Of a stretch of DNA of 64,000 bases, positions 1 through 64,000 are shown in pieces; the first letter of the stretch is position 1, and each line of letters starts with the position of its first letter. The position numbers and the translations under genes were made by a program. The DNA is taken from positions 370,014 through 434,013 of the forward strand of contig QPGA01000001.1 of assembly GCA_003332265.1 (NCBI GenBank), written 5' to 3'. The notes under the pieces were generated by a model. That model was not told the origin of the DNA, ran no database searches, and was given only the letters and a program-made list of their open reading frames with translations. This stretch comes from Candidatus Accumulibacter meliphilus. GTDB lineage: Bacteria > Pseudomonadota > Gammaproteobacteria > Burkholderiales > Rhodocyclaceae.

Positions 1-40
1 GGCGCGTCTGTGCAAGCCAAGGCGCCATGGGCCCGCGATG

Positions 41-66
41 ATTGAGAACGCGCTTGCCTTCTCAAT
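41..66. promoter_or_regulatory. 8-bp perfect inverted repeat, possible operator
   Basis: ATTGAGAA (41-48) and TTCTCAAT (59-66) form a perfect 8-bp inverted repeat with a 10-base spacer. It lies just upstream of the first small plus-strand gene. The left half recurs at 387-394 before the second small gene. A regulator-binding role is inferred from symmetry and position only. Confidence 0.3.
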
Positions 67-118
67 CGAACAGCGCGTTCATACGGGTGTCGCAGCCAAC
101 TACCCCGAGGAGCATGCC

Positions 119-370
119 ATGACCGCCAAGACCACCCTCCAGACCACCGTGACCGATACCAACGGTCGCAACCGCGGCATGATGAGCATCCAGATCGAGT
201 TCAGCAAGGCGGCGCCGAGCATCATCATCCACGACGGCAAGACTTTCTGTGCCACCGGCAAAGCGGGCGTCAACACGAAAACAGGCAGCGCGGTGGTCGA
301 AGCAGCAAGCGACGACGACCGGGCGCGCATCGGGATTGCACGCGATGCAACGTCCATTTGGGAAGACTGA
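119..370 (+). CDS. Small hypothetical protein (83 aa)
   Basis: I do not recognise a family. The 83-residue product begins MTAKTTLQTTV and is hydrophilic, with no visible membrane segment. I chose ATG 119 because GAGGAG lies 7-8 bases upstream. The frame stays open back to an ATG at 38, and that longer leader (IEQRVHTGV) resembles the C-terminus of the small protein that opens the recombinase cassette (EQRVHDSV, about 16,280). The start is therefore uncertain and 38-370 (110 aa) remains possible. The gene is followed by a second small gene on the same strand, preceded by a related leader. Both lie at the far end of the minus-strand replication module. Confidence 0.55.
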   Translation: MTAKTTLQTTVTDTNGRNRGMMSIQIEFSKAAPSIIIHDGKTFCATGKAGVNTKTGSAVVEAASDDDRARIGIARDATSIWED

Positions 371-461
371 AAGCGTTGCCAAAATGATTGAGAAAGCACT
401 TGGCTTGTGTTCGTGGTAGAGCAATCATGTCTCTGTCATCAACGCAAACGGGAGAAACACC

Positions 462-842
462 ATGACCACCGCCAACACCATCGCCAACCCGATCCCCGCC
501 ACCGAGAACGAAGCCTGGGGCTTCTACGGCGGCATGCAGGACAATGCCGAAGTCGCATGGCTTTTGGCCATGACCGCAATCTCCAACGCTACCGGCGAGC
601 CGCTCGAATCGGTCAGGCTCTTCCTCGACAGCCGCCACGGACGACACTTTTCTGATGATGTCCGCAACCAGATGCTGGTCGGCAAGCACGTCGAGCAGGC
701 GATTCACGCCGCCATCACGCAATGGATGGGCTGGACGATCAACCGCCGGACCAGCAAAGACTCCGGCATCCCGCAAGGCTTGCCGTACCTGACGGGGTTT
801 GTGATTCACTGCGCGATCTCCGAGGAAGCACTCTCGGCCTGA
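462..842 (+). CDS. Hypothetical protein (126 aa)
   Basis: Function not recognised. The 126-residue product (starts MTTANTIANPIPATE) is soluble-looking, with a helical central part and no signal peptide. ATG 462 follows a GGGAGAA ribosome-binding site. Its 3' end overlaps the 3' end of the convergent methyltransferase gene by 37 bases (806-842). It lies downstream of the 83-aa gene and probably shares its transcription. Their leaders (38-118 and 384-461) are related, both starting with the same ATGATTGAGAA block. Confidence 0.6.
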   Translation: MTTANTIANPIPATENEAWGFYGGMQDNAEVAWLLAMTAISNATGEPLESVRLFLDSRHGRHFSDDVRNQMLVGKHVEQAIHAAITQWMGWTINRRTSKDSGIPQGLPYLTGFVIHCAISEEALSA

Positions 843-2065
843 CCCAACACCGCATCAAACTCAACGCCATCCGACTCCCGGGTGGCGTTCTTGCCGGTGT
901 AGTCCTGCCAGCGGCGAACGATGGTATCGACGTACTTGGGGTCCAGTTCCATCAACCGCGCGGACCGTCCCGACTTCTCGGCGGCGATCAACGTGGTACC
1001 GGAGCCGCCGAAGCAATCGAGCACCGTATCGCCCGGGTGGCTCGAATTGCGAATCGCGCGCTCGACGAGTTCCACGGGCTTCATCGTCGGATGGAGATCG
1101 TTCTTGACGGGCTTCTTGATCTGCCACACGTCGCCCTGGTCACGGTCGCCGCACCAGTGGCGCTTGCCGCCCTCGGGCCAACCGTAGAGCATCGGCTCGT
1201 ACTGGCGCTGATAGTCGGCGCGGCCCAGCGTGAAGGTGTTCTTCGCCCAGATGATGAAGGTCGACCAGTGGCCACCGGCGGCGCGGAACGCTGACTGCAG
1301 CACGTCGAGCTCGCTGGAGGACATCGCGATGTAGACCGCGCCATTGCAGCGCGCCAGCGCCGGGGTGAGGGCCGCCACCAGGAAATCGTGGAACCCGTCA
1401 CCCAGGTTGTCGTTGATGATCGCGCGATTCTTGCCGCGCACTTTGTCCTTCGCGCTGTTGGCGTAGTTCACGTTGTACGGCGGGTCTTGCCAGAGCATCG
1501 ACACGTGATCGGTGCCGAGAAGCGCCGGGTAGCTGCCTTCTTGCGTGGCGTCCCCGCACAGCAGCCGGTGCTTGCCGAGCACCCACACATCACCCAACCG
1601 CGACACCGGCGTTTCCGGCACGTCCGGCACGGCGTCGTCTTCGGTGTTCCCCGCCGCAGTCGTCTCCTCGCCGGTCATGATTTCCAGCAACTGGTCGGCA
1701 TCGAAGCCGGTCATTGTCAGATCGAAGTCGTCGAGCTTCAGCTCATCGAGTTCGAGGCGCAGCAGATCCTCGTCCCACTCGGCCCAGGTCGCCGAGCGGT
1801 TGGCCAGCAGACGAAAGGCCTTGATCTGCGTCGGCGTCAGGTCGTCGGCGAGGATCACCGGCACCGTGTCGAGCCCGAGCTTGCGCGCCGCCTTCAGGCG
1901 CAGGTGACCATCGACCAGGCGCCCATCGGACTGGGCGACACAGGGGATCCGAAAGCCGAACTCCTGGATGGCGGCGGCCATCTGGTCGACGGCATGATCG
2001 TTCTTGCGAGGATTGCGCGCGTACTCGATCAGGCGGTCGATCGGCCACTGCTCAACGGTCAGCAT
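806..2065 (-). CDS. ParB-domain / DNA methyltransferase fusion (DPPY type)
   Basis: Predicted DNA modification methylase fused to a ParB/sulfiredoxin-like N-terminal domain. Residues about 1-110 carry the ParB box with NPRKN (18-22) and VDGHLRLKAARK (51-62). The methyltransferase follows, with catalytic motif DPPYNVNY (194-201) and SAM-binding motif FGGSGTT near 352-358. Motif IV preceding motif I is the beta-class order, and DPPY is usual for N6-adenine methylation. I chose ATG 2065 (419 aa) because GGGGAG lies 7 bases upstream; a further 12 upstream codons are open. It overlaps the preceding methyltransferase by 14 bases, so the two are co-transcribed. No cognate restriction enzyme is adjacent, which suggests protection of the element's DNA (inference). 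Confidence 0.88.
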   Translation of the reverse strand: MLTVEQWPIDRLIEYARNPRKNDHAVDQMAAAIQEFGFRIPCVAQSDGRLVDGHLRLKAARKLGLDTVPVILADDLTPTQIKAFRLLANRSATWAEWDEDLLRLELDELKLDDFDLTMTGFDADQLLEIMTGEETTAAGNTEDDAVPDVPETPVSRLGDVWVLGKHRLLCGDATQEGSYPALLGTDHVSMLWQDPPYNVNYANSAKDKVRGKNRAIINDNLGDGFHDFLVAALTPALARCNGAVYIAMSSSELDVLQSAFRAAGGHWSTFIIWAKNTFTLGRADYQRQYEPMLYGWPEGGKRHWCGDRDQGDVWQIKKPVKNDLHPTMKPVELVERAIRNSSHPGDTVLDCFGGSGTTLIAAEKSGRSARLMELDPKYVDTIVRRWQDYTGKNATRESDGVEFDAVLGQAESASSEIAQ

Positions 2066-3458
2066 CGTCGCTCCCCAGGCGCTCGTCGGCGACTTCGACA
2101 AAGGTCTGGCCGGTGGCTGCGAGTGTCACCGGCACGCCAGCAAAATTCTGCTGGAAGCGCTTGATGGCCACATCGACGTACTCGGGGGCAATCTCGACCG
2201 AGCGGGCGATGCGGCCGGTACGCTGTGCCGCGAGCATCGTCGTTCCTGAACCGCAGAAGGGTTCGAACACGAGGTCGCCGGTGTCGGAGTAGGCCTCGAG
2301 GATGAACTCCGGAAGGGCGATGGGGAAGACGGCGGGGTGGTCGATCCCCTCGCCGATCGATCCGCGCTGGCGAGTCGCGGTGACGACCGAGTCCGGAATG
2401 CGGAAGTCCTGTGTCACCTTGCCGGCGTGATTCCAGCCGGTGCGCTCGCCTTCCCGGGTGCGCAGCCCGCCGCTGCTGCTGCCGTCGGCCTGCAGATGCT
2501 TGTCCTGACCCGCGAACTTGCACGGTACGATCTTGTTCGGCTTCCGCGCCTCGCGATTGAAGTGGAAGAGGAACTCGTGGCGCGGTGCGAGTCGGCCGGC
2601 CCAATCGCCAGGAACGGTCACGCCCTGGTCCCACACGTACCAGCCGAAGAAGCGCCAACCCTGGCGCGGCATCCAGGTGAGCCATTCGTCCCAGTAGCGC
2701 ACCACGGTGCCTTCGCGATGGACCAGGCCGAGGTTGACCAGCATCTGTGCCGCGCTGGCCATCACGGTCATCGCCAGGGCGAAGACGCCCTGCATCAAGC
2801 GATCCCAGTCGGCGATGCCACCGGTTGTGTAGGCGCGCTGGTTGGCGTATGGCGGGCTGGTGAACAGCAGGTTGGCTTGCTCGCAGGGCATAAGCGTGGT
2901 GATCACGCCGGCGTCCGCGGCGTCACCGCAGATCAAGCGATGCTGACCCAGAGCCCACACGTCGCCAAGGCGCGAGACTGGCTTGGGGGGCACCTCGGGT
3001 ACGTCGTCGGCGGCATCGGTCTGGTTGCCATCGCCCGGCTGCTCCGCGTCGGTGTGACTGTCCGCCAGCAAGGCCTCGATCTCATCGGCGTCGAAACCTG
3101 TCAACGACAGATCAAAGTCGGCCAGCTTCAGGTCTTCGAGTTCCAGTGCCAGCAGGGCGTCGTCCCAGCCGGCATCGAGCGCCATGCGGTTGTCCGCGAT
3201 GAGATAGGCGCGCTTCTGGGTCGGCGTGAGGTGGGCCAGTTCGATGACCGGTACATCGTCCAGGTTCAGCTTGCGCGCCGCGGCGAGTCGGCCGTGACCG
3301 GCGACGATGCCGTTGTCGCCATCGACCAGGATTGGGTTGGTCCACCCGTACTCGACGATGCTGGCGGCGATCTTGGCCACTTGCTCGGCGGTGTGGGTAC
3401 GCGGATTCCGGGCGCAGGGAATCAGCGTCTCGACCTTGCGGTACTCGACGTTGAGCAT
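2052..3458 (-). CDS. ParB-domain / DNA methyltransferase fusion (SPPY type)
   Basis: Second ParB-methyltransferase fusion, a paralogue of the downstream gene. The ParB box covers residues about 1-110 (ARNPR at 16-20; VAGHGRLAAARK at 52-63). The linker around 161-180 closely matches its neighbour's. The catalytic motif is TSPPYANQRAY (200-210) and the SAM motif is FCGSGTT (401-407), again beta-class order. An S/TSPPY motif IV is typical of N4-cytosine methylases, so this copy probably has a different chemistry. The likely start is ATG 3458 (468 aa); a GTG at 3509 is in frame but sits inside the upstream terminator hairpin. Two terminator-like hairpins lie directly upstream, so its promoter or read-through is unclear. 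Confidence 0.87.
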   Translation of the reverse strand: MLNVEYRKVETLIPCARNPRTHTAEQVAKIAASIVEYGWTNPILVDGDNGIVAGHGRLAAARKLNLDDVPVIELAHLTPTQKRAYLIADNRMALDAGWDDALLALELEDLKLADFDLSLTGFDADEIEALLADSHTDAEQPGDGNQTDAADDVPEVPPKPVSRLGDVWALGQHRLICGDAADAGVITTLMPCEQANLLFTSPPYANQRAYTTGGIADWDRLMQGVFALAMTVMASAAQMLVNLGLVHREGTVVRYWDEWLTWMPRQGWRFFGWYVWDQGVTVPGDWAGRLAPRHEFLFHFNREARKPNKIVPCKFAGQDKHLQADGSSSGGLRTREGERTGWNHAGKVTQDFRIPDSVVTATRQRGSIGEGIDHPAVFPIALPEFILEAYSDTGDLVFEPFCGSGTTMLAAQRTGRIARSVEIAPEYVDVAIKRFQQNFAGVPVTLAATGQTFVEVADERLGSDDADR

Positions 3459-3494
3459 GGTGTTCGGGAGTTCCAGGAGGGTGCGGCGCTGAAA

Positions 3495-3519
3495 GCAAAA
3501 ACCCGCCACCGGGGCGGGT
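3495..3519 (-). terminator. Rho-independent terminator
   Basis: ACCCGCC (3501-3507) pairs with GGCGGGT (3513-3519) over a 5-base loop. On the minus strand the hairpin is followed by TTTTT. It lies between the DUF6456 gene and the methyltransferase pair. Confidence 0.7.
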
Positions 3520-3537
3520 CAAGTCGAGCCAGAATGC

Positions 3538-3576
3538 AAAAACGCCTGCGGCGAGGAGGATCGGCAGGCGCTTTTG
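3538..3576. terminator. Hairpin terminator, T/A tracts on both sides
   Basis: CGCCTGC (3543-3549) pairs with GCAGGCG (3564-3570). There is an A5 run on the left and CTTTTGTTT on the right, so it could act in either direction. It directly precedes the other terminator, giving a double stop after the DUF6456 gene on the minus strand. Confidence 0.6.
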
Positions 3577-3609
3577 TTTGAGGCTGACGAAATGCTAGGC
3601 CTTCGATGT

Positions 3610-4149
3610 TCACCGGTCAAGGGGTTTGCTCCCGGCCTCACGCAAATACCCGTAATGCATAGCAAGCATGGCGAGCGCCGCGACCAGGATCCCGCGCGCC
3701 TCGGGCTGTGACAGCGGCCGACCGTTCCAGCCTTGTTGCGCCGACCACTCCTTGATGCTCTGCCCGAGCCCGGCGACATGCCACACTGCCGAGCCACCCG
3801 GACTGGCGATACCGCCCACGGCGTCGAGCGCCTGGCCGATACGCTTGCGGGCAAAGGCGGTGCGCTCGGTCATGCTGTCGCACCATTGTCCACCGCGAAT
3901 GCGGTCGAGCGCCAGCGCGCGCGGTCCGTCCAGTTGAGCCCGCGCGAACGTGGCCGAGAATTCCTGCCCGGCGTCGTGCATCGGTGGCGTGATGGTGCCG
4001 TTCTTCAGCATCAGCCTGAGCGAATCGATGGTACGGAAGTGCTCGTTGCCCTGGTGCTCACCGGACGCCTCGCGCACCCACTCGACCTGACGACTGCCGG
4101 CCAGGGGGCGCACCGGACCGTACGGAGTGGGTTTCGTCTTGGCGCTCAT
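3610..4149 (-). CDS. DUF6456-like protein
   Basis: A 179-residue product beginning MSAKTKPTPYG. The central segment (DAGQEFSATFARAQL) and the C-terminal part (RIGQALDAVGG, then a helix ending LAMHYGYL) resemble the DUF6456 family of phage and element proteins, whose biochemical role is unknown to me. ATG 4149 is supported by GGGGAGAA 8 bases upstream. It overlaps the preceding 75-aa gene by 4 bases (ATGA), so both belong to the same operon. It is the last gene before two terminators. The family assignment comes from remembered sequence similarity. Confidence 0.65.
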   Translation of the reverse strand: MSAKTKPTPYGPVRPLAGSRQVEWVREASGEHQGNEHFRTIDSLRLMLKNGTITPPMHDAGQEFSATFARAQLDGPRALALDRIRGGQWCDSMTERTAFARKRIGQALDAVGGIASPGGSAVWHVAGLGQSIKEWSAQQGWNGRPLSQPEARGILVAALAMLAMHYGYLREAGSKPLDR

Positions 4150-4373
4150 CGCGAGTTCTCCCCACGGCGATCGGAAGCCTTCTGCCGGCGTCCGTAGAGC
4201 CGGCTGCCGATCGCCTCGAGGAGCGTGCGCTCCCAACGGTCGGTGACCGATTCGAGCGACACCGCGATGACGCCCTGCTTGTGCCAAGCGGCGGCACGCA
4301 TCGCCCGCAGCTCGTCTTCGGTCGCTGGCGCCACCGGCACCAGGCGCCCGAGGGTGCAGGTCAGTCGGCTCAT
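4146..4373 (-). CDS. Small hypothetical protein (75 aa)
   Basis: A 75-residue basic protein, MSRLTCTLGRLVPVAP at the start and an arginine-rich C-terminus (GSRLYGRRQKASDRRG). No family recognised. Coding is supported by 4-base ATGA overlaps at both ends, with the RuvC-like gene upstream and the DUF6456 gene downstream. A GGGGG-rich ribosome-binding site precedes ATG 4373. The position suggests a small accessory factor of phage DNA metabolism. Confidence 0.65.
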   Translation of the reverse strand: MSRLTCTLGRLVPVAPATEDELRAMRAAAWHKQGVIAVSLESVTDRWERTLLEAIGSRLYGRRQKASDRRGENSR

Positions 4374-4888
4374 CGTGCACCCCCTTTCAGCACCCATTGC
4401 AGAAGCGCCAGCGCATCCGCTTCGTTGTCGTCGGCGGGATAAAAACCCTTGGCGCGCATCGCCGCGATCACCTCGTCCTTGCCGGCATTGCCGCGTCCGG
4501 TCGCGTGCTTCTTGATCGTGCCGACCGGCACGCCCTGGTAGGGCACCTGGTGGAGCTCGCACCACGCCGTGAGCTGGCCGAGGAAGGCGCCGTAGGTGTG
4601 GGCCGCCGCCGTGCCTCGGTGCGCGCGCACTTCCTCGAACACGACGGCGGTCAGCGGACCGGCCTTGGCCTGCAATTCGTCAAGCCACGCGGCGAAGCGC
4701 AGCAGCGGCATGCCGCCGCCCTCGAAGCGGCCCGCTTTGAAGGTCTCGGTACCCGAGGTGATGGGACCGCGTGGATAGGCCAGCGCCCAGCCGGTGTGCT
4801 GGCCGAGATCGAGCGCGAGTACAGCGCCGGGCAGGGTCACTGCGGCGCGAGGGCTGGCCGCTGGCGGGGGTGTTGAATGGTGAGACAT
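4370..4888 (-). CDS. RuvC-like (RNase H fold) Holliday junction resolvase
   Basis: A 172-residue nuclease of the RuvC/RNase H fold, expected to resolve branched DNA from replication or recombination. Acidic motifs occur in family order: LALDLGQHTGWAL (D27), VVFEEV (E85/E86), then GKDEVIAAM and DDNEADALAL (D153/D154, D158). ATG 4888 is preceded by GGAGGAA; 15 open upstream codons lack a comparable site. The gene follows the primase-polymerase after a 304-base AT-rich gap and overlaps the next gene by 4 bases. Its length (172 aa) matches cellular RuvC, but the divergent sequence points to a phage version. Confidence 0.75.
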   Translation of the reverse strand: MSHHSTPPPAASPRAAVTLPGAVLALDLGQHTGWALAYPRGPITSGTETFKAGRFEGGGMPLLRFAAWLDELQAKAGPLTAVVFEEVRAHRGTAAAHTYGAFLGQLTAWCELHQVPYQGVPVGTIKKHATGRGNAGKDEVIAAMRAKGFYPADDNEADALALLQWVLKGGAR

Positions 4889-5192
4889 GGTGCAGTTCCT
4901 CCAAGAGGCTAAGGCGGCCTGGAGGAGCGGCACGCGACCGGGTCAGGGTCTTCGGCGCTCCCTCATGCCCGATCGGGATCGGGTACGGGTCAGAGCAAAA
5001 ATGGGGCTACGGCAATAACGTCAATACTTCAATCTTTCAATGGAGTGCTCGTGGCGAGAGAGATAGATATATCAATATTTAATTCTTTCAATATATCCTG
5101 TTTTCTCTCTCCCTCTCTTCGGGTCTCGCGCGCGAGGCGATGTGGATGTGTGTACGCAGGGCATGTGAAGTTTGAAATAATAAAAATTGAAG
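4889..5192. other. Intergenic AT-rich stretch with short repeats
   Basis: This 304-base gap in the minus operon holds no credible gene. From about 5,010 to 5,215 it is far AT-richer than its surroundings. It contains two related blocks, TCAATACTTCAATCTTTCAA near 5022 and a similar block near 5070, plus CT/GA-rich tracts. It could hold a promoter for the RuvC-like gene or an origin next to the primase gene; neither is shown. Confidence 0.4.
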
Positions 5193-7532
5193 TTAATCAC
5201 TGTCACCATCTAACGCATTGTTTGTAAGCGCTTTTATTACTTGCGTTGGACGTCGGGTTCCTTGAATCATGGCGACCTCGATGAACTGTGCGTCCAGCAG
5301 CGTTTGCAGCACGCTGTCGCGCTGACGGCCATCCATGAACTGCGTACGACGCGTAAACTCGCTCCTAGTCATCCCCTCGGTCCCCGACCCTTGAAGTATC
5401 AGGAGCGCGCGCTTGTGATTCGACTCGATGACGTTCTCCGAAACCCGCATCGACGCTTCACGAATGGTCTGATTGGCGCAATGCCGTGCGATGAGAATGC
5501 CCCACTCTGCGTCCTCTTTCTGGATCTGCGGATCCACCGCATCGCGCGATACGGCACGGATGAGAGCGAGCTTGGTGGCGTTTTCCTCGATGCGCGCCAG
5601 GATCGACGCGAAACCGCTGCCGGACGAGGCGCGCAGGTCATCCAGGAGGTCGCGGTCAAGCGCCTTGAATCCTGCCTTTGCCTTGTCACTCATGGGCACC
5701 AAGCGGGGTGTCGGCGACACCTGATCCACGCCACCGATATCGCTGAGGTTGCCCGACAGCTTGCCCCCGCCCTGATGGATCAGCAGCAGGCGATCAATCA
5801 ACCCCTGGGGCGGATCGATGACGCCGAAGTCCTTGTTGCTATCCGGGAAGTCCTCCTCCGTCTGAAGGATCAGGAACCGCGCCAGCGAACCATCAGCGAC
5901 GTTGGCTGCCTGCAGCGCTTGCCAGAAGTGCACCGGCGTCGTCGTGCCGTAGACACACACACAGGGTTGATGAATCGCCCGATGCGCGGCATCTGCCTGG
6001 CTCTGTGCATATTCGATTCCGAAATAGGTGGTACCCGACGTCGTATAGAGCTCGGTGAGCAGATCCAGGATCTCGCAGACATAGCGCGGTGAGCGCTTGC
6101 GGTCGACAGCCGCCGACAGGAACATGCCGAATTCATCGAGTTGAAACAGCGGCGAAGGCTGCCGAGACAACGCATTGAGCAGCCCCGAACCAGAGGCGAT
6201 CTTGTTGCCACCGAGGTACTGCAGCAGCCCGGCTCGGCGAAGAAGCTCGTTGATCACCAGCCGGCTGTTGTTCTTGCCAGCGCCACTCTCGGCAACCCCA
6301 ACGACGTAGAGGTTCGAACGGATGTTGCTCGCCGTGCGGTACTTACGCCCCATCAGCGCGCCGACGGCGGCCAAGGACGCTCCCAGTGCAAGCACGGGCT
6401 GTGAACGCTTCGCGCTGCGGTCCATCAGCTCCATCATGTCGGCAATGACGCCCCCGACCTGATTCCAACCAAATGGCATCAATGTCGCCTGGGGCATCTT
6501 TGTCCCGACCTTCTTGTAGGGTGCCGTCACGGGACCGAGCATCGCTTTGGTGCTGTTAAGCATTTCGAGAAACTCCTTCGCCGGATGATGACCGTTCACG
6601 ATCAGCGCGCCGTTGAGTTGCAGCGTCGGAGCCGGGTCCCAACCTACCTCGAGCGCCAGTCTGTAGAGCGTGCCGGCACCAATGCGGGTCGGCTTCATGC
6701 CACGCCATGCCTTGTCCGTTGTCTCGGGAACATTCTTCACTGCGCGTCCCGACCAGGCCTCGAACAGTGGCCAGCCATCGTCGCCCAACGCACCCTTAAT
6801 CGCCAGGCCGATCCGCACCCAACTGTCGTAGTCGAGGTCATCGTTCGCGATGAAGCGCAACGCCTCGGTGACCGCCTCAAGTGTGCCGCGCTGTTCCCCA
6901 GCCCCGCCAGCGGCTGTTTCAGCGCCTTGAAGATGCGGCAACCGCGCCGGCCGCAATTCTGGCGGCACCAGCGCGATCGCTGCCGTGGCAAAAGCGTGCG
7001 CCTGCGCCTCGGTGACCGTCGGCAGCTCCCCGATCCCGATCTCGGCCAGCGTCTCCAGTGGCCAGTCGTAAGGCTGACCGGTCTCCGGATGAATACCGTA
7101 GGCGATGAACTGCTGGCCCAGGCCGAGGACCTCGATTGGCGGCAGCTTGAACCCCTTGAACGGCTGGTCGGCGCGATAGACCAGGAGGCGCTTGGGGGCC
7201 CGGCCAATGCGCAACGCCGGCGTGTCGCCCAGCATCTCGCGGGCCAGGACCTCGATACGCTTGGCCAACTTCGGATCGCTCAACACATCGATATCGATGC
7301 CGATCACCCGCCCGGCAGCGACGCCGATGCCGGCATCCGGCCAGTCGCCCCAGACGTCGATCTCGTGGTCGGTGGTGTCGCGCGTGCAATGGCGACTCCA
7401 GGCCGGATAGTCGCGCCACGTACCGCGGCGAAACACGCCCGGCTTCTTGGTGCCCGGCTGGATCGGCAGGATCGGAAATCCGGCGTCGACGAGTTTGGCG
7501 CCCAACTGCGCCATGAAACTGGAAGCGGTCAT
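5193..7532 (-). CDS. Primase-polymerase / helicase-like replication protein
   Basis: A 779-residue element replication protein. The N-terminal bifunctional primase/polymerase domain (about 1-200) shows the catalytic GIDID pair (D80, D82) after GIGVAAG. A PriCT-type helical segment follows near 235-300 (region containing YDSWVRIGLAIKGA). A DUF3987-like P-loop domain lies from about 360, with a Walker A variant GVAESGAGKN near 410-420. It should prime and perhaps drive element replication. ATG 7532 has a strong GAGGAGG site; 23 upstream codons are open without support. It lies just downstream of the DUF6511 gene and upstream of the AT-rich gap. Confidence 0.85.
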   Translation of the reverse strand: MTASSFMAQLGAKLVDAGFPILPIQPGTKKPGVFRRGTWRDYPAWSRHCTRDTTDHEIDVWGDWPDAGIGVAAGRVIGIDIDVLSDPKLAKRIEVLAREMLGDTPALRIGRAPKRLLVYRADQPFKGFKLPPIEVLGLGQQFIAYGIHPETGQPYDWPLETLAEIGIGELPTVTEAQAHAFATAAIALVPPELRPARLPHLQGAETAAGGAGEQRGTLEAVTEALRFIANDDLDYDSWVRIGLAIKGALGDDGWPLFEAWSGRAVKNVPETTDKAWRGMKPTRIGAGTLYRLALEVGWDPAPTLQLNGALIVNGHHPAKEFLEMLNSTKAMLGPVTAPYKKVGTKMPQATLMPFGWNQVGGVIADMMELMDRSAKRSQPVLALGASLAAVGALMGRKYRTASNIRSNLYVVGVAESGAGKNNSRLVINELLRRAGLLQYLGGNKIASGSGLLNALSRQPSPLFQLDEFGMFLSAAVDRKRSPRYVCEILDLLTELYTTSGTTYFGIEYAQSQADAAHRAIHQPCVCVYGTTTPVHFWQALQAANVADGSLARFLILQTEEDFPDSNKDFGVIDPPQGLIDRLLLIHQGGGKLSGNLSDIGGVDQVSPTPRLVPMSDKAKAGFKALDRDLLDDLRASSGSGFASILARIEENATKLALIRAVSRDAVDPQIQKEDAEWGILIARHCANQTIREASMRVSENVIESNHKRALLILQGSGTEGMTRSEFTRRTQFMDGRQRDSVLQTLLDAQFIEVAMIQGTRRPTQVIKALTNNALDGDSD

Positions 7533-7542
7533 TACCTCCTCC

Positions 7543-7866
7543 TCAAAACGGCGGGTCTTGGTTATAGGCTTCCCGCAGGTGATCCTGGAAAGCAGTGACA
7601 ACGACGTCGATCAGCGTCGACCATTCGTGCGCCGACCACTGGGCCAGATTGGTGCGGCCGAGCGATTCGACGTACTCGCCGCCTACGGCGCTGGCCTGAC
7701 GCAGTGCGGCTTCTTCATGTTTATTGGGGTCGATCATTCCTTTGAGCCTCCCGATGATGTCCAGACACCGCATGGAACAGGCCCACAGATCGGGGCCGCT
7801 CTGGCGGGTCAGACGTGGTGAGTAACCAAAACCACGGTAGTCGCGGCGGCACACGTCGCAGAGCAT
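7543..7866 (-). CDS. DUF6511-like zinc-finger protein
   Basis: A 107-residue protein with a putative Zn-binding head: MLCDVCRRDYRGFGY (C3, C6) and WACSMRCLD. A helical C-terminal half begins GMIDPNKHEEAALRQ. The CSMRCLD...GMID pattern is that of DUF6511 proteins found in phage-like regions. ATG 7866 overlaps the stop of the helicase gene by one base (TGATG), implying translational coupling; the longer open frame upstream is the helicase gene read in another frame. Role unknown; placement between helicase and primase suggests DNA replication. Confidence 0.7.
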   Translation of the reverse strand: MLCDVCRRDYRGFGYSPRLTRQSGPDLWACSMRCLDIIGRLKGMIDPNKHEEAALRQASAVGGEYVESLGRTNLAQWSAHEWSTLIDVVVTAFQDHLREAYNQDPPF

Positions 7867-9440
7867 CAGAAGCGCGCCGCGACGACTTCGGTGTAGCGCC
7901 CGCTCGGGCGTACCGCGATCTCGGCTGGTTGCCGCAAAGCCGGGGCGTGTTGGAGCGCTTCGTCGACGCTTTTCGGTAAGGCCGTACCCGGTGCGCGCGC
8001 GGCCCACCAGGTCGCTGCTTTCTGGCGGGGGTAGCCGGTATGCTCGACGCAGATCCACTCGTGATGGGCCGACAGGCCGCACCAGTACTCGACGCGCAGC
8101 GAGGGCGGCTTGCCGGCCTTCTCGTGGCGTGCGTAGCAGACCTGGCTCACCGCCACCCACTCGGGCTTGACCAGGCTTGAGAGCACCTCGAGCGTACTGG
8201 CCCGGGCCTCGATCATTGGCGCGGGCAGGGGAAAGGCGTGCCCGCACTCAGGGCACTCGCGCGCCGCCGCATGAACGCTGCTGGCGCAGTCCGGGCACAC
8301 CTTGATCGGCGCGTCGCCGTCGCCCTCGCTGGGACGTTTCGGCTTGATCGCATCGATCGGTCCGTGACGGGCGATGTTGCCGGCGAAGTCCAGGACCAGG
8401 CAGTCGCTCTTGCCCGGCGCCAGCCGACAGCCGCGACCGACGATCTGCACGTACAGCCCCGCCGACTTCGTCGGTCGCAGCATCGCGATCAGTTCGACGC
8501 CAGGGGCATTGAAACCGGTGGTGAGCACGTTGGCGTTGGTCAGGCAGCGGATCTTGCCGCCCTTGAAGGCCTCGATCAGCCGATCGCGCTCGGCGCTGGA
8601 CGTCTCGCCGAGGATGGTCTCGCACCCGATGCCCTGCGCGCGGATCGCGTCACGCACATGTCGCGCGTGCTCGACGCCGGCGCAGAAGACTAACCACGAG
8701 CGGCGATCCTGACCGTAGGCGACGATCTCGGCCACGGCACTTTGGGTAATCGCCTCCCGGTCGACCGCGGCGTTCAACTCGCGCGCAATAAACTCGCCGC
8801 CACGGGTGCCCACGCCGCCGACATCGAGCTGCGTCGCCATGCGCTTGGACACCAGCGGCGACAGATAGCCCTGGTCGATCAGGTCGCGCACCGAGACCTC
8901 GTAGGCGATGTCGGTGAAGATCGCGCCATCGCCCTCGTGGAGCCGTCCGGAGTCCAGGCGGTACGGGGTGGCCGTGAAACCGATCACCTTGAGCAGCGGA
9001 TTGAGGCGCGTCAAACCGTCGAGGAAGCGCCGGTACAGGGTGTTCGATGAGCGCGGAATCAGGTGCGCTTCGTCGATTAACACCAAGTCGCACTGCTGCA
9101 CGTCATAGACGCGCTTGTGGATCGACTGGATGCCGGCAAACAGGATGCGCGCCCTGATGTCTCGCTGCTTGAGTCCCGCCGAGTAGATGCCGGCCGGCGC
9201 CTGCGGCCAGAGCCGGATCAGTTCGCGGTAGTTCTGCTCGATCAGCTCGCGGACGTGCGTCACGACGAGAATGCGCTGGTCCGCAAACGCTTTCAGCACG
9301 CCTTCGATGAAGCGGGCCATCACCAGGGACTTGCCGCCAGCGGTCGGGATGATGACCAGGGGATTTCCGGTCTCCCCCTCAAAATACTGGTAGATGCCAT
9401 CGATGGCTGCCTGTTGGTACGGACGCACGGTCAAGGTCAT
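7866..9440 (-). CDS. SF2 DEAD/DEAH-box helicase with zinc ribbon
   Basis: A 524-residue superfamily 2 helicase. Motif I is IPTAGGKS (31-38), motif II LIDEAH near 120-126, motif III GFTATP, and motif VI IVGRGCRLAPGK. A C-terminal zinc ribbon CPDC...CPEC follows, then a DNA-binding-like tail. It is expected to unwind or remodel DNA for the element and probably works with the nuclease encoded immediately upstream. ATG 9440 overlaps the nuclease stop by 4 bases and has GGAG upstream. The open frame continues about 270 codons further upstream, but that stretch is the nuclease gene read out of frame. Confidence 0.88.
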   Translation of the reverse strand: MTLTVRPYQQAAIDGIYQYFEGETGNPLVIIPTAGGKSLVMARFIEGVLKAFADQRILVVTHVRELIEQNYRELIRLWPQAPAGIYSAGLKQRDIRARILFAGIQSIHKRVYDVQQCDLVLIDEAHLIPRSSNTLYRRFLDGLTRLNPLLKVIGFTATPYRLDSGRLHEGDGAIFTDIAYEVSVRDLIDQGYLSPLVSKRMATQLDVGGVGTRGGEFIARELNAAVDREAITQSAVAEIVAYGQDRRSWLVFCAGVEHARHVRDAIRAQGIGCETILGETSSAERDRLIEAFKGGKIRCLTNANVLTTGFNAPGVELIAMLRPTKSAGLYVQIVGRGCRLAPGKSDCLVLDFAGNIARHGPIDAIKPKRPSEGDGDAPIKVCPDCASSVHAAARECPECGHAFPLPAPMIEARASTLEVLSSLVKPEWVAVSQVCYARHEKAGKPPSLRVEYWCGLSAHHEWICVEHTGYPRQKAATWWAARAPGTALPKSVDEALQHAPALRQPAEIAVRPSGRYTEVVAARF

Positions 9441-10384
9441 AGCGAATGCTCCGCGTACTTGTGGCGGCCGCTGTCGCGCCAGATTCCGCCACCGGGAAGT
9501 TGATAGCTGACCCAGTCCGTTCCGGCGTCGATCTGCTCGCACGGCACCAGGTCGGGGAGGTAGAGATGCTGGTCGCAGCCGGCGCGCTGGTCGGCCTCGG
9601 ACAAGGCCCGCTGGTGGCGTTCGCACCACCAGCCCCCCTCGACGGGTGTCGAAGAGAGGCAGGTGCGGCAGTTCACAGCGGCGGCGGCTTGACCCCGGCA
9701 GACCTCGGCATGGGCGCACATTCGGCACTCGTACCACGCCGGATCCTCGCTGACCCGGTCGAGCGGCCGCGCGGCGAAGAGGATGCGAGCGGCTTTTGCC
9801 AGCAGCCGATCGGCGTACGCGGTATCGACCTTGACCCGCTCGACGTAGAGGTCGTCCGTGTCCTTGTTCACCGCCAGGTACATTGCTCGGGTCATGCCGG
9901 TCAGGCGCATGTAGATCTGCATCTGCGCGAAGTGCTGCGGTTTGCTGTCCCGGACGCGCTTGGCCAAGAGATCGGCGAAGCTCTTGCGCGAATGGGTCTT
10001 GAACTCCACGACGTGCCAGGTCTTGGGCGCTTCGATCAGGTTCAGTGCAACGGCGTCGAGCGACCCACCGAAATGGCCGCCGTGCGCCTCGACCCGCCAC
10101 TGGCGCCCGGTTTCGGGATCGACGTCGAGCACGGTGGCGCCGGTGCGCCGCAGGTTGCGCACGAGGCGGGTCTCCTCCAGCTGCCCGGTCTCGAAGAGGC
10201 GCAGCAGGCGGCCCGGATGCTGCGCGACGGTGGTCCAGCGAAAGTCGTACCACAGCGACCGCTCGCAGGGCTTGCCGATCAGCGAGGCGCCCAGGTGGAC
10301 TCGGAAGCCCTGGCGAGCGTCTGCCTCGTAGGCGGCGAAGATCGCTTCGCGGGTCGGACTGACGACGATCGGCAAGTCAGCCAT
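9437..10384 (-). CDS. PD-(D/E)XK nuclease, Cas4/RecB-like with Fe-S cysteines
   Basis: A 315-residue exonuclease-like protein. The catalytic core is GSLDAVA (D109) followed by HVVEFKTH (E126, K128), the classic D...ExK pattern. An N-terminal cysteine (GKPCERSLWY, C40) and a C-terminal cluster (C219, C222, C228) match the Fe-S arrangement of Cas4/AddB-type nucleases. Further cysteines follow (C238, C241). Such nucleases resect DNA ends for phage recombination, consistent with the Sak4-like ATPase and DUF669 protein in the same operon. ATG 10384 overlaps the preceding gene by 8 bases. No CRISPR array or Cas1/Cas2 is present, so a CRISPR role is unlikely. Confidence 0.83.
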   Translation of the reverse strand: MADLPIVVSPTREAIFAAYEADARQGFRVHLGASLIGKPCERSLWYDFRWTTVAQHPGRLLRLFETGQLEETRLVRNLRRTGATVLDVDPETGRQWRVEAHGGHFGGSLDAVALNLIEAPKTWHVVEFKTHSRKSFADLLAKRVRDSKPQHFAQMQIYMRLTGMTRAMYLAVNKDTDDLYVERVKVDTAYADRLLAKAARILFAARPLDRVSEDPAWYECRMCAHAEVCRGQAAAAVNCRTCLSSTPVEGGWWCERHQRALSEADQRAGCDQHLYLPDLVPCEQIDAGTDWVSYQLPGGGIWRDSGRHKYAEHSL

Positions 10385-10748
10385 GACCGACCTCCCGGCC
10401 TTGCCGCTCCCGGGCGACCGCCAAGGCCGACTGCCACGCGTCATCCGGGAGGTGCTCGCGCAGCACGTCGATCAGCGTGTCCTTGAATCGGTCGCGCGGG
10501 AAGTCGCCTGACAGCGCGGCCAGATGCGCCGACACCCGAGCAAGCTCCTGCTGCTTGAAACGCAGCGCCGTCTTCGCCCGGTGGAACCACTGGGCATCGA
10601 GCGCGCCGCGCCGGGCCTGACGGGCGATGTCCGCCGTGGCGATCTGGGTCTTGATCGAGGCGATCTCGTCCTGCAGCTCGACCAGGCGCTCGCGACACGT
10701 TTGTGCGGTGGCCGGCAGTGGTGCAGAAAGGGGGGCGTGCTTGCTCAT
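10377..10748 (-). CDS. Hypothetical phage-type protein (123 aa)
   Basis: A 123-residue protein, MSKHAPLSAPLPATA at the start. It is mostly helical with coiled-coil character (RLVELQDEIASIKTQIATAD and KTALRFKQQELARVSAHLAA). Family not recognised. ATG 10748 is 5 bases after the DUF669 stop, with only a weak ribosome-binding site. It overlaps the nuclease gene by 8 bases. Operon position suggests a helper of the recombination genes. Confidence 0.6.
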   Translation of the reverse strand: MSKHAPLSAPLPATAQTCRERLVELQDEIASIKTQIATADIARQARRGALDAQWFHRAKTALRFKQQELARVSAHLAALSGDFPRDRFKDTLIDVLREHLPDDAWQSALAVARERQGREVGHG

Positions 10749-10752
10749 CGTC

Positions 10753-11247
10753 TCAACCCTGACGTTTCCATGGCAGCGTGGCGTTGGCTGCCGGGGTGGC
10801 TGGACGCGCCAAGCCAGCCGGGGCTGCGGGAGGCGACGTGGGCTGCGCATCGGTGCCCGACAGGTAGCGGATCGAGTTGCTTTCGCCGTACTGCCCCTTC
10901 GGCGGGCGCACCTTGACGTCGATCTGGACCGGGATCAGGTGCAGTTGTTCGCTGTTGCTGACCTGCATCTTGCCGGCCGCCCGGCAAAGCGCCGACAGGC
11001 TGCGCTGCGCCATCAGCACGGCGTCGGGGTTGGCATTGACGAGGTTCAGGCGGTCGAACAGCTTGCGCCCGGTGTACTGCCCTTCGAGTACATCGAGTTC
11101 GAGAAGCAGGTATTGCCCCATGCCGTCCTTGGTTGGGCGCATTTCGCTGGCGACGAGCTGGACCCGATACTTGCCGGGCGGAAAGACTTCGAAGGGGGTG
11201 GAGGGTTCGACGGTCGAGGCGTCGAAGGTGTGTCCGAATGAAGCCAT
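10753..11247 (-). CDS. DUF669 ssDNA-binding-like protein
   Basis: A 164-residue DUF669 protein. The recognisable stretch FEVFPPGKYRVQLVASEM leads into the OB-like core with GQYLLLELDVLEGQYTGRKL, and the C-terminal tail is proline/alanine-rich with basic end KRQG. DUF669 proteins are phage single-strand DNA-binding candidates and usually neighbour RecA-like annealing ATPases, as here. A good ribosome-binding site (GGAGAAA) precedes ATG 11247. It lies between the Sak4-like ATPase and a small coiled-coil protein in the same operon. Confidence 0.75.
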   Translation of the reverse strand: MASFGHTFDASTVEPSTPFEVFPPGKYRVQLVASEMRPTKDGMGQYLLLELDVLEGQYTGRKLFDRLNLVNANPDAVLMAQRSLSALCRAAGKMQVSNSEQLHLIPVQIDVKVRPPKGQYGESNSIRYLSGTDAQPTSPPAAPAGLARPATPAANATLPWKRQG

Positions 11248-11279
11248 GGTGTTTCTCCTTTGCGGTCAAAAATGAGAAT

Positions 11280-12047
11280 TCAGTGGTTGCTGAGAGCGGT
11301 CTTCAAACTGTCCGGCATCGCCTGCGCGAAGGCCGACCAGTCGAGCGGCAAGCTGTCGGGCAGGCCGTAGCGGTTTTTGGCCAGGAAGGCGGGACGTTCG
11401 GCGGTATGGATGACGCGCTCGCCGGAACCGAGGGCGCGATTCACCTTCTTGTTGAAGCCGACGTCGGCCTTGACAGTGCTGATCCGGTAGTTCGCGAAAA
11501 GCACGATGTCGGCGTGCTCCTGCAGCAAGGCCGCCGCGCGGGTGTGCAGCTTGATCACGTAGCGGTCGTAGGGGTCATGCTCCGGGCTGTCGAAGCGCTT
11601 GATGTCGGTGTGGGCGATCTGCACGATGGTCATGCCACGTTCGTCGCGCAGGGCATTCAGACCGTCGAGGTACTGTCGCCAGAACTCCATGGTGGCGAGG
11701 TAGCCCTTTCCATAGCCGGGAGCCTCCAGATCCTTCCAGCCGTATTCCTTGCAGGTCTTCGCCCAGATCAGCGGTTCCAGCCAGTCGGCGCTGTCGACCA
11801 CCGCCGTCTTGAAATCGTGCTCCTCGTTGTAGAGGCTGACCAAGATGTCGATCACGTCTTCGAAGGAGCGTGCGATCGGGAAGTGGCTGGCCTCGATCGT
11901 GCCGAGACCGTCCTCGGTCTGGATAAATACCGGATGGTTGGCGTTGGCGGCGAACGTGGTCTTGCCGACGCCGGCGACGCCGTGAATCAGGATGCGGGGC
12001 GGCTTCGGCGCGCTGGCGCGCGTGAGTTGGGAAAGCGAAATGGCCAT
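11280..12047 (-). CDS. RecA-fold ATPase, Sak4-like recombination protein
   Basis: A 255-residue P-loop ATPase. Walker A GVAGVGKT (23-30) follows a short N-terminal segment, and the Walker B-like FKTAVVDSADWLEPL lies near 80-90. The architecture is that of small phage ATP-binding proteins related to RecA/Sak4 single-strand annealing proteins, which work with an SSB. The DUF669 gene immediately downstream fits that pairing. It ends 33 bases before the DUF669 start. Alternative reading: a generic phage nucleotide-binding protein without annealing activity. Confidence 0.75.
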   Translation of the reverse strand: MAISLSQLTRASAPKPPRILIHGVAGVGKTTFAANANHPVFIQTEDGLGTIEASHFPIARSFEDVIDILVSLYNEEHDFKTAVVDSADWLEPLIWAKTCKEYGWKDLEAPGYGKGYLATMEFWRQYLDGLNALRDERGMTIVQIAHTDIKRFDSPEHDPYDRYVIKLHTRAAALLQEHADIVLFANYRISTVKADVGFNKKVNRALGSGERVIHTAERPAFLAKNRYGLPDSLPLDWSAFAQAMPDSLKTALSNH

Positions 12048-12093
12048 GTAGATGCGCTCCTTTGGGTGGTCAGTGGCGATTCGGTGTTGGCGC

Positions 12094-12486
12094 TCAGTGC
12101 GCCGGGGTGAGCAGTTGTTTGCGGGCCTGCGAGGCGTCCGGGGTCATCCGTGCGCGCTCCGCGATGTAGCGAAAGACGAAGGGCTCGACGCGCTGGCTCA
12201 CCAGATGCACCAGGCCTAGTTCGCAGGCGTGCCAGGCACGTTTGGCCACGGAATGGATGCGCTGGCGCTCCCTGGATGGATAGGAGCTACTGGCCTCCGA
12301 CCGGTCCAGCAGCAGCAGGCCCTGGTGGTACTGGATACGTTCACCGGGTACCGAACTGGCGATCCAGTCACACAGGGCGGCTTCGGTGAGCGGCTTGGCG
12401 GGTATGTGTGGCGGACGTTCGAGATTGACCGTCAGGGGGCTCGGCTCGCTTTGGGACAGCACAGAGGTGGGATCGAAGGCGTTCAT
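12094..12486 (-). CDS. Hypothetical protein (130 aa)
   Basis: A 130-residue soluble protein starting MNAFDPTSVLSQSEPSP. The centre contains YHQGLLLLDRSEASS and a basic helix (SRERQRIHSVAKRAWHACE). Family not recognised. A GGAGATTT site precedes ATG 12486. It is read in the same direction as its neighbours, 46 bases before the Sak4-like ATPase gene. Context suggests an early phage gene. Confidence 0.6.
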   Translation of the reverse strand: MNAFDPTSVLSQSEPSPLTVNLERPPHIPAKPLTEAALCDWIASSVPGERIQYHQGLLLLDRSEASSSYPSRERQRIHSVAKRAWHACELGLVHLVSQRVEPFVFRYIAERARMTPDASQARKQLLTPAH

Positions 12487-12540
12487 GAAATCTCCGTCAG
12501 TTGGCAGCAGCAGAAAAGCTGCGGCGTCTGATTGTTCTTA

Positions 12541-12560
12541 CCGGCGATGCCGGGTTTTTT
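12541..12560 (+). terminator. Hairpin plus T-run on the plus strand
   Basis: CCGGC-GAT-GCCGG (12541-12553) is followed by GTTTTTT. The polarity is plus, opposite to the surrounding genes, so it cannot stop the sigma-like gene. It may end an unannotated plus-strand transcript, or it may be fortuitous. Confidence 0.35.
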
Positions 12561-12571
12561 CTCAGGGCGGT

Positions 12572-13150
12572 CTACGCGGCGGCCTTGATGCCGAACATGC
12601 GCAGATGCATCTGGAGGTCGGCCACGCGGCGGTAGAATGTCGGCTTGGAGAGCCCTGAAGCCTTGCAGGCCATGGGCATGTCCTGATGCTCGGTCAGCAA
12701 CCCCAAAAGCACGCGTTGCTCGGCGTCCATCAGAGAGACGGCGTAGTCGAGATCCCGGGCCACGTGAATTTCGTCGTAGCCCCTGGGGGGCTCACCCCAC
12801 CGCGGCACCACTCTGTTCGCGTCGGCCAACACGTCGAGGCAATCGGAGTCGCACTCGTTCGCGGCGTCCTCCCCGGACGATCTGAAAAGCATGTGCTGGC
12901 GGTCGTGCACGATCGCGCTGGTCAGTTCTCCTGCGCGGTGCTGAGAAACCAGTCCGGTGAACGTTCCGGGTTGACCGCGGGATGCGTCGTAGCGGGACTC
13001 GCGCTCAAGCAGTTCAAGCAGGATGTCGTGCTCGACGTCCTGGCGTTCCTCTGCCGACAAGCCAATCTTGTGGGCCACACGCCAGGCATTAGCGCCAGCG
13101 GCTCGGGTCGCTGCGTTGAAGTAGCTCTTGGGGGAGTGGAGAGTCTGCAT
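12572..13150 (-). CDS. Sigma-70-like regulatory protein
   Basis: A 192-residue protein resembling small ECF-type sigma factors or phage sigma-like regulators. The N-terminal half has a region-2-like helix block (EERQDVEHDILLELLERE, then SRYDASRGQPGTFTGLV). The C-terminus has an HTH-like segment (MACKASGLSKPTFYRRVADL, about 160-180) comparable to sigma region 4. It is the first gene of the minus-strand early operon and probably controls it. ATG 13150 follows AAAGGACA; 25 further upstream codons are open but lack a site. Alternative: an HTH regulator without sigma activity. Confidence 0.6.
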   Translation of the reverse strand: MQTLHSPKSYFNAATRAAGANAWRVAHKIGLSAEERQDVEHDILLELLERESRYDASRGQPGTFTGLVSQHRAGELTSAIVHDRQHMLFRSSGEDAANECDSDCLDVLADANRVVPRWGEPPRGYDEIHVARDLDYAVSLMDAEQRVLLGLLTEHQDMPMACKASGLSKPTFYRRVADLQMHLRMFGIKAAA

Positions 13151-13260
13151 CGTTGTCCTTTTTTTTGCGTTTCGCCAGCCGTCAATCCTGTCGATTAAGA
13201 GATGCCACCCGGGGGTGTCACACACCGCAACTGGTGTAAGACGAACGATAGGGTCGGGAT

Positions 13261-13301
13261 TTACTGACGCGCCAACGGCAGATTTACTGAAGACTTACTG
13301 A
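13261..13301. repeat. Three TTACTGA direct repeats
   Basis: TTACTGA occurs at 13261, 13284 and 13295 (spacing 23 and 11), the first two inside GATTTACTGA. They sit upstream of the sigma-like gene and downstream of the terminator of the next gene, so they may be operator sites. Confidence 0.3.
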
Positions 13302-13312
13302 ACAACGGCGAG

Positions 13313-13338
13313 CAAAAAAAAACCGCCCGGAGGCGGTT
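13313..13338 (-). terminator. Rho-independent terminator
   Basis: AACCGCC (13321-13327) pairs with GGCGGTT (13332-13338). On the minus strand the stem is followed by a run of nine T. It ends transcription of the two-gene cassette at 13,347-15,531 and insulates it from the phage-type operon. Confidence 0.8.
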
Positions 13339-13346
13339 GGTTTGGG

Positions 13347-14300
13347 TCAGTCTCGGCGCAATCGATATCGTGCTGCGCAGATCCTTTCGATCCAATCCTC
13401 TCGACAGGCTTTTCCGGAAAAGGCGTCATCAATGCCTCGGGAGTCCGAGTTGGCATACCTCTTGATGTCGGCCCAGCTAAACCCGCCGTGATCGGACTCC
13501 CGCATCTTCCACAGCCACGCAACGATGTCGCGCTGCACGCCCTTGAAGACCTTGCTACGTCCGCGGATGATCAGCTCGCCTGATCTGTAATCGAAGCTGA
13601 ACAACGGATCACTCCGGTCAGGCGAAATCCCGGAAACGATTTTGTCGAGGTAGGATCGGATCAGCGTTGCGCTGGTCGATTCGGTCGAAAAGGCGTCGAT
13701 CAGGCCGACCGCGAAGTGGCGTCCCGGAAAGACGATATGTGGGCTCGGCGCCTTCCCGGAGTACAGCATTAGTCCTCCCTCGGTATCCGAGCGTCCTTGC
13801 AAGGTGCTGACGATCGCGTCGAGGTGACGAGTCAAGTTGCGCGCAAAGAATACTGGCAGTCGGGCACCCCCAAGGTTCGCGTTGCCAAGGAACCAGAAGC
13901 GGTCTGACATGAGCGGTGCTTCGATGTGTCGGGCGAACTCGTCACCGATCTCCAACTGCTCGGCGATGGTCACGCATAGCCGCTGCGGTTTGAGCCGGTA
14001 GAGTTCGACTTCGTACAGCGGGACCGACAGCTCTCGGCCTGACTCGGGACAGAGGTATCGCGCAATGCCACGCCCCTGGTCGACTTCCACTTCGACGGAT
14101 TCTTGACCATCGATAACGTCGATCATGATTTCGGAAGCGTGAGTTTCAAACGCAAGGATACCGAAATTCACCATCTCTCTGACGAGCTCCCGCTGGCGCA
14201 GCAGGTCGCGATGCAACACCAGATGGTCGTGCCGTTCCAGCAATTGGAGGAACAGTTCCGCGGCGCGTCGCGAGACTGTCGAGCAGGTCTCAGAAGACAT
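13347..14300 (-). CDS. Unknown protein, second gene of a two-gene cassette (317 aa)
   Basis: I do not recognise this family. The 317-residue product has an N-terminal helical part (RAAELFLQLLERHDHLVLH, then MVNFGILAFE). A mixed middle follows (SDRFWFLGNANLGGARLPVFF). A C-terminal segment from about 235 (LFSFDYRSGELIIRGRS, then VFKGVQRDIVAWLWKMRE and FSWADIKRYANS) looks like a winged-helix DNA-binding domain. No signal peptide or membrane segment is visible. Its start overlaps the end of the upstream gene by 11 bases, so the two are translationally coupled. A strong terminator follows. The location between an element and a recombinase cassette suggests accessory, possibly defence, cargo. Confidence 0.7.
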   Translation of the reverse strand: MSSETCSTVSRRAAELFLQLLERHDHLVLHRDLLRQRELVREMVNFGILAFETHASEIMIDVIDGQESVEVEVDQGRGIARYLCPESGRELSVPLYEVELYRLKPQRLCVTIAEQLEIGDEFARHIEAPLMSDRFWFLGNANLGGARLPVFFARNLTRHLDAIVSTLQGRSDTEGGLMLYSGKAPSPHIVFPGRHFAVGLIDAFSTESTSATLIRSYLDKIVSGISPDRSDPLFSFDYRSGELIIRGRSKVFKGVQRDIVAWLWKMRESDHGGFSWADIKRYANSDSRGIDDAFSGKACREDWIERICAARYRLRRD

Positions 14301-15531
14301 TCACGATCTGCCAGTGACGCAGCAGCCTGTCGCGCAATTCTCGCTCTTCACCACTCATGTTGCCGTTGGAACAACCATTGGGCGTAGTGATCAGGACAGA
14401 AAGCCCATGCGCTCGGCGTTCCACTTGCTTCGGGATACCGATCACGATTCTGACCTGCTTCACCTCGTACGGCGTCAGGTCAGAAATATTGAAATCGTCC
14501 TGCGCGACAGCCCAGATAGAACGCGGTTCGTTACGATGCAATCGGATGTCCAGGGCGTTGTAGGCCGCTTTCTTGGTGCTGTTGTCGCCACCGCCAACCT
14601 CATGCCGGCGCTCGACCTTGATCTGGGTTACCCGGATCGCACCGATGTTCTCGCCGTTGGCGGGGAACGCGCGTGGTTTCTTGAAGGACTCGAGATCGTA
14701 GTCCTCGAGTGGAATGGTCTCGCTCGTGAACTCGTGCATCATGATCGTGTCGGCGAAGGCGCGTGCGATATCCCGACGCATCCCGATACTCGGCGCATAG
14801 ACTTCGATCGCCCCCGAGGCCGGCTCGTAGGTCAGCCGGATCTTGTTACAAGGCACGAAATACCCTGTCTCGACTTGGCCGTTCCGGACGGTCTCGAAGC
14901 TGTTTGCCTCAGTATTCACGGCAGCCGAGAATTGGTAAAGCGTCACCTGCTCGGTCTCTTCCTCACCGTCATCGCTCTGGACAGAATAGCCACTTCGGGT
15001 GAAGTCGGAGATGGCGATCTCGTTCGGCTCAACATTCATCAGCCCTGCTATTTTCGAAGCAAATTGCTGCTTGCTCGCATCAGTCACAGTCAAAGCCAGA
15101 TCTCTTGGGCCTGAGAATGCGCTGTAGGTCTTCGGGCTAAGCCGGTGCTCGATCGCGTACCGGGCTTCTTCCGCGTAAACGAAGGCATCGTTTTTTTCCA
15201 GGTAGAGCCAGAGCATGCGCGCCATGCCATCGGGAAGATCCTCCTTGCCAGGGAATTCCAGGCCCTTGCCGAGGGAACGCACTGCCTCGTGGCCGCTCTG
15301 CTTGGCCATCAGATAGATACGCTCTGCCCGATCTTCCAGCTTTTTCCGAGTCTGGCCGATCACCGCGCCCATCGCCGCGACAATCGATTCGCGCACCTTA
15401 TCAATCGGCTGTGACCAGTCGATGGATTTTGAAGTCTGTTGATCACATCGCGCAACGTACCGCTCCAGCAGCGGCAGGTTCTCCTTTCTCGTTTTCCGAA
15501 CGAGTCGGGAGAAGTTCTCCATGTCTTTCAT
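14290..15531 (-). CDS. Unknown protein, first gene of a two-gene cassette (413 aa)
   Basis: Function not recognised. The 413-residue product has a helical N-terminal third (MENFSRLVRKTRKENLPLLE; VRESIVAAMGAVIGQTRKKL), then a mixed alpha/beta domain. That domain includes a DDGEEETEQ acidic patch and a C-terminal strand-rich region (EVKQVRIVIGIPKQVE; GLSVLITTPNG). No P-loop or obvious nuclease motif is seen. ATG 15531 is chosen because AAGGAG lies 10 bases upstream; ATGs at 15522 and 15555 are also in frame. Its 3' end overlaps the next gene by 11 bases. Together they form an isolated bicistron with its own terminator. Confidence 0.7.
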   Translation of the reverse strand: MKDMENFSRLVRKTRKENLPLLERYVARCDQQTSKSIDWSQPIDKVRESIVAAMGAVIGQTRKKLEDRAERIYLMAKQSGHEAVRSLGKGLEFPGKEDLPDGMARMLWLYLEKNDAFVYAEEARYAIEHRLSPKTYSAFSGPRDLALTVTDASKQQFASKIAGLMNVEPNEIAISDFTRSGYSVQSDDGEEETEQVTLYQFSAAVNTEANSFETVRNGQVETGYFVPCNKIRLTYEPASGAIEVYAPSIGMRRDIARAFADTIMMHEFTSETIPLEDYDLESFKKPRAFPANGENIGAIRVTQIKVERRHEVGGGDNSTKKAAYNALDIRLHRNEPRSIWAVAQDDFNISDLTPYEVKQVRIVIGIPKQVERRAHGLSVLITTPNGCSNGNMSGEERELRDRLLRHWQIVNVF

Positions 15532-15555
15532 GTTGTGGTAGCTCCTTGAACACAA

Positions 15556-16136
15556 AGAGGGGCCTTGCCCCTACGGGAGTCGATGTGTTCCTACCACAGC
15601 GGCAGTTGCTCCCTGCAGGTGGCCGCGTCAAATGACCCTGGCCGTGGGGAGTTCAGTGATTCGAGTGGTGTAGCACCGCGACTTGTTACTTGTTATTTGT
15701 CCGCATTCTTTTTCTTGCCGCTGATCGCTGCCTTCCCACGCACATCCGGAGGTCTGGTCGGCCCAACGCGCGGTTGATGTTCGTCGCGTGGATGTGTTTC
15801 TCCGAGGGAGTCATTTGGTCAGGTTGTCGAACAGCGTTGGCTCTTGCCGGTCGGCCGGCGTCAACGCTGCAAGCATAAACCCTCGCAAGGGTGTGGGGAA
15901 ACTGGCATGTAGTATCGTCTTGAGAAAAGTTGAAGCCGGGCCGGCACGAGCGTGGCAAGGCGCCGGACCCAGACAATGGAATTACGAGAAGTTGCGGTTT
16001 CGTGAACGGATCTGGTGAGGGCTTCGGTCTTCGAACGTACCCAGATGATCGGGTCGGCGCCAGGCTCGGTTAGGCGCCTGAGAAAATCGGCCATCGAATC
16101 GGTAAGAACATGGAAGCCATTTATGCAAGGGTGTCC
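15556..16136. other. Intergenic region between divergent cassettes
   Basis: About 580 bases separate the two-gene cassette (leftward) from the recombinase cassette (rightward). I see no credible gene: the open frames here lack ribosome-binding sites and family features. It must hold the divergent promoters. A minus-strand stretch near 15,686-15,810 reads as a lysine-rich peptide tail without a start codon and may be gene debris. Confidence 0.4.
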
Positions 16137-16331
16137 ATGTCCAAGTCCCTTTCGATTCCACCTCGTGTGGCATGCCGACCAGCCGGCACCCCGGTGACTC
16201 CCCTGCGCGCCGTCGCCATGATTTTGGCGCACGGCGTTCTCCGCCTGCATGAGCGTCAAAAAGCCCTTGATAGCCGCACCGAACAGCGCGTTCATGACTC
16301 TGTTCTGAACCCCAAGGGAGACATTTCATGA
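16137..16331 (+). CDS. Small protein of recombinase cassette (64 aa)
   Basis: A 64-residue protein (starts MSKSLSIPPRVACRP) with a helical centre (VAMILAHGVLRLHERQKAL). The C-terminal motif EQRVHDSVLNPKGD resembles the leader in front of the first gene of the window. Its stop overlaps the DUF2924 start by 4 bases (ATGA), which strongly supports coding and operon membership. AAGGG lies about 6 bases before ATG 16137; an in-frame ATG at 16110 is the alternative. Role unknown; probably an accessory to the recombinase. Confidence 0.55.
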   Translation: MSKSLSIPPRVACRPAGTPVTPLRAVAMILAHGVLRLHERQKALDSRTEQRVHDSVLNPKGDIS

Positions 16332-16768
16332 CTGACGTACTGGCCCGGGTGGTGGCCCTCAGAACCACCCCGATCCCCGAACTGAAGCAACTTTGGCGGG
16401 ACCTGTTCGACACCGACCCGCCACCCTACAACCGCCGTTTCCTGGAAAACCGCCTGGCTTACCGCCTGCAGGAACTGGCCAATGGCGGATTGAAGACCAG
16501 CACCATCAAGCGTCTGGAAGTCCTGGGTGAGCAAGTCGATGGCGGCAAGGTGAAGATTCGCAGCCGCCGCGCTGACGACCGCCCGGTTGCCGGGACCAAG
16601 TTGATCCGAGAATGGCAGGGCACCCCCTACGAGGTCGTGGTGCAGCCTGACCACTTCGAGTTCCAGGGTCAGCGGTACCAGTCACTGTCGTCGATTGCCA
16701 AGGCGATCACCGGCACGATCTGGAATGGCTGGATGTTCTTCGGTCTGCGCGCCCGGAGGTCGGCATGA
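16328..16768 (+). CDS. DUF2924 protein
   Basis: A 146-residue DUF2924 protein, typically found directly upstream of serine recombinases in proteobacterial elements, as here. Recognisable parts are TPIPELKQLWRDLFDTDPPP, the YNRRFLENRLAYRLQELANGG-type helix block, and the C-terminal YEVVVQPDHFEFQGQRYQSL followed by SIAKAITG and NGWMFFGL. The C-terminal part resembles the RAMA-like fold used for DNA recognition. It overlaps the recombinase gene by 4 bases (ATGA). It probably assists recombinase targeting or directionality (inference). Confidence 0.85.
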   Translation: MTDVLARVVALRTTPIPELKQLWRDLFDTDPPPYNRRFLENRLAYRLQELANGGLKTSTIKRLEVLGEQVDGGKVKIRSRRADDRPVAGTKLIREWQGTPYEVVVQPDHFEFQGQRYQSLSSIAKAITGTIWNGWMFFGLRARRSA

Positions 16769-18099
16769 CCCCCACCCGGAAACTGCGCTGCGCCATCTAC
16801 ACCCGGAAATCCACCGAGGAAGGTCTCGACCAGGCCTATAACTCGCTGGATGCTCAGCGCGATTCCTGCGAAGCCTTTATTGCCTCGCAGAAGTCCGAAG
16901 GCTGGGTGGCATTGTCCGACGCTTATAACGATGGCGGGTACTCCGGCGGCACCCTCAACCGGCCGGGGGTTCAGAGGTTACTCGACGATGTCCGCGAAGG
17001 TCTGGTCGATGTGATTGTCGTCTATAAGATTGATCGTCTTTCTCGATCGCTGGCCGATTTCGCGAAACTGGTCGAACTGTTCGACGCGCAGAAGGTGACC
17101 TTCGTCTCCGTGACCCAATCGTTCAACACCACCACCAGCATGGGGCGGCTCACGCTGAACATCCTGCTATCGTTTGCTCAGTTTGAACGGGAACTTGGCG
17201 GGGAACGAGTCAGAGACAAGATTGCTGCCAGCCGCGCCAAGGGAATTTGGATGGGCGGCATGCCGCCGCTGGGCTACGATGTGGTTGAACGCAAGTTGAT
17301 ACCCAACCCCGCCGAGGCAGCACTGGTCAGGCGGATTTTTGAGCGCTTCATTGCCCTCGGATCAATGACCACCTTGTGCCGGGAACTGCGGGCCGAGGGC
17401 GTGACCACGAAATCCTGGACGACCCTCAAAGACAAGACCCGCGTCGGGAAGCTCATCGACAAAGGCTACCTCTACAAGATGTTCAAGAATCCCGTCTTTG
17501 TCGGCGTCGCTGCCTACAAGGGCAAGCACTTCGCCGGGGAGCACGAAGCAATCCTGGATCGGGCAGTGTGGGATCAGGTGCAGGCAATGTTGGGTCGCGG
17601 AGATCAAGAACAACGCGCTCGCCAGAATCGTCCATCGCGGGCTCCTGCCCTTTTGAAGGGCCTGATCTTCGCCGACGATGGCTGGGCCATGACGCCGGGC
17701 GCCACCAACAAGGGCGACAAGGTCTATCGCTACTACGTGAATACCGCTTCGATGAAGATCGGCAAGGACGCCTGCTCGATATCTCGTGTTCCCGCGGGAG
17801 AAGTGGAAGCCGCCGTCATTGCCCAGGTACGCAAAGTACTGCAGGCCCCCGAGGTGATGTCGCAGGCCATTCGCGAGGTGGTGGCGCTCGATCCGGCAGC
17901 AGACGCGCAGCAGGTCATTCTGACCCTGCAGTCAATCGAGCCAGTGTGGGATGAACTGTTCCCCGCTGAGCAGGCGCGGATTGTTCAACTGCTGGTGGAG
18001 CGAGTGACGGTCAGCCCCACCGGCCTGCGCATTGACATGAAGGCGGCGGGGATCAGGGAACTGATCCAGTCGGTGATGCCCGCGAGAAAGGCTGCGTGA
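16765..18099 (+). CDS. Large serine recombinase
   Basis: A 444-residue large serine recombinase/integrase. The N-terminal resolvase domain has the catalytic serine in YTRKSTEEG (S16), followed by YNSLDAQRDSCEAFI and the VVYKIDRLSRSLADF helix. The Recombinase domain starts near 165 (RAKGIWMGGMPPLGY). The segment where large serine recombinases carry a Cys4 zinc ribbon (LLKGLIFADDGWAMTPG ... IGKDACSIS) lacks the usual cysteines, and the protein is short for the family. It probably integrates or excises an element of this region. It is flanked by DUF2924 upstream and an HTH protein downstream, each overlapping by a few bases. Confidence 0.9.
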   Translation: MTPTRKLRCAIYTRKSTEEGLDQAYNSLDAQRDSCEAFIASQKSEGWVALSDAYNDGGYSGGTLNRPGVQRLLDDVREGLVDVIVVYKIDRLSRSLADFAKLVELFDAQKVTFVSVTQSFNTTTSMGRLTLNILLSFAQFERELGGERVRDKIAASRAKGIWMGGMPPLGYDVVERKLIPNPAEAALVRRIFERFIALGSMTTLCRELRAEGVTTKSWTTLKDKTRVGKLIDKGYLYKMFKNPVFVGVAAYKGKHFAGEHEAILDRAVWDQVQAMLGRGDQEQRARQNRPSRAPALLKGLIFADDGWAMTPGATNKGDKVYRYYVNTASMKIGKDACSISRVPAGEVEAAVIAQVRKVLQAPEVMSQAIREVVALDPAADAQQVILTLQSIEPVWDELFPAEQARIVQLLVERVTVSPTGLRIDMKAAGIRELIQSVMPARKAA

Positions 18100-18494
18100 T
18101 GACTGCTGATGTCATTTCTGTTGATCTGCCAATGACCTTCAAGAAGCGTGGTGGGCGCAAGGTGATCGTATTGCCGGATGGTACGCAGGGAAACCCGGCG
18201 CCGATGGCCACCATCGACAACACCATGATCAAGGCGATTGCGCGGGCATTTCGCTGGCAGAAGCTGCTGGAAAACGGCACCTACGGATGCCTGGACGAAA
18301 TCGCCAAGGCAGAACGCATCGGGCCATCGTTCGTGAGTCGCGTGATCAGATTGGCGCTGCTGGCACCAGACATCGTGGAGGCGGTCCTGGCGGGAAGACA
18401 GCCGGCGCATCTGGCGTTGAAGGATCTGATGCTGCCGTTTCCGGTGGAGTGGTCGGGGCAGAGGGAGAGGTTTAGGATGGGAGGTGGGGGATGA
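18099..18494 (+). CDS. HTH protein of recombinase cassette
   Basis: A 131-residue basic protein that regularly follows this type of recombinase. A helix-turn-helix-like segment lies at about 60-90 (LDEIAKAERIGPSFVSRVIR), followed by LLAPDIVEAVLAGRQPAHL and the family-typical end LMLPFPVEWSGQRERF. It resembles the ParB/KorB HTH. ATG 18099 overlaps the recombinase stop by one base (TGATG); GTG 18096 is an alternative. Probably a DNA-binding accessory or regulator of recombination. Confidence 0.75.
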   Translation: MTADVISVDLPMTFKKRGGRKVIVLPDGTQGNPAPMATIDNTMIKAIARAFRWQKLLENGTYGCLDEIAKAERIGPSFVSRVIRLALLAPDIVEAVLAGRQPAHLALKDLMLPFPVEWSGQRERFRMGGGG

Positions 18495-18665
18495 TCCTGC
18501 GTTGGCACCGGATCCAACTCAAGAGACGGAGTGATGCCAGACCGGCACCTGTTACAATCGCACGACTGCCGAAGCTAGGTGCCGTCGAACAAGGTTTTTG
18601 CCGATGGACCGGGCGCTGACGGCCTAGCAGCTAAACGCTGTTCCTAATACGTCGTAGGAGTGCCC

Positions 18666-19634
18666 GTGAGTGCCAACTGTCCCATTTGCGGATCGTCCGT
18701 CATTTCCTCTGAACCAAGCCCAGATGGAAGCGACCTCACGGAATATAGCTGCCCGAGATGTGGCGATTTCAAGCTCAGCGGTAGTCTGGTCTCGACACTC
18801 CCGCATCTGCACTCAACAGATCCGGACGCCCCAGCCAAGCTCAGCCATACGATTCGGCGCTCCCAAGAGAGAGATAGGCCAGTATTGCTCAATACGTACA
18901 TGGCCGAGGCATCGTTGAAGCACCCGCTGCCGCGGCCGCGTGAACAGGCTGACCTCCTGGTTCGTTGGCTTGCCCAGAACGTACCCGGACCAGGCGAAAC
19001 CGTATGGGTTGAGTTCAGCACTCACGGATCGATCATCGGAGCAAAGAGCAAAGCAGGATTCGGGCTCGTCCTTGATCACCTCTTTTCGGCTGGCCTGGTT
19101 ACCGGCAATCAGCCGAAGGCTTTCCAAGGTGGTGACCAGGCGTACGCCACTCTGACTTTCGAAGGATGGGAGCACTACGAGCACTTGCGGCAAGGTGGCG
19201 CGGTCTATCGGAAGGCCTTCATGGCGATGAAGTTCGGAGACGAGAACCTAAGTATTGTGCTTGAGAAAGTCTTCAAGCCCAGCGCAAGACGCGCGGGGTT
19301 CGACTTGGTCAAACTGGATGACGTACCGAAGGCTGGGCTCATTGACGACCGTCTGCGCGTAGAGATTCAAGTCTCGGACTTTGTCGTTGCAGATCTCACC
19401 CATGACAATCTGGGTGCTTACTGGGAAGCAGGCTATGCCGAGGGGCTTGGGAAGCCTGTCATCTATACCTGCGAGAAGAGCAAGTTCGCGACCGCCAAGA
19501 CCCACTTTGACACGAATCACCACCTGACCATATTGTGGGACTTCGCGGCACCCGAAGCCGCGGGCAACGAACTCGTGGCGACAATCCGCGCAACGCTTCC
19601 GCATTTGGCAAGCCTCGTCGACGGCAACGCCTAA
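18666..19634 (+). CDS. Zn-ribbon protein with nucleoside-deoxyribosyltransferase-like domain
   Basis: A 322-residue two-domain protein. The N-terminal zinc ribbon uses C5, C8, C29 and C32 (NCPICGS ... SCPRCGDF). A helical middle follows. From about 180 comes a Rossmann-like domain: AFMAMKFGDENL, then SDFVVADLTHDNLGAYWEAG and GLGKPVIYTC. The pattern D-x-x-x-ADLT...E-x-G-A...GKPVI is that of nucleoside 2-deoxyribosyltransferase/TIR-like nucleotide-cleaving folds, with the glutamate of WEAG near 253 the likely catalytic residue. GTG 18666 is preferred, with AGGAG 5 bases upstream; GTG 18660 is the alternative. It lies 303 bases upstream of the helicase-methylase-ATPase operon on the same strand. 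Possible nucleotide-targeting defence effector (inference). Confidence 0.7.
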   Translation: MSANCPICGSSVISSEPSPDGSDLTEYSCPRCGDFKLSGSLVSTLPHLHSTDPDAPAKLSHTIRRSQERDRPVLLNTYMAEASLKHPLPRPREQADLLVRWLAQNVPGPGETVWVEFSTHGSIIGAKSKAGFGLVLDHLFSAGLVTGNQPKAFQGGDQAYATLTFEGWEHYEHLRQGGAVYRKAFMAMKFGDENLSIVLEKVFKPSARRAGFDLVKLDDVPKAGLIDDRLRVEIQVSDFVVADLTHDNLGAYWEAGYAEGLGKPVIYTCEKSKFATAKTHFDTNHHLTILWDFAAPEAAGNELVATIRATLPHLASLVDGNA

Positions 19635-19937
19635 TCGGGTAGCGGGAGGTTTCTCTTCCCCCGGCCCCACACTGCCCGCCTTGCCGGTCCTTGTTGGACA
19701 GGTCAACGATCTGGCTCGCTTGATGATGGGACCTGAACCGGTACCCTGCGACTCTGGAGCCAGTTATTCACCGACGCTCGGCAACTGTCAGCTTTGCTCA
19801 ATCAGAAAACTTGGGCGAGAACACCGATTGCTTGCAGGCTATAGTTACACTATCCGCAGACCGCTCACTAGGCCTCTAGCATCCCGACAAAAGGTGCAAC
19901 GCGGTTTCCGATTCGCTCGCAAAAGAACCCAAGAAAA
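19635..19937. other. Intergenic region upstream of the defence operon
   Basis: These 303 bases contain no convincing gene. They presumably hold the promoter of the DUF499 operon. A short AT-richer stretch occurs around 19,790-19,870, but I cannot identify a clear -35/-10 pair. Confidence 0.35.
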
Positions 19938-22900
19938 ATGACGAAAACACTCAACCAAACCTGCACCCCCCGCGCCTCCGTTCTCGACGGCACTGCCGAT
20001 TTCGTTGTTAACTTGGCGGACCTACCATCGCTCAGTGAGGCCGACGCAACGGAATTCCTTGATTCCAACGTCCTGACCTCTGGCATGGAGATACTCCTGT
20101 CGCAGGCGTTTGCCCGCCTGGCCGGCACGGGAAGTTCCAGCGGCATCTACAAACTGTCCGAATCGATGGGCGGCGGTAAGACGCAGAGCATGATCGTCGC
20201 CGGCATCTTGGCGCGATTTCCTCAACTCGCCAAACTCATGGCCTTCCGTGACCCGCTGGCCAATGCCAAGCCGGACGTGGTCGCCGCCTTTACCGGCCGC
20301 GCCACCGATAAAAAGGTCTGGGTTGCCATCGGCGATGCCCTTGGTGTCACCTTCGCCCCGGATCGCGCCCCGTCGGAAACTGAATGGCGCGACGCGCTCA
20401 AAGACCGTGCCGCGCTGATTTTGCTCGACGAACTGGCCTTCTACCTTGTCCATGCCGCCAGCCAGGGCAGCAAGGAAGACGGCACCCGCGCCGCCACGCT
20501 GGCCGGCATTGCATTGACCAATCTGTTCGGCGCCGTGCGCGATTACAAGGAATGCCGCCGCTGCGTCATCGTCATCGCCGACCTGCAAAAGGACTGGGAA
20601 CAGGGCGCCGAAGAGTTGGCCCGCATCATGCGTTCAAACGACACGCTGGGCGGCACCATGCAGAGCGTAAACAACGAAATGTCCAAGGGCGCGCAGACCA
20701 TTGCCCCTGTGGATAACAGCAAGGACGAGCTATACGCCATCTTGCGGCGCCGACTGTTCAAGACGCAGGATGCCAGCGCCAAGGATATCGAGGCTGTCGC
20801 CGACGCCTACGTGGCCGAACTGAAGAAGGCCAGCGCCATCATCGAGCGCCCGACCATGAAGGTGCGCGAGGAAATCCTTGTTTCCTACCCCTTCCACTTT
20901 TCCACCAAACACCTGATTGCTTCGTTCAACGACAACCCCGGCTTCCAGAAAACCCGTGATGTCATCCGGCTCGTGGCCACCATCGTGCGCAGCCTGTGGG
21001 GCAAGGGCGATGCCGAAGTCGCCAAGCACTACTTGCTGGCGTTGGACACCTCCGACCTCAACGACGCCAACGTCGCCAGCCGTTTTGTTGAAATCAAGAA
21101 GTCCCTTCAGGACGCGATGCAGACCGACATCGCCAACAGCGGCACCTCGCACGCCGAGACGCTGGATGCCGAAACTGACGGGCTGGCCAGCTTGTGCGCT
21201 AAATGGATACTGTCCGCATCCCTGTCCGAGATCCATCCGCGCGGTCTTACCGATGCTGAATTGGCGGAATACCTGCTGGCGCCGGGGCGCACCATCCTCG
21301 GCCTTCAGGATGCCCTGAAAAAGCTCTACGACACCTGCTGGTACATCGAGCAGACCAAATCCGGGCGCTACCTATTCAACCGCCACAAGAACCTCAACGC
21401 GCAGGTCAACAGCTATACCAAGGTCTGCACCAATGAAGACCGTGACACCAAGATCGAGGCCAAGCTGGCAGAAATGTTCGAGCCAAAAGACAAGCGCTGC
21501 TATCAAAAGCTCGCGGTGCTGCCCGGTCTCGATCAACTTCAGCTTGAGCGAGAAAAGTCCACGCTGGTCATCCTCAAGCCCGATACCGATTTCCAGAAGT
21601 TTTTCGCCGGGCAGAAATTCAAGAACCGCGTCGCCTTCCTCACGGCGGTCGATCAAACCGGCATCTTCAACGTCAACAAGAAAGCGCAGCGCCTCTGGGC
21701 CATCAGCCAGGTGGTCAAGGACCTCACGCCCGACGACAGCCAGTACAAGAAAGCCAAGGACACCGAGGCCGAGTATCAGACGGAGTTGTTCCTGGCCATC
21801 AAGGCCGTGTTCAACAAGTTCCACTACCCGCTGATCGATGAAGAACAGGAAACCGCGCTGATTGGCGCGCCGCTGCTGGATGGCTATGTTGACCAGAAAA
21901 CCGGCCACCATGTGAAATACCGCAATGAAGACGCCTCCAAAGGTGAATTCGTGGTCGAAGCCACCCTGCGTGAGGCCAACAAATTTCAGGTCTTCAATCC
22001 GGGGTCTGGCGACGACAAGCTCAAGGTCTATCAACCCCTGCGCAATCGCGTCGAATCTTTCCTCTTTCCGCCGACCGGCCGCACCACCTGGGATCAAATC
22101 AAGGACGGTGCCGCCAGTCGTGGCCATGTCCTGTGGACCGAACCCGGCACGCTGGAGCGCATGCGCGAAGTGCTGATTACCTCCGGCGCCTGGCGCGAGG
22201 ATGCCGGGCAGATTCAGAAGCCGCCCTTCGACGAGATCACCGGTGTCAGCATCGAGTACGCCCGCGACAAAGATTCTGGCGTCATCACCACCACCGACAT
22301 AAACTTGGTGCACGCCGACAAGCTATTTGTGCGCGAGGACGCCGCCGAATACCGCGTTCATCCAAGCGATCAAGCGTTGGTGTCTGGCGCCATGTTGATC
22401 GAGTTCAAGGCGGTGGACTCCAGCGGCAAGAACAAGGAAGGCAAACCCTACCGCATCGAAAACAGCATCGACCTCGCCCATGATTTTGTCCCGTCGCCCA
22501 ATGCCGGGCATCAGGTCGTCAAGGTCAAGGTTGTGCCACCCGAGAGCACCCTGCTGTACTCGCTGGATGGCTCCAACCCCGCCAACAACGGCAAGCCCTA
22601 TGCCAAACCCGGCATCGAAGCGCCGGAAGGCAGCACAGTGCGCCTGCACGCCGCCAAGGGGGGCGTGGTGCGCGACATTTCGATCACCGTGCCCAAACCC
22701 CAGAGCGGCGGTGGCGGTTCTGGCGGCACAGGCCCGGCCATCAACCCGGACATCCCCGCCAGCGTGAACGGCACGGCCTTCGCCCACCTGGTGACCCGTT
22801 CGGCCACCTACCACTTGTTGGGCAGTCTACCGGCCGATGCGCGCCTGCAAATGGTGCAGGTCAAGAGCACCGTCGCCGCCACCGACACCACCGTCACCAT

Positions 22901-23090
22901 GACCTGGGACAGCAAAACCCAGCTCGCCCCGCAGGCCGTCATGGAAGCCTTCGAGTTTCTCGACAAGCAGGTTGAAGGCGGCGAATGGTCGCTGCGTTTC
23001 AAGCACCTTCACTTCGCCACCGGCAAGTCGCTGCTGCAATGGCAGGTTGATACCAGCAGCAAGATCGAGCTGTCGCAGGTGTCGCAATGA
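19938..23090 (+). CDS. DUF499 AAA+-like ATPase (defence, Hma-type)
   Basis: A 1050-residue DUF499 ATPase, first gene of a four-gene operon. Walker A is ESMGGGKTQSM (GGGKT at 78-82) and Walker B is ALILLDELAFYLV near 155-165. A long helical region follows. The C-terminal third has a glycine-rich linker (PQSGGGGSGGTGPA) and a final domain from about 940. DUF499 proteins are recurrently found in defence islands with DUF1156 methylases and helicases. PADLOC work described this helicase-methylase-ATPase combination as a putative defence system (Hma). The ATPase probably powers DNA sensing or translocation. It overlaps the DUF3780 gene by 4 bases (ATGA). Confidence 0.88.
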   Translation: MTKTLNQTCTPRASVLDGTADFVVNLADLPSLSEADATEFLDSNVLTSGMEILLSQAFARLAGTGSSSGIYKLSESMGGGKTQSMIVAGILARFPQLAKLMAFRDPLANAKPDVVAAFTGRATDKKVWVAIGDALGVTFAPDRAPSETEWRDALKDRAALILLDELAFYLVHAASQGSKEDGTRAATLAGIALTNLFGAVRDYKECRRCVIVIADLQKDWEQGAEELARIMRSNDTLGGTMQSVNNEMSKGAQTIAPVDNSKDELYAILRRRLFKTQDASAKDIEAVADAYVAELKKASAIIERPTMKVREEILVSYPFHFSTKHLIASFNDNPGFQKTRDVIRLVATIVRSLWGKGDAEVAKHYLLALDTSDLNDANVASRFVEIKKSLQDAMQTDIANSGTSHAETLDAETDGLASLCAKWILSASLSEIHPRGLTDAELAEYLLAPGRTILGLQDALKKLYDTCWYIEQTKSGRYLFNRHKNLNAQVNSYTKVCTNEDRDTKIEAKLAEMFEPKDKRCYQKLAVLPGLDQLQLEREKSTLVILKPDTDFQKFFAGQKFKNRVAFLTAVDQTGIFNVNKKAQRLWAISQVVKDLTPDDSQYKKAKDTEAEYQTELFLAIKAVFNKFHYPLIDEEQETALIGAPLLDGYVDQKTGHHVKYRNEDASKGEFVVEATLREANKFQVFNPGSGDDKLKVYQPLRNRVESFLFPPTGRTTWDQIKDGAASRGHVLWTEPGTLERMREVLITSGAWREDAGQIQKPPFDEITGVSIEYARDKDSGVITTTDINLVHADKLFVREDAAEYRVHPSDQALVSGAMLIEFKAVDSSGKNKEGKPYRIENSIDLAHDFVPSPNAGHQVVKVKVVPPESTLLYSLDGSNPANNGKPYAKPGIEAPEGSTVRLHAAKGGVVRDISITVPKPQSGGGGSGGTGPAINPDIPASVNGTAFAHLVTRSATYHLLGSLPADARLQMVQVKSTVAATDTTVTMTWDSKTQLAPQAVMEAFEFLDKQVEGGEWSLRFKHLHFATGKSLLQWQVDTSSKIELSQVSQ

Positions 23091-23779
23091 ACGAGCCGCA
23101 CGATGCCAACGTGAGCATCGGGGCCGAGTTGCACGACTTCGGCATCGTCGCCGAGCACGGCGACTGCTTCGAGTTTCTGATCGACGGCAGCGCCGGCGCC
23201 AGTTGCCTGCTGGTTTCCGTGGTGCAAACCGAGCGCGGGCCGCGTCGCACCGAACTGGCCGAAATTTCCGGCGCCACCTGGCGCAAGATCAGCGCCCGCG
23301 CCGTGCGCGAACTGGCGCAGGACATGAACGCCGACGAACTGGAGGGCAAGAAGGCCCCCAGCCTCAAGACCGGTACCAACCGTCTCAGCCCGCTGGTCGG
23401 CCGCGAATTGGCCCTGCTGCTGTGGGCCTTGCAAGAAGAAGGAGCGCCGGAACAAATCGAAGCCATCCTGCACGGCTGGCGCGAACTGGCGCGCGAAGAA
23501 CGCTGGTGGCTCTACGCAAAAGCTGCTGCCCACGGCCAGCAAATCGGCTTCGGCTGGCGTCGTGCGCTATTCCACGCCCTGTCCGAATCCACCGAATCGC
23601 GTGCAGCCCCGCCGCCGGCTGAAAAAAAAAGCCCGAAGCGAACGAGTTCGCCGCGCTCCTCAGCCAGCACTCGCCTGAAGGCAACGCCGCCGCCCCCGGC
23701 AGCAATGCCGCCGCAAACCCCGCCCCGCCCCGCCGCAAGAAAAAGAAAGACAGCGGCAGTGGCAATGACCCTCAAATAG
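23087..23779 (+). CDS. DUF3780 protein, apparently frameshifted at a nine-A run
   Basis: DUF3780 accessory protein of the DUF499/DUF1156 operon; the readable frame gives 230 residues. The N-terminal 180 residues look intact (HDFGIVAEHGDCFEFLIDGS; ATWRKISARAVRELAQDMN; REERWWLYAKAAA). At 23622-23630 there are nine A residues. Beyond them the current frame becomes a Pro/Arg/Ser-rich tail of unusual composition. Adding one A gives a natural C-terminus (KPEANEFAALLSQHSPEG, later ending DPQIDLF) that stops at 23790, one base before the methylase ATG. So either a one-base deletion, a sequencing error, or slippage on the A tract. The start overlaps the DUF499 stop by 4 bases. Confidence 0.8.
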   Translation: MNEPHDANVSIGAELHDFGIVAEHGDCFEFLIDGSAGASCLLVSVVQTERGPRRTELAEISGATWRKISARAVRELAQDMNADELEGKKAPSLKTGTNRLSPLVGRELALLLWALQEEGAPEQIEAILHGWRELAREERWWLYAKAAAHGQQIGFGWRRALFHALSESTESRAAPPPAEKKSPKRTSSPRSSASTRLKATPPPPAAMPPQTPPRPAARKRKTAAVAMTLK

Positions 23780-23791
23780 ACCTCTTCTGAC

Positions 23792-26788
23792 ATGACCGCT
23801 GCCCAAGCCACCAAGACCTTCATCGAAGTCCAGTTCCCCATTGGCCCGCTGTCGCTGGAGAGCTACATCGAGCGCGACGCCAAGGGCGCGAAGGCGCTCT
23901 CCTCGCTGGGCAAGTGGTGGGGCTCCAAGCCGCTGGTGCTGACCCGCGCCATCATCCTCGGCACTGTGTTTCCGGCCTCGGAAGACCCCGAACGCTGGCC
24001 CGACGACCTCGCCATCTTCCTGCGCTGCATGACGTTCGATAACGCCGGCATGTGGAAGCGCAAAACCGAAGCCCTGCCTGCCAAGCTGTGCTACCCGATG
24101 GCAACGGCCTCCGAAAAGGCCGATTTGTTCCAGGATTCCGAGCGCTGGATTCGCGGCGCAGATCGTGAGCAAAAGTCGGCGCTGGAGAGACGGCGGTTTT
24201 ATGCGCTGGACTATGTCGAGCAGCGTGAATACTGCTGCCGCGTCGAACAAATCGACGGCCCGCCGGAAGAATCTTGGGCGGAAATCAACGCCTATCTCGG
24301 CACCACGGCTCAAACGCTGCCGGAACTGATCGAGCAGCTTTCAATTCGTCGCTACGGCAAGCGCCTCAAGGTCGGAGACGCCTTTTCTGGCATGGGGTCA
24401 ATCCCGTTTGAAGCGGCTGAGCTGGGTTGCGATGTGTATGCCTCCGACCTCAACCCGGTTGCCTGTCTGCTGACCTGGGGTGCACTCAATCTGGTGGGAG
24501 GCACGGACGAATTCCGCGCCACGGTCCATGCCGAGCAGAAGCGCATTTACGACGAGGTCGACGTCTGGATACTGGAAAAGGGCTTCGAGACCAGCGAGGA
24601 AGGTTGGCGTGCTGAAGCCTATCTTTACTGCATCGAAATGACCGTGCCGGAATGGGATGGTTGGACGATTCCGGTTTGCCCGAGTTGGGTTATTGCGCCC
24701 AAGGTCGAGACTTGGGTGGAATTAGTGCCGATCGAGTCCGAAAAGCGTTTTGGCTTCAAGGTTCGCAAGGGCGGTAAAGGTTATGCGCTCGCGGATGAGG
24801 GTACGAAGCAAAGCGGCGACATCGTATGCCCGCCGCCACTTTGGGAAATATTTAAGAAACAGGGGCGCCACCAGCAGATGCAACGCACCTTGCCCTACAA
24901 CCAATTAATAGAAAATGCCGGGGGGCTGCGGCGCTGGGAAAGCGCCGACATCGTTCCGCGAGCCGGCGATGTATTACAAGAGCGTCTCTTCTGCATTCGC
25001 TGGCGTGAGCCCGACTGGACTGACGAGCGCGGTCGCGAACGGCGCGGTGAAATGGTTTACCGTGAGCCTCGTGCTCATGACCTAGATACTGAGCAGACCA
25101 TTTTGGACACATTAAAGGAAGAATTTTCCGCCTGGCAAACAGTTGGATGGATACCTAGCTGGCGGATCGAACCTGGCCAAGAAACGACACGACTGACCCG
25201 AGAAAAAGGCTGGACCCATTGGCATCACCTCTATACGCCGCGACAGTTGTTGATGGCCGGCGAGTATTCCCGAAGAGTTGGCGGCTGCGAACCTTTAGTC
25301 CGAGCGGCCCTTGCACTGAACCTAGGCCGCCTCTCTGATACTAATGGTCGTTTATGCCGATGGAAAGTTTCACAGGGAGGTGGAATTGGTGGGTCAGTCA
25401 CAGTGTTTTACAACATGGCGCTCAATACCTTTCCAAATTACACGGGCCGTGGTTTGACTGGTCTTGCTCCTCAACTTCAGCAAGAACATGGACGCTATAT
25501 CTGCCAGAGCGAAAAGACAACTGCACTTGCCGACGCTCGTTTGGTTTCGGAAAACTGTCAAGTCTGGATAACAGATCCACCCTATGCAGATGCTGTGAAC
25601 TACGAGGAGTTGTCCGAATACTTTCTGGCTTGGTACGTGCCGCATCTTAAGGCGGCATTTCCGAATTGGTATGCTGACTCTATGCGCAATCGCGCGGTGA
25701 AGGGAGACGATGCTCCTTTCCGTGTGGCAATGGCCGAGTGCTACCGCAATCTCACGCAGCACATGCCGGACGATGGCTTACAGGTGCTGATGTTCACGCA
25801 CAAGTCCACCGACGTATGGGAGGACCTAGCGCTCATCATGTGGTCGGCAGGCTTGCAGGTGAAGCAGGTTTGGAGTGTGGCGACTGAAACGCCAGGGGTT
25901 GGGACGCGCACAGGTAACTACGTCCAAGCTACCTATAACATGGTGCTGCGCAAACGCACCGGGGACAAGTGCGGCTTTGTTGATTTCATCACGCCCCAAG
26001 TCAACAAGCGGGTCACGGAAGTCATCACCCGCATGCGCGAGAGTCAAATCGACGCGGGGTTGGCGCGCTGCGGCTACACCGACACCGACTACCTGCTGGC
26101 CGCCCAGGCCGCTGCTGCCGAAGTGGTGACGGGTTACGCTACCATCGACGGTGTCGATCTGGATGCCGAGCTGCGCACGCCGAACAATGAACGCGGCCGC
26201 TCTGCGCTGCGCACCTTGATGGAAAACGCCAAACGCACGGCCACCGATTTTCTGCTGCCACCGGCGATGGACCGCGCCATCAAGAAAGTCGGCGGTGGTG
26301 ATGCCTACCAGTTCTGGCGGCAGTTCTGCGCCGAAGAGAAATTCCTGCTCAAGGGGCTGGAAGGTGAAGCGCAAGGCGTCTTCAAGCTGGGGGCGTTCCA
26401 GGACTTGGGGCGCGCCTATGGCTTGGTGGATTACGAAAGCTTGCTCGGCCCGACCCGCGCCAACGATACCCGCACCTCGCTGCCGGAAGAATTGCCCCGC
26501 CCGGAAGCCCTGCGCTTCGATGAGGTGCCCTCGTCGGACCGTAGCCTGTGGCGCTATTCGCCAACCCGCCACATTTACCACGCACTCAAGCTGCTGGCCG
26601 ATGGCGCGGACGCGGAACGCGCCGTTAAACATCTGGTGGATAGCACCGACTTCTGGAACCTGCGCACGACCCGACTAGCGGCGATCCTCGGCTATTTGCA
26701 GGAAACCACGGCGCACCTGCCGCACTGGGCACCGTATCAGGAGGCGCTGACGCAACTGGCGATTGGCGTTGAGCATCATCGCGGTTAA
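23792..26788 (+). CDS. DUF1156 DNA methyltransferase (Hma-type)
   Basis: A 998-residue DNA methylase. The DUF1156 N-terminus reads FIEVQFPIGPLSLESYIERD, followed by LGKWWGSKPLVLTRA. The SAM motif is DAFSGMGSIPFEAAELG (from about 196) with SDLNPVACLL, and the catalytic motif is ITDPPYADAVNYEEL (DPPY at about 595-598). DPPY suggests N6-adenine methylation. About 400 residues separate the two motifs, enough for a target-recognition region. DNA from roughly 24,630 to 25,970 is noticeably less GC-rich than both ends of the gene, which suggests recombination of the central segment. Presumably it marks self DNA for the ATPase and helicase encoded beside it. Confidence 0.9.
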   Translation: MTAAQATKTFIEVQFPIGPLSLESYIERDAKGAKALSSLGKWWGSKPLVLTRAIILGTVFPASEDPERWPDDLAIFLRCMTFDNAGMWKRKTEALPAKLCYPMATASEKADLFQDSERWIRGADREQKSALERRRFYALDYVEQREYCCRVEQIDGPPEESWAEINAYLGTTAQTLPELIEQLSIRRYGKRLKVGDAFSGMGSIPFEAAELGCDVYASDLNPVACLLTWGALNLVGGTDEFRATVHAEQKRIYDEVDVWILEKGFETSEEGWRAEAYLYCIEMTVPEWDGWTIPVCPSWVIAPKVETWVELVPIESEKRFGFKVRKGGKGYALADEGTKQSGDIVCPPPLWEIFKKQGRHQQMQRTLPYNQLIENAGGLRRWESADIVPRAGDVLQERLFCIRWREPDWTDERGRERRGEMVYREPRAHDLDTEQTILDTLKEEFSAWQTVGWIPSWRIEPGQETTRLTREKGWTHWHHLYTPRQLLMAGEYSRRVGGCEPLVRAALALNLGRLSDTNGRLCRWKVSQGGGIGGSVTVFYNMALNTFPNYTGRGLTGLAPQLQQEHGRYICQSEKTTALADARLVSENCQVWITDPPYADAVNYEELSEYFLAWYVPHLKAAFPNWYADSMRNRAVKGDDAPFRVAMAECYRNLTQHMPDDGLQVLMFTHKSTDVWEDLALIMWSAGLQVKQVWSVATETPGVGTRTGNYVQATYNMVLRKRTGDKCGFVDFITPQVNKRVTEVITRMRESQIDAGLARCGYTDTDYLLAAQAAAAEVVTGYATIDGVDLDAELRTPNNERGRSALRTLMENAKRTATDFLLPPAMDRAIKKVGGGDAYQFWRQFCAEEKFLLKGLEGEAQGVFKLGAFQDLGRAYGLVDYESLLGPTRANDTRTSLPEELPRPEALRFDEVPSSDRSLWRYSPTRHIYHALKLLADGADAERAVKHLVDSTDFWNLRTTRLAAILGYLQETTAHLPHWAPYQEALTQLAIGVEHHRG

Positions 26789-26803
26789 GCGTTTCGTGCC
26801 CTG

Positions 26804-29545
26804 ATGCTCAACCGTCACAGCTCACGCCGCGCCAGCCTCTACGAGACCTTCCTCAAGCCTCGCCTGGCAGGCGCGCAGCGCTACGACCGCATCGCCGGCT
26901 ATTTTCAGAGCAGCTTGCTGGAACTGGCGAGTGAGTCGCTGGCCGACATTCCGCGCATTCGCATCGTCTGCAACACCGAGGTCAGCGCCGAGGATGTAAA
27001 AACGGTGCGCATGGCCACAGGCGCTCGTCGCAAGGAACTGGAGGAAGGTCTGCTACGTCTGGCGTGGAATGCCGGCCATTTTCCGCATCTGGTGGACGTG
27101 CATGGCATACCCGCCCAGACGCGCCTGAATGTGCTGCACGACCTGCTGATGGCCTCCGGCAAGGAGGGCCGTCTGTTCGAGATTCGTCTGGTGCCGGATT
27201 CCGAGTTCGGCTTTGTGCACGGCAAGGGCGGCATTGTCGAAGGCGACTGGGGCAAGACCTCGTTCATCGGCAGCGCCAACGATAGCGCCCGCGCCTGGAC
27301 CAAGAATTACGAGCTGGTCTGGGAGGATGACACGCCCGAAAGCGTGGCATGGGTGCAAGAGGAATTCGACGCCCTGTGGGACAAGGGGTTTCCGCTTTCC
27401 GAATTCATCGTCAAACAGATCGGCCGCTTGTCGCAGCGCACCGTCATCGAGCATGTCGGCCCGTGGAAAGAGAAGCCTACGCCGGCGCCGTTGCTGGCGG
27501 AGGTGCCGACGGCGACGGAGCTTTTTGGCTTTTGGGACCACCAGAAATACTTTATCAACCTCGCATTTCAAGAGCATCTGAAATACCGCGAGGATGCGCA
27601 GCGCGGCGCGCGCTTTCTGCTGTGCGATGGCGTTGGCCTGGGCAAGACGCTGCAACTGGGAGCGTTGGCCAAGTTGATTGGCACGCTGGACAGCCTGCCG
27701 ATTCTAATCATGGCGCCCAAGCCCTTGCTGGCGCAGTGGCAGGAAGAGCTGCTGCAAAAGCTGGCGATTCCCTCCGCTCGCTGGGAGGGTGGCGGCTGGC
27801 TGACGGAGCGCGATGAGTTCCACCCGGCGCTGCCTGGCAAGGCGACCAATTGCCCGCGCAAGATTGGCATCGTTTCGACGTCGGTGGTCACCAGTGCGCC
27901 GCTGTCGGCCCGCAACAGTGCGCTGGTCGAGCAATTGCTGGAAAAGCGTTTTTCCTGCGTGATCTGGGACGAGGCGCACAAGATTCGACGCGGCAATCTG
28001 TCGGTGAACAACGTCTATTCGCCGCCTGAGAAAAAACGACTGTACAAGTTTGCCGAGGCACTGGCAGCGCGCGCGAAGACGCTCTTGCTGGCCACCGCTA
28101 CGCCGGTACAACTCCACTCGATGGAGCTATGGGACTTGCTGTACATCCTGTCGATGAACAATCCGCAGGTGCTGGGCAGCCCGAACAGTCTGTGGCGCAA
28201 GGTGGATGGCCCCGAGGTGTTCGACATCCTGGCCGGGCGCAAGGAAATCGAGGGCTACGGGGAGAAATGGCGCTACTGGCGCGACCCCATGCCGTCACCG
28301 CTCGATGCCAAAGCCCATGCCTTTGAGTGGGTGCGTCAGGACCTAGGGCTGTCCAGTACCGATAGCCAAGCGTCCGACGCCGATCAGGATACCGTCGATG
28401 ATGCACGCAAATTCGACTTGGAATTCCTGCCGCTGCGCGAGGTAAATCCCTTCACGCAGTGGGTGGTGAAGCGCTCGCGCGACCGGCTGGAGGCCGAGGG
28501 CAAACTGGTCAAGATTGAGATGGTGCCGCACGGCGATGGCCATCCGATTCTATGCTCGCACAGCATGGGGCAAGCCTTCGAGCTGGCCGAAGACTTTGCC
28601 AAGGCGCTGCACCATCGGGTAAAGGCAGGGGGTTTCATCAAGACATTGCTTCAGCGTCGCGTCGGCAGTTCCCTCGAAGCAGGACTGCGGACAGCGGAAA
28701 AGATGCTTGCCGGCAAACAGCTGGATGATGACGACGACCCCGACGAGGAAGGCGGCTCAATTTACCCGCTCATGGCCGAAGAGAAGGCTTTACTGCAACG
28801 CTTGCGTGATCATCTGGCCAACCACTTGGGGCGCGAAGATGACCCGAAGTTCGAGCGGCTTCGTCATGTGCTGGGTTTGGAATTCGACGGGCAGAAGTGG
28901 ATCGAGCGCGGAGTGCTGATCTTCAGCCAGTTCTACGACTCCGCTTACGCGCTAGCCGAATTCCTGGTCAAGCATTTTGACGAGCCCATCGGTCTCTATT
29001 CAAGCACCAGTTCCAGCAAGCTGTTCGAGGCTGGCCGGGTCCAGAGTGTGGATCGGGAGTTGCTCAAGGAAAAGGTGACGCAGGGTCGCTTGAAGTTGCT
29101 GATCGGCACCGACGCCGCCAGCACAGGCCTCAACCTGCAACGCTTGGGCTGCCTCATCAACCTCGATCTGCCGTGGAACCCGACGATCCTTGAACAGCGC
29201 AAGGGGCGGGTGCAACGCGGCACGCTGGCCAAGCGCATTCCTTTTTACAACATGCGCTACGACAAAGGGGCCGAGCAGAGACTCTTCGACACGCTTTCCG
29301 GCCGGATTCAGGAAATTACTTCCATCTTCGGCACGGTTCCAGACTTCATTGTCGATCAGTGGGTCGCCGACATGCTGGAAAACAAGGCGTGGAATCAGAA
29401 CACCGTTCTGACCATTATTGCCGAGCGTCGAGAGAATCCGTTCACCTTGAAGGAAACGACCGAATCACTCGATGCCGACTGGGAGGCTACGGCGGAGGTG
29501 CTGAACCAGACGGAGGCATTCAGGGAACTGGCTTCCGGCTGGTAG
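26804..29545 (+). CDS. PLD-domain SNF2-family helicase (Hma-type)
   Basis: A 913-residue fusion. The N-terminal phospholipase-D-like domain has the HxK signature in FVHGKGG (H139, K141) followed by SFIGSANDSARAW. Only one HxK motif is visible, so dimerisation may be needed for catalysis. The SNF2/SF2 helicase core follows: CDGVGLGKT (about 275-283), VIWDEAHK near 385-392, and the C-terminal motor IGTDAASTGLNLQ with EQRKGRVQRGT. It is expected to translocate on DNA and possibly nick or process it. ATG 26804 lies 15 bases after the methylase stop. It is the last gene of the operon, about 410 bases from the tRNA gene. Confidence 0.9.
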   Translation: MLNRHSSRRASLYETFLKPRLAGAQRYDRIAGYFQSSLLELASESLADIPRIRIVCNTEVSAEDVKTVRMATGARRKELEEGLLRLAWNAGHFPHLVDVHGIPAQTRLNVLHDLLMASGKEGRLFEIRLVPDSEFGFVHGKGGIVEGDWGKTSFIGSANDSARAWTKNYELVWEDDTPESVAWVQEEFDALWDKGFPLSEFIVKQIGRLSQRTVIEHVGPWKEKPTPAPLLAEVPTATELFGFWDHQKYFINLAFQEHLKYREDAQRGARFLLCDGVGLGKTLQLGALAKLIGTLDSLPILIMAPKPLLAQWQEELLQKLAIPSARWEGGGWLTERDEFHPALPGKATNCPRKIGIVSTSVVTSAPLSARNSALVEQLLEKRFSCVIWDEAHKIRRGNLSVNNVYSPPEKKRLYKFAEALAARAKTLLLATATPVQLHSMELWDLLYILSMNNPQVLGSPNSLWRKVDGPEVFDILAGRKEIEGYGEKWRYWRDPMPSPLDAKAHAFEWVRQDLGLSSTDSQASDADQDTVDDARKFDLEFLPLREVNPFTQWVVKRSRDRLEAEGKLVKIEMVPHGDGHPILCSHSMGQAFELAEDFAKALHHRVKAGGFIKTLLQRRVGSSLEAGLRTAEKMLAGKQLDDDDDPDEEGGSIYPLMAEEKALLQRLRDHLANHLGREDDPKFERLRHVLGLEFDGQKWIERGVLIFSQFYDSAYALAEFLVKHFDEPIGLYSSTSSSKLFEAGRVQSVDRELLKEKVTQGRLKLLIGTDAASTGLNLQRLGCLINLDLPWNPTILEQRKGRVQRGTLAKRIPFYNMRYDKGAEQRLFDTLSGRIQEITSIFGTVPDFIVDQWVADMLENKAWNQNTVLTIIAERRENPFTLKETTESLDADWEATAEVLNQTEAFRELASGW

Positions 29546-29888
29546 CTTGTGGAACGGCCGCACACGGGAGGGCACCAAGCGCGGTGGCGATTCCTGGTCT
29601 TTCGGCGGATGTACAACGATGTCGCTTTCTTGTGCAGCGAATGGGTACAGGAGAAGCATCGTCCATCACCAACCAGAAATTTCGCGATGGCGTACCTCTC
29701 GAAACCAAAGCATACACCATCACAAAACCCGCCAGGAGCACTCTAAAACTCAATCTAAAACAACGACTTGCAAAAAACCGTACCAAATTTGCGAAGTCAC
29801 GAGGTTTCGAGAGAAACGGCCCGTAAGACGCCAAAATTGGTCAGAAATGACGTTTGGGCGAAAACGAGGTCAACAGGTATAAACGAAA
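29546..29888. other. Non-coding junction between defence operon and tRNA-Ser
   Basis: About 340 bases with no supported gene. The right part is AT-richer than the flanks. Open frames here have no ribosome-binding site and no recognisable family. It is probably the boundary of the accessory region, with element-end or recombination debris. Confidence 0.4.
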
Positions 29889-29926
29889 AACCCCGCGGAA
29901 CATGGCGTTCAGCGGGGTGTTCGTTT
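29889..29926. terminator. Terminator downstream of tRNA-Ser
   Basis: ACCCCGC (29890-29896) pairs with GCGGGGT (29912-29918). On the minus strand the stem is followed by TTTTTCG; on the plus strand by GTTCGTTTTTT. It lies 38 bases beyond the tRNA 3' end and probably terminates the lysC/tRNA transcript, and possibly plus-strand read-through. Confidence 0.75.
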
Positions 29927-29955
29927 TTTGTCGCAGAGCTTTGCTGCGACGTTCC

Positions 29956-30049
29956 TGGCGGAGACGAAGGGATTCGAACCCTTGATGCAGGTTTATGCCC
30001 GCATGCTCCCTTAGCAGGGGAGTGCCTTCGACCTCTCGGCCACGTCTCC
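29956..30049 (-). tRNA. tRNA-Ser (anticodon GCU)
   Basis: A complete 94-base class II tRNA read on the minus strand. The acceptor GGAGACG (5' end at 30049) pairs with CGTCTCC before an encoded GCCA end. The anticodon loop is CTGCTAA with anticodon GCT, there is a long variable arm, and the T-loop is GGTTCGAATCC. The first base coincides with the last base of the lysC stop codon, so the two are probably co-transcribed. It marks the border between accessory DNA (left, at the tRNA 3' side) and core genes (right), the usual arrangement at a tRNA integration site. Confidence 0.95.
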
Positions 30050-31329
30050 TAGGAGGGCGTGATGATATCGGTTTCGTCACGCCCGGTCAAACCCAACTTC
30101 GACTTTGGCGGCTTCTCCAGGCCGAAGGCCTTGTGCAGTACGCGCACGGCAAGTTCGAGGTACTTTTCCTCGATGACGACCGAGATCTTGATTTCGGATG
30201 TCGAGATCATTTGCAGGTTGATGCCTTCCTTGGCCAGCGCGCCGAACATCTTGCTGGCGACTCCGGGGTGCGAGCGCATGCCGACGCCGACGGCGGAGAC
30301 TTTGCAGGTGCCGGTGTCGCCACTGAGGTCGCGGGCGCCGATCTTTTGCCGCACGGTTTCCAGGACGGCGAGGGCCTTGCTGTAATCGCTGCGGTGGACG
30401 GTGAACGAAAAGTCGGTGGTGTCGTCACGGCCGATGTTCTGGATGATCATGTCGACATCGATGTTGGCGTCGGCGATCGGTCCGAGGATCTGGTAGGCGA
30501 TGCCGGGGCGGTCGGGAACGCCGAGCATGGTCAGCTTGGCTTCGTCACGATTGAAAGCGATGCCGGAAATGACAGGTTCTTCCATGGTACTTTTTTCCTC
30601 AACAGTGATCAGCGTGCCTTCGCCTTCATCCTCGAAGCTCGAAAGCACACGCAGTTTGACTTTGTACTTGCCAGCGAACTCGACCGAGCGGATCTGGAGC
30701 ACTTTGGAGCCGAGGCTGGCCATTTCCAGCATTTCCTCGAAAGTGATGGTGTCCAGTTTACGTGCTTCCGGCTCGACGCGCGGGTCGGTGGTGTAGACGC
30801 CGTCGACATCGGTGTAGATCTGGCACTCGTCAGCCTTCAGTGCGGCGGCCAACGCAACGGCCGAGGTGTCCGAGCCACCGCGGCCCAGAGTGGTGATGTT
30901 GCCGTGTTCATCGGCACCCTGAAAGCCGGCGACGACGACCACGTTGCCCTCGGCCAGGGCTTTGCGAATTCGCGTTTCGTCGATCTTGAGGATGCGCGCC
31001 TTGGTAAAGGCGCTATCGGTCAGCACGGTGACTTGCGAACCGGTGAAACTCCTGGCTTTAAGGCCTTCGGCATGCATGGCCATGGCCAGCAATGCGATGG
31101 TCACCTGTTCGCCGGTCGAAGCGATGACGTCGAGTTCGCGTGGGTCGGGCGTGGGCGAGATTTCCTTGGCCAGGGCGATCAAGCGATTGGTTTCGCCGGC
31201 CATTGCCGACGGAACGACGATCACGTCGTGCCCCGCCGCCTGCCAGCGGGCGACGCGTTTGGCGACGTTTTTGATTCGATCCGTCGAGGCCACCGAGGTA
31301 CCACCGAACTTCTGAACTATCAGTGCCAT
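30049..31329 (-). CDS. lysC: Aspartate kinase
   Basis: Aspartokinase, first step of the Lys/Met/Thr pathway (ATP + aspartate to aspartyl phosphate). The N-terminal kinase domain has KFGGTSVAS (near 6-14) and the GRGGSDTSAVALAAAL block. Two ACT domains follow (PVISGIAFNRDEAKLTMLG; CKVSAVGVGMRSHPGVASKM), the usual site of Lys/Thr feedback inhibition. Its 426 residues match monofunctional beta-proteobacterial enzymes. ATG 31329 (MALIVQKFGG) is preferred over a TTG two codons upstream. The next gene downstream is tRNA-Ser. Confidence 0.97.
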   Translation of the reverse strand: MALIVQKFGGTSVASTDRIKNVAKRVARWQAAGHDVIVVPSAMAGETNRLIALAKEISPTPDPRELDVIASTGEQVTIALLAMAMHAEGLKARSFTGSQVTVLTDSAFTKARILKIDETRIRKALAEGNVVVVAGFQGADEHGNITTLGRGGSDTSAVALAAALKADECQIYTDVDGVYTTDPRVEPEARKLDTITFEEMLEMASLGSKVLQIRSVEFAGKYKVKLRVLSSFEDEGEGTLITVEEKSTMEEPVISGIAFNRDEAKLTMLGVPDRPGIAYQILGPIADANIDVDMIIQNIGRDDTTDFSFTVHRSDYSKALAVLETVRQKIGARDLSGDTGTCKVSAVGVGMRSHPGVASKMFGALAKEGINLQMISTSEIKISVVIEEKYLELAVRVLHKAFGLEKPPKSKLGLTGRDETDIITPS

Positions 31330-31451
31330 TGCCAATCCAATTTGAGGTCCAAAAAAACCGCTATTCTAAAGCATTGCTTGACACGGCGGCAAAGTGCGTC
31401 CGGCCCTGATGAACCGATCGGCATTAGTCAAATGTTCTAATCAAATGCCAC

Positions 31452-31479
31452 TTGCAATTCTGTTTGATTCGCCTATAGT
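31452..31479 (+). promoter_or_regulatory. Putative sigma-70 promoter
   Basis: TTGCAA (31452-31457) and TATAGT (31474-31479) are separated by 16 bases, about 95 bases upstream of the XRE-family gene. This is a reasonable -35/-10 pair and matches the gene's orientation. It is a prediction only. Confidence 0.4.
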
Positions 31480-31573
31480 GTGCCGTGTATTACTTGGGTC
31501 AGAGGGTGTCGATCTGTGGCAGGAAGCGGGTTGCCTGCTGGTTCGCGTAGAGTCATCGTACGAAAGGATAACT

Positions 31574-31879
31574 ATGAGCACCGTCAAAGTCGTCGAGAGG
31601 GTCGATCCTCGCGAAATTCGCCGCAAGCTTGGCCTTAATCAGCAGCAGTTCTGGTCAAAAATCGGCGTGACGCAAAGTGGTGGTTCGCGCTACGAGAGTG
31701 GCCGCAACATGCCAAAGCCGGTGCGTGAGTTGCTACGCCTGGTGCATGTCGAGCAAATCGATATTCAGCGCCTCAAGCGCGAGGACTTCGAGGTCGTCGA
31801 GTATCTGAAGGCGGAAGACCCCGAACAATTCAAAATCCTCAAAAAAGCCGCCAGAGGCAAGATCAAGAAGACTGTTTGA
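31574..31879 (+). CDS. XRE-family helix-turn-helix protein
   Basis: A 101-residue DNA-binding protein. The HTH covers about 13-50: IRRKLGLNQQQFWSKIGVTQ followed by SGGSRYESGRNMP, with the N-Q-x-x-F...V-T-Q-S-G...R-Y-E pattern of the XRE/Cro fold. The C-terminus is lysine-rich (KAARGKIKKTV). ATG 31574 follows AAAGGA; the open frame upstream to 31394 has no ribosome-binding site. It is divergent from lysC and likely a transcriptional regulator of unknown target. Confidence 0.8.
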   Translation: MSTVKVVERVDPREIRRKLGLNQQQFWSKIGVTQSGGSRYESGRNMPKPVRELLRLVHVEQIDIQRLKREDFEVVEYLKAEDPEQFKILKKAARGKIKKTV

Positions 31880-32183
31880 GCCTGGCTTCGCGGCTTGCCG
31901 GCGCCGCTGGCAGCGCCGCTTCCGGACGTGATCCAGGTTCTCACGAACGTGGCCAACTGCGGGCTGCTCGCCGGGCGGCGAGCGCCACCGCCCGGGTGTC
32001 CCGGAAGTCAGGTTTCCCGCAAGATTTCCCGAAGCGCGCGTAGTTCAGGGTGAGCCTGTGACGCGAAGCCCTTGCGCCGGGCCCGGCGCCGCAGGCGTTT
32101 GGCGGCCGGCGGTGAGCGCTGCAGTGCCTGCCGTAGCGTTCCGTAGTGCGCCTCGTGCCTGGTCCGCGGTCTTGTCCTCCTGG
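31880..32183. other. Intergenic region, no clear gene
   Basis: About 300 bases between the HTH gene and convergent recN. A minus-strand frame near 32,000-32,150 encodes an Arg/Ala-rich stretch ending in REILRET but has no convincing start. I see no promoter or terminator with confidence. Confidence 0.35.
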
Positions 32184-33839
32184 TCAGGGAAGTTGCAGCA
32201 TTTCCTTGGCGTGCTGGCGAGTGATCGGCGTGATTTCTATGCCGCCCAGCATGCGGGCGATCTCTTCGATACGTGCTTCGGTTCCAAGTGTGCTGACACG
32301 GCTACGTAGCTGACCGGCCTCGGAGACCTTGCTGACTTGCCACTGCCAGTTGGCGCGTGCGGCGACTTGCGGCAAATGCGTCACACAAAGCACTTGTCGT
32401 TCGGCACCCAGTTCGCGCAGGAGGCGGCCGACGACCTCGGCGACGCCGCCGCCAATGCCCACGTCCACCTCGTCAAAGATCAGTGTCGGGACGCTTGCCG
32501 CCTGACTGGTGACTACCTGGATGGCCAGGCTGATGCGCGACAACTCGCCGCCCGAGGCGACCTTGGCCAGGGAGCGCGACTCATTTCCGGCCAGCCCGGC
32601 AATGCGAAACTCGATCTGCTCAAGCCCGGAGGCGCTGCCGCCCTCGATCGGCAGCAGCGCGATGTCGAAGCAGCCGCCGCCAAGTGCCAGTTGCTGCATC
32701 ACCTGGCTGACTTCGCCGCCCAGAGCCAGCGCAGCGCTTGCGCGACCGGCGGACAGCCGCCGAGCCAGTTCACCGTATTGCTTGCCCGCCGCTTCGACGC
32801 GTTCGCTCAGCCCGGCGAGGTCGCCGGCATCGCCAAGGACCGCCAATCTCTCCTGCCAGCGCGCCAGCAAGGCCGGCAGCTCGTCCGGAGTGCAGCGAAA
32901 TTTTCGCGCACAATCAAGGACGGCTTCGAGGCGGCTCTCGACGTCGGTCAGGCGCTGCGGATCAAGCTCGACGCGGTTGGCGTAGCGGCGAAGTGCCGAG
33001 ATCGCTTCGCTGAGCTCCGCCTGCGCCGATTGCAGCAGAACGGCGACTTCAGAGAGCGCGGGGTCGTATTCGGCGAGGCCATCGAGCCGACTGGCGACGC
33101 TGGCGACTTGCACTTCACACGCGGCATCGCCTTCGGCGAGCACCTGCAGCGCGAACTGGGCACCTTCACCCAGGCTTGCGGCGTGTGCCAGGCGCTTGTG
33201 CTCGTCGTTCAGTGCCCGCCATTCTTCACTCGAGAAGCCGAGCGCTGCCAGTTCGCCCAGTTGCCAGCTCAGCTGCTCGCGTTCGGCGGCCAAGGCTTCA
33301 ATGCCGTCGGTGGCGGCCTCGAGGCGGTTCCTGGCTTCGCGCCATTGCCGCCAGGCCGTGGCGACCTCGGCCAGCAGGGCGTCGAGCCGGGCATGCGAAT
33401 CGAGCAGCACGCGTTGGGCGTCGCCGCGCAGCAGCGACTGGTGGGCGTGCTGACCGTGGATGTCGACCAATCCTTCGGCGACCTCGCGGAGCTGCGCCTG
33501 GGTGACCGGCGAGCCGTTCAGATAGGCGCGCGAGCGGCCGTTGGCATCGAGCACGCGGCGCAGCAGCAGACCGTCCTGGCTATCGATATCGTGGTCTTGC
33601 AACCATGCTGCGGCCGCCGGAGACTGGTCGAGATCAAACTCCGCGCCAATCTCGGCGCGCTCGCTGCCGGCGCGTATCAGGCTGGCGTCGGCGCGCTCGC
33701 CGAGGGCAAACGCCAGCGCGTCGACAAGAATCGATTTGCCGGCGCCGGTTTCTCCGGTGAGCGTGCCGAAACCGCCCTGGAACTCGAGTTCAAGGCGATC
33801 GACCAGTACAAAGTCGCGAATCGTCAGCCGGCGTAGCAT
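32184..33839 (-). CDS. recN: DNA repair protein RecN
   Basis: A 551-residue SMC-like ATPase for double-strand-break repair. The start is MLRRLTIRDFVLVDRLELEF, Walker A is GETGAGKS (about 28-35), and DIHGQHAHQSLL is the family-typical segment. A central coiled-coil arm follows. The C-terminal ABC signature region reads LAKVASGGELSRISLA, with the Walker B FDEVDVGIGG and CVTHLPQVAA. ATG 33839 is chosen because the sequence begins exactly at the family N-terminus. It lies just downstream of nadK on the same strand, the common nadK-recN order. Confidence 0.96.
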   Translation of the reverse strand: MLRRLTIRDFVLVDRLELEFQGGFGTLTGETGAGKSILVDALAFALGERADASLIRAGSERAEIGAEFDLDQSPAAAAWLQDHDIDSQDGLLLRRVLDANGRSRAYLNGSPVTQAQLREVAEGLVDIHGQHAHQSLLRGDAQRVLLDSHARLDALLAEVATAWRQWREARNRLEAATDGIEALAAEREQLSWQLGELAALGFSSEEWRALNDEHKRLAHAASLGEGAQFALQVLAEGDAACEVQVASVASRLDGLAEYDPALSEVAVLLQSAQAELSEAISALRRYANRVELDPQRLTDVESRLEAVLDCARKFRCTPDELPALLARWQERLAVLGDAGDLAGLSERVEAAGKQYGELARRLSAGRASAALALGGEVSQVMQQLALGGGCFDIALLPIEGGSASGLEQIEFRIAGLAGNESRSLAKVASGGELSRISLAIQVVTSQAASVPTLIFDEVDVGIGGGVAEVVGRLLRELGAERQVLCVTHLPQVAARANWQWQVSKVSEAGQLRSRVSTLGTEARIEEIARMLGGIEITPITRQHAKEMLQLP

Positions 33840-33862
33840 GATGGGGTGGTCGCAGGAATTGC

Positions 33863-34792
33863 CTAGTGCTCCTTCGGTCGCTCGCTCCAGTGCAGCTTCT
33901 GACGGAGCATGGCGAAGTAGCTGTGGCCGGGTGGATGCAGCAGGCAGATCGAATACTCGGAGCGACGGATGCGTACGCAATCGCCGTTCTTGAGGTCGAC
34001 TGTCACCTGGCCGTCGAAGTGTACGCGCGAATCCGTGCCATGAACGATGCGGATCTCGATCTCGTTGCGGTCGCCAACGAGGATCGGCCGGTTGGTCAGC
34101 GCATGCGGGCAAAGCGGAACCAGGGCGATCGCCGAAACCTGGGGATGCAGGATCGGGCCATTGGCCGATAGCGCGTAGGCCGTGGAGCCGGTGGAGGTGG
34201 CGACAATCAGGCCGTCGGCGCGTAGGTGGTAGATGAATTCGCTGTTAACGAAGAGCTCGATTTCGATCATTCGGCCGATGGCTCCCTTGTCGACGACCAC
34301 GTCGTTGAGCGCCAGGTGAGGGGCGCCGACAGGGCGTTCGTCACGCAGCACCTCGGCTTCGAGGAGCATGCGGGTTTCGGGAACGAATTTGCCGTCGAGC
34401 AGGTCGTCCATGGCGACCAGCATGTCGTTGCGCGAGATGTCGGTCATGAAGCCCAGGCGCCCCTGGTTGACCCCGACCAGGGGCACCCGGTAGCGGGCCA
34501 GCTGGCGCGCGGCGTTGAGCATGGTGCCGTCGCCGCCGGCCACGATGGCCATGTCGGCATGCGCCCCCAGCCAGGCAAAACTGCCGCTCGTCCAGCTGCG
34601 CAGGTCAAGTTGCGAGACGACGTTGCGCGCGGTTTCCTCCTCGATCAGGACCGTCATGCCGCGTTCGTGCAGGTATCTGGCCAGCATGCGGATCGATTCG
34701 GCAATATCCTGACTTTGATACTTGCCGATCAGCGCAATGGTCTTGGGCAGATTCGCGCAATCGGTGGGTTCGTGAGGAAAGACATTGTTCAT
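33863..34792 (-). CDS. nadK: NAD kinase
   Basis: A 309-residue ATP-NAD kinase that phosphorylates NAD to NADP. The catalytic GGDGTML lies at 86-92 ([18 protein letters not shown]), followed by [13 protein letters not shown] and the [14 protein letters not shown] segment used in NAD binding. ATG 34792 begins [10 protein letters not shown]. Its end is 23 bases from the recN start, so the two are probably co-transcribed. It is divergent from hrcA across a 74-base gap. Confidence 0.96.
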
Positions 34793-34866
34793 GGCGTCAA
34801 TTAGACCACAATTCAGCTTTCATCCGCGGCGCCCCGCGAGCGGGGAATTTTTGTAGAATCCAAGCC

Positions 34867-35895
34867 ATGCTAGACGAACGCGCCAGAAGGCTGCTCAAGA
34901 CGCTCATTGAACGCTACATCGCGGACGGGCTGCCGGTCGGGTCGCGTGCCTTGTCAAAGTACTCCGGCCTGGACCTGTCGGCAGCGACCGTGCGTAATGT
35001 CATGGCGGACCTCGAAGAGAATGGTCTGATCGCCAGTCCGCATACCTCGGCCGGACGTGTGCCGACCTCGCGGGGCTACCGTTTCTTCGTTGATAGCCTG
35101 CTCACCGTCGAGCCGCTCGAGAAAGAAAAAATTGACGCCATCGAGGGGCAACTCCTGCTTTCGCAGCCGCGGCAGCTGATCAGCAATGCTTCGCGCCTCC
35201 TCTCGGGCTTGAGTCACTTTGCGGGGATCGTCATGACGCCCAGGCGGCGGGTGCCGAGGATTCGCCAGATCGAATTCGTCAGTCTGTCGGAAAAGCGCAT
35301 TCTGTTGATCCTGGTGACTGCCGACGGCGACGTGCAGAATCGCCTGCTCTTTCCCGGGCGCTCATATACCCCGTCGGAACTGGTCACCGCAACCAACTAC
35401 CTGAACCAGCATTTCATCGGCGGCGATTTCGAGCATATCCGCCGGCGTGTGCAGGAGGAGGTGCTGCGCTTGCGTGGCGATCTGCAGTCGCTGATGGCCG
35501 CCGCGCTGGCTGCCGGCGACGAGGCGATGAAGGGCCCGGACGAGCGCTATATCATCTCCGGTGAGCGTAATCTGCTCGAAGTCGAGGAGTTCTCGTCGAA
35601 CATGAAGCGGCTGCGCGAGTTGTTCGACCTTTTCGAGCAGCGGACTTCACTGATGCAGTTGCTGGATCTGTCGCATCGCGCCGACGGCGTGCAGATCTTC
35701 ATTGGCGGCGAATCGGGCCTGGCACCCCTCGATGAATGCAGTGTGGTGACCGCGCCGTACGAGGTCGACGGTCAGATCGTCGGTTCGGTGGGCGTGATTG
35801 GTCCCACCCGCATGGCCTACGACCGCGTTATTCCGATCGTCGATATCACCGCCAAACTGCTTTCTTCCGCGCTTACTTACCAGGCCAATTCCTGA
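34867..35895 (+). CDS. hrcA: Heat-inducible transcription repressor HrcA
   Basis: A 342-residue HrcA repressor. The N-terminal winged helix reads [20 protein letters not shown], then [21 protein letters not shown] and the DLEENGLI wing. The dimerisation region follows ([20 protein letters not shown]). HrcA normally binds CIRCE operators upstream of groESL or dnaK. I cannot find a CIRCE near this gene or near grpE, so its target may lie elsewhere. The stop TGA overlaps the hemH ATG by one base (TGATG). Confidence 0.95.
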
Positions 35896-36998
35896 TGCCT
35901 CGTTATCTCCCCGAGCCGGCCTACGGTCATGGTTCGCCGGCAAAAACTGCCGTCTTGCTGATCAATCTCGGGACGCCCGAAGAGCCGACGGCGCCAGCGG
36001 TGCGTCGCTACCTCAAGGAATTTCTTTCCGACGCGCGCGTCGTCGAGATTCCACGCCCGCTCTGGTGGCTGATCCTGAATGGCATCATTCTCAGAGTGCG
36101 ACCGCGACGGTCGGCCGAAAAGTACGCGTCGATCTGGACGGCCGCTGGCTCGCCGCTGAAAGTGTATGTCGAGCGGCAGGCGAAGCTGCTGCGTGGTTTC
36201 CTGGGTCAGGCCGGGCATCACCTGGTCGTCGACTACGCAATGCGTTACGGCGAGCCGTCGATCGCGGCGACCCTATCGAGACTCAAGGCCGCAGGCTGTA
36301 CGCGGATTCTGCTACTGCCGCTCTACCCGCAGTATGCGGCGAGTACCACTGCCACCGCCATTGATGCCGCTTGCAGCTGGTTACAAAGTGTTCGCAACCA
36401 GCCGGAAGTGCGCTCGGTCCGCAGTTTTGCCGACCATCCCGGTTACATTGCGGCGCTCGCGGCCAGTGTTCGCGAGCATTGGGCGAGCAGTGGGCAGCCG
36501 GGCGACTCTTATCGGCTGATCATGAGTTTTCACGGGCTGCCGCGCTACACGCTGGACAAAGGCGATCCCTACCATTGCGAGTGCCAGAAGAGCGGCCGCT
36601 TGCTGGCCGAGGCGCTTGGTCTTGCTGCGGAGCGCTATCAGATCTGCTTTCAGTCGCGTTTTGGTCGCGCCGAGTGGTTGCAACCGTATACCGCGCCGAC
36701 TTTGCAGGCGCTCGGCAAAGAGGGCGTGCAGCGGGTCGATGTGATCTGCCCGGGCTTCCCAGCCGACTGTCTGGAGACGCTCGAAGAGATTGCCATCGAA
36801 GGGCGCGCCGAGTTCCTCGGCGGCGGTGGCCGGGAGTTCCACTACCTGCCGTGCCTCAACGACCGCGACGACTGGATTCACGCCCTGGCCGACATTGCCG
36901 AAACGCAGCTGCGCGGCTGGCCGACGCAGCTCGCACCCGAGCCGGCCGGCCTGGAGCTCAGCGCCCTGCGTGCCAAGGCTCTGGGAGCGTCATCCTGA
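35895..36998 (+). CDS. hemH: Ferrochelatase
   Basis: A 367-residue ferrochelatase inserting Fe(II) into protoporphyrin IX, the last step of heme synthesis. Family motifs are [33 protein letters not shown], and [17 protein letters not shown] with the catalytic His. [15 protein letters not shown] and [15 protein letters not shown] follow. ATG 35895 overlaps the hrcA stop by one base, and the hrcA-hemH pairing is common in beta-proteobacteria. The open frame continues upstream into hrcA but is not coding there. Confidence 0.96.
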
Positions 36999-37077
36999 GC
37001 GAGGGCGCCAGTGCACTGTGCCATATCCTCGCAATACTCTTCCGCCACATCGACAACGGGCCGAGCCAGGACTCGGT

Positions 37078-38427
37078 CTAGAGCAATTGCAGTGGCGGCG
37101 TCAGTCCGAGAGAGGAGGCCGAAATGCTTCCCTGGACGGCGGTCTGGCCAAGCTTGGCGAGGACTTTGTTGGCTTCGCGCAAGCGGCCGAGCACATTGGT
37201 CAGGAGAACTTTGTTGAAGCGTTCGCGCAGTTCGTCGGAAGCCAATTCCAGCGCCGCGCTGTTGATTTCCAGGAACAGCGTAGCTTCCAGGGTGACTACC
37301 GTGGCGTGTCGCAGGGCGTTTGTAGGGTGGAGGAAAGCCATTTCGCCGATCACGTCGCTCGAACCCAGTCGGCAGATGACACGTCCGTTGGTTGATACTT
37401 CGACGAAGCCGTCAATGATCACGCCGAACTTGCGGTGATTGTCGCCTTCGCGGATCAGGGTGACTTTCTCCGATATCTCCCGCCACCTGCTGATGCGCAG
37501 CACTTCCCAGAGCTCGATATCCTCGAATTCCACGAAGAAGTCGAGCCTGCGCAGTCTTTCGAAGTGCGTCAGATCCTGTTGCGTCTGGTCTTCGTCGAGC
37601 ATCTGGTAACGTACCGCCGAGAGATCCTTGGCGAACGCGGCGCCATTGCGGTAGCGGCTGTAGAGGTCTTTTTCGAGAGACTTCTTGATGATTGCATCGA
37701 GGCCGGCCGGCAGGTTGGGGTTCAGCGCACAGACCGACGGCGCATCCATGTTGACGATCTTGTACACCAGCGTCGCAGGATTGTTGGCACGATACGGTAG
37801 CCGCCCGGTGAGCAGCTGAAACAGGAGTACGCCCAAGGAGTAGAGGTCGGTCTTGTGATTGAGCGGGTAGTTCTTGACCTGTTCTGGAGACATGTAGGCG
37901 GGTGAGCCGACGCCCATGACGAAAGTCGAGTCCTGACCCATGTCCTTGTGCAGGTTCAGCCCCAGGCCGAAGTCGGTAATGCGCGGATTGTCGTCGGCGT
38001 CGAGCAGAATGTTGGCCGGCTTGATGTCGCGATGGACGACGCCCTGGTGGAAAGCGTGATCAAGCGCCAGGCAGCACTTGAAAATGATGCCGATGACGCG
38101 GTGCATCGGTAGCAGGCGGTTGATCGAGCAGAAGCGGTCGAGCGCGCCGCCGTCGACGAATTCCATGACCAGGTAGGCCTGGTCTTTCTCGACGACGGCG
38201 TCGTATACCTTGACGATGTTGGGGTGATTGAGCCGCCGGCCGATCGCGTCCTCGGTCTGGAAGATCTTGCGCAAGCGCCGTGACATCGCTGCGCTGTCCT
38301 TACCAAAGCGGATCAGCTTGATGGCGACCTGACGGTCCGCGTCCGGATCCTGGGCCAGGTAGACGACCGCTGTCGCACCCTTGCCGAGCGTGCGAATGAT
38401 CTGATATTTGCCGATTTTCTCCGTCAT
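37078..38427 (-). CDS. Ser/Thr protein kinase with C-terminal cyclic-nucleotide-binding domain
   Basis: A 449-residue Hanks-type kinase. The glycine loop is TLGKGATAVVYLA (13-25), the lysine VAIKLI (K37), the catalytic loop VHRDIKPANILL, and DFG in RITDFGLGL. GSPAYMSPEQVK follows. From about 310 a cNMP-binding-like domain follows: EKVTLIREGDNHRKFGVIIDG with FVEVSTNGRVICRLGSSDVI and GEMAFLHPTNALR. No transmembrane segment is visible. The fusion suggests kinase activity tuned by a nucleotide or by the CNB domain. It is convergent with hemH and divergent from grpE. Confidence 0.93.
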   Translation of the reverse strand: MTEKIGKYQIIRTLGKGATAVVYLAQDPDADRQVAIKLIRFGKDSAAMSRRLRKIFQTEDAIGRRLNHPNIVKVYDAVVEKDQAYLVMEFVDGGALDRFCSINRLLPMHRVIGIIFKCCLALDHAFHQGVVHRDIKPANILLDADDNPRITDFGLGLNLHKDMGQDSTFVMGVGSPAYMSPEQVKNYPLNHKTDLYSLGVLLFQLLTGRLPYRANNPATLVYKIVNMDAPSVCALNPNLPAGLDAIIKKSLEKDLYSRYRNGAAFAKDLSAVRYQMLDEDQTQQDLTHFERLRRLDFFVEFEDIELWEVLRISRWREISEKVTLIREGDNHRKFGVIIDGFVEVSTNGRVICRLGSSDVIGEMAFLHPTNALRHATVVTLEATLFLEINSAALELASDELRERFNKVLLTNVLGRLREANKVLAKLGQTAVQGSISASSLGLTPPLQLL

Positions 38428-38553
38428 GCGCGTACCAAGTCCGGTTGGGGGGGACTAGAGATAATTGAAAGGCTGCTAGGGAAACAAGGCGCTGAATCAG
38501 TAATTATGCGCGAATTGCGGTGGCCTTCCACCTCCTCAAGCAGATAAAAAGCC

Positions 38554-38578
38554 CTTGAAATCGAAAAACTCGCCCCAA
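38554..38578 (+). promoter_or_regulatory. Sigma-32 heat-shock promoter of grpE-dnaK-dnaJ
   Basis: CTTGAAA (38554-38560) and CCCCAA (38573-38578) are separated by 12 bases. This matches the sigma-32 consensus CTTGAAA/CCCCAT-T with its 11-15-base spacer. It lies 33 bases upstream of the grpE start. Confidence 0.75.
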
Positions 38579-38610
38579 CCTGCCTGCAGTTTTCTGGGAG
38601 ATCATCATCT

Positions 38611-39177
38611 ATGCAAGTAAACGACACACCGCCTGACGAGAGCAACGCGGCGCCCGAAGCCGCGGGGCCTGTTGAAGTGATTGCCGAAAGCGCGCCTGCG
38701 GAAGACCACGCGCCGAGTCTTGAAGACGCCCTGCGTCAAGCCGAGCTGAAAGCCGCCGAGCATCACGATGCCTGGTTGCGCGCCAAAGCGGAAACCGAGA
38801 ATGTGCGCCGGCGAGCCCAGGAGGATATCGCCAAGGCTGCCAAGTTCGCCATCGAGCGTTTCGCTCGCGAACTGCTGGCGGTCAGGGATAGCCTCGAAAT
38901 CGCGTTGGCCACCGACGCGCAGAGTGTCGACAGCCTGCGCGCGGGAAGCGAAGTCACCCTCAAGCAACTGGTCGCCGCTTTCGAGAAATCGGCGTTGAAA
39001 GAAGTCAATCCGCTCGGCGAGAAGTTCGATCCCAATCTTCATCAGGCGATCAGCGTGGTCGAATCGGAGCAGGAGCCGAACACTGTGGTTACGGTCTTGC
39101 AGAAGGGTTATTTGCTGGCCGAGCGCGTGTTGCGCCCGGCGATGGTCGTCGTCGCCAAGGCCAAGGCCGAGGCTTGA
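38611..39177 (+). CDS. grpE: Nucleotide exchange factor GrpE
   Basis: A 188-residue GrpE, which drives ADP release from DnaK. An acidic, low-complexity N-terminus ([19 protein letters not shown]) leads into a long coiled coil ([40 protein letters not shown]). The C-terminal beta domain follows ([38 protein letters not shown]). GGGAG precedes ATG 38611. It heads the grpE-dnaK-dnaJ operon behind the sigma-32 promoter. Confidence 0.96.
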
Positions 39178-39274
39178 AATTCCTGCGATAAGCCCCAGTT
39201 TGGGCTTGTCACCAGACATTCAGCCAGTGGGCGGATGTCGTCACAATTTACCGAAATATTGAAAGGATTCTGCT

Positions 39275-41218
39275 ATGGGCAAGATCATCGGCATTGATCT
39301 GGGCACAACCAACTCCTGCGTTGCCGTTATGGAAAACGGCAAGCCGAAGGTTATCGAAAACTCCGAAGGTGCGCGCACCACGCCGTCGATCGTGGCCTAC
39401 GCCGAGGATGACGAAATTCTCTGCGGCGCGCCAGCCAAGCGGCAGGCGGTCACCAATCCAACGAACACGCTGTACGCGATCAAGCGCCTGATCGGCCGCC
39501 GCTTTGAAGAGAAGGAGGTGCAGAAAGACATCGCGCTGATGCCTTTCAAGATTCTCAAGGCTGACAACGCCGACGCCTGGGTCGAGGTGCGCGGCAAGAA
39601 AATCGCCCCGCCGCAGGTTTCCGCCGAAGTGCTGCGCAAGATGAAGAGGACCGCTGAGGACTACCTCGGCGAGGAAGTGACCGAAGCGGTGATCACCGTC
39701 CCGGCGTACTTCAACGACAGCCAGCGTCAGGCGACGAAAGACGCCGGTCGCATTGCCGGTCTGGAAGTCAAACGCATCATCAACGAGCCGACCGCCGCAG
39801 CGCTGGCTTTCGGTATGGACAAGAAGCAGGGCGACAAGAAGATCGCGGTCTATGACCTTGGCGGTGGCACGTTCGACGTTTCGATCATCGAAATCGCGCA
39901 GGTCGAAGGTGAGCACCAGTTCGAGGTCTTGTCCACCAACGGCGACACTTTCCTCGGCGGTGAAGACTTCGACCAGCGCCTTATCGACTACATCATCGAC
40001 GAGTTCAAGAAAGAGTCGGGGGTCAACCTGAAGGCCGACGTGCTCGCGCTGCAGCGCCTCAAGGATGCGGCCGAGAAAGCCAAGATCGAACTCTCTTCCG
40101 GCCAGCAGACCGAAATCAACCTGCCGTACATCACGGCCGACAGTTCCGGACCCAAGCATCTGACCTTGAAGATCACCCGCGCCAAGTTCGAAGCTCTGGT
40201 CGATGAGCTGGTCGACCGTACCATCGAGCCCTGTCGTATCGCCCTCAAGGATGCCGGCTGCAAGATAGGCGACATCGACGATGTGATTCTGGTCGGTGGC
40301 CAGTCGCGGATGCCGAAGGTGCAGGAAAAAGTGAAGGCTTTCTTCGGCAAGGAGCCGCGCCGCGACGTCAATCCGGACGAAGCCGTCGCCGTCGGTGCTG
40401 CGATTCAGGGCGGCGTGCTGCAGGGCGAGGTCAAGGATGTCCTGTTGCTCGACGTGACGCCGCTGTCGCTGGGTATCGAGACGCTTGGCGGCGTGATGAC
40501 CAAGCTGATCAAGAAGAACACCACCATCCCGACGAAGGCGAACCAGGTTTTCTCGACGGCCGATGACGGGCAGTCGGCGGTCACCATTCATGTCCTGCAG
40601 GGCGAGCGTGAAATGGCCAACGGCAACAAGAGCCTCGGACAGTTCAACCTCTCGGACATCCCGCCGGCGCCGCGCGGCATGCCGCAGATCGAAGTCACTT
40701 TCGATATCGACGCCAACGGCATTCTGCATGTCTCGGCCAAGGACAAGGCGACCGGCAAGGAGAACAAGATCAAGATCCAGGCTTCTTCGGGCCTCAGCGA
40801 GGAAGAAGTGCAGCGCATGGTGCAGGATGCCGAAGTGCACGCCGAAGAAGACCGCAAGGCGCACGAACTGGCCGAAGCGCGCAATCAGTGCGACGGCATG
40901 ATCCATTCGGTCAAGAAGTCGCTTGCCGAATATGGCAAGGAGCTTGGCGCTGACGAGAAGGCAGTCATCGAGGCGGCGATGAAGGACGCCGAAGAATCCA
41001 TTCGTGGCGACGACGTCGAAAGTATCAAGGCGAAAACCGAGGCCCTCGGCACGGCGGCGCAAAAACTTGGCGAGAAAATGTACGCCAAGCAGCAGGCCGA
41101 AGCGGGTGGCGCCGAGCATCAGCAGGAGGCTGGCGGAACCGAGTCGGCGGGTGAGGCGAGAAAGGACGACAGCGACGTCGTCGATGCCGAGTTCACTGAA
41201 GTCAAAGACAAGAAGTAG
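39275..41218 (+). CDS. dnaK: Molecular chaperone DnaK (Hsp70)
   Basis: A 647-residue Hsp70. The N-terminal ATPase domain starts [20 protein letters not shown] and contains [17 protein letters not shown] and [15 protein letters not shown]. The substrate domain from about 390 has [17 protein letters not shown]. The helical lid follows, and the C-terminus ends [14 protein letters not shown], the usual DnaK tail. It lies about 100 bases after grpE and 66 bases before dnaJ. It folds proteins with GrpE and DnaJ in the cytoplasm. Confidence 0.98.
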
Positions 41219-41284
41219 GCATTCTGCTGCAGGGCGGGGCGTATAATCGCGCCTCGCTCCGTCCCACAACGTGCTTGAGAAACG

Positions 41285-42406
41285 ATGGCTAAACGCGACT
41301 TTTACGACATTCTGGGCGTCAATCGCGACGCATCCGAAGAAGATATCAAGAAGGCCTATCGCAAGCTGGCGATGAAACACCATCCGGACCGCAATCCGGA
41401 TAATCCCAAGGCCGAGGATCAGTTCAAGGAAGCCAAGGAAGCCTACGAGGTTCTCTCCGACGCTCAGCAGCGTGCGGCCTACGACCAATACGGTCACGCC
41501 GGAGTCGATCCCCAGTCAGGCATGGGCGGCGGCCCGGGCGGTTTCTCCGACGCTTTTGGCGGTATTTTCGACGAGATCTTCGGCGGTGCTCGCGGTGGCG
41601 GCGGTCGTTCGAACATCTATCGCGGTGCAGACCTGCGCTACAACCTCGAAGTCACCCTCGAGCAGGCGGCCTTTGGCACGGAAACCAAAATTCGCATTCC
41701 GACCATGGAGGTCTGCGCTGCCTGCCATGGTAGCGGCGCCAAGTCCGGCACGCAGCCGAAGACCTGCCCGACCTGTCAGGGGAGTGGCCAGGTTCGCTTG
41801 CAGCAGGGCTTTTTCTCGATCCAGCAAACTTGTCCGAAGTGTCATGGGACCGGTCGTTTCATTGCCGACCCCTGCGCTCCGTGTCAGGGCGCGGGTCGTG
41901 TCAAGCAGCACAAGACGCTGGCCGTCAAGATCCCGGCCGGCGTCGACGAGGGAGATCGCATACGGCTCTCTGGCGAGGGTGAGCACGGCGTCAACGGTGG
42001 GCCGTCGGGAGACCTCTACGTTCAGATTCACCTCAAGGCGCACCCGGTTTTCCAGCGTGAGCAGAGCGATCTGCACTGTGAAATGCCAATCAGCTTTACG
42101 ACCGCCGCTCTCGGTGGCGAGATTGATATTCCGACCCTTGACGGTGCGGCGAAAGTCAGGATTCCTGCGGAAACGCAGTCCGGAAAGGTTTTCCGTCTGC
42201 GCGGAAAAGGTATCAAGAGCGTGCGTAGCCAGGCGCATGGGGATCTGCTGTGTCACGTGGTTGTCGAAACGCCGGTTCATCTGACCGACCGTCAGAAGGA
42301 ACTGTTGCGCGAACTCGAAGAGTCGAGTCAGGAAAACTCGGGGCGTCACAATCCGCGCGCCAAATCCTGGATGGATCGGGTACGCGACTTCTTCGCGGCG
42401 ACCTGA
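41285..42406 (+). CDS. dnaJ: Molecular chaperone DnaJ (Hsp40)
   Basis: A 373-residue type I Hsp40. The J domain (about 1-70) carries HPD in [11 protein letters not shown], then a Gly/Phe-rich linker. Four CxxCxGxG zinc motifs are present: [24 protein letters not shown] and CAPCQGAG. The C-terminal substrate-binding domains follow ([20 protein letters not shown]). It stimulates DnaK's ATPase. It is the last gene of the heat-shock operon. Confidence 0.98.
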
Positions 42407-42556
42407 GCGCGCCGTTCCATAAACCTGCAACAGCTTCTTCGACTCCTTTCTTCGCAGTCATGTAAGCCGCCTGTCAGTTTTTCTTGCCATTCTTCCTTTT
42501 TGGTCGAAACGGTCCACAGACGGTCGTGACTCGCACCGAGGAGGAGGGGCTGGCGA

Positions 42557-43699
42557 ATGAGGTTTGCAAAGGCGCTGCTGTGCGCTCTGTTGAGCTGGTT
42601 TGGCTGCGTCCTTGCGGGCGAGACTGGGGTCACCGCCAATGGCATCCTGATCGGCATGACGGCGCCGTTTTCCGGCCCCAACGGCGCTTACGGACTCGAT
42701 ATGAAGCGAGTCATTCAGACCTATTTCCGCCAGATCAATGAAGCCGGTGGTATCAACGGCAGGATGTTGTCGCTGCGCGTCCTTGACGACGGCTACGAGA
42801 CCGAACGTGCGGTGGCCAATACCAAGGCCTTGATCAACACGGAAAAAGTCTTCGCCTTGCTCGCTTCATACGGGTCGAGCCCGACGACCGCCGCCATGAA
42901 CGAGGCTTTCGGGATTGCCCGCGTGCCGCTGATAGGGGCAATTTCCGGCGCCGATTCGCTCCGTCAGTCGCCCAGCGAGCATCCGAACAATCGTTACATG
43001 TTCAACGTCCGGGCCAGCTACGCGAACGAAACAGAAGCCCTGGTCAATCACCTGGTCTCGCTGGGCATCAAGAACATTGCCGTTTTGTACCAGAACGATG
43101 GTTTTGGCAAATCCGGACTGGAGGGCGTGGTCAGCGCGCTGAAGAAGCATCAACTGACGCCGTCGGCGGTGGCAACCGTCGAGCGCAACTCCGTCGATGT
43201 CGCTCCGGCCGTGCAGCAGATCGCCGCGGTCAATCCGCAGGCGGTGATCATGGTGACGCTTTACAAGCCCACGGCAGCTTTTGTCCAGGCCATGAAGAAG
43301 GCCGATCAGCTGCCGCAGTTCATGACCCTTTCTCCGGTTGGCGCCGAACTGCTGGTGCAGGAGCTTGGCGAGGCGGCGCGCGGCATCGGCATCTCGCAGG
43401 TCATGCCGTCGCCCTGGAGCGATACGACGCCGCTGGCGCATGAGTACCAGAAGTTGATCGGTCCGCAGGGGAAGCCTTCCTACTATGGCCTCGAGGCCTA
43501 TGCGATGTCCAGAGTGCTGGTCGAAGCGATCCGCAAGGCTGGCAAGGAGCCGACTCGCGAAGGGCTGGTCAACGCTCTCGAGAGCATGCACAACCTCGAC
43601 CTGGGCGGTTATCGCGTCAGCTATTCAGCGAATGAGAGGCGCGGCTCCGGCTTTGTCGACCTGACCGTTATTGGACCAGACGGGCGCATCATGCGTTAG
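42557..43699 (+). CDS. Branched-chain amino acid ABC transporter substrate-binding protein (LivK-like)
   Basis: A 380-residue periplasmic binding protein of the type I (Leu/Ile/Val) family. The N-terminal signal MRFAKALLCALLSWFGCVLA contains a possible lipobox-like cysteine (C17). The ligand-binding core includes ILIGMTAPFSGPNGAYG and INEAGGINGRMLSLRVLDDG. AVLYQNDGFGKSGLEGV follows. ATG 42557 lies shortly after a GGAGG-type site. No permease or ATPase genes are adjacent, so it is an orphan binding protein. The substrate may be an amino acid or an aromatic/amide compound. Confidence 0.85.
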   Translation: MRFAKALLCALLSWFGCVLAGETGVTANGILIGMTAPFSGPNGAYGLDMKRVIQTYFRQINEAGGINGRMLSLRVLDDGYETERAVANTKALINTEKVFALLASYGSSPTTAAMNEAFGIARVPLIGAISGADSLRQSPSEHPNNRYMFNVRASYANETEALVNHLVSLGIKNIAVLYQNDGFGKSGLEGVVSALKKHQLTPSAVATVERNSVDVAPAVQQIAAVNPQAVIMVTLYKPTAAFVQAMKKADQLPQFMTLSPVGAELLVQELGEAARGIGISQVMPSPWSDTTPLAHEYQKLIGPQGKPSYYGLEAYAMSRVLVEAIRKAGKEPTREGLVNALESMHNLDLGGYRVSYSANERRGSGFVDLTVIGPDGRIMR

Positions 43700-43710
43700 C
43701 TTCTCCGAGT

Positions 43711-43750
43711 CCGTGACTCCGTGACTCCGTGACTCCGTGACTCCGTGACT
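43711..43750. repeat. Five tandem copies of CCGTGACT
   Basis: The 8-base unit CCGTGACT is repeated five times without mismatch, between the convergent ends of the LivK-like gene and cysS. It touches the cysS stop codon. Copy number could vary by slippage. Confidence 0.9.
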
Positions 43751-45128
43751 AGGAGCGTCGCCAGGTGGTTCCGGCCGCGCTATCCTCGAGGACGACACCG
43801 GCCGCCAGCAACTCGCCGCGGATGCGATCTGCGGCTGCGTAGTCCTTGTTCTTCTTGGCGGCAAGGCGCTCGGCGATGCGTGCTTCGATGTGCGCGACGC
43901 CGGTCTCCGTCTCGGTTTCGCTGCTTGGCGTTGCTTGCAGGAAAATCTGTGGGTCGCGCGTCAGCAGGCCGAGCAGACCCGCCAGCCCGCGCAATTGCCC
44001 GGCCACCGCCGGTGACTTGCTGCGGTTGAGTTCGGCAGCCAGATCGAAAAGTGCCGCGCAGGCTTCCGGGGTGTTGAAGTCGTCATTCATCGCCTGCCTG
44101 AAGCGCAAGGCGTGTGGCTCGTCCCAGTCGACTGGCGAGGCTTCGGCGTCCACGCTCTTGAGCGCCGTATAGAGTCGCGTCAAGGCCTGACGGGCATCGT
44201 CGAGATGGCTGTCCGAGTAGTTGAGCGGGCTGCGATAATGCGCGCGCAGGATGAAGAAGCGGACAACTTCGGCGTCGTATTTCTTGAGAATCTCCCTGAT
44301 CGTGAAGAAGTTGCCGAGCGACTTGGACATTTTTTCTTCGGCGACCCGAACGAAGCCGTTATGCATCCAGTAGTTCACAAACTGGCAGTGATGGGCGCCT
44401 TCGGATTGCGCGATTTCATTCTCGTGGTGGGGAAACTGCAGATCCTGCCCGCCGCCGTGAATATCGAAGTGCTTGCCGAGCAGGTCGGAACTCATCGCCG
44501 AGCACTCGATATGCCACCCGGGGCGGCCATTACCCCACGGCGAAGGCCAGAAAGGCTCGTTCTCGCGGGCATGTTTCCAGAGCACGAAGTCGAGCGGGTC
44601 GTCCTTGGCGCTGTCCACCTCGACGCGTTCCCCAGCCCGCAGGTCGTCGATCGATTTGCCGGAAAGCTTGCCGTAGCCAGCGAACTTGCGCACCGCAAAG
44701 TTCACGTCACCGTCCCTTGACTGGTAAGCGAGGCCGTTCTTTTCCAGTTGCCCGATCAAGTCGAGCATCTGCGGCACGTAGGCGGTGGCGCGTGGTTCAT
44801 GATCCGGCGCTTCGACACCGAGAGCTGCGCCATCCTCGTTCATGAAAGTGATGAAATGCTCGGTCAGCTCCGCGATGCTCTGCTTGTTCTCGAATGCACG
44901 TTTGATGATTTTGTCATCGATGTCGGTGATGTTGCGAACGTAGGTCACCTGCAGCCCGCTGGCGCGCAACCAGCGTTGCACGATGTCGAAAACGACCAGG
45001 ACGCGGGCATGACCCAGGTGGCAGTAGTCGTAAACGGTCATGCCGCAGACGTACATGCGAGCCTCGCCGGGGGTGATCGGCACAAAGTCCTGTTTTTCCC
45101 GCGCCAGCGAGTTGTAGATTTTCAGCAT
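43749..45128 (-). CDS. cysS: Cysteinyl-tRNA synthetase
   Basis: A 459-residue class I synthetase charging tRNA-Cys. It has the HIGH-type motif HLGH in [16 protein letters not shown] and zinc ligands in [11 protein letters not shown] and WHIECSAMS with [21 protein letters not shown] is also present. ATG 45128 (MLKIYNSL) fits other CysS N-termini; a GTG 4 codons upstream is also in frame. The C-terminus carries the anticodon-binding helical domain. It is divergent from ppiA, a common arrangement. The tandem repeat at its 3' end abuts the stop. Confidence 0.96.
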
Positions 45129-45401
45129 TTTCGGACTCACGAGAGTGCTCGGCGCCGACCAGCGCGAGTGGGGGGGGCTTTGGTTTCGACGTACTTCTTG
45201 TTAGAATTCACCGGCTAAGTTAGCTCTAAGTTAGCTCTAAGCGCTGCACCGGCCAGTATACCATAACGATGCCTTCGGTCTCGCCGAAGCCTCGGTCGGC
45301 GCTGCTTCCAGCCTAATACCCGCGATCCGCTCGACGTCTGCATCGGGGCGCCGCAGTACGGGCGACGGTAGCTGGCGAATCATTTACGAAGGGAGTGCCT
45401 G

Positions 45402-45962
45402 ATGTACAAAATGCTTGCACCGCTAGCCGGCGCACTGTTGTCCTTTGCTGCGCTGGCCGCACCGACGGTCGAAATGCAAACCAGCATGGGAACAATGGTC
45501 ATCGAGCTCGATTCCAAAAAAGCGCCGAAAAGCGTGGACAACTTTGTCAAGTACGTCAACGAAGGCTTTTACAACGGGACGATTTTTCATCGCGTCATCC
45601 CGGGATTCATGATCCAGGGCGGCGGTTTCAACGCCGCGATGGAGCAGAAATCGGCGCCGCGAAAAGTTGAAAACGAAGCCAGCAATGGGCTGAAGAATGA
45701 TCGCTGGACGATTGCCATGGCGCGCACTTCCGATCCGCATTCGGCAAGTTCGCAGTTCTTCATCAACCACCAGGACAATGCCGCACTCAACCATCCTGGA
45801 TCCGACGGCTGGGGTTACACGGTCTTTGGCAAGCTAACGCAGGGGATGGACGTCGCCGACAAGATTGCCAAGGTCCCGACCGGCAACCGTGCGATGTACC
45901 AGAACGTTCCTCTTGAGCCGGTCACCATCCAGTCGGTCAAAATCATCCCCGAGAAAAAATAA
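45402..45962 (+). CDS. ppiA: Periplasmic peptidyl-prolyl cis-trans isomerase (cyclophilin)
   Basis: A 186-residue cyclophilin with a cleavable signal peptide ([19 protein letters not shown], then APTVEM), so it acts in the periplasm. The active-site segment [16 protein letters not shown] and [13 protein letters not shown] are classic. It lies 10 bases upstream of the cytoplasmic paralogue, and the two share the same core sequence. ATG 45402 follows AAGGGAG. Confidence 0.93.
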
Positions 45963-45972
45963 GGAATCCCGC

Positions 45973-46464
45973 ATGATCAAGCTGCACACTAATTTTGGCG
46001 TTATTGCCATCGAACTGGACACCGAGAAAGCTCCTCTCTCGGCGCAGAACTTCCTCGACTACGTCAGCGCTGGCCACTACGACAACACCATTTTTCATCG
46101 CGTCATTCCGGGATTCATGATTCAGGGCGGCGGCTTTGCGCCAGGCATGAAGCAGAAGCCGTGCCAAGCGCCCATCAAGAATGAAGCCGACAACGGTCTC
46201 AAGAACAATGTCTACACGCTGGCCATGGCGCGTACCAATGAGCCGCATTCGGCGACCGCGCAGTTCTTCATCAACGTCGCCGATAATGCTTCGCTCAACT
46301 ACCGGGCGGCGAATGCCGAGGGTTGGGGTTACTGCGTGTTCGGCAAGGTCGTCGAAGGCACCGAGGTAGTCGACAAGATCAAGGGCGTGCGGACCGGGTC
46401 CTCCGGTTTCCATCGCGACGTGCCGGTCGAGGACGTCGTGATCGAACGCGCTGAAGTTTGCTGA
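45973..46464 (+). CDS. ppiB: Cytoplasmic peptidyl-prolyl cis-trans isomerase B
   Basis: A 163-residue cyclophilin without signal peptide ([20 protein letters not shown]). It has the core [37 protein letters not shown] and [16 protein letters not shown] 45973 is preceded by AAGGAA. It is a tandem paralogue of ppiA and lies 31 bases upstream of lpxH; ppiB next to lpxH is a common gamma/beta-proteobacterial order. Confidence 0.95.
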
Positions 46465-46495
46465 GGGCTGCTCTGGGGTCGGATCTGCAGCAGCC

Positions 46496-47236
46496 GTGAT
46501 TCTTTTCATTTCCGACCTGCATCTGGCGCCGCAAGCGCCAGGTATTACGCGCATCTTCCTCGATTTTCTTGCCGGTCGGGCGCGCTCTGCCGAGCAACTA
46601 TTCATCCTCGGCGATCTTTTCGAAGCCTGGCCGGGTGACGATTGCCTCGCCCCTGGCAATGATGGCGAGGATTCCTTCGCCGTGGACGTCGTCGCTGCGC
46701 TGCACGCGCTGACCCGCAGCGGTGTTGGGCTGTCGCTGCTGCACGGCAACCGTGATTTCCTGCTTGGCGAGGCCTTCATGGCGCGCAGCGGCGCGCGCCT
46801 GCTTGCCGATCCGCACGTCCTGTCGCTGCCGGGCTGGCAGTTCGTCCTGTCCCACGGCGATGCGCTGTGCACCGACGACCACGACTACCAGGCGTTTCGT
46901 GCGCTCGCTCGCCAGGCGGATTGGCGTGCCGCCTTCCTGGCCAAATCGTTGCCCGAACGCGAGCAGATAATTCTTGCCCTGCGCCAGCAAAGCGAGGCGG
47001 CCAAGTGCGACAAGGCGGATTTTCTGATGGACGTCAATCTCGCCGCAACCGACGATTTTCTGCGCACGCACGGCTACGCCACCCTGATCCATGGGCACAC
47101 GCACCGCCCGGCACGCCACGATCACATCGTTGATGGCATTCACGTCGAACGCTGGGTGATGTCGGATTGGACCGAGCAGGCCGGCGAGTGCCTGTGCTGG
47201 GACGGCGAATCTCTGACCCGCGAGGTTCTGACTTGA
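46496..47236 (+). CDS. lpxH: UDP-2,3-diacylglucosamine diphosphatase
   Basis: A 246-residue metallophosphoesterase of lipid A synthesis. It hydrolyses UDP-2,3-diacylglucosamine to lipid X. Metal-binding motifs are [42 protein letters not shown] and [11 protein letters not shown]. The start is GTG 46496 ([10 protein letters not shown]), the family N-terminus. It lies downstream of ppiB. Confidence 0.94.
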
Positions 47237-47267
47237 ATCGTTTTTCTTCCTACAGTCGCCAGCGACG

Positions 47268-49189
47268 ATGAGCGAGTCGGCCAGCGAACTCCTGCGGCGA
47301 ATTTTCGGCTATCCGTCGTTTCGTGGTCAGCAGGCGGAGATCGTCGACGAGCTTGTCGGCGGCGGTGACGCGCTGGTGCTGATGCCGACCGGTGGCGGCA
47401 AGTCGCTCTGTTACCAGATTCCGGCGTTGCTGCGGCCGGGCGTCGGCGTCGTCGTTTCACCGCTGATTGCCCTCATGCAGGACCAGGTCGATGCCTTGCG
47501 GCAGGTCGGTGTCAATGCCGCTTTCCTGAATTCGTCGCTGGATTTTCGGGCGGTGGTCGAAACCGAGCGCAGCCTCTTGCGCGGCGAGCTCGACCTGATC
47601 TACGTGGCACCCGAACGCCTGCTGACCGATCGTTTCATCGGCCTCCTCGAGCAGCTGATCGCGCGCCGGCAGGTGGCGCTGTTTGCGATCGACGAGGCGC
47701 ACTGCGTCTCGCAGTGGGGGCACGACTTTCGTCCCGAGTACATGCAGCTCTCGCAGTTGCACGAGCGCTTTCCCGGTGTGCCGCGTGTGGCCCTGACGGC
47801 GACCGCCGACCAGCTGACCCGTCAGGAAATCAGAAGTCGGCTTGGTCTCGAACAAGCGCGAGTGTTCGTCGCCAGCTTTGATCGCCCCAATATCCGTTAC
47901 CTCATCGTCGAGCGCGACAACCCACGCCAGCAGCTGCTTGCTTTTCTTGCTGCGCATCAGGGCGCGGCGGGAATCGTCTACTGCCTGTCGCGGCGCAAGG
48001 TCGATGAGACGGCGGCCTGGCTGAACACTCAAGGGGTGACGGCTTTGCCCTATCACGCCGGATTGACGGGCGCTGACCGACAGCGGCACCAGCAACGCTT
48101 CCTGCGCGAAGACGGGCTGGTGATGGTGGCCACCATTGCTTTCGGAATGGGAATCGACAAGCCCGACGTGCGTTTCGTCGCCCACCTCGATCTGCCCAAG
48201 AGCCTCGAGGCCTATTACCAGGAAACCGGCCGCGCCGGGCGCGACGGAGAGCCCTCGGAAGCCTGGATGACTTACGGTCTCAACGACGTCGTCATCCATC
48301 GCCAGATGATCGAGGAGTCGGCTTCGCCGGGCGCGACGGAGAGCCCTCGGAAGCCTGGATGACTTACGGTCTCAACGACGTCGTCATCCATCGCCAGATG
48401 ATCGAGGAGTCGGCTTCGCCGGGCGCACAGAAACGCGTCGAACGACAGAAGCTCGAGAGCATGCTCGCCTATTGCGAGTCGGCCAGGTGCCGGCGGGTCA
48501 TCCTGCTCGACTATTTCGGCGAGCAGGCGACGCCCTGCGGCAACTGCGACGTCTGTCTGGAGCCGCCGATCTTGTGGGATGGCACGGTGGCTGCGCAGAA
48601 GGCCTTGTCCGCGGCTTTGCGCACCGGCCAGCGCTTTGGTGCCGGGCACCTGATCGACATCCTGCGCGGCAAGAACACCGAGAAGGTGCAGCAGTTTGGC
48701 CACCAGGGCTTGCCGACTTTTGGCGTTGGCGCCGATATCGACGAGCGCGGCTGGCGCTCGGTGTTTCGTCAGCTGCTCGCCGCCGGCCTGCTCGACGCCG
48801 ACGCCTCGGCCTACGGCGCGCTCAAGCTGACCGACAGCGCACGACCGATTCTCAAAGGCGAGACCCGTCTGCAGCTTCGCCGCCAGGTCGAGCGGCCGAA
48901 AAGTCGAGCGACCAGGAGCAGCCGAGTGGGCACCGGCAATGCGGCGTCAAGCGGCGCTTCCAGATCCAGCGACTCGCCGCTGCTGGCCAGCTTGCGCGAA
49001 TGGCGACTCGCGCAGGCTCGCGAGCAGGGGGTTCCCGCCTACGTCATTCTGCACGACAGGACTTTGGGCGAAATCGCCGCGCTGCTTCCCGCTTCCGTGT
49101 CGGCGCTGCTTGCCGTTCCCGGCATCGGCGCGGCCAAGGCGGAGCGCTACGGTGACGCTTTGCTGGCCCTCGTCGCGGCGCGCCACTGA
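47268..49189 (+). pseudogene. recQ: recQ interrupted by a 92-bp tandem duplication
   Basis: ATP-dependent DNA helicase RecQ, present in two frames. Part 1 (47268-48362) has Walker [24 protein letters not shown] and [15 protein letters not shown], then ends early. Part 2 (48359-49189) resumes with the same residues ([14 protein letters not shown]) and contains the zinc (CRRVILLDYFGE, CGNCDVC), winged-helix and HRDC regions. Copies at 48233-48324 and 48325-48416 are identical and 92 bases long. Since 92 is not a multiple of 3, the frame breaks. Removing one copy gives a continuous 609-aa RecQ, the usual length. A 10-base CGCCGGGCGC recurs at both copy starts and again at 48417, which suggests slippage. 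It could be real, reversible, or an assembly error. Confidence 0.9.
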
Positions 49190-49197
49190 GCTATAGC

Positions 49198-49325
49198 CGT
49201 TAATGTGAAAGTCGCGCAAGCGACTCACGAACCTCCCTTCTCCCCCTGCGGGAGAAGGGCCTGGGGAAGAGGGAAACGGTCATGACGTTCATGATCCGGG
49301 GTATCTCGACATGTCCTGACCGTTA
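49198..49325. repeat. Dispersed ~127-bp structured repeat, copy 1
   Basis: Copy 1 of an intergenic repeat with three potential hairpins. GTCGC/GCGAC lie in GTCGCGCAAGCGAC, CCCTTCTCCC pairs with GGGAGAAGGG, and TCATGA-containing arms lie near the end. It starts CGTTAATGTGAAAGTCGC and ends GACCGTTA. It lies between recQ and the glutamate-synthase-like gene. Other copies are at 53.7-54.1 kb, and a decayed one at 51.7 kb. Confidence 0.85.
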
Positions 49326-50819
49326 GGCAGTTGCCGCGGGAGCTGCATGAGCGGCAGCGGGGTAGGGGCGGAGCAGGTCGAGAGCGATGCTCTGCCCTGA
49401 GGCCTGCACGATACGTACGTGCTCGCGACGCAGTTGGCGGGCATGGCGGAGGCCGCAGGAGTGCGCAATCATGCCGACCTCCTTGTTCATGTTGCGGCAG
49501 TACGAGGCGACGCGTGCCGCCTTGTCGTCGACGACCAGGCCGCGTTGCAGACGCGGATTGTGAGTGGTGACTCCGGTCGGGCAGGTGTTGGTGTGGCAGC
49601 GCAGAGCCTGGATGCAGCCGAGAGAAAACATGAAGCCGCGCGCCGTATTGACGAAGTCGGCGCCGCTGGCGAGTGCCCAGGCGACGCGCGCCGGAGTCAG
49701 CACTTTTCCGGCGGCGATCACCCGAATCCGTTCTTTGAGGCCGCTGGCGATCAGTGCATCGACAACCAGCGGCAGCGCCTCGTCAATCGACATCGCCATG
49801 TGATCGGCCAGCGCCTGCGGCGCCGCACCGCTGCCGCCCTCACCACCGTCGATGGTCAGGAAGTCAGGGGCTGCCTGCAGGCCGCGTCGTGCGATTGCGG
49901 CGCTGAGTTCATCGAGGAAGCGCGGGCCGCCGATGGCCGTCTTGACGCCGACTGGCTTGCCGGTCACGGCGCGGATGTGTTCGACCTTGTCGAGCAACTG
50001 CTCGATGTTGCTGATATCCGGATGGCGGTTCGGACTGAGCGAGTCGCGGCCCTCGGCAATGCCGCGAATGCGGGCGATCTCGGCGCTGACTTTGCTGCCG
50101 AGCAGGACGCCCCCCTTGCCTGGTTTCGCGCCCTGTGACAACTTGATTTCAAAAGCCCGCACCGTCTCGTGTGCGGCCACTTCACGCAAGCGCTCGTCGG
50201 ACAGTTGTCCGCTCTCGTCACGAACCCCGTATTTTGCCGTTCCGACCTGAAAGATGATGTCGCAGCCACCCTCCAGGTGATAAGCAGAGAGCCCGCCCTC
50301 GCCGGTATCGAGCCAGCAGCCGGCGGCTGCCGCGCCGCGTGACAGAGCGCGCACCGCCGGCCGGGAAATGGCGCCAAAGCTCATCGCGCTGATATTGACC
50401 AGCGACTTGCCGACGAAAGGCGTCCGGCAATAGCCTTCGCCGATAAGCAGCATCGGCGGCTCTTGCTGCTCGGCGTCGAGGATCGGGAAAGGGGCGTTGA
50501 CGAAGAGCAGAGCGCCGGGTTCATGGAGCGGGTACGTCGAGCCGAAGCCGATGATGCCGCCTTCGTTCTTGGCCATGCGATACACCCAGCTGCGCGTGGC
50601 CCGGTCGAAGGGCTGTTCCTCGCGGTCGCCGAGAAAGAAATACTGCCGGAAGTATTCACCAAGGCTTTCGAAGAAGTAACGCAGATGCCCAACCAGCGGA
50701 AAGTTCCGCAACACGGCGTGCTTTTCCTGCGTCACGTCCTGCACGTAAAGGGTGATTAGCGCTCCGGCGACGAAGAGAGCGAGCAGCACTCCCAGGCTAG
50801 CAAGCAGTATGTTGAGCAT
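49323..50819 (-). CDS. FMN-binding glutamate synthase family protein
   Basis: A 498-residue membrane-anchored enzyme of the glutamate synthase large-subunit-like family. One N-terminal transmembrane segment (ILLASLGVLLALFVAGALIT) precedes the FMN-barrel domain. That domain includes NISAMSFGAISRPAVRALSR, KLSQGAKPGKGGVLLGSKV, TIDGGEGGSGAAPQALADHM and CHTNTCPTGVTT. The last of these is a cysteine-rich motif like the GltB Fe-S site. The substrate is not certain. ATG 50819 has AAGGGA 8 bases upstream; 12 codons further upstream are also open. Confidence 0.87.
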   Translation of the reverse strand: MLNILLASLGVLLALFVAGALITLYVQDVTQEKHAVLRNFPLVGHLRYFFESLGEYFRQYFFLGDREEQPFDRATRSWVYRMAKNEGGIIGFGSTYPLHEPGALLFVNAPFPILDAEQQEPPMLLIGEGYCRTPFVGKSLVNISAMSFGAISRPAVRALSRGAAAAGCWLDTGEGGLSAYHLEGGCDIIFQVGTAKYGVRDESGQLSDERLREVAAHETVRAFEIKLSQGAKPGKGGVLLGSKVSAEIARIRGIAEGRDSLSPNRHPDISNIEQLLDKVEHIRAVTGKPVGVKTAIGGPRFLDELSAAIARRGLQAAPDFLTIDGGEGGSGAAPQALADHMAMSIDEALPLVVDALIASGLKERIRVIAAGKVLTPARVAWALASGADFVNTARGFMFSLGCIQALRCHTNTCPTGVTTHNPRLQRGLVVDDKAARVASYCRNMNKEVGMIAHSCGLRHARQLRREHVRIVQASGQSIALDLLRPYPAAAHAAPAATA

Positions 50820-50877
50820 TTGCGCTTCCCTTCGGTGATAAAATCCAGTCGCCAAGTAGTCAGTTTACGGGAATGTC

Positions 50878-51735
50878 ATGCTCATTGCAGCCCTGCTCGA
50901 TGCCGAAATCGAGCGTAACGTCTCTGCCGCACTCAGCGAGGATGTCGGCAGCGGTGACCTCACCGCGCAGCTTGTTCCGGCCGGGGTGCGTAGTCGCGCC
51001 CTGGTGATTGCTCGTGAGGACGCCATCCTCTGCGGCAGCGACTGGTTCAGCCGTTGCTTCAGCAAGCTCGATGCGACGATCAGTATCGTCTGGAAGGCGC
51101 AGGATGGCCAGCGCACCCACCCGGATCAGGTTCTCTGCGAGATCGAAGGATCGGCGCGCGCCTTGCTCACTGGCGAGCGCAGTGCGCTCAACTTCCTGCA
51201 GTTGCTGTCCGGGGTGGCCACCAAGGCTCGACAGTACGCCGATCGGGTGGCCGGTACGCGGGCACAGGTGGTCGATACGCGCAAGACGATTCCCGGCTTG
51301 CGTCTGGCACAGAAGTACGCCGTCAGCTGCGGCGGTGGCGGCAACCACCGTCTCGGTCTTTATGACGGAATTCTGATCAAGGAAAACCACATCCACGCCG
51401 CTGGCAGCATCGCCGCCGCGCTGGCCGCGGCCAGGGAAATCGCCCAGGGAGCGGTTAGCGCCTGTCAGTTCGTCGAAATCGAAGTCGAGAACTTGCTTGA
51501 GCTGCAGCAGGCACTGGATGCCGGCGCGGAAATGATTCTCCTCGACAATCTGGACCTCGATCAGCTGCGCGAAGCCGTGGCCCTGACCGCCGGTCGGGCG
51601 ATTCTCGAAGCCTCGGGCAATGTCAGCCTCGATAGCGTGCGTGGCATCGCCGAGACGGGTGTCGATCGCATCTCGGTCGGCAGCTTGACCAAGGACGTGC
51701 GTGCGCTCGACCTGTCGATGCGGTTTTCGGCTTGA
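50878..51735 (+). CDS. nadC: Nicotinate-nucleotide pyrophosphorylase (carboxylating)
   Basis: A 285-residue quinolinate phosphoribosyltransferase of de novo NAD synthesis, making nicotinate mononucleotide. Family motifs are [55 protein letters not shown], and the C-terminal [22 protein letters not shown] 50878 lies 7 bases after GGGAAT. It is divergent from the glutamate-synthase-like gene. Confidence 0.97.
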
Positions 51736-51739
51736 TTTG

Positions 51740-51828
51740 CAAGTCGCAGACACGACTCACGACTCTCCACCAATTGCCTTTCTCCGCACACGGTGTGAGA
51801 AGGGCCGCGGGATCTCCCGCTGTCATGA
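51740..51828. repeat. Decayed copy of the ~127-bp repeat
   Basis: AAGTCGC...CGACTCACGA followed by a CCTTTCTCC/GAGAAGGG pair and GTCATGACC resembles the repeat at 49,198, but with many changes and a shorter middle. It lies between nadC and the small membrane-protein gene. Confidence 0.5.
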
Positions 51829-51949
51829 CCATGCGCAGGTACACCGAGGCGATCCGACGGGCGCTGGCGAATGCGTTATATAATGGGCTTCGGGCGATGT
51901 GACCCAGGCGGGAATTTATGGCCTGTGCAGCAAGGGAAAGGGGGCTGGG

Positions 51950-52087
51950 ATGCTGTTTGCGCTGTTTTACGTGTTGGCGATTGTGATTCTGATCATGCAC
52001 TTCACCGGATTCCTGGCGCGTCATAACCTCGAATGGCTGGTGCTGGTACTTGCCGCTGCCGTTTTTCCTGCGGTCATCTACCTCTGA
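51950..52087 (+). CDS. Small membrane protein (45 aa)
   Basis: A 45-residue hydrophobic protein with two potential membrane helices: LFALFYVLAIVILIMHF and LEWLVLVLAAAVFPAVIYL, joined by TGFLARHN. No family recognised. GGGGG precedes ATG 51950; the frame is open upstream to 51899. It is followed by a strong bidirectional terminator. Confidence 0.6.
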   Translation: MLFALFYVLAIVILIMHFTGFLARHNLEWLVLVLAAAVFPAVIYL

Positions 52088-52130
52088 CGCTGCGCAGGGC
52101 CCAGGCAAGGGGAACTCCGCAGACATAGAA

Positions 52131-52158
52131 AAAAAAAGGGCGCCACTGGCGCCCTTTT
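52131..52158. terminator. Bidirectional rho-independent terminator
   Basis: GGGCGCC (52138-52144) and GGCGCCC (52148-52154) pair around an ACT loop. An A9 run on the left and TTTT on the right give a tail in both directions, matching the convergent small membrane gene and thrC. Confidence 0.88.
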
Positions 52159-52179
52159 CTATTTCTGCCACTGCTGTGA

Positions 52180-53667
52180 TCAGTCCAGGTGTCGCTGGAT
52201 GATCGCCTTCACCGCGTCGACACTGACGTCGATCACCTCGACCCGTTGCGGCAGGTCTTCGATGCCTCGCAGGCCCACAGGCCGCTCGGGTCGGCAGCCC
52301 AGTGCTTCGATGATGGTTTCCTCGAACTTGGCCGGCAAGGCTGTCTCGAGCACGACCATCGGCATTTCCGGGGTGCGCAGTTCGCGAGCGACCTTGAGTC
52401 CGTCGGCGGTGTGGGTATCGATCATCAAGCCATATTTCTCGAAAGTGTTGCGAATCGTCGCCAGGCGGTCGGCATGCGTACTCCTGCCGGCGGCAAAACC
52501 GAAGTCGGAAAGCCGGGAGTAAAAGGACGTCTTCGAGAGGTCGACGCTGCCGCCCGCATCAACGGCGCTCCACAGGTTGCGAATGACAGTCGGGTCGCGA
52601 CCAACGAGATCGAAGGCAAAGCGCTCGAAATTCGACGCCTTCGAAATATCCATCGACGGACTCGATGTGGCGTGCGTTTCGGCGCTGCCACGTGGGCGAT
52701 AAACGCCGCTGTGGAAAAACTCGTTGAGCACATCGTTCTCGTTGGTGGCCAGGACCAGGCGACCAATCGGCAGGCCCATCATGCGCGCGATATGACCAGC
52801 GCAGATGTTGCCAAAGTTGCCAGAGGGTACGGCAAAAGCGACCTGCCGATCACTGCTGCCGCCGATGCCGCCGGTGGCGGCGAAATAGCCTTTGAAGTAG
52901 TAGACGATCTGTGCCGCAACGCGTGCCCAGTTGATCGAGTTGACCGCGCCGATTTTGTAGCGGGCTTTGAAGGCGTGATCGTTGGACACCGCCTTGACGA
53001 TATCCTGGGCATCGTCGAAGCTGCCGCGCACGGCGATATTGTGGATGTTGTCATCGTGCAGCGAATACATCTGTGCGCGCTGAAAGGCGCTCATTCGCTG
53101 GTGTGGCGAGAGCATGAAGACGCGCAGCCTTTCTTTGCCGCGCATCGCATATTCGGCCGATGAGCCGGTGTCGCCCGAGGTCGCGCCGAGGATGTTGATC
53201 TCTTCGCCACGCTTGGCCAGAACGTATTCGAAAAGATTGCCGAGCAGTTGCATGGCGATGTCCTTGAAGGCCAGCGTTGGGCCATTGGACAGTTCGAGGA
53301 TCGCCAGGCCCGCTTCGCCGCGGGCTTCGTCGGGCTGCTCCAGCCAGCGCAGGGGCGTGATCTCGGCGGCCTGCTCACTGTTGCGACCGTTGCCGTACAC
53401 CTGTGCGCTGTAAGTCTTGGCAATCAGAGGCTTCAGATCGGCGGGCGGGATATCGTCGATGAAGCGCGAAAGTACGGCGTAGGCCAGATCGGCGTAAGAC
53501 AGGCTGCGCCAATATTCGAGTTCGGCTTTGCTGATCTGTGGATAGGACTCCGGGAGGTAGAGACCGCCGTCGGGAGCCAGGCCGGTGAGCAGAATCTCGG
53601 TGAAGCTTGGCGCTGCCGAGTTTTTTGTGCTGGAGAGGTTCTGGCCGCGAGTCGAGAGATAGCGCAT
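52180..53667 (-). CDS. thrC: Threonine synthase
   Basis: A 495-residue PLP enzyme converting O-phosphohomoserine to threonine. It starts MRYLSTRGQNLSSTKNS. The PLP lysine lies in PTLAFKDIAMQLLGNLFEYV, and other motifs are ILGATSGDTGSSAEYAM and FAVPSGNFGNICAGHIARMM. ATG 53667 is preferred. Four extra upstream codons start inside a repeat copy. It is adjacent to repeat copies at 53.7-54.1 kb. Confidence 0.96.
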   Translation of the reverse strand: MRYLSTRGQNLSSTKNSAAPSFTEILLTGLAPDGGLYLPESYPQISKAELEYWRSLSYADLAYAVLSRFIDDIPPADLKPLIAKTYSAQVYGNGRNSEQAAEITPLRWLEQPDEARGEAGLAILELSNGPTLAFKDIAMQLLGNLFEYVLAKRGEEINILGATSGDTGSSAEYAMRGKERLRVFMLSPHQRMSAFQRAQMYSLHDDNIHNIAVRGSFDDAQDIVKAVSNDHAFKARYKIGAVNSINWARVAAQIVYYFKGYFAATGGIGGSSDRQVAFAVPSGNFGNICAGHIARMMGLPIGRLVLATNENDVLNEFFHSGVYRPRGSAETHATSSPSMDISKASNFERFAFDLVGRDPTVIRNLWSAVDAGGSVDLSKTSFYSRLSDFGFAAGRSTHADRLATIRNTFEKYGLMIDTHTADGLKVARELRTPEMPMVVLETALPAKFEETIIEALGCRPERPVGLRGIEDLPQRVEVIDVSVDAVKAIIQRHLD

Positions 53668-53677
53668 GTGAAGGACC

Positions 53678-53757
53678 ATTAATGTGAAAGTCGCGCAAGC
53701 GACTCACGAAGCGCCCTTCTCCCCTCGCGGGAGAAGGGCCTGGGGAAGAGGGAATGC
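53678..53757. repeat. Dispersed structured repeat, partial copy 2
   Basis: It starts TTAATGTGAAAGTCGC and carries the GTCGC/GCGAC and CCCTTCTCCC/GGGAGAAGGG hairpins, but loses the right-hand TCATGA part. It lies immediately upstream of thrC and could affect its 5' region. Confidence 0.75.
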
Positions 53758-53833
53758 GGCTGGAAAGCCGACGAACTCGCAGTTTATCATGCTCCGCGCC
53801 GTGCCCTCGGTGCGGGTGCGTCCTAGTCTCGGC

Positions 53834-54084
53834 GATTAATGTGAAAGTCGCGCAAGCGACTCACGAAACTCCCTTCTCCCCTCGCGGGAGAAGGGTCAGG
53901 GGAAGAGGGAAACGGTCATGACTTTCATGACTTGGGGTGTCTCCACGTGTCATGACCGTTAATGTGAAAGTCGCGTATGCGACTCACGAACCTCCCTTCT
54001 CCCCACCGCGGGAGAAGGGCCGGGGGAAGAGGGGGCGGTCATGACTTTCATGGTCCGGAGTATCTCGACATGTCATGACCGTTA
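53834..54084. repeat. Dispersed structured repeat, tandem copies 3 and 4
   Basis: Two consecutive copies (about 53,834-53,961 and 53,957-54,084) share the joint ATGACCGTTAATGTGAAAG. Both keep the three hairpins and the GACCGTTA end. They lie between thrC and the diguanylate cyclase gene. Confidence 0.85.
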
Positions 54085-54096
54085 GCCGGGAGTCAG

Positions 54097-54834
54097 TCAG
54101 CCGCTAACGACGCAGTTCTTGCCTGCACGTTTGGCAGCGTAGGTAGCCGCGTCGGCACGGAGAATCGTGTCTTCGACGGATTCGCTGATCTGTTTGGCGA
54201 CGACGCCGGCGCTGAAGGTCACGCTAAGCTCACAGCCCGGCATGGTGTTGGCGGCGAACTGCCGCTGGAAGCGGGAAATTGCCGCGACCGCTTCGTCGAG
54301 CGCGGTCTCGGGAAGCAGCAGCACGAACTCTTCGCCACCGAAACGGCACAGGATGTCCGATGGGCGCAGCGCCGCGCGCAAGCTCTTGACCAGATGGACC
54401 AGCGCTTCATCGCCCATCTGGTGGCCGAGAGTGTCGTTCAGGCGCTTGAAGTCGTCGACATCGATCAGGGCAATGGCCAGTTGGCTGCCGTTGCGACGTG
54501 AGCGCGCCAATTCACGCTGATACGCTTCGTCAAAGCCGCGCCGGTTGAGTGCGCCGGTCAGGGCGTCGGTAAATGCCGCCTGCAGGGCTTCGCTCAAGGC
54601 GCTCTCGAGTTCCGCGATACGCGTTTCGGCGACCAGCAGTTCGAGGGCGCTTTTTGCCGCTGCGGGAGGCTTGATGCGGCGAATGTGCGGGTGATGGACG
54701 CGGCCGGTGGCCGTCGGCAGAGCGCCGTGGCCGTGCAGCGGAAAAGGCATATTGGCGAGATCCGGCAGCCGCTGCGGCCGGCGTGACGTGTGCCGGGATG
54801 ACTGTAGAAGGGAAAGCTGGTTGTGCTTGAACAT
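54097..54834 (-). CDS. GGDEF-domain diguanylate cyclase
   Basis: A 245-residue protein with a C-terminal GGDEF domain (about 85-245) making c-di-GMP from two GTP. The signature GGEEF lies at 166-170, with an I-site RxxD (RPSD, 157-160) five residues before it, so product inhibition is expected. DALTGALNRRGFDEAY marks the domain start. The N-terminal ~80 residues are basic with a short helix and no transmembrane segment. ATG 54834 has GGAGG 8 bases upstream. Confidence 0.92.
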   Translation of the reverse strand: MFKHNQLSLLQSSRHTSRRPQRLPDLANMPFPLHGHGALPTATGRVHHPHIRRIKPPAAAKSALELLVAETRIAELESALSEALQAAFTDALTGALNRRGFDEAYQRELARSRRNGSQLAIALIDVDDFKRLNDTLGHQMGDEALVHLVKSLRAALRPSDILCRFGGEEFVLLLPETALDEAVAAISRFQRQFAANTMPGCELSVTFSAGVVAKQISESVEDTILRADAATYAAKRAGKNCVVSG

Positions 54835-54964
54835 CTTGTTGCCTCCGTCTGGGGGCCGCTGTGCGTCGGCCATGATTCCAGATACGGATAGCTCTCGCGG
54901 ATCTTGAGACCTTCTTCTCGGATACTTCCTAATAAATTGTTTATCAATGATAACTAGGTCCTTC

Positions 54965-56095
54965 TCAGCCTTGATTTTGGGCCCGGGCGGTGGCCAGCGA
55001 GCGCAGCAGGGCGATGCTGAAGGACAGCATCGCCACCGCTGCGACCCATAGGCCGTCGCTCATTCCCAGTGCCAGCAGGATGCCGCCAGCGAGGAACAGG
55101 AGGGCGCGCAGGGCGCCGCCGCGACGCAGTTCGGCGTGCATCCGGTCACGCGCTGGCGTGCGCCTGCCGGGGCGGTACCAGACCGGCAACAGTTCGGACA
55201 GGGCGCCGCTGACCAGCGGCAGCAGGAAAGCGACGACAAACGCCGGCACGGCGTCACGACCGCTGAGCACTGCAAAGGCATGCGCGCTGCCGAAGATCAG
55301 CAGCAGCGCAAAGCCGGCCAGGGCCGCGAAGAGGCTTGCCGCCGCGCCGTCTGCGCTCAGCGCCTGCCAGCCATGACGAATCAGGCAGGCGCGCCCGATC
55401 TCCAAGGTGACGAGCAGCAACACGAGCGCACCCACAAGGGACAGCGGAGGCCAGAAAGCGGCGCCGAGCGCAATAGCCAGCACCCCGCCGACGGCGAAGG
55501 GTAGCTGCCGACGCAGGCGTTGCGCGGCGCCGGGATCCGGCGTTCGCAAGGCCGTCGGCAAGAGGACCTGCAAGCTTCCCAGCGCCGTCAAACCGATGAA
55601 TCCGAGCGTGTTCAGATGCAGATGCAGCAGGCGCAGTTGCGGTCGTTCTTGCGGCCACCAACTCATTGCCGGGATCAGCAGCAGCGCTGCCGCCAGGAAG
55701 ACGATGGCCAGCAGATACCACTGCCAGCCGGGGTGCGGTCTTCCCAGCGTTGCTCTGGCACGCCGGATCACCCAGCTGGCAAAGAGCAGCGCGATCAGAA
55801 GAGTGCCGCTGGCTGCGGTGTACAAAGCACTCTCCGGCAGCGTTCCCCGGAAGGCGAGAAAGGTCAGCACGCCAGCCAACTGCAGCAGCAGCGGCAGCAG
55901 CAGAATGCTGCGCGGTGCTGCGCGGCTGCGCGTCAGGACGGGGACGAAATGGCTGATGGCGGCAAAAATCAGCGGCACGATGCCGATCGCGAAGATCAGG
56001 TGTGCTGCGGCGGTGACAGACACGCCGCCGGAATGCAGCAGCGCCAGCGCCGCAAGAAAAACCGCGACCGCAGAAAAACCCAGGTAAATCAGCAC
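54965..56095 (-). CDS. Polytopic membrane protein (376 aa)
   Basis: A 376-residue hydrophobic protein with about ten or more predicted membrane helices (VAVFLAALALLHSGGVS; IGIVPLIFAAISHFVPVL; HLNTLGFIGLTALGSLQVLL). Histidines in AAHLIFAIG, AISHFVPV and RLLHLHLNT recall the heme-ligating pattern of heme-copper oxidase/NorB- or NnrS-like proteins, but I cannot confirm a family. Its partner immediately upstream is a DUF2249 protein, which fits a respiratory or nitric-oxide-related role (inference). No signal peptide beyond the first helix. Confidence 0.65.
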   Translation of the reverse strand: MLIYLGFSAVAVFLAALALLHSGGVSVTAAAHLIFAIGIVPLIFAAISHFVPVLTRSRAAPRSILLLPLLLQLAGVLTFLAFRGTLPESALYTAASGTLLIALLFASWVIRRARATLGRPHPGWQWYLLAIVFLAAALLLIPAMSWWPQERPQLRLLHLHLNTLGFIGLTALGSLQVLLPTALRTPDPGAAQRLRRQLPFAVGGVLAIALGAAFWPPLSLVGALVLLLVTLEIGRACLIRHGWQALSADGAAASLFAALAGFALLLIFGSAHAFAVLSGRDAVPAFVVAFLLPLVSGALSELLPVWYRPGRRTPARDRMHAELRRGGALRALLFLAGGILLALGMSDGLWVAAVAMLSFSIALLRSLATARAQNQG

Positions 56096-56167
56096 CGCTT
56101 CACACTCTCACCCGTCTTTTCTGCGCCGGCAAGCTGCCGTGCAGACCTCGGCTGCGGCGGCTTGCCG

Positions 56168-56425
56168 TCAAGCCATTCTGGTGAAATCGATGACGATGGC
56201 GCCGGCTTCGCGCTGCACGTACTTGATTTGCAGCGCATCGCCGAAGCGGGCCTGCAACTGCGCCAGCAGCGGCAGCGGATCGTGGTCGTTGCAGAAGCGC
56301 ATCGTTTCTCCGGCAATCAAGGCATCGAGTGCGCCAAAGATCGCCGCGTGGCGAAAACGCTTGGCGACGCCGCGTGCGTCGAAGGGATAAATGGCTTCCT
56401 GAGTGGGCTGGTCGCAAGCATGCAT
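56168..56425 (-). CDS. DUF2249 protein
   Basis: An 85-residue DUF2249 protein, a small SirA/TusA-like fold often linked with denitrification or respiration genes. It begins MHACDQPTQEAIYPFDARGV, then HAAIFGALDALIAGETMRFC and the motif NDHDPLPLLAQLQARFGD. The C-terminus reads REAGAIVIDFTRMA. ATG 56425 is favoured, with GGAG 7 bases upstream; the longer open frame upstream has no support. It precedes the polytopic membrane protein gene by 72 bases and is probably co-transcribed with it. Confidence 0.78.
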   Translation of the reverse strand: MHACDQPTQEAIYPFDARGVAKRFRHAAIFGALDALIAGETMRFCNDHDPLPLLAQLQARFGDALQIKYVQREAGAIVIDFTRMA

Positions 56426-56683
56426 GGCGGTCTCCGTGAGTAACAAGGTGGTTGGGAGAAGGGATCTTGGGACACCGGCCCCGGGCTGTCTTTGATATGG
56501 GCCGGCAATACCCATACGTGTGGCACAGGAACGAAGCCAAAGCGGAGCGGCTGGCAAGAGCGCTGGGAAAAGAGCGGCAAAAGGGCGGGAAAAGGGTGAG
56601 AGCAAGCCGCTCAAGACCTTGAGCAGCGTGCGGCCGTTGGGGCCCCCGGCAGCGCCTGCTGCGAAGAGCTGTTATCGCGGATA

Positions 56684-57226
56684 ATGGGCAGCATGCGTCG
56701 CTATCTCAAGAAATATCTTCCCGATCAGGAAACGATCCGCAGCAACCCCTGGCTGCGTCCCTTCCAGTCATCCTTGCTGCATCCGCGGCTATGGCACCTG
56801 AATCGCCACTCGGCGGCCGGTGCGGTGGCCACCGGCCTGTTCTGCGGCTTGATTCCCGGTCCGCTGCAAATGATCGGCGCGGCACTCGCTGCGGTCAAGT
56901 TTCGCATCAATCTGCCGCTCGCTCTTCTCGTCACCCTGTACACCAATCCCTTTACCATCGTGCCGCTGTACCTGGTGGCGTATCAGCTGGGGCGGCTGTT
57001 GACCGGCGACAGCGCGGGTTTCATTGCGCCGCCGGAGTTCAGCATCACTGCCTTTGCCGCCTGGAGCGAGGCCATGCAGGGATGGATGCTGGTCGTCGCC
57101 AAGCCCCTCGGCCTGGGCCTCCTGGCGCTGGCCAGCACGCTCTCGGTGTTCGGTTACCTGGCGACGCGGGCGATCTGGCGGCTATACCTGATCAAGGCCT
57201 GGCGTCGTCGCCGAAGCGCCTCCTGA
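56684..57226 (+). CDS. DUF2062 membrane protein
   Basis: A 180-residue DUF2062 protein. The N-terminal region is MRRYLKKYLPDQETIRSNPW. The central hydrophobic part has the family motif SAAGAVATGLFCGLIPGPLQ, then LPLALLVTLYTNPFTIVPLY. A final helix is followed by a basic tail (KAWRRRRSAS). It is a likely inner-membrane protein of unknown function. ATG 56684 and ATG 56693 are both possible starts. Confidence 0.85.
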   Translation: MGSMRRYLKKYLPDQETIRSNPWLRPFQSSLLHPRLWHLNRHSAAGAVATGLFCGLIPGPLQMIGAALAAVKFRINLPLALLVTLYTNPFTIVPLYLVAYQLGRLLTGDSAGFIAPPEFSITAFAAWSEAMQGWMLVVAKPLGLGLLALASTLSVFGYLATRAIWRLYLIKAWRRRRSAS

Positions 57227-57400
57227 GTCCTGCTCGCTCGCGGCTCGGCATCGCCCGCTCTCGGCAAGGACTTGCCTGATAGCATGCGGCGAAGGATACT
57301 CGCCCCTGTTGTCGTCAACCGCTCCGGACCCTCTGCGAAAAAATGGCAGGCAGGTGGCAACAAACGACAAGCCGTCTCAACAATGCGCAAGGAGATCTTG

Positions 57401-58585
57401 ATGGCCAAGACATCGAAAGTCCGCTTTTGCTGGGAGGACCCGCTGCTTCTCGAGGCGCAGTTGAGCGAGGAGGAGCGCATGCTGCGCGATGCCGCGCGCG
57501 ACTACTGTCAGGGTCGTCTGCTGCCACGGGTGCAGGATGCGTTTCGCCACGAGCGCACCGATCCGGCGATCTTCCGCGAAATGGGCGCGATGGGCCTGCT
57601 CGGCGCGACGATTCCGAGCGAGTACGGTGGCGCCGGCCTCAACTACGTCAGCTATGGTCTGGTGGCCCGCGAGGTCGAGCGCGTCGATTCGGGTTATCGC
57701 TCGATGATGAGCGTGCAGTCGTCCCTGGTGATGGTTCCGCTGCACGCGTTTGGCACCGAGGCGCAGAAAAGCAAGTACCTGCCGCGCCTGGCGAGTGGTG
57801 AATTGATCGGCTGCTTCGGCCTCACCGAACCCAACCACGGTTCCGATCCCGGTGGCATGACCAGCCGGGCGCGCGCGGTTGACGGTGGCTACCGACTGTC
57901 GGGTAGCAAAATGTGGATCACCAACTCGCCGATCGCCGATGTCTTCATCGTCTGGGCCAAGGACGATTTCGGCGCGATTCGCGGCTTCATCCTCGACAAG
58001 GGAATGAAAGGCCTGTCTGCGCCGGCTATCCACGGCAAAGTCGGCTTGCGGACCTCGATTACCGGCGAAATCGTCATGGACGAGGTCTTCGTCCCCGAGG
58101 AGAATGCCTTCCCCGACATCCGTGGCCTCAAGGGGCCGTTTACCTGCCTCGATTCGGCGCGTTACGGGATTTCCTGGGGAGCGCTCGGCGCCGCCGAGTT
58201 CTGCTGGCACACGGCGCGCCGGTACACCCTCGATCGCCAGCAGTTCGGTCGTCCGCTGGCTGCCAATCAGTTGATCCAGAAGAAGCTGGCCGACATGCAG
58301 ACCGAAATCACGCTGGCGCTCCAGGCCTGCCTGCGCCTCGGGCGCATGAAGGACGAAGGTACGGCGACGCCGGACATCACTTCGATGATGAAACGCAATT
58401 CCTGTGGCAAGTCGCTCGACATTGCCCGCAGCGCGCGCGACATGCTCGGTGGCAACGGGATCTCGGACGAATTCGGCGTCATCCGGCACATGGTCAACCT
58501 CGAAGTGGTCAATACCTACGAAGGCACGCACGACGTGCACGCCCTGATCCTCGGGCGTGCGCAAACCGGCATCGCTGCTTTCTGA
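57401..58585 (+). CDS. gcdH: Glutaryl-CoA dehydrogenase
   Basis: A 394-residue acyl-CoA dehydrogenase that matches glutaryl-CoA dehydrogenase. It oxidises and decarboxylates glutaryl-CoA to crotonyl-CoA with FAD. Motifs are [34 protein letters not shown], and the catalytic glutamate region [21 protein letters not shown] 57401 follows AAGGAG; open upstream codons lack support. The CoA-transferase gene follows 8 bases downstream, a typical pairing for glutarate/lysine or aromatic catabolism. Confidence 0.95.
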
Positions 58586-58593
58586 AGCCGCCG

Positions 58594-59853
58594 ATGAGTC
58601 CTGCAGCCAGCGCAGCGAAAAGCGGTGGCGCGCTGGCGCATCTGCGCGTGCTCGACCTGTCGCGCGTTCTCGCCGGCCCCTGGGCCAGTCAGCTGCTGGC
58701 CGACCTTGGCGCCGAGGTCATCAAGGTGTGCTCTTCCGATCTCGGCGACGACACGCGCGGCTGGGGGCCGCCGTGGCTGGCCGACGGCGATGGCCAGGCG
58801 ACGCGCGAGGCCGCCTATTTCCTGTGCACCAACCGCAACAAGCGCTCGCTGACCGTCGATATCACGCGACCCGAGGGGCAGGAGATCGTTCGCCAACTGG
58901 CGCGCGACGCCGACGTGCTGATCGAGAACTTCAAGGTCGGTGGCCTGGCCGCCTACGGCCTCGATCAGCACAGCCTGCGTACGCTCAACCCCAAACTTGT
59001 TTATTGCTCGATCACCGGCTTTGGACAGCACGGGCCCTACGCGGCACGCGCCGGCTACGACTTCCTGATTCAGGGCATGGGTGGCCTGATGAGTGTCACC
59101 GGCACGGCGGACGGCGAGCCCGGCGCCGGCCCGCAGAAAGTCGGCGTCGCCCTGACCGACATCCTGACCGGTCTCTACGCCGGCAACGCCGTTCTCGCCG
59201 CGCTGGCGCATCGCGACCGGGACGGTTTTCGCAGCGGTGAAGGCCAGCACATCGACCTTGCACTGCTCGACGTGCAGATCGCCTGTCTGGCCAATCAGGC
59301 GATGAACTATCTGGTTTCCGGGACGGCGCCGAAGCGAATGGGCAATGCCCACCCGAACATCGTCCCCTATCAGGATTTCCCGACGGCCGACGGCGACATG
59401 ATCCTGGCGATCGGCAACGACGGCCAGTTCGCACGCTTCTGCACTGTCGCCGGACATCCCGAATGGGCCGGCGACGAGCGCTTCGCCAGCAACGCGGCGC
59501 GCGTCAGGCATCGCCGGGAATTGATCCCGCTGCTTCGCCAAACCACGGTGCTGCGAACGACCCGCGAGTGGATCGCCGCGCTCGAGAAGGCCGCGCCGTG
59601 CCCTGGTCCCATCAACGACCTGGCCGCCGTCTTCGCCGATCCGCAGGTGCAGGCACGCGGCATGCGTCTCGCCATGGCGCATGCCAACGGCGGCAGCGCG
59701 CCGCAGGTGGCCAATCCGATTCATCTGTCGGCGACGCCGGTCGAATACCGCAAAGCGCCGCCGACACTCGGCGAGGATACCGCGGCCGTGTTGCGTGAAC
59801 TGGGTCACAGCGACACCCGGATCGCGGCGCTTCGGCAAGCGGGGATTGTGTAG
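58594..59853 (+). CDS. CaiB/BaiF family (family III) CoA-transferase
   Basis: A 419-residue family III CoA-transferase. The core reads LRVLDLSRVLAGPWASQLLA, DLGAEVIKV, REAAYFLCTNRNKRSLTVDI, and ARAGYDFLIQGMGGLMSVTG. HPNIVPYQDFPTADGDM follows. It probably activates glutarate (succinyl-CoA:glutarate type) for the adjacent dehydrogenase; the substrate is inferred from context. ATG 58594 lies 8 bases after the gcdH stop. The long open frame starting at 57,913 is antisense-like noise over gcdH. Confidence 0.92.
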   Translation: MSPAASAAKSGGALAHLRVLDLSRVLAGPWASQLLADLGAEVIKVCSSDLGDDTRGWGPPWLADGDGQATREAAYFLCTNRNKRSLTVDITRPEGQEIVRQLARDADVLIENFKVGGLAAYGLDQHSLRTLNPKLVYCSITGFGQHGPYAARAGYDFLIQGMGGLMSVTGTADGEPGAGPQKVGVALTDILTGLYAGNAVLAALAHRDRDGFRSGEGQHIDLALLDVQIACLANQAMNYLVSGTAPKRMGNAHPNIVPYQDFPTADGDMILAIGNDGQFARFCTVAGHPEWAGDERFASNAARVRHRRELIPLLRQTTVLRTTREWIAALEKAAPCPGPINDLAAVFADPQVQARGMRLAMAHANGGSAPQVANPIHLSATPVEYRKAPPTLGEDTAAVLRELGHSDTRIAALRQAGIV

Positions 59854-60347
59854 TTGCGTGGCGCGGCGCGGGAACCGGGGCGGCAGCTTCGCACGGCGCG
59901 ATAGGAGCAGCTTGCCACCCCCGGGGAAGCACTGAAGCAGCCGCTGGCGGCGCTGCAGACCGTCGCTGACACTGCCGAATCGCTGCAAAAAGCCAATGAA
60001 GATCTTGTACGACTGGCTCACTGGTCACGGAATCGTGGTTGAGCGCTTCCGTTGAACGGGCGGCTCGCATAAAGTGAGCGCTCTGGTCGTGGCACGGAAG
60101 TGAGTGAAACCTGTGTAGGGGCACCCGCAGAATTTCCTGTTCCTTTCCAGGATTTTGCGCGGCAGTTCGCGCAAGTGGGCGGATTGAAAAGTAAATGGAG
60201 AAGAGCAGCCCCAAGAATCCGCTTTTTCCCGTATTGCGGTACTGTGGCAAGTGGGTAGGGCCCAGAGCGGCTCCGAAAAGAGAACAGCATCGCCAAGAGA
60301 AGCGTTGCAGAAGACCCCCCGTAGCAAAACACCAAAGGAGAGAAACG
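59854..60347. other. Intergenic region upstream of the TRAP operon, with gene debris
   Basis: About 490 bases. A stretch at 59905-60042 reads in one frame as TPGEALKQPLAALQTVADTA followed by ESLQKANEDLVRLAHW and a stop, but starts after a TAG and lacks a start codon. It may be the remnant of a gene end. The rest shows a strong ribosome-binding site (AAGGAGAG) for the TAXI gene and no other feature. Confidence 0.4.
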
Positions 60348-61301
60348 ATGAAAGCATCATTGCGCCATGCCCTGCTGGCCACCGCCGCAGCCGCCTGTTT
60401 TTCCGTATCGGCCCACGCCGCCGAGTTCATCAATGTCCTGACCGGAGGCACCAGTGGCGTCTACTATCCGCTCGGCGTTGCCCTTTCGCAGATCTATGCC
60501 AAGGCGCTTCCCGACGCCAAGACCTCGGTGCAGGCGACCAAGGCCAGCGCCGAGAATCTCAACCTGCTGCAAGCCGGTCGCGGCGAAATCGGCTTCACGC
60601 TTGGCGACGCCCTCAGTGAAGCCTGGAAAGGCAACGAGGAGGCCGGTTTCAAGACACCGCTCAAGAAGCTGCGCACGGTGGCCGCGATTTACCCCAACTA
60701 TATCCAGATCGTTGCCAGTGCCGAGTCCGGCATCAAGACCCTGGCCGACCTGAAAGGCAAGAATGTTGCCGTCGGCGCGCCGAAGTCGGGAACCGAACTC
60801 AACGCGCGCGACATCTTCAAGGCGGCCGGCATGAGCTACAAGGATTTCGGCAAGGTCGAGTATCTGCCGTTCGGTGAATCGGTCGAACTGATGAAGAACC
60901 GTCAGCTCGACGCCACGGTGATTTCTGCCGGGCTCGGCGTGGCCGCCCTGCGCGATCTCGCCACCTCGGTGCCGATCACCGTCATCCCGATCCCGGCGGA
61001 AGTGGTGAACAAGATCGGCGAAGCCGCCTATCAGGTGGGCACCGTTCCGGCCGACACTTACAGCGGGCAGACCACTGCGGTCCCGACCGTCGCCGTACAG
61101 AATTTCCTGGTCACTCACGAGGGCGTTCCGACCGATATCGTCTATGCGATGACCAAGTCGATGTTCGCCAACCTCGATCAACTGGCTGCCGCGCACGCTG
61201 CTGCCAAGGCGATCAACAAGGATAATGCGGCCAAACAGCCGCCAGTTCCCTTGCATCCGGGCGCCGAGAAATACTATCGCGAAGCCGGGCTGATCAAGTA
61301 G
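60348..61301 (+). CDS. TAXI family TRAP transporter solute-binding protein
   Basis: A 317-residue periplasmic solute receptor. The signal peptide is MKASLRHALLATAAAACFSV followed by SAHA-AEF. The TAXI motif appears as LTGGTSGVYYPLGVALSQIY. Other parts are GEIGFTLGDALSEAWKG and AVGAPKSGTELNARDIFKAA. ATG 60348 has a near-consensus AAGGAG site. It feeds the fused TRAP permease encoded next; the ligand is unknown (often glutamate or other organic anions in this class). Confidence 0.93.
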   Translation: MKASLRHALLATAAAACFSVSAHAAEFINVLTGGTSGVYYPLGVALSQIYAKALPDAKTSVQATKASAENLNLLQAGRGEIGFTLGDALSEAWKGNEEAGFKTPLKKLRTVAAIYPNYIQIVASAESGIKTLADLKGKNVAVGAPKSGTELNARDIFKAAGMSYKDFGKVEYLPFGESVELMKNRQLDATVISAGLGVAALRDLATSVPITVIPIPAEVVNKIGEAAYQVGTVPADTYSGQTTAVPTVAVQNFLVTHEGVPTDIVYAMTKSMFANLDQLAAAHAAAKAINKDNAAKQPPVPLHPGAEKYYREAGLIK

Positions 61302-61371
61302 TCGACGGCCACCAGGTCGCGTTGCTGCGCGCGATTCCGGGCAGCAACGCGGCGCGCTGCAAGGACTCGCC

Positions 61372-63456
61372 ATGAATGATCGTTCAGTCGCTCCGCCGCC
61401 GGAGCACGTGCCCGAAGAAAGTGCCGCGCACGGCACGCAGCGACGCCTCTCGGGCCGCTCGCTGCAACTGGTCACCGCTGTCGCTCTGGCGTTCTCCGCT
61501 TACCAGTTGACGGTGGCCGCTTTCCATCCCCTGTCGAGCCTGGTTACCCGCTCACTGCACGTCGGCTTCCTGCTGACCATCACTTTCTTGCTTTACCCGG
61601 CGTTCAAGCGTGCCGACAAGCTGACGCGGATCAGTATCGGTGACGGCGTGCTCGCCATCCTTGCTTTCGCGCTCGGCACCTACCACTGGATTTTCGAAGC
61701 CGAACTGATTCAGCGTTCGGGCGACCCGAGCACTGCCGACCTGGTCGTCGGCACGGCACTGGTGGTGCTGGTCTTCGAGGCGGCGCGCCGCCTGCTCGGC
61801 GTGGCGCTGCCGATCGTTTGCGGAGGCTTCCTGCTCTACGGCATGTTCGGTGAGTATCTTCCCGGCGTGCTCGAACACCGCGGCTACGGCTTCGATCAGA
61901 TCGTCAACCAGCTGGCGCTCGGTACCGAGGGCCTGTTCGGCATTCCGACGCTGGTTTCGGCGACCTACATCTTCCTGTTCATCCTTTTCGGCTCCTTCCT
62001 CGAACACGCCGGGATGATCAATCTCTTCAATTCCCTGGCGCTTGGTACCGTCGGTCACACCAAGGGCGGGCCGGCCAAGGTGGCGGTGCTCTCGTCCGGC
62101 TTGATGGGCACGATCTCCGGCTCCGGCGTCGCCAATGTGCTCACTACCGGCCAGTTCACGATCCCGCTGATGAAGCGTTTCGGTTATTCCGGCGTCTTTG
62201 CCGGCGCCGTCGAGGCGACCGCTTCGATGGGCGGCCAGGTGATGCCGCCGGTGATGGGAGCGGTGGCTTTCATTATGGCCGAGAACCTTGATGTGCCCTA
62301 CACGGAGATTGTCAAGGCAGCGGTCGTGCCGGCCATTCTCTACTACCTGACGGTGTTCTGGATGGTGCACCTGGAAGCCGGGCGCAAGGGGCTGACGGGA
62401 ATTCCAAAAGAAGAGTGCCCGAACCCATTCAAGGCGATTCGCGAGCAGTGGTACCTGATCCTGCCATTGATGATTCTCGTCGGCATGCTGTTCAACGGCT
62501 TCACTCCGATGTTCTCGGGCATGGTCGGACTGTCGCTGACAGCCGTGCTGATTCTCGGCGCGGCCCTGGCGGCGCGAGTTTCCGGCACCGCTTTCCGCTA
62601 CGTGTTCTGGATCGCCCTGGGGCTGGCCTGCGCAACGATGCTCGAGTGGGGCGTGCATGCCTTGCTGGTGGTTATCGCCGCCCTGGTTGCCGCGGCCTGC
62701 TTCGTCAGCGGCGCCCGGGAGAGTCTGCAGGTCATGAAAATGAGTCTGGCCGATGGCGCCAGGCAGGCGCTGCCGGTCGGTGTTGCCTGCAGCATCGTCG
62801 GTGTCATCATTGGCATCCTGACCCTGACCGGCGCCGCCTCCAGCTTCGCCGGCTTCATCCTCACGGTCGGCGAAACCAGCCTCTTCCTGTCGCTGCTGCT
62901 GACCATGCTGGTCTGCCTGATCCTCGGCATGGGCATTCCGACCATCCCCAACTACATCATCACCAGCGCCATTGCCGCCCCGGCCCTGCTCAAGCTCGGC
63001 GTACCGCTGATCGTCAGCCACATGTTTGTCTTCTACTTCGGGATCATGGCCGATCTGACGCCGCCGGTGGCGCTCGCCGCCTTTGCGGCCAGTTCGATTG
63101 CCAAGGAGCCGGGACTGAAAATCGGCATGAAAGCGGTGCAGATCGCCATCGCCGGCTTCGTCGTTCCGTACATGGCGGTCTATGACCCGGCGATCATGCT
63201 GCAGGGGAACCCGTCGGTTCTGGCCGTCACCTATGTGCTGCTCAAGGCGGTGCTGGCGATCGCCCTGTGGGGCGGGGCTTCGATCGGCTACTTCTGGGCG
63301 CCACTGAATGTGCTGGAGCGCGTTCTCGCCACCGCTGCCGCCGCCAGCCTGGTGGTCGCCCTGCCGCTGACCGATCAGGTCGGCTTTGCCCTGGCTACCG
63401 CCTTTATCATCGCGCACTGGCTGAGGAAGCGCCGGCAGCCATGCCACTCTGCCTGA
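61372..63456 (+). CDS. TRAP transporter fused permease (4TM/12TM)
   Basis: A 694-residue membrane permease combining the small (DctQ-like) and large (DctM-like) TRAP subunits, typical for TAXI systems. Its hydrophobic segments include LFILFGSFLEHAGMINLFNS and LMGTISGSGVANVLTTGQF. VEATASMGGQVMPPVMGAVA, LTPPVALAAFAASSIAKEPG and MGIPTIPNYIITSAIAAPAL follow. It is driven by a sodium or proton gradient. ATG 61372 begins MNDRSVAPPPEHVPEE. It overlaps the DUF1850 gene by 16 bases. Confidence 0.95.
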   Translation: MNDRSVAPPPEHVPEESAAHGTQRRLSGRSLQLVTAVALAFSAYQLTVAAFHPLSSLVTRSLHVGFLLTITFLLYPAFKRADKLTRISIGDGVLAILAFALGTYHWIFEAELIQRSGDPSTADLVVGTALVVLVFEAARRLLGVALPIVCGGFLLYGMFGEYLPGVLEHRGYGFDQIVNQLALGTEGLFGIPTLVSATYIFLFILFGSFLEHAGMINLFNSLALGTVGHTKGGPAKVAVLSSGLMGTISGSGVANVLTTGQFTIPLMKRFGYSGVFAGAVEATASMGGQVMPPVMGAVAFIMAENLDVPYTEIVKAAVVPAILYYLTVFWMVHLEAGRKGLTGIPKEECPNPFKAIREQWYLILPLMILVGMLFNGFTPMFSGMVGLSLTAVLILGAALAARVSGTAFRYVFWIALGLACATMLEWGVHALLVVIAALVAAACFVSGARESLQVMKMSLADGARQALPVGVACSIVGVIIGILTLTGAASSFAGFILTVGETSLFLSLLLTMLVCLILGMGIPTIPNYIITSAIAAPALLKLGVPLIVSHMFVFYFGIMADLTPPVALAAFAASSIAKEPGLKIGMKAVQIAIAGFVVPYMAVYDPAIMLQGNPSVLAVTYVLLKAVLAIALWGGASIGYFWAPLNVLERVLATAAAASLVVALPLTDQVGFALATAFIIAHWLRKRRQPCHSA

Positions 63457-63845
63457 GCGCCGGCGCCGCAGCGACCGCAGTGACGGTTGTCGCAGTGAAT
63501 GCCTTCACCCTGGCGTGGATGCACTCCATCGAGAAGACCCGCTGGGAGGAGGACTGGCGAGTGGAAGGCACGTTGTTGCGCGTCGTTGCGGCCAGGATTC
63601 AGGGCAGCGGCGCGGGCATGGAGCCGCCAGCCGATGCGCTGCTCCGCGACGGCAGCTGGCACTATCGACCGAGCTTGCCGCCGCTGCCACAGCTCTTGCT
63701 GTCGCACTCGCCGTATGCGGGCAGCTACGAACTGTGCGTGGACGGCGGTTGCCAGCCGCTTGCCGATTATCTTCCTGGACTTGCGCGCCAAGCGACGCTG
63801 CGTCTCACTGCGTGTGCGAACGAAGCTGCTGGCGCTCCACGCTAG
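63441..63845 (+). CDS. DUF1850 protein
   Basis: A 134-residue DUF1850 protein, a short accessory commonly encoded after TAXI-TRAP permeases. The N-terminus has a hydrophobic segment (LSAGAAATAVTVVAVNAFTL) followed by MHSIEKTRWEEDWRVEG and GSGAGMEPPADALLRDGSW. ATG 63441 lies within the permease 3' end (16-base overlap), suggesting translational coupling. It may help the transporter; its function is unproven. Confidence 0.8.
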   Translation: MPLCLSAGAAATAVTVVAVNAFTLAWMHSIEKTRWEEDWRVEGTLLRVVAARIQGSGAGMEPPADALLRDGSWHYRPSLPPLPQLLLSHSPYAGSYELCVDGGCQPLADYLPGLARQATLRLTACANEAAGAPR

Positions 63846-63954
63846 GCAGTGCTCACTCCGCCACGATCGCGTTCTACCGATCGCAGGGCTCAGGGCGCGA
63901 AACGAGCGAGCAGCATGGCACAATGGCAGCTTCTTCGAAAAGGAGCCGCCATTG

Positions 63955-64000
63955 TTGGCACGAGTGATCCTGATGTGCGAGTCGCAGCAAGCCGGGCAGG
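63955..64000 (+). CDS. Possible 5' end of next gene (partial)
   Basis: AAGGAG at about 63,939-63,944 precedes a TTG start giving a peptide LARVILMCESQQAGQ that runs off the window. A second frame from ATG 63915 is also open to the end. Which is coding cannot be decided here. Confidence 0.25.
   Translation, partial: MARVILMCESQQAGQ

What the first reader, a model, noticed from the sequence alone, without database searches (positions are those of the whole stretch)
19938..29545. Four-gene helicase-methylase-ATPase (Hma-type) defence operon
A DUF499 ATPase, DUF3780 protein, DUF1156 methylase and PLD-SNF2 helicase are arranged with 1-16 base gaps or overlaps. Walker, DPPY and HKG/DEAH motifs are visible. 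The set matches the predicted Hma system described with PADLOC, which as far as I know is poorly characterised mechanistically. It sits next to a tRNA gene beside a recombinase cassette, as defence islands do.
Basis: partly seen in the sequence, partly recalled or inferred. Interest (0 to 1): 0.78.

Follow-up and report, generated by a model that had tools for sequence, protein, structure and literature searches.

The report
Divergent BREX-related restriction-modification operon
Four adjacent bacterial genes look like a complete anti-virus machine of a recently named kind (BREX-related type 2), in a consistently altered form whose DNA-recognising part seems to change independently of its other parts.

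Summary
They are not Hma as published (three genes); PADLOC Hma models match weakly, while a separate PADLOC set matches far better. The set is what Rakesh and Krishnan (2026) call a Type-2 BREX-related (BR) system, here a divergent branch: ten operons, from four named phyla and a viral contig, form one clade sharing altered helicase motifs I, V and VI (10 of 10; 0 of 17 others). In the two closest informative pairs, three subunits stay at 82-91% identity while the methylase recognition region is 52-54%. I infer that the methylase sets specificity for the whole complex. The operon is cargo between a serine-recombinase cassette and tRNA-Ser; two relatives have the same cassette with other cargo, and type I R-M or Dnd-like genes occupy the site in two. 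DUF7680 takes DUF3780's place in another DUF499 branch; common descent is unproven. Defence and methylation are inferred, not tested. New variant of a known kind.

The parts
19938..23090 (+). DUF499 AAA+ ATPase (BrxC-like), 1050 aa
   Evidence: Pfam DUF499 54.1 bits; PADLOC DUF499 439 bits over residues 3-1050; weak FnIII-type match CHB_HEX_C_1 at 858-909, 19.8 bits, below its cut-off of 22
20169..20183 (+). Walker A GGGKT of the DUF499 ATPase; Walker B-like LILLDE follows at 20415-20432
   Evidence: 9 of 9 aligned operons
23087..23779 (+). DUF3780 protein, 230 aa, with a proline- and lysine/arginine-rich variable tail
   Evidence: Pfam DUF3780 88.5 bits over residues 51-187; also DUF7680 26.8 bits, cut-off 24; tail variable in the alignment
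23792..26788 (+). DUF1156 adenine methyltransferase, 998 aa
   Evidence: PADLOC DUF1156_MTase 737 bits; Pfam DUF1156 48.2 bits
24497..25561 (+). Variable region of the methylase (residues 236-590), between motif I/II and DPPY; taken as the target recognition insert
   Evidence: Less alike than both methylase flanks in 45 of 45 pairs of operons; placement after core strand 2 as described for BR methylases in PMC12839542 (passages)
25574..25585 (+). DPPY motif (residues 595-598)
   Evidence: 9 of 9 aligned operons
26804..29545 (+). PLD (HKD-like) nuclease domain fused to SNF2 helicase, 913 aa
   Evidence: PADLOC PLD_Helicase 634 bits over residues 2-913; PLDc_2, SNF2-rel_dom, Helicase_C
27218..27280 (+). 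PLD motif HGK...GSAN (residues 139-159)
   Evidence: HxK and GSxN in 27 of 27 helicases aligned; aspartate at the HKD position in only 3 of 27
27629..27649 (+). Helicase motif I GVGLGKT; motif II DEAH at 27968-27979
29108..29218 (+). Helicase motif V TDAASTGLNLQ (29108-29140) and shortened motif VI QRKGRVQR-G (29195-29218): marks of the clade
   Evidence: 10 of 10 clade members, 0 of 17 others
16328..18494 (+). DUF2924, large serine recombinase and a third small gene: recombinase cassette of the island
   Evidence: Pfam and PHROGs; same cassette with other cargo in 2 of 15 flanks fetched from the genus
29668..29686 (+). Junction sequence at the tRNA-side end of the cargo
   Evidence: Found with up to 3 mismatches in 6 of 15 flanks; once in the window and once in the genome; its role as attachment site is inferred
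29956..30049 (-). tRNA-Ser(GCT), its 3' end facing the operon
   Evidence: ARAGORN

Best explanation
It is a complete restriction-modification-like anti-phage operon of the DUF499-centred Type-2 BR kind, in a divergent motor variant. The DUF1156 methylase would methylate adenine at a site chosen by its inserted recognition region and so mark the host genome. The DUF499 ATPase would assemble the subunits on DNA. Where the site is unmethylated, the SNF2 motor with its PLD nuclease head would be engaged and cut or block the incoming DNA. DUF3780 would be an adaptor or a reader of the mark. Because the recognition region changes while the other three subunits hardly do, the nuclease most likely takes its specificity from the methylase, as in BREX with PglX. 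Shown here: genes, families, kept catalytic motifs, conserved order, clade, block-wise divergence. Inferred: enzyme activities, the role of each subunit, the order of events, phage resistance.
For: Family matches and kept motifs. Same four-gene order in 8 of 8 complete genome relatives and in a viral contig. The ten-member clade has 100/100 support in a tree of 20 helicases. Methylase residues 236-590 against its C-terminal part, DUF499 and helicase: 53.8% against 89.4, 89.4 and 90.8% for window/L002; 52.2% against 92.5, 90.6 and 89.3% for L009/L068. In both pairs the lowest 250-residue block of all four proteins is methylase 340-590. The same tRNA site holds type I R-M genes in L039 and DndC-like and DndD/PbeC-like genes in L041. 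An RM-like function of Type-2 BR systems is predicted in print (PMC12839542 section 30).
Against: No experiment on this operon; the literature searches listed none on a Type-2 BR system (listings and some passages seen, not whole papers). The HKD aspartate position is D in only 3 of 27 helicases, E in the window, so nuclease activity is not assured. The motif I, V and VI changes could weaken the motor. The methylase N-terminal part is also lower in both close pairs (78.6 and 71.7%), so the changing unit may be larger than the recognition region, and fast divergence instead of exchange is not excluded. In window/L006, L007/L009 and L007/L068 the lowest 250-residue block lies over DUF3780 or its tail, not the recognition region. 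No structure could be predicted.
Confidence: 0.62

Rival explanations
1. It is an Hma system with an extra DUF3780 gene.
For: Same three core kinds of protein; weak HmaA, HmaB and HmaC matches; Hma is discussed as a name for DUF499-centred BR systems in PMC12839542 (passages).
Against: The dedicated PADLOC set beats the Hma models by 349 to 665 bits for the three shared proteins. The nuclease is an N-terminal PLD domain, not the C-terminal REase given for Type-1 BR helicases. Control: the ATPase and methylase of L054 and L055 do score best with HmaC and HmaB, so the models discriminate.
Confidence: 0.08
2. The methylase only protects, and the nuclease acts without reading the methylase's site, for instance on DNA ends, stalled forks or foreign structures sensed by DUF499; the variable region then merely follows which site is marked.
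For: The nuclease subunit is nearly unchanged when the recognition region changes, which also suits a nuclease that does not read sequence. The DUF499 C-terminal part is a proposed sensor in PMC12839542 (passages) and is the less alike part of DUF499 in the window comparisons.
Against: A mark would still have to be read by something to spare the host, and BREX, the nearest studied relative, restricts DNA that bears the unmethylated motif (start of the abstract of PMC11341690 as listed).
Confidence: 0.2
3. The clade's altered motor is no longer an active helicase; the operon acts as a methylation and binding system that blocks phage DNA without cutting, or is regulatory.
For: Motif I, V and VI changes in 10 of 10; HKD aspartate missing in most helicases aligned.
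Against: Walker lysine, DEAH and the motif VI arginines, HxK and GSxN are kept in 10 of 10, over four named phyla, which speaks for selection on activity.
Confidence: 0.1

Closest known systems
Type-2 BR (BREX-related) system, Rakesh and Krishnan 2026, PMC12839542
   Same: DUF499 ATPase, standalone DUF3780, DUF1156 adenine methylase with an inserted recognition region, HKD/PLD-SNF2 helicase.
   Different: Separate clade; helicase motifs I, V and VI altered in 10 of 10 members; C-x4-C knuckle of the recognition region absent in 10 of 10 but present in 10 of 12 others with that stretch; the DUF3780 model is matched only from position 44 on.
NCBIfam 'anti-phage-associated' set NF042961-NF042964
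   Same: All four proteins match the four models, three of them nearly end to end.
   Different: All four lie below the curated cut-offs (568 of 1200, 85 of 200, 982 of 1000, 970 of 1100 bits), as do all four of L009; the canonical L058 passes two of four.
Hma (Payne et al. 2021, PMC8565338)
   Same: Helicase, methylase and ATPase of the same broad kinds.
   Different: Hma has three genes and matches other models better; no DUF3780 in its definition as seen.
BREX, PglX/BrxC
   Same: AAA+ ATPase of BrxC kind and adenine methylase as specificity factor, by analogy (PMC12839542 and PMC13326643, passages).
   Different: No PglZ found among the genes scanned; SNF2-PLD nuclease instead.
DUF499-DUF7680 operons (L054, L055)
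   Same: Same order of ATPase, small protein, methylase and SNF2 helicase with a weak PLD match.
   Different: ATPase and methylase nearer to HmaC and HmaB; small protein is DUF7680; extra genes between methylase and helicase.

Membership tests
Type-2 BR | DUF499 ATPase in the core operon | tested here: met
   Pfam 54.1 bits, cut-off 23; PADLOC 439 bits
Type-2 BR | Standalone DUF3780 gene in the locus | tested here: met
   Pfam 88.5 bits, cut-off 27
Type-2 BR | DUF1156 adenine methylase with recognition insert in the core | tested here: met
   Pfam 48.2 bits; motif I and DPPY with a long variable stretch between them
Type-2 BR | Helicase with N-terminal HKD nuclease in place of TUDOR | tested here: met
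   PLDc_2 at residues 52-192, SNF2 and Helicase_C behind it; aspartate of HKD is E in the window
Type-2 BR | C-terminal RRM, in 53% of taxa preceded by two FnIII-like domains, in DUF499 | tested here: inconclusive
   Only a weak FnIII-type match below its cut-off; structure prediction failed and was then switched off
Type-2 BR | Zinc finger in the recognition insert (given for Type-3 BREX and as usual in BR methylases) | tested here: not met
   C-x4-C pair absent in 10 of 10 clade methylases, present in 10 of 12 others with the stretch. PMC12839542 does not give it as a defining feature of Type-2 in the passages seen
Hma | Three-gene operon best matched by HmaA, HmaB and HmaC | tested here: not met
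   Hma models 72-96 bits against 439-737 for the other set
BREX | PglZ beside ATPase and methylase | tested here: not met
   No PglZ match among the four genes and the neighbours given to PADLOC, Pfam and NCBIfam; chosen ORFs, not every ORF of the window
DISARM | DrmA, DrmB and further Drm genes | tested here: not met
   Only helicase-motor matches to DrmD (128 bits, cut-off 610)
Anti-phage system in general | Reduces phage infection | not testable with these tools
   Needs plating assays

The most novel reading that the evidence does not exclude
This clade is a distinct subtype of DUF499 defence with a rewired SNF2 motor, in which one exchangeable methylase directs both marking and cutting, so that new specificities arise by changing a single protein; and its DUF3780 subunit links DUF3780 with DUF7680, making that small subunit a wider part of DUF499 systems and not a Type-2 speciality.
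Probability: 0.3. Interest if true: 0.62.

Novelty: new variant of a known kind. Interest (0 to 1): 0.45.

Why it matters
The parent type was described in 2026 from sequence analysis, and the library searches listed no experiment on it. The close pairs window/L002 and L009/L068 are natural experiments: nearly the same complex with different recognition regions. They make it directly testable whether the methylase guides the nuclease in DUF499 systems. The shared motor changes pose a question about how SNF2 motors couple ATP use to movement, and DUF7680 points to a possible unrecognised subunit in related systems.

Tried and rejected
Hma and DISARM membership were considered and rejected.

Attachment sites: the 3' end of tRNA-Ser has no second copy on the + strand of the window, and the junction sequence occurs once in the window and once in the genome, so no second attachment half was found.

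The gene at 18660-19634 as a fifth subunit: not kept. Among 70 loci held it matched only one distant paralogue in the same genome, and it ends 303 bases before the operon.

Promoters and terminators: counts do not exceed shuffles (3 against 2.9; 14 against 12.3), so nothing is claimed.

DUF3780 and DUF7680 by profile comparison: weak in all three tries (E 0.075, 0.5 and 0.014; probability at most 3.2%). As a positive control the clade's DUF3780 against canonical DUF3780 gave E 3e-22.

Phage collection: no DUF3780 match, helicase matched only in part in 6 records. Solved structures: none for the methylase, only chance-level ones for DUF499, weak RapA-type matches for the helicase. A search for a PADLOC label as possible name of this set led nowhere.

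Rows left out: L010 and L011 are fragments and were not in the block comparisons; L017, L020 and L059 do not cover the knuckle stretch. The 9 cargo proteins given to PADLOC were chosen by me from 4 of the 15 flanks. 8 of the 15 flanks are shorter than 10 kb because of contig ends, so cassette counts are lower bounds. Plasmid helicases: 7 of the 20 listed hits, of 418 records, were aligned. The DUF3780 profiles used 9, 6 and 11 proteins. An earlier count said seven other genomes of the genus have DUF3780; the right count is six.

Full report
What is there. Four genes on the + strand, 19938-29545, encode proteins of 1050, 230, 998 and 913 aa, with a 4-base overlap and gaps of 12 and 15 bases. 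Pfam identifies DUF499, DUF3780, DUF1156 and PLDc_2 plus SNF2 and Helicase_C domains, all over the curated cut-offs. An open stretch of 1050 codons compares with at most 361 in 50 shuffles.

Which system. PADLOC holds two candidate sets. One (DUF499, DUF3780, DUF1156_MTase, PLD_Helicase) matches at 439, 78, 737 and 634 bits, nearly end to end except for DUF3780 (residues 60-181 of 230). The other, HmaC, HmaB and HmaA, matches at 90, 72 and 96 bits over parts. Published Hma has three genes (PMC8565338, passages). Rakesh and Krishnan 2026 (PMC12839542) describe DUF499-centred BREX-related systems; of that paper I saw the abstract, outline, passages, section 30 and two of four parts of the reference list. 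They set Type-2 apart by a standalone DUF3780 and an N-terminal HKD nuclease on the helicase, and predict an RM-like mode. That fits this operon. NCBIfam has four matching 'anti-phage-associated' models, but the window's proteins fall below all four cut-offs, as do all four of L009, while the canonical L058 passes two of four.

A clade of its own. A scan of genome contigs with the helicase gave 10 loci; 8 hold the whole operon in the same order and 2 are fragments. By record title and tree label the 8 come from Pseudomonadota, Thermodesulfobacteriota, Bdellovibrionota and Verrucomicrobiota; most are metagenome-assembled, and I do not trust the title Klebsiella pneumoniae of the fragment L011. 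A viral contig, L068, adds a tenth operon counting the window. In a tree of 20 helicases the ten form one side of a branch with 100/100 support. Among 28 genomes of the window's genus, 7 including its own have DUF3780, and one more of 33 from family and order; the stretches compared of those others are 21-48% identical to the window's proteins. In the class, 9 of 369 genomes have a helicase match at E up to 1e-60, the window's included, the rest at 37-45% identity.

What sets the clade apart. Helicase motif I reads DGVGLGKT in 10 of 10, against D[E/Q]VG[L/V]GKT in 17 of 17 others; motif V TGLNLQ against EGLNLQ; motif VI QRKGRVQR followed directly by G, one residue shorter and without the [I/F/L]GQ tail of the others. 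The 17 others are 8 from the class search, 2 from DUF7680 loci and 7 of the 20 plasmid hits listed. Walker lysine, DEAH and the motif VI arginines are kept in the clade. HxK and GSxN are kept in 27 of 27, but the aspartate of HKD is present in only 3 of 27. The methylase lacks the C-x4-C knuckle found in 10 of 12 other methylases that cover the stretch. That these changes are shared over several phyla suggests a working variant and not decay; this is an inference.

Where specificity seems to lie. I compared all 45 pairs of the ten operons. Methylase residues 236-590 are less alike than both methylase flanks in 45 of 45 pairs, and less than DUF499 and the helicase in 44 of 45. For window/L002 the values are 53.8% (block), 89.4% (C-terminal part), 89.4% (DUF499), 81.9% (DUF3780 core; 73.3% over its whole length) and 90.8% (helicase); for L009/L068 they are 52.2, 92.5, 90.6, 88.0 and 89.3%. 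In both pairs the lowest 250-residue block of all four proteins is methylase 340-590. Three other pairs were tested in that way (window/L006, L007/L009, L007/L068), and there the lowest block lies over DUF3780 or its tail. The pair L006/L008 is alike throughout (97.7% in the block). The methylase N-terminal part is also lower in the two close pairs (78.6 and 71.7%), so the changing unit may be residues 1-590. The return to high identity at DPPY suits replacement, though fast divergence is not excluded. L004 carries about 103 extra residues in the block. If recognition can change without the nuclease changing, then either the nuclease takes its specificity from the methylase or it does not read sequence. 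I favour the first, by analogy with BREX, where PglX is called the specificity factor (title and start of abstract of PMC11341690, listing).

Setting. The tRNA-Ser/lysC place was found in 26 of 28 genomes of the genus. Of 15 flanks fetched, homology to the window resumes between 29663 and 29680 in six, and the junction ACCAACCAGAAATTTCGCG is found with up to 3 mismatches in six (five of the same plus L043). In the others homology resumes nearer the tRNA. G015 and G016 have the recombinase cassette (85% and 81%) with other cargo between it and the tRNA. PADLOC, run on 9 proteins that I chose from four flanks, finds type I R-M subunits in L039, DndC-like and DndD/PbeC-like proteins in L041, a helicase nearest to ZorD in L037 and nothing for the large protein of L032 at E up to 1e-8. 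So the site holds defence cargo in at least some relatives. To the left, 1-12.8 kb carries primase, helicase, DUF669 and Sak4-like genes, shared with G015 on the same contig as its tRNA site and at several places in G016. The operon therefore seems to ride on a larger phage-like or plasmid-like element whose far end I did not find.

DUF3780 and DUF7680. The window's DUF3780 also matches Pfam DUF7680 (26.8 bits, cut-off 24). Searches of 369 and 398 genomes (drawn from overlapping groups) gave six further genomes with DUF7680. In 6 of 6 a DUF499 gene, a DUF1156-type methylase gene or both lie within about 2 kb, as far as contigs reach. In L054 and L055 the order is DUF499, DUF7680, methylase, further genes, SNF2 helicase with a PLD match below its cut-off; ATPase and methylase are nearest to HmaC and HmaB, the helicase nearest to PLD_Helicase. 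Profile comparison gives only E 0.014 to 0.5. So equivalent position is shown and common descent is not. DUF7680 is not in the main text of PMC12839542 nor in any held paper; supplements were not readable.

Embedded genes. Between methylase and helicase, 5 of the 11 other loci of the clade (L003, L004, L010, L011, L068) carry extra ORFs, which by eye look like UPF0175 and PIN pairs, a PIN gene, a Schlafen-like gene and others (names recalled, not scanned). The window has none there. Genes embedded in Hma loci have been tested as defence genes by others (PMC12111858 and PMC12988326, one passage each).

Verdict. A real, complete and probably working defence operon of a type published in 2026, in a divergent branch that I did not find set apart in what I saw of that paper. 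Defence function, methylation and mechanism are inferred.

Noticed in passing
window 18660-19634 +: Protein with a zinc-ribbon-like start and a weak nucleoside 2-deoxyribosyltransferase-like end (22.6 bits, cut-off 28.8), just upstream of the operon; a 28.6% paralogue lies in the same genome (L070:5724-6665). Possibly another conflict gene.
   Followed up: partly
window 1-12812: Phage- or plasmid-like replication genes: two DNA methylases with weak ParB_N matches, Prim-Pol/PriCT-2/DUF3987 primase, ResIII helicase, DUF669, Sak4-like protein; related stretches in G015 and at several places in G016.
   Followed up: partly
window 13347-15555 -: Two-gene pair (317 and 421 aa) without a Pfam match; the larger matches phrog_37634 of unknown function.
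   Followed up: no
L054:6246-18999 and L055:6347-19501: DUF499-DUF7680-methylase-SNF2 operons that mix Hma-like ATPase and methylase with a PLD_Helicase-like motor and a small protein in DUF3780's place.
   Followed up: partly
L068 (IMGVR_UViG_3300037107_000172): A viral contig carries the whole clade operon; some other ORFs look like phage structural genes by eye only.
   Followed up: partly
L003, L004, L010, L011, L068, between methylase and helicase: Extra toxin-like or other ORFs are embedded at this point in relatives, none in the window.
   Followed up: partly
L032:2321-6613 - (G015, same tRNA site): A 1430-aa protein with a P-loop-like start and no PADLOC match at E up to 1e-8 occupies the same site in the nearest relative by this locus; possibly an undescribed defence gene.
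   Followed up: no
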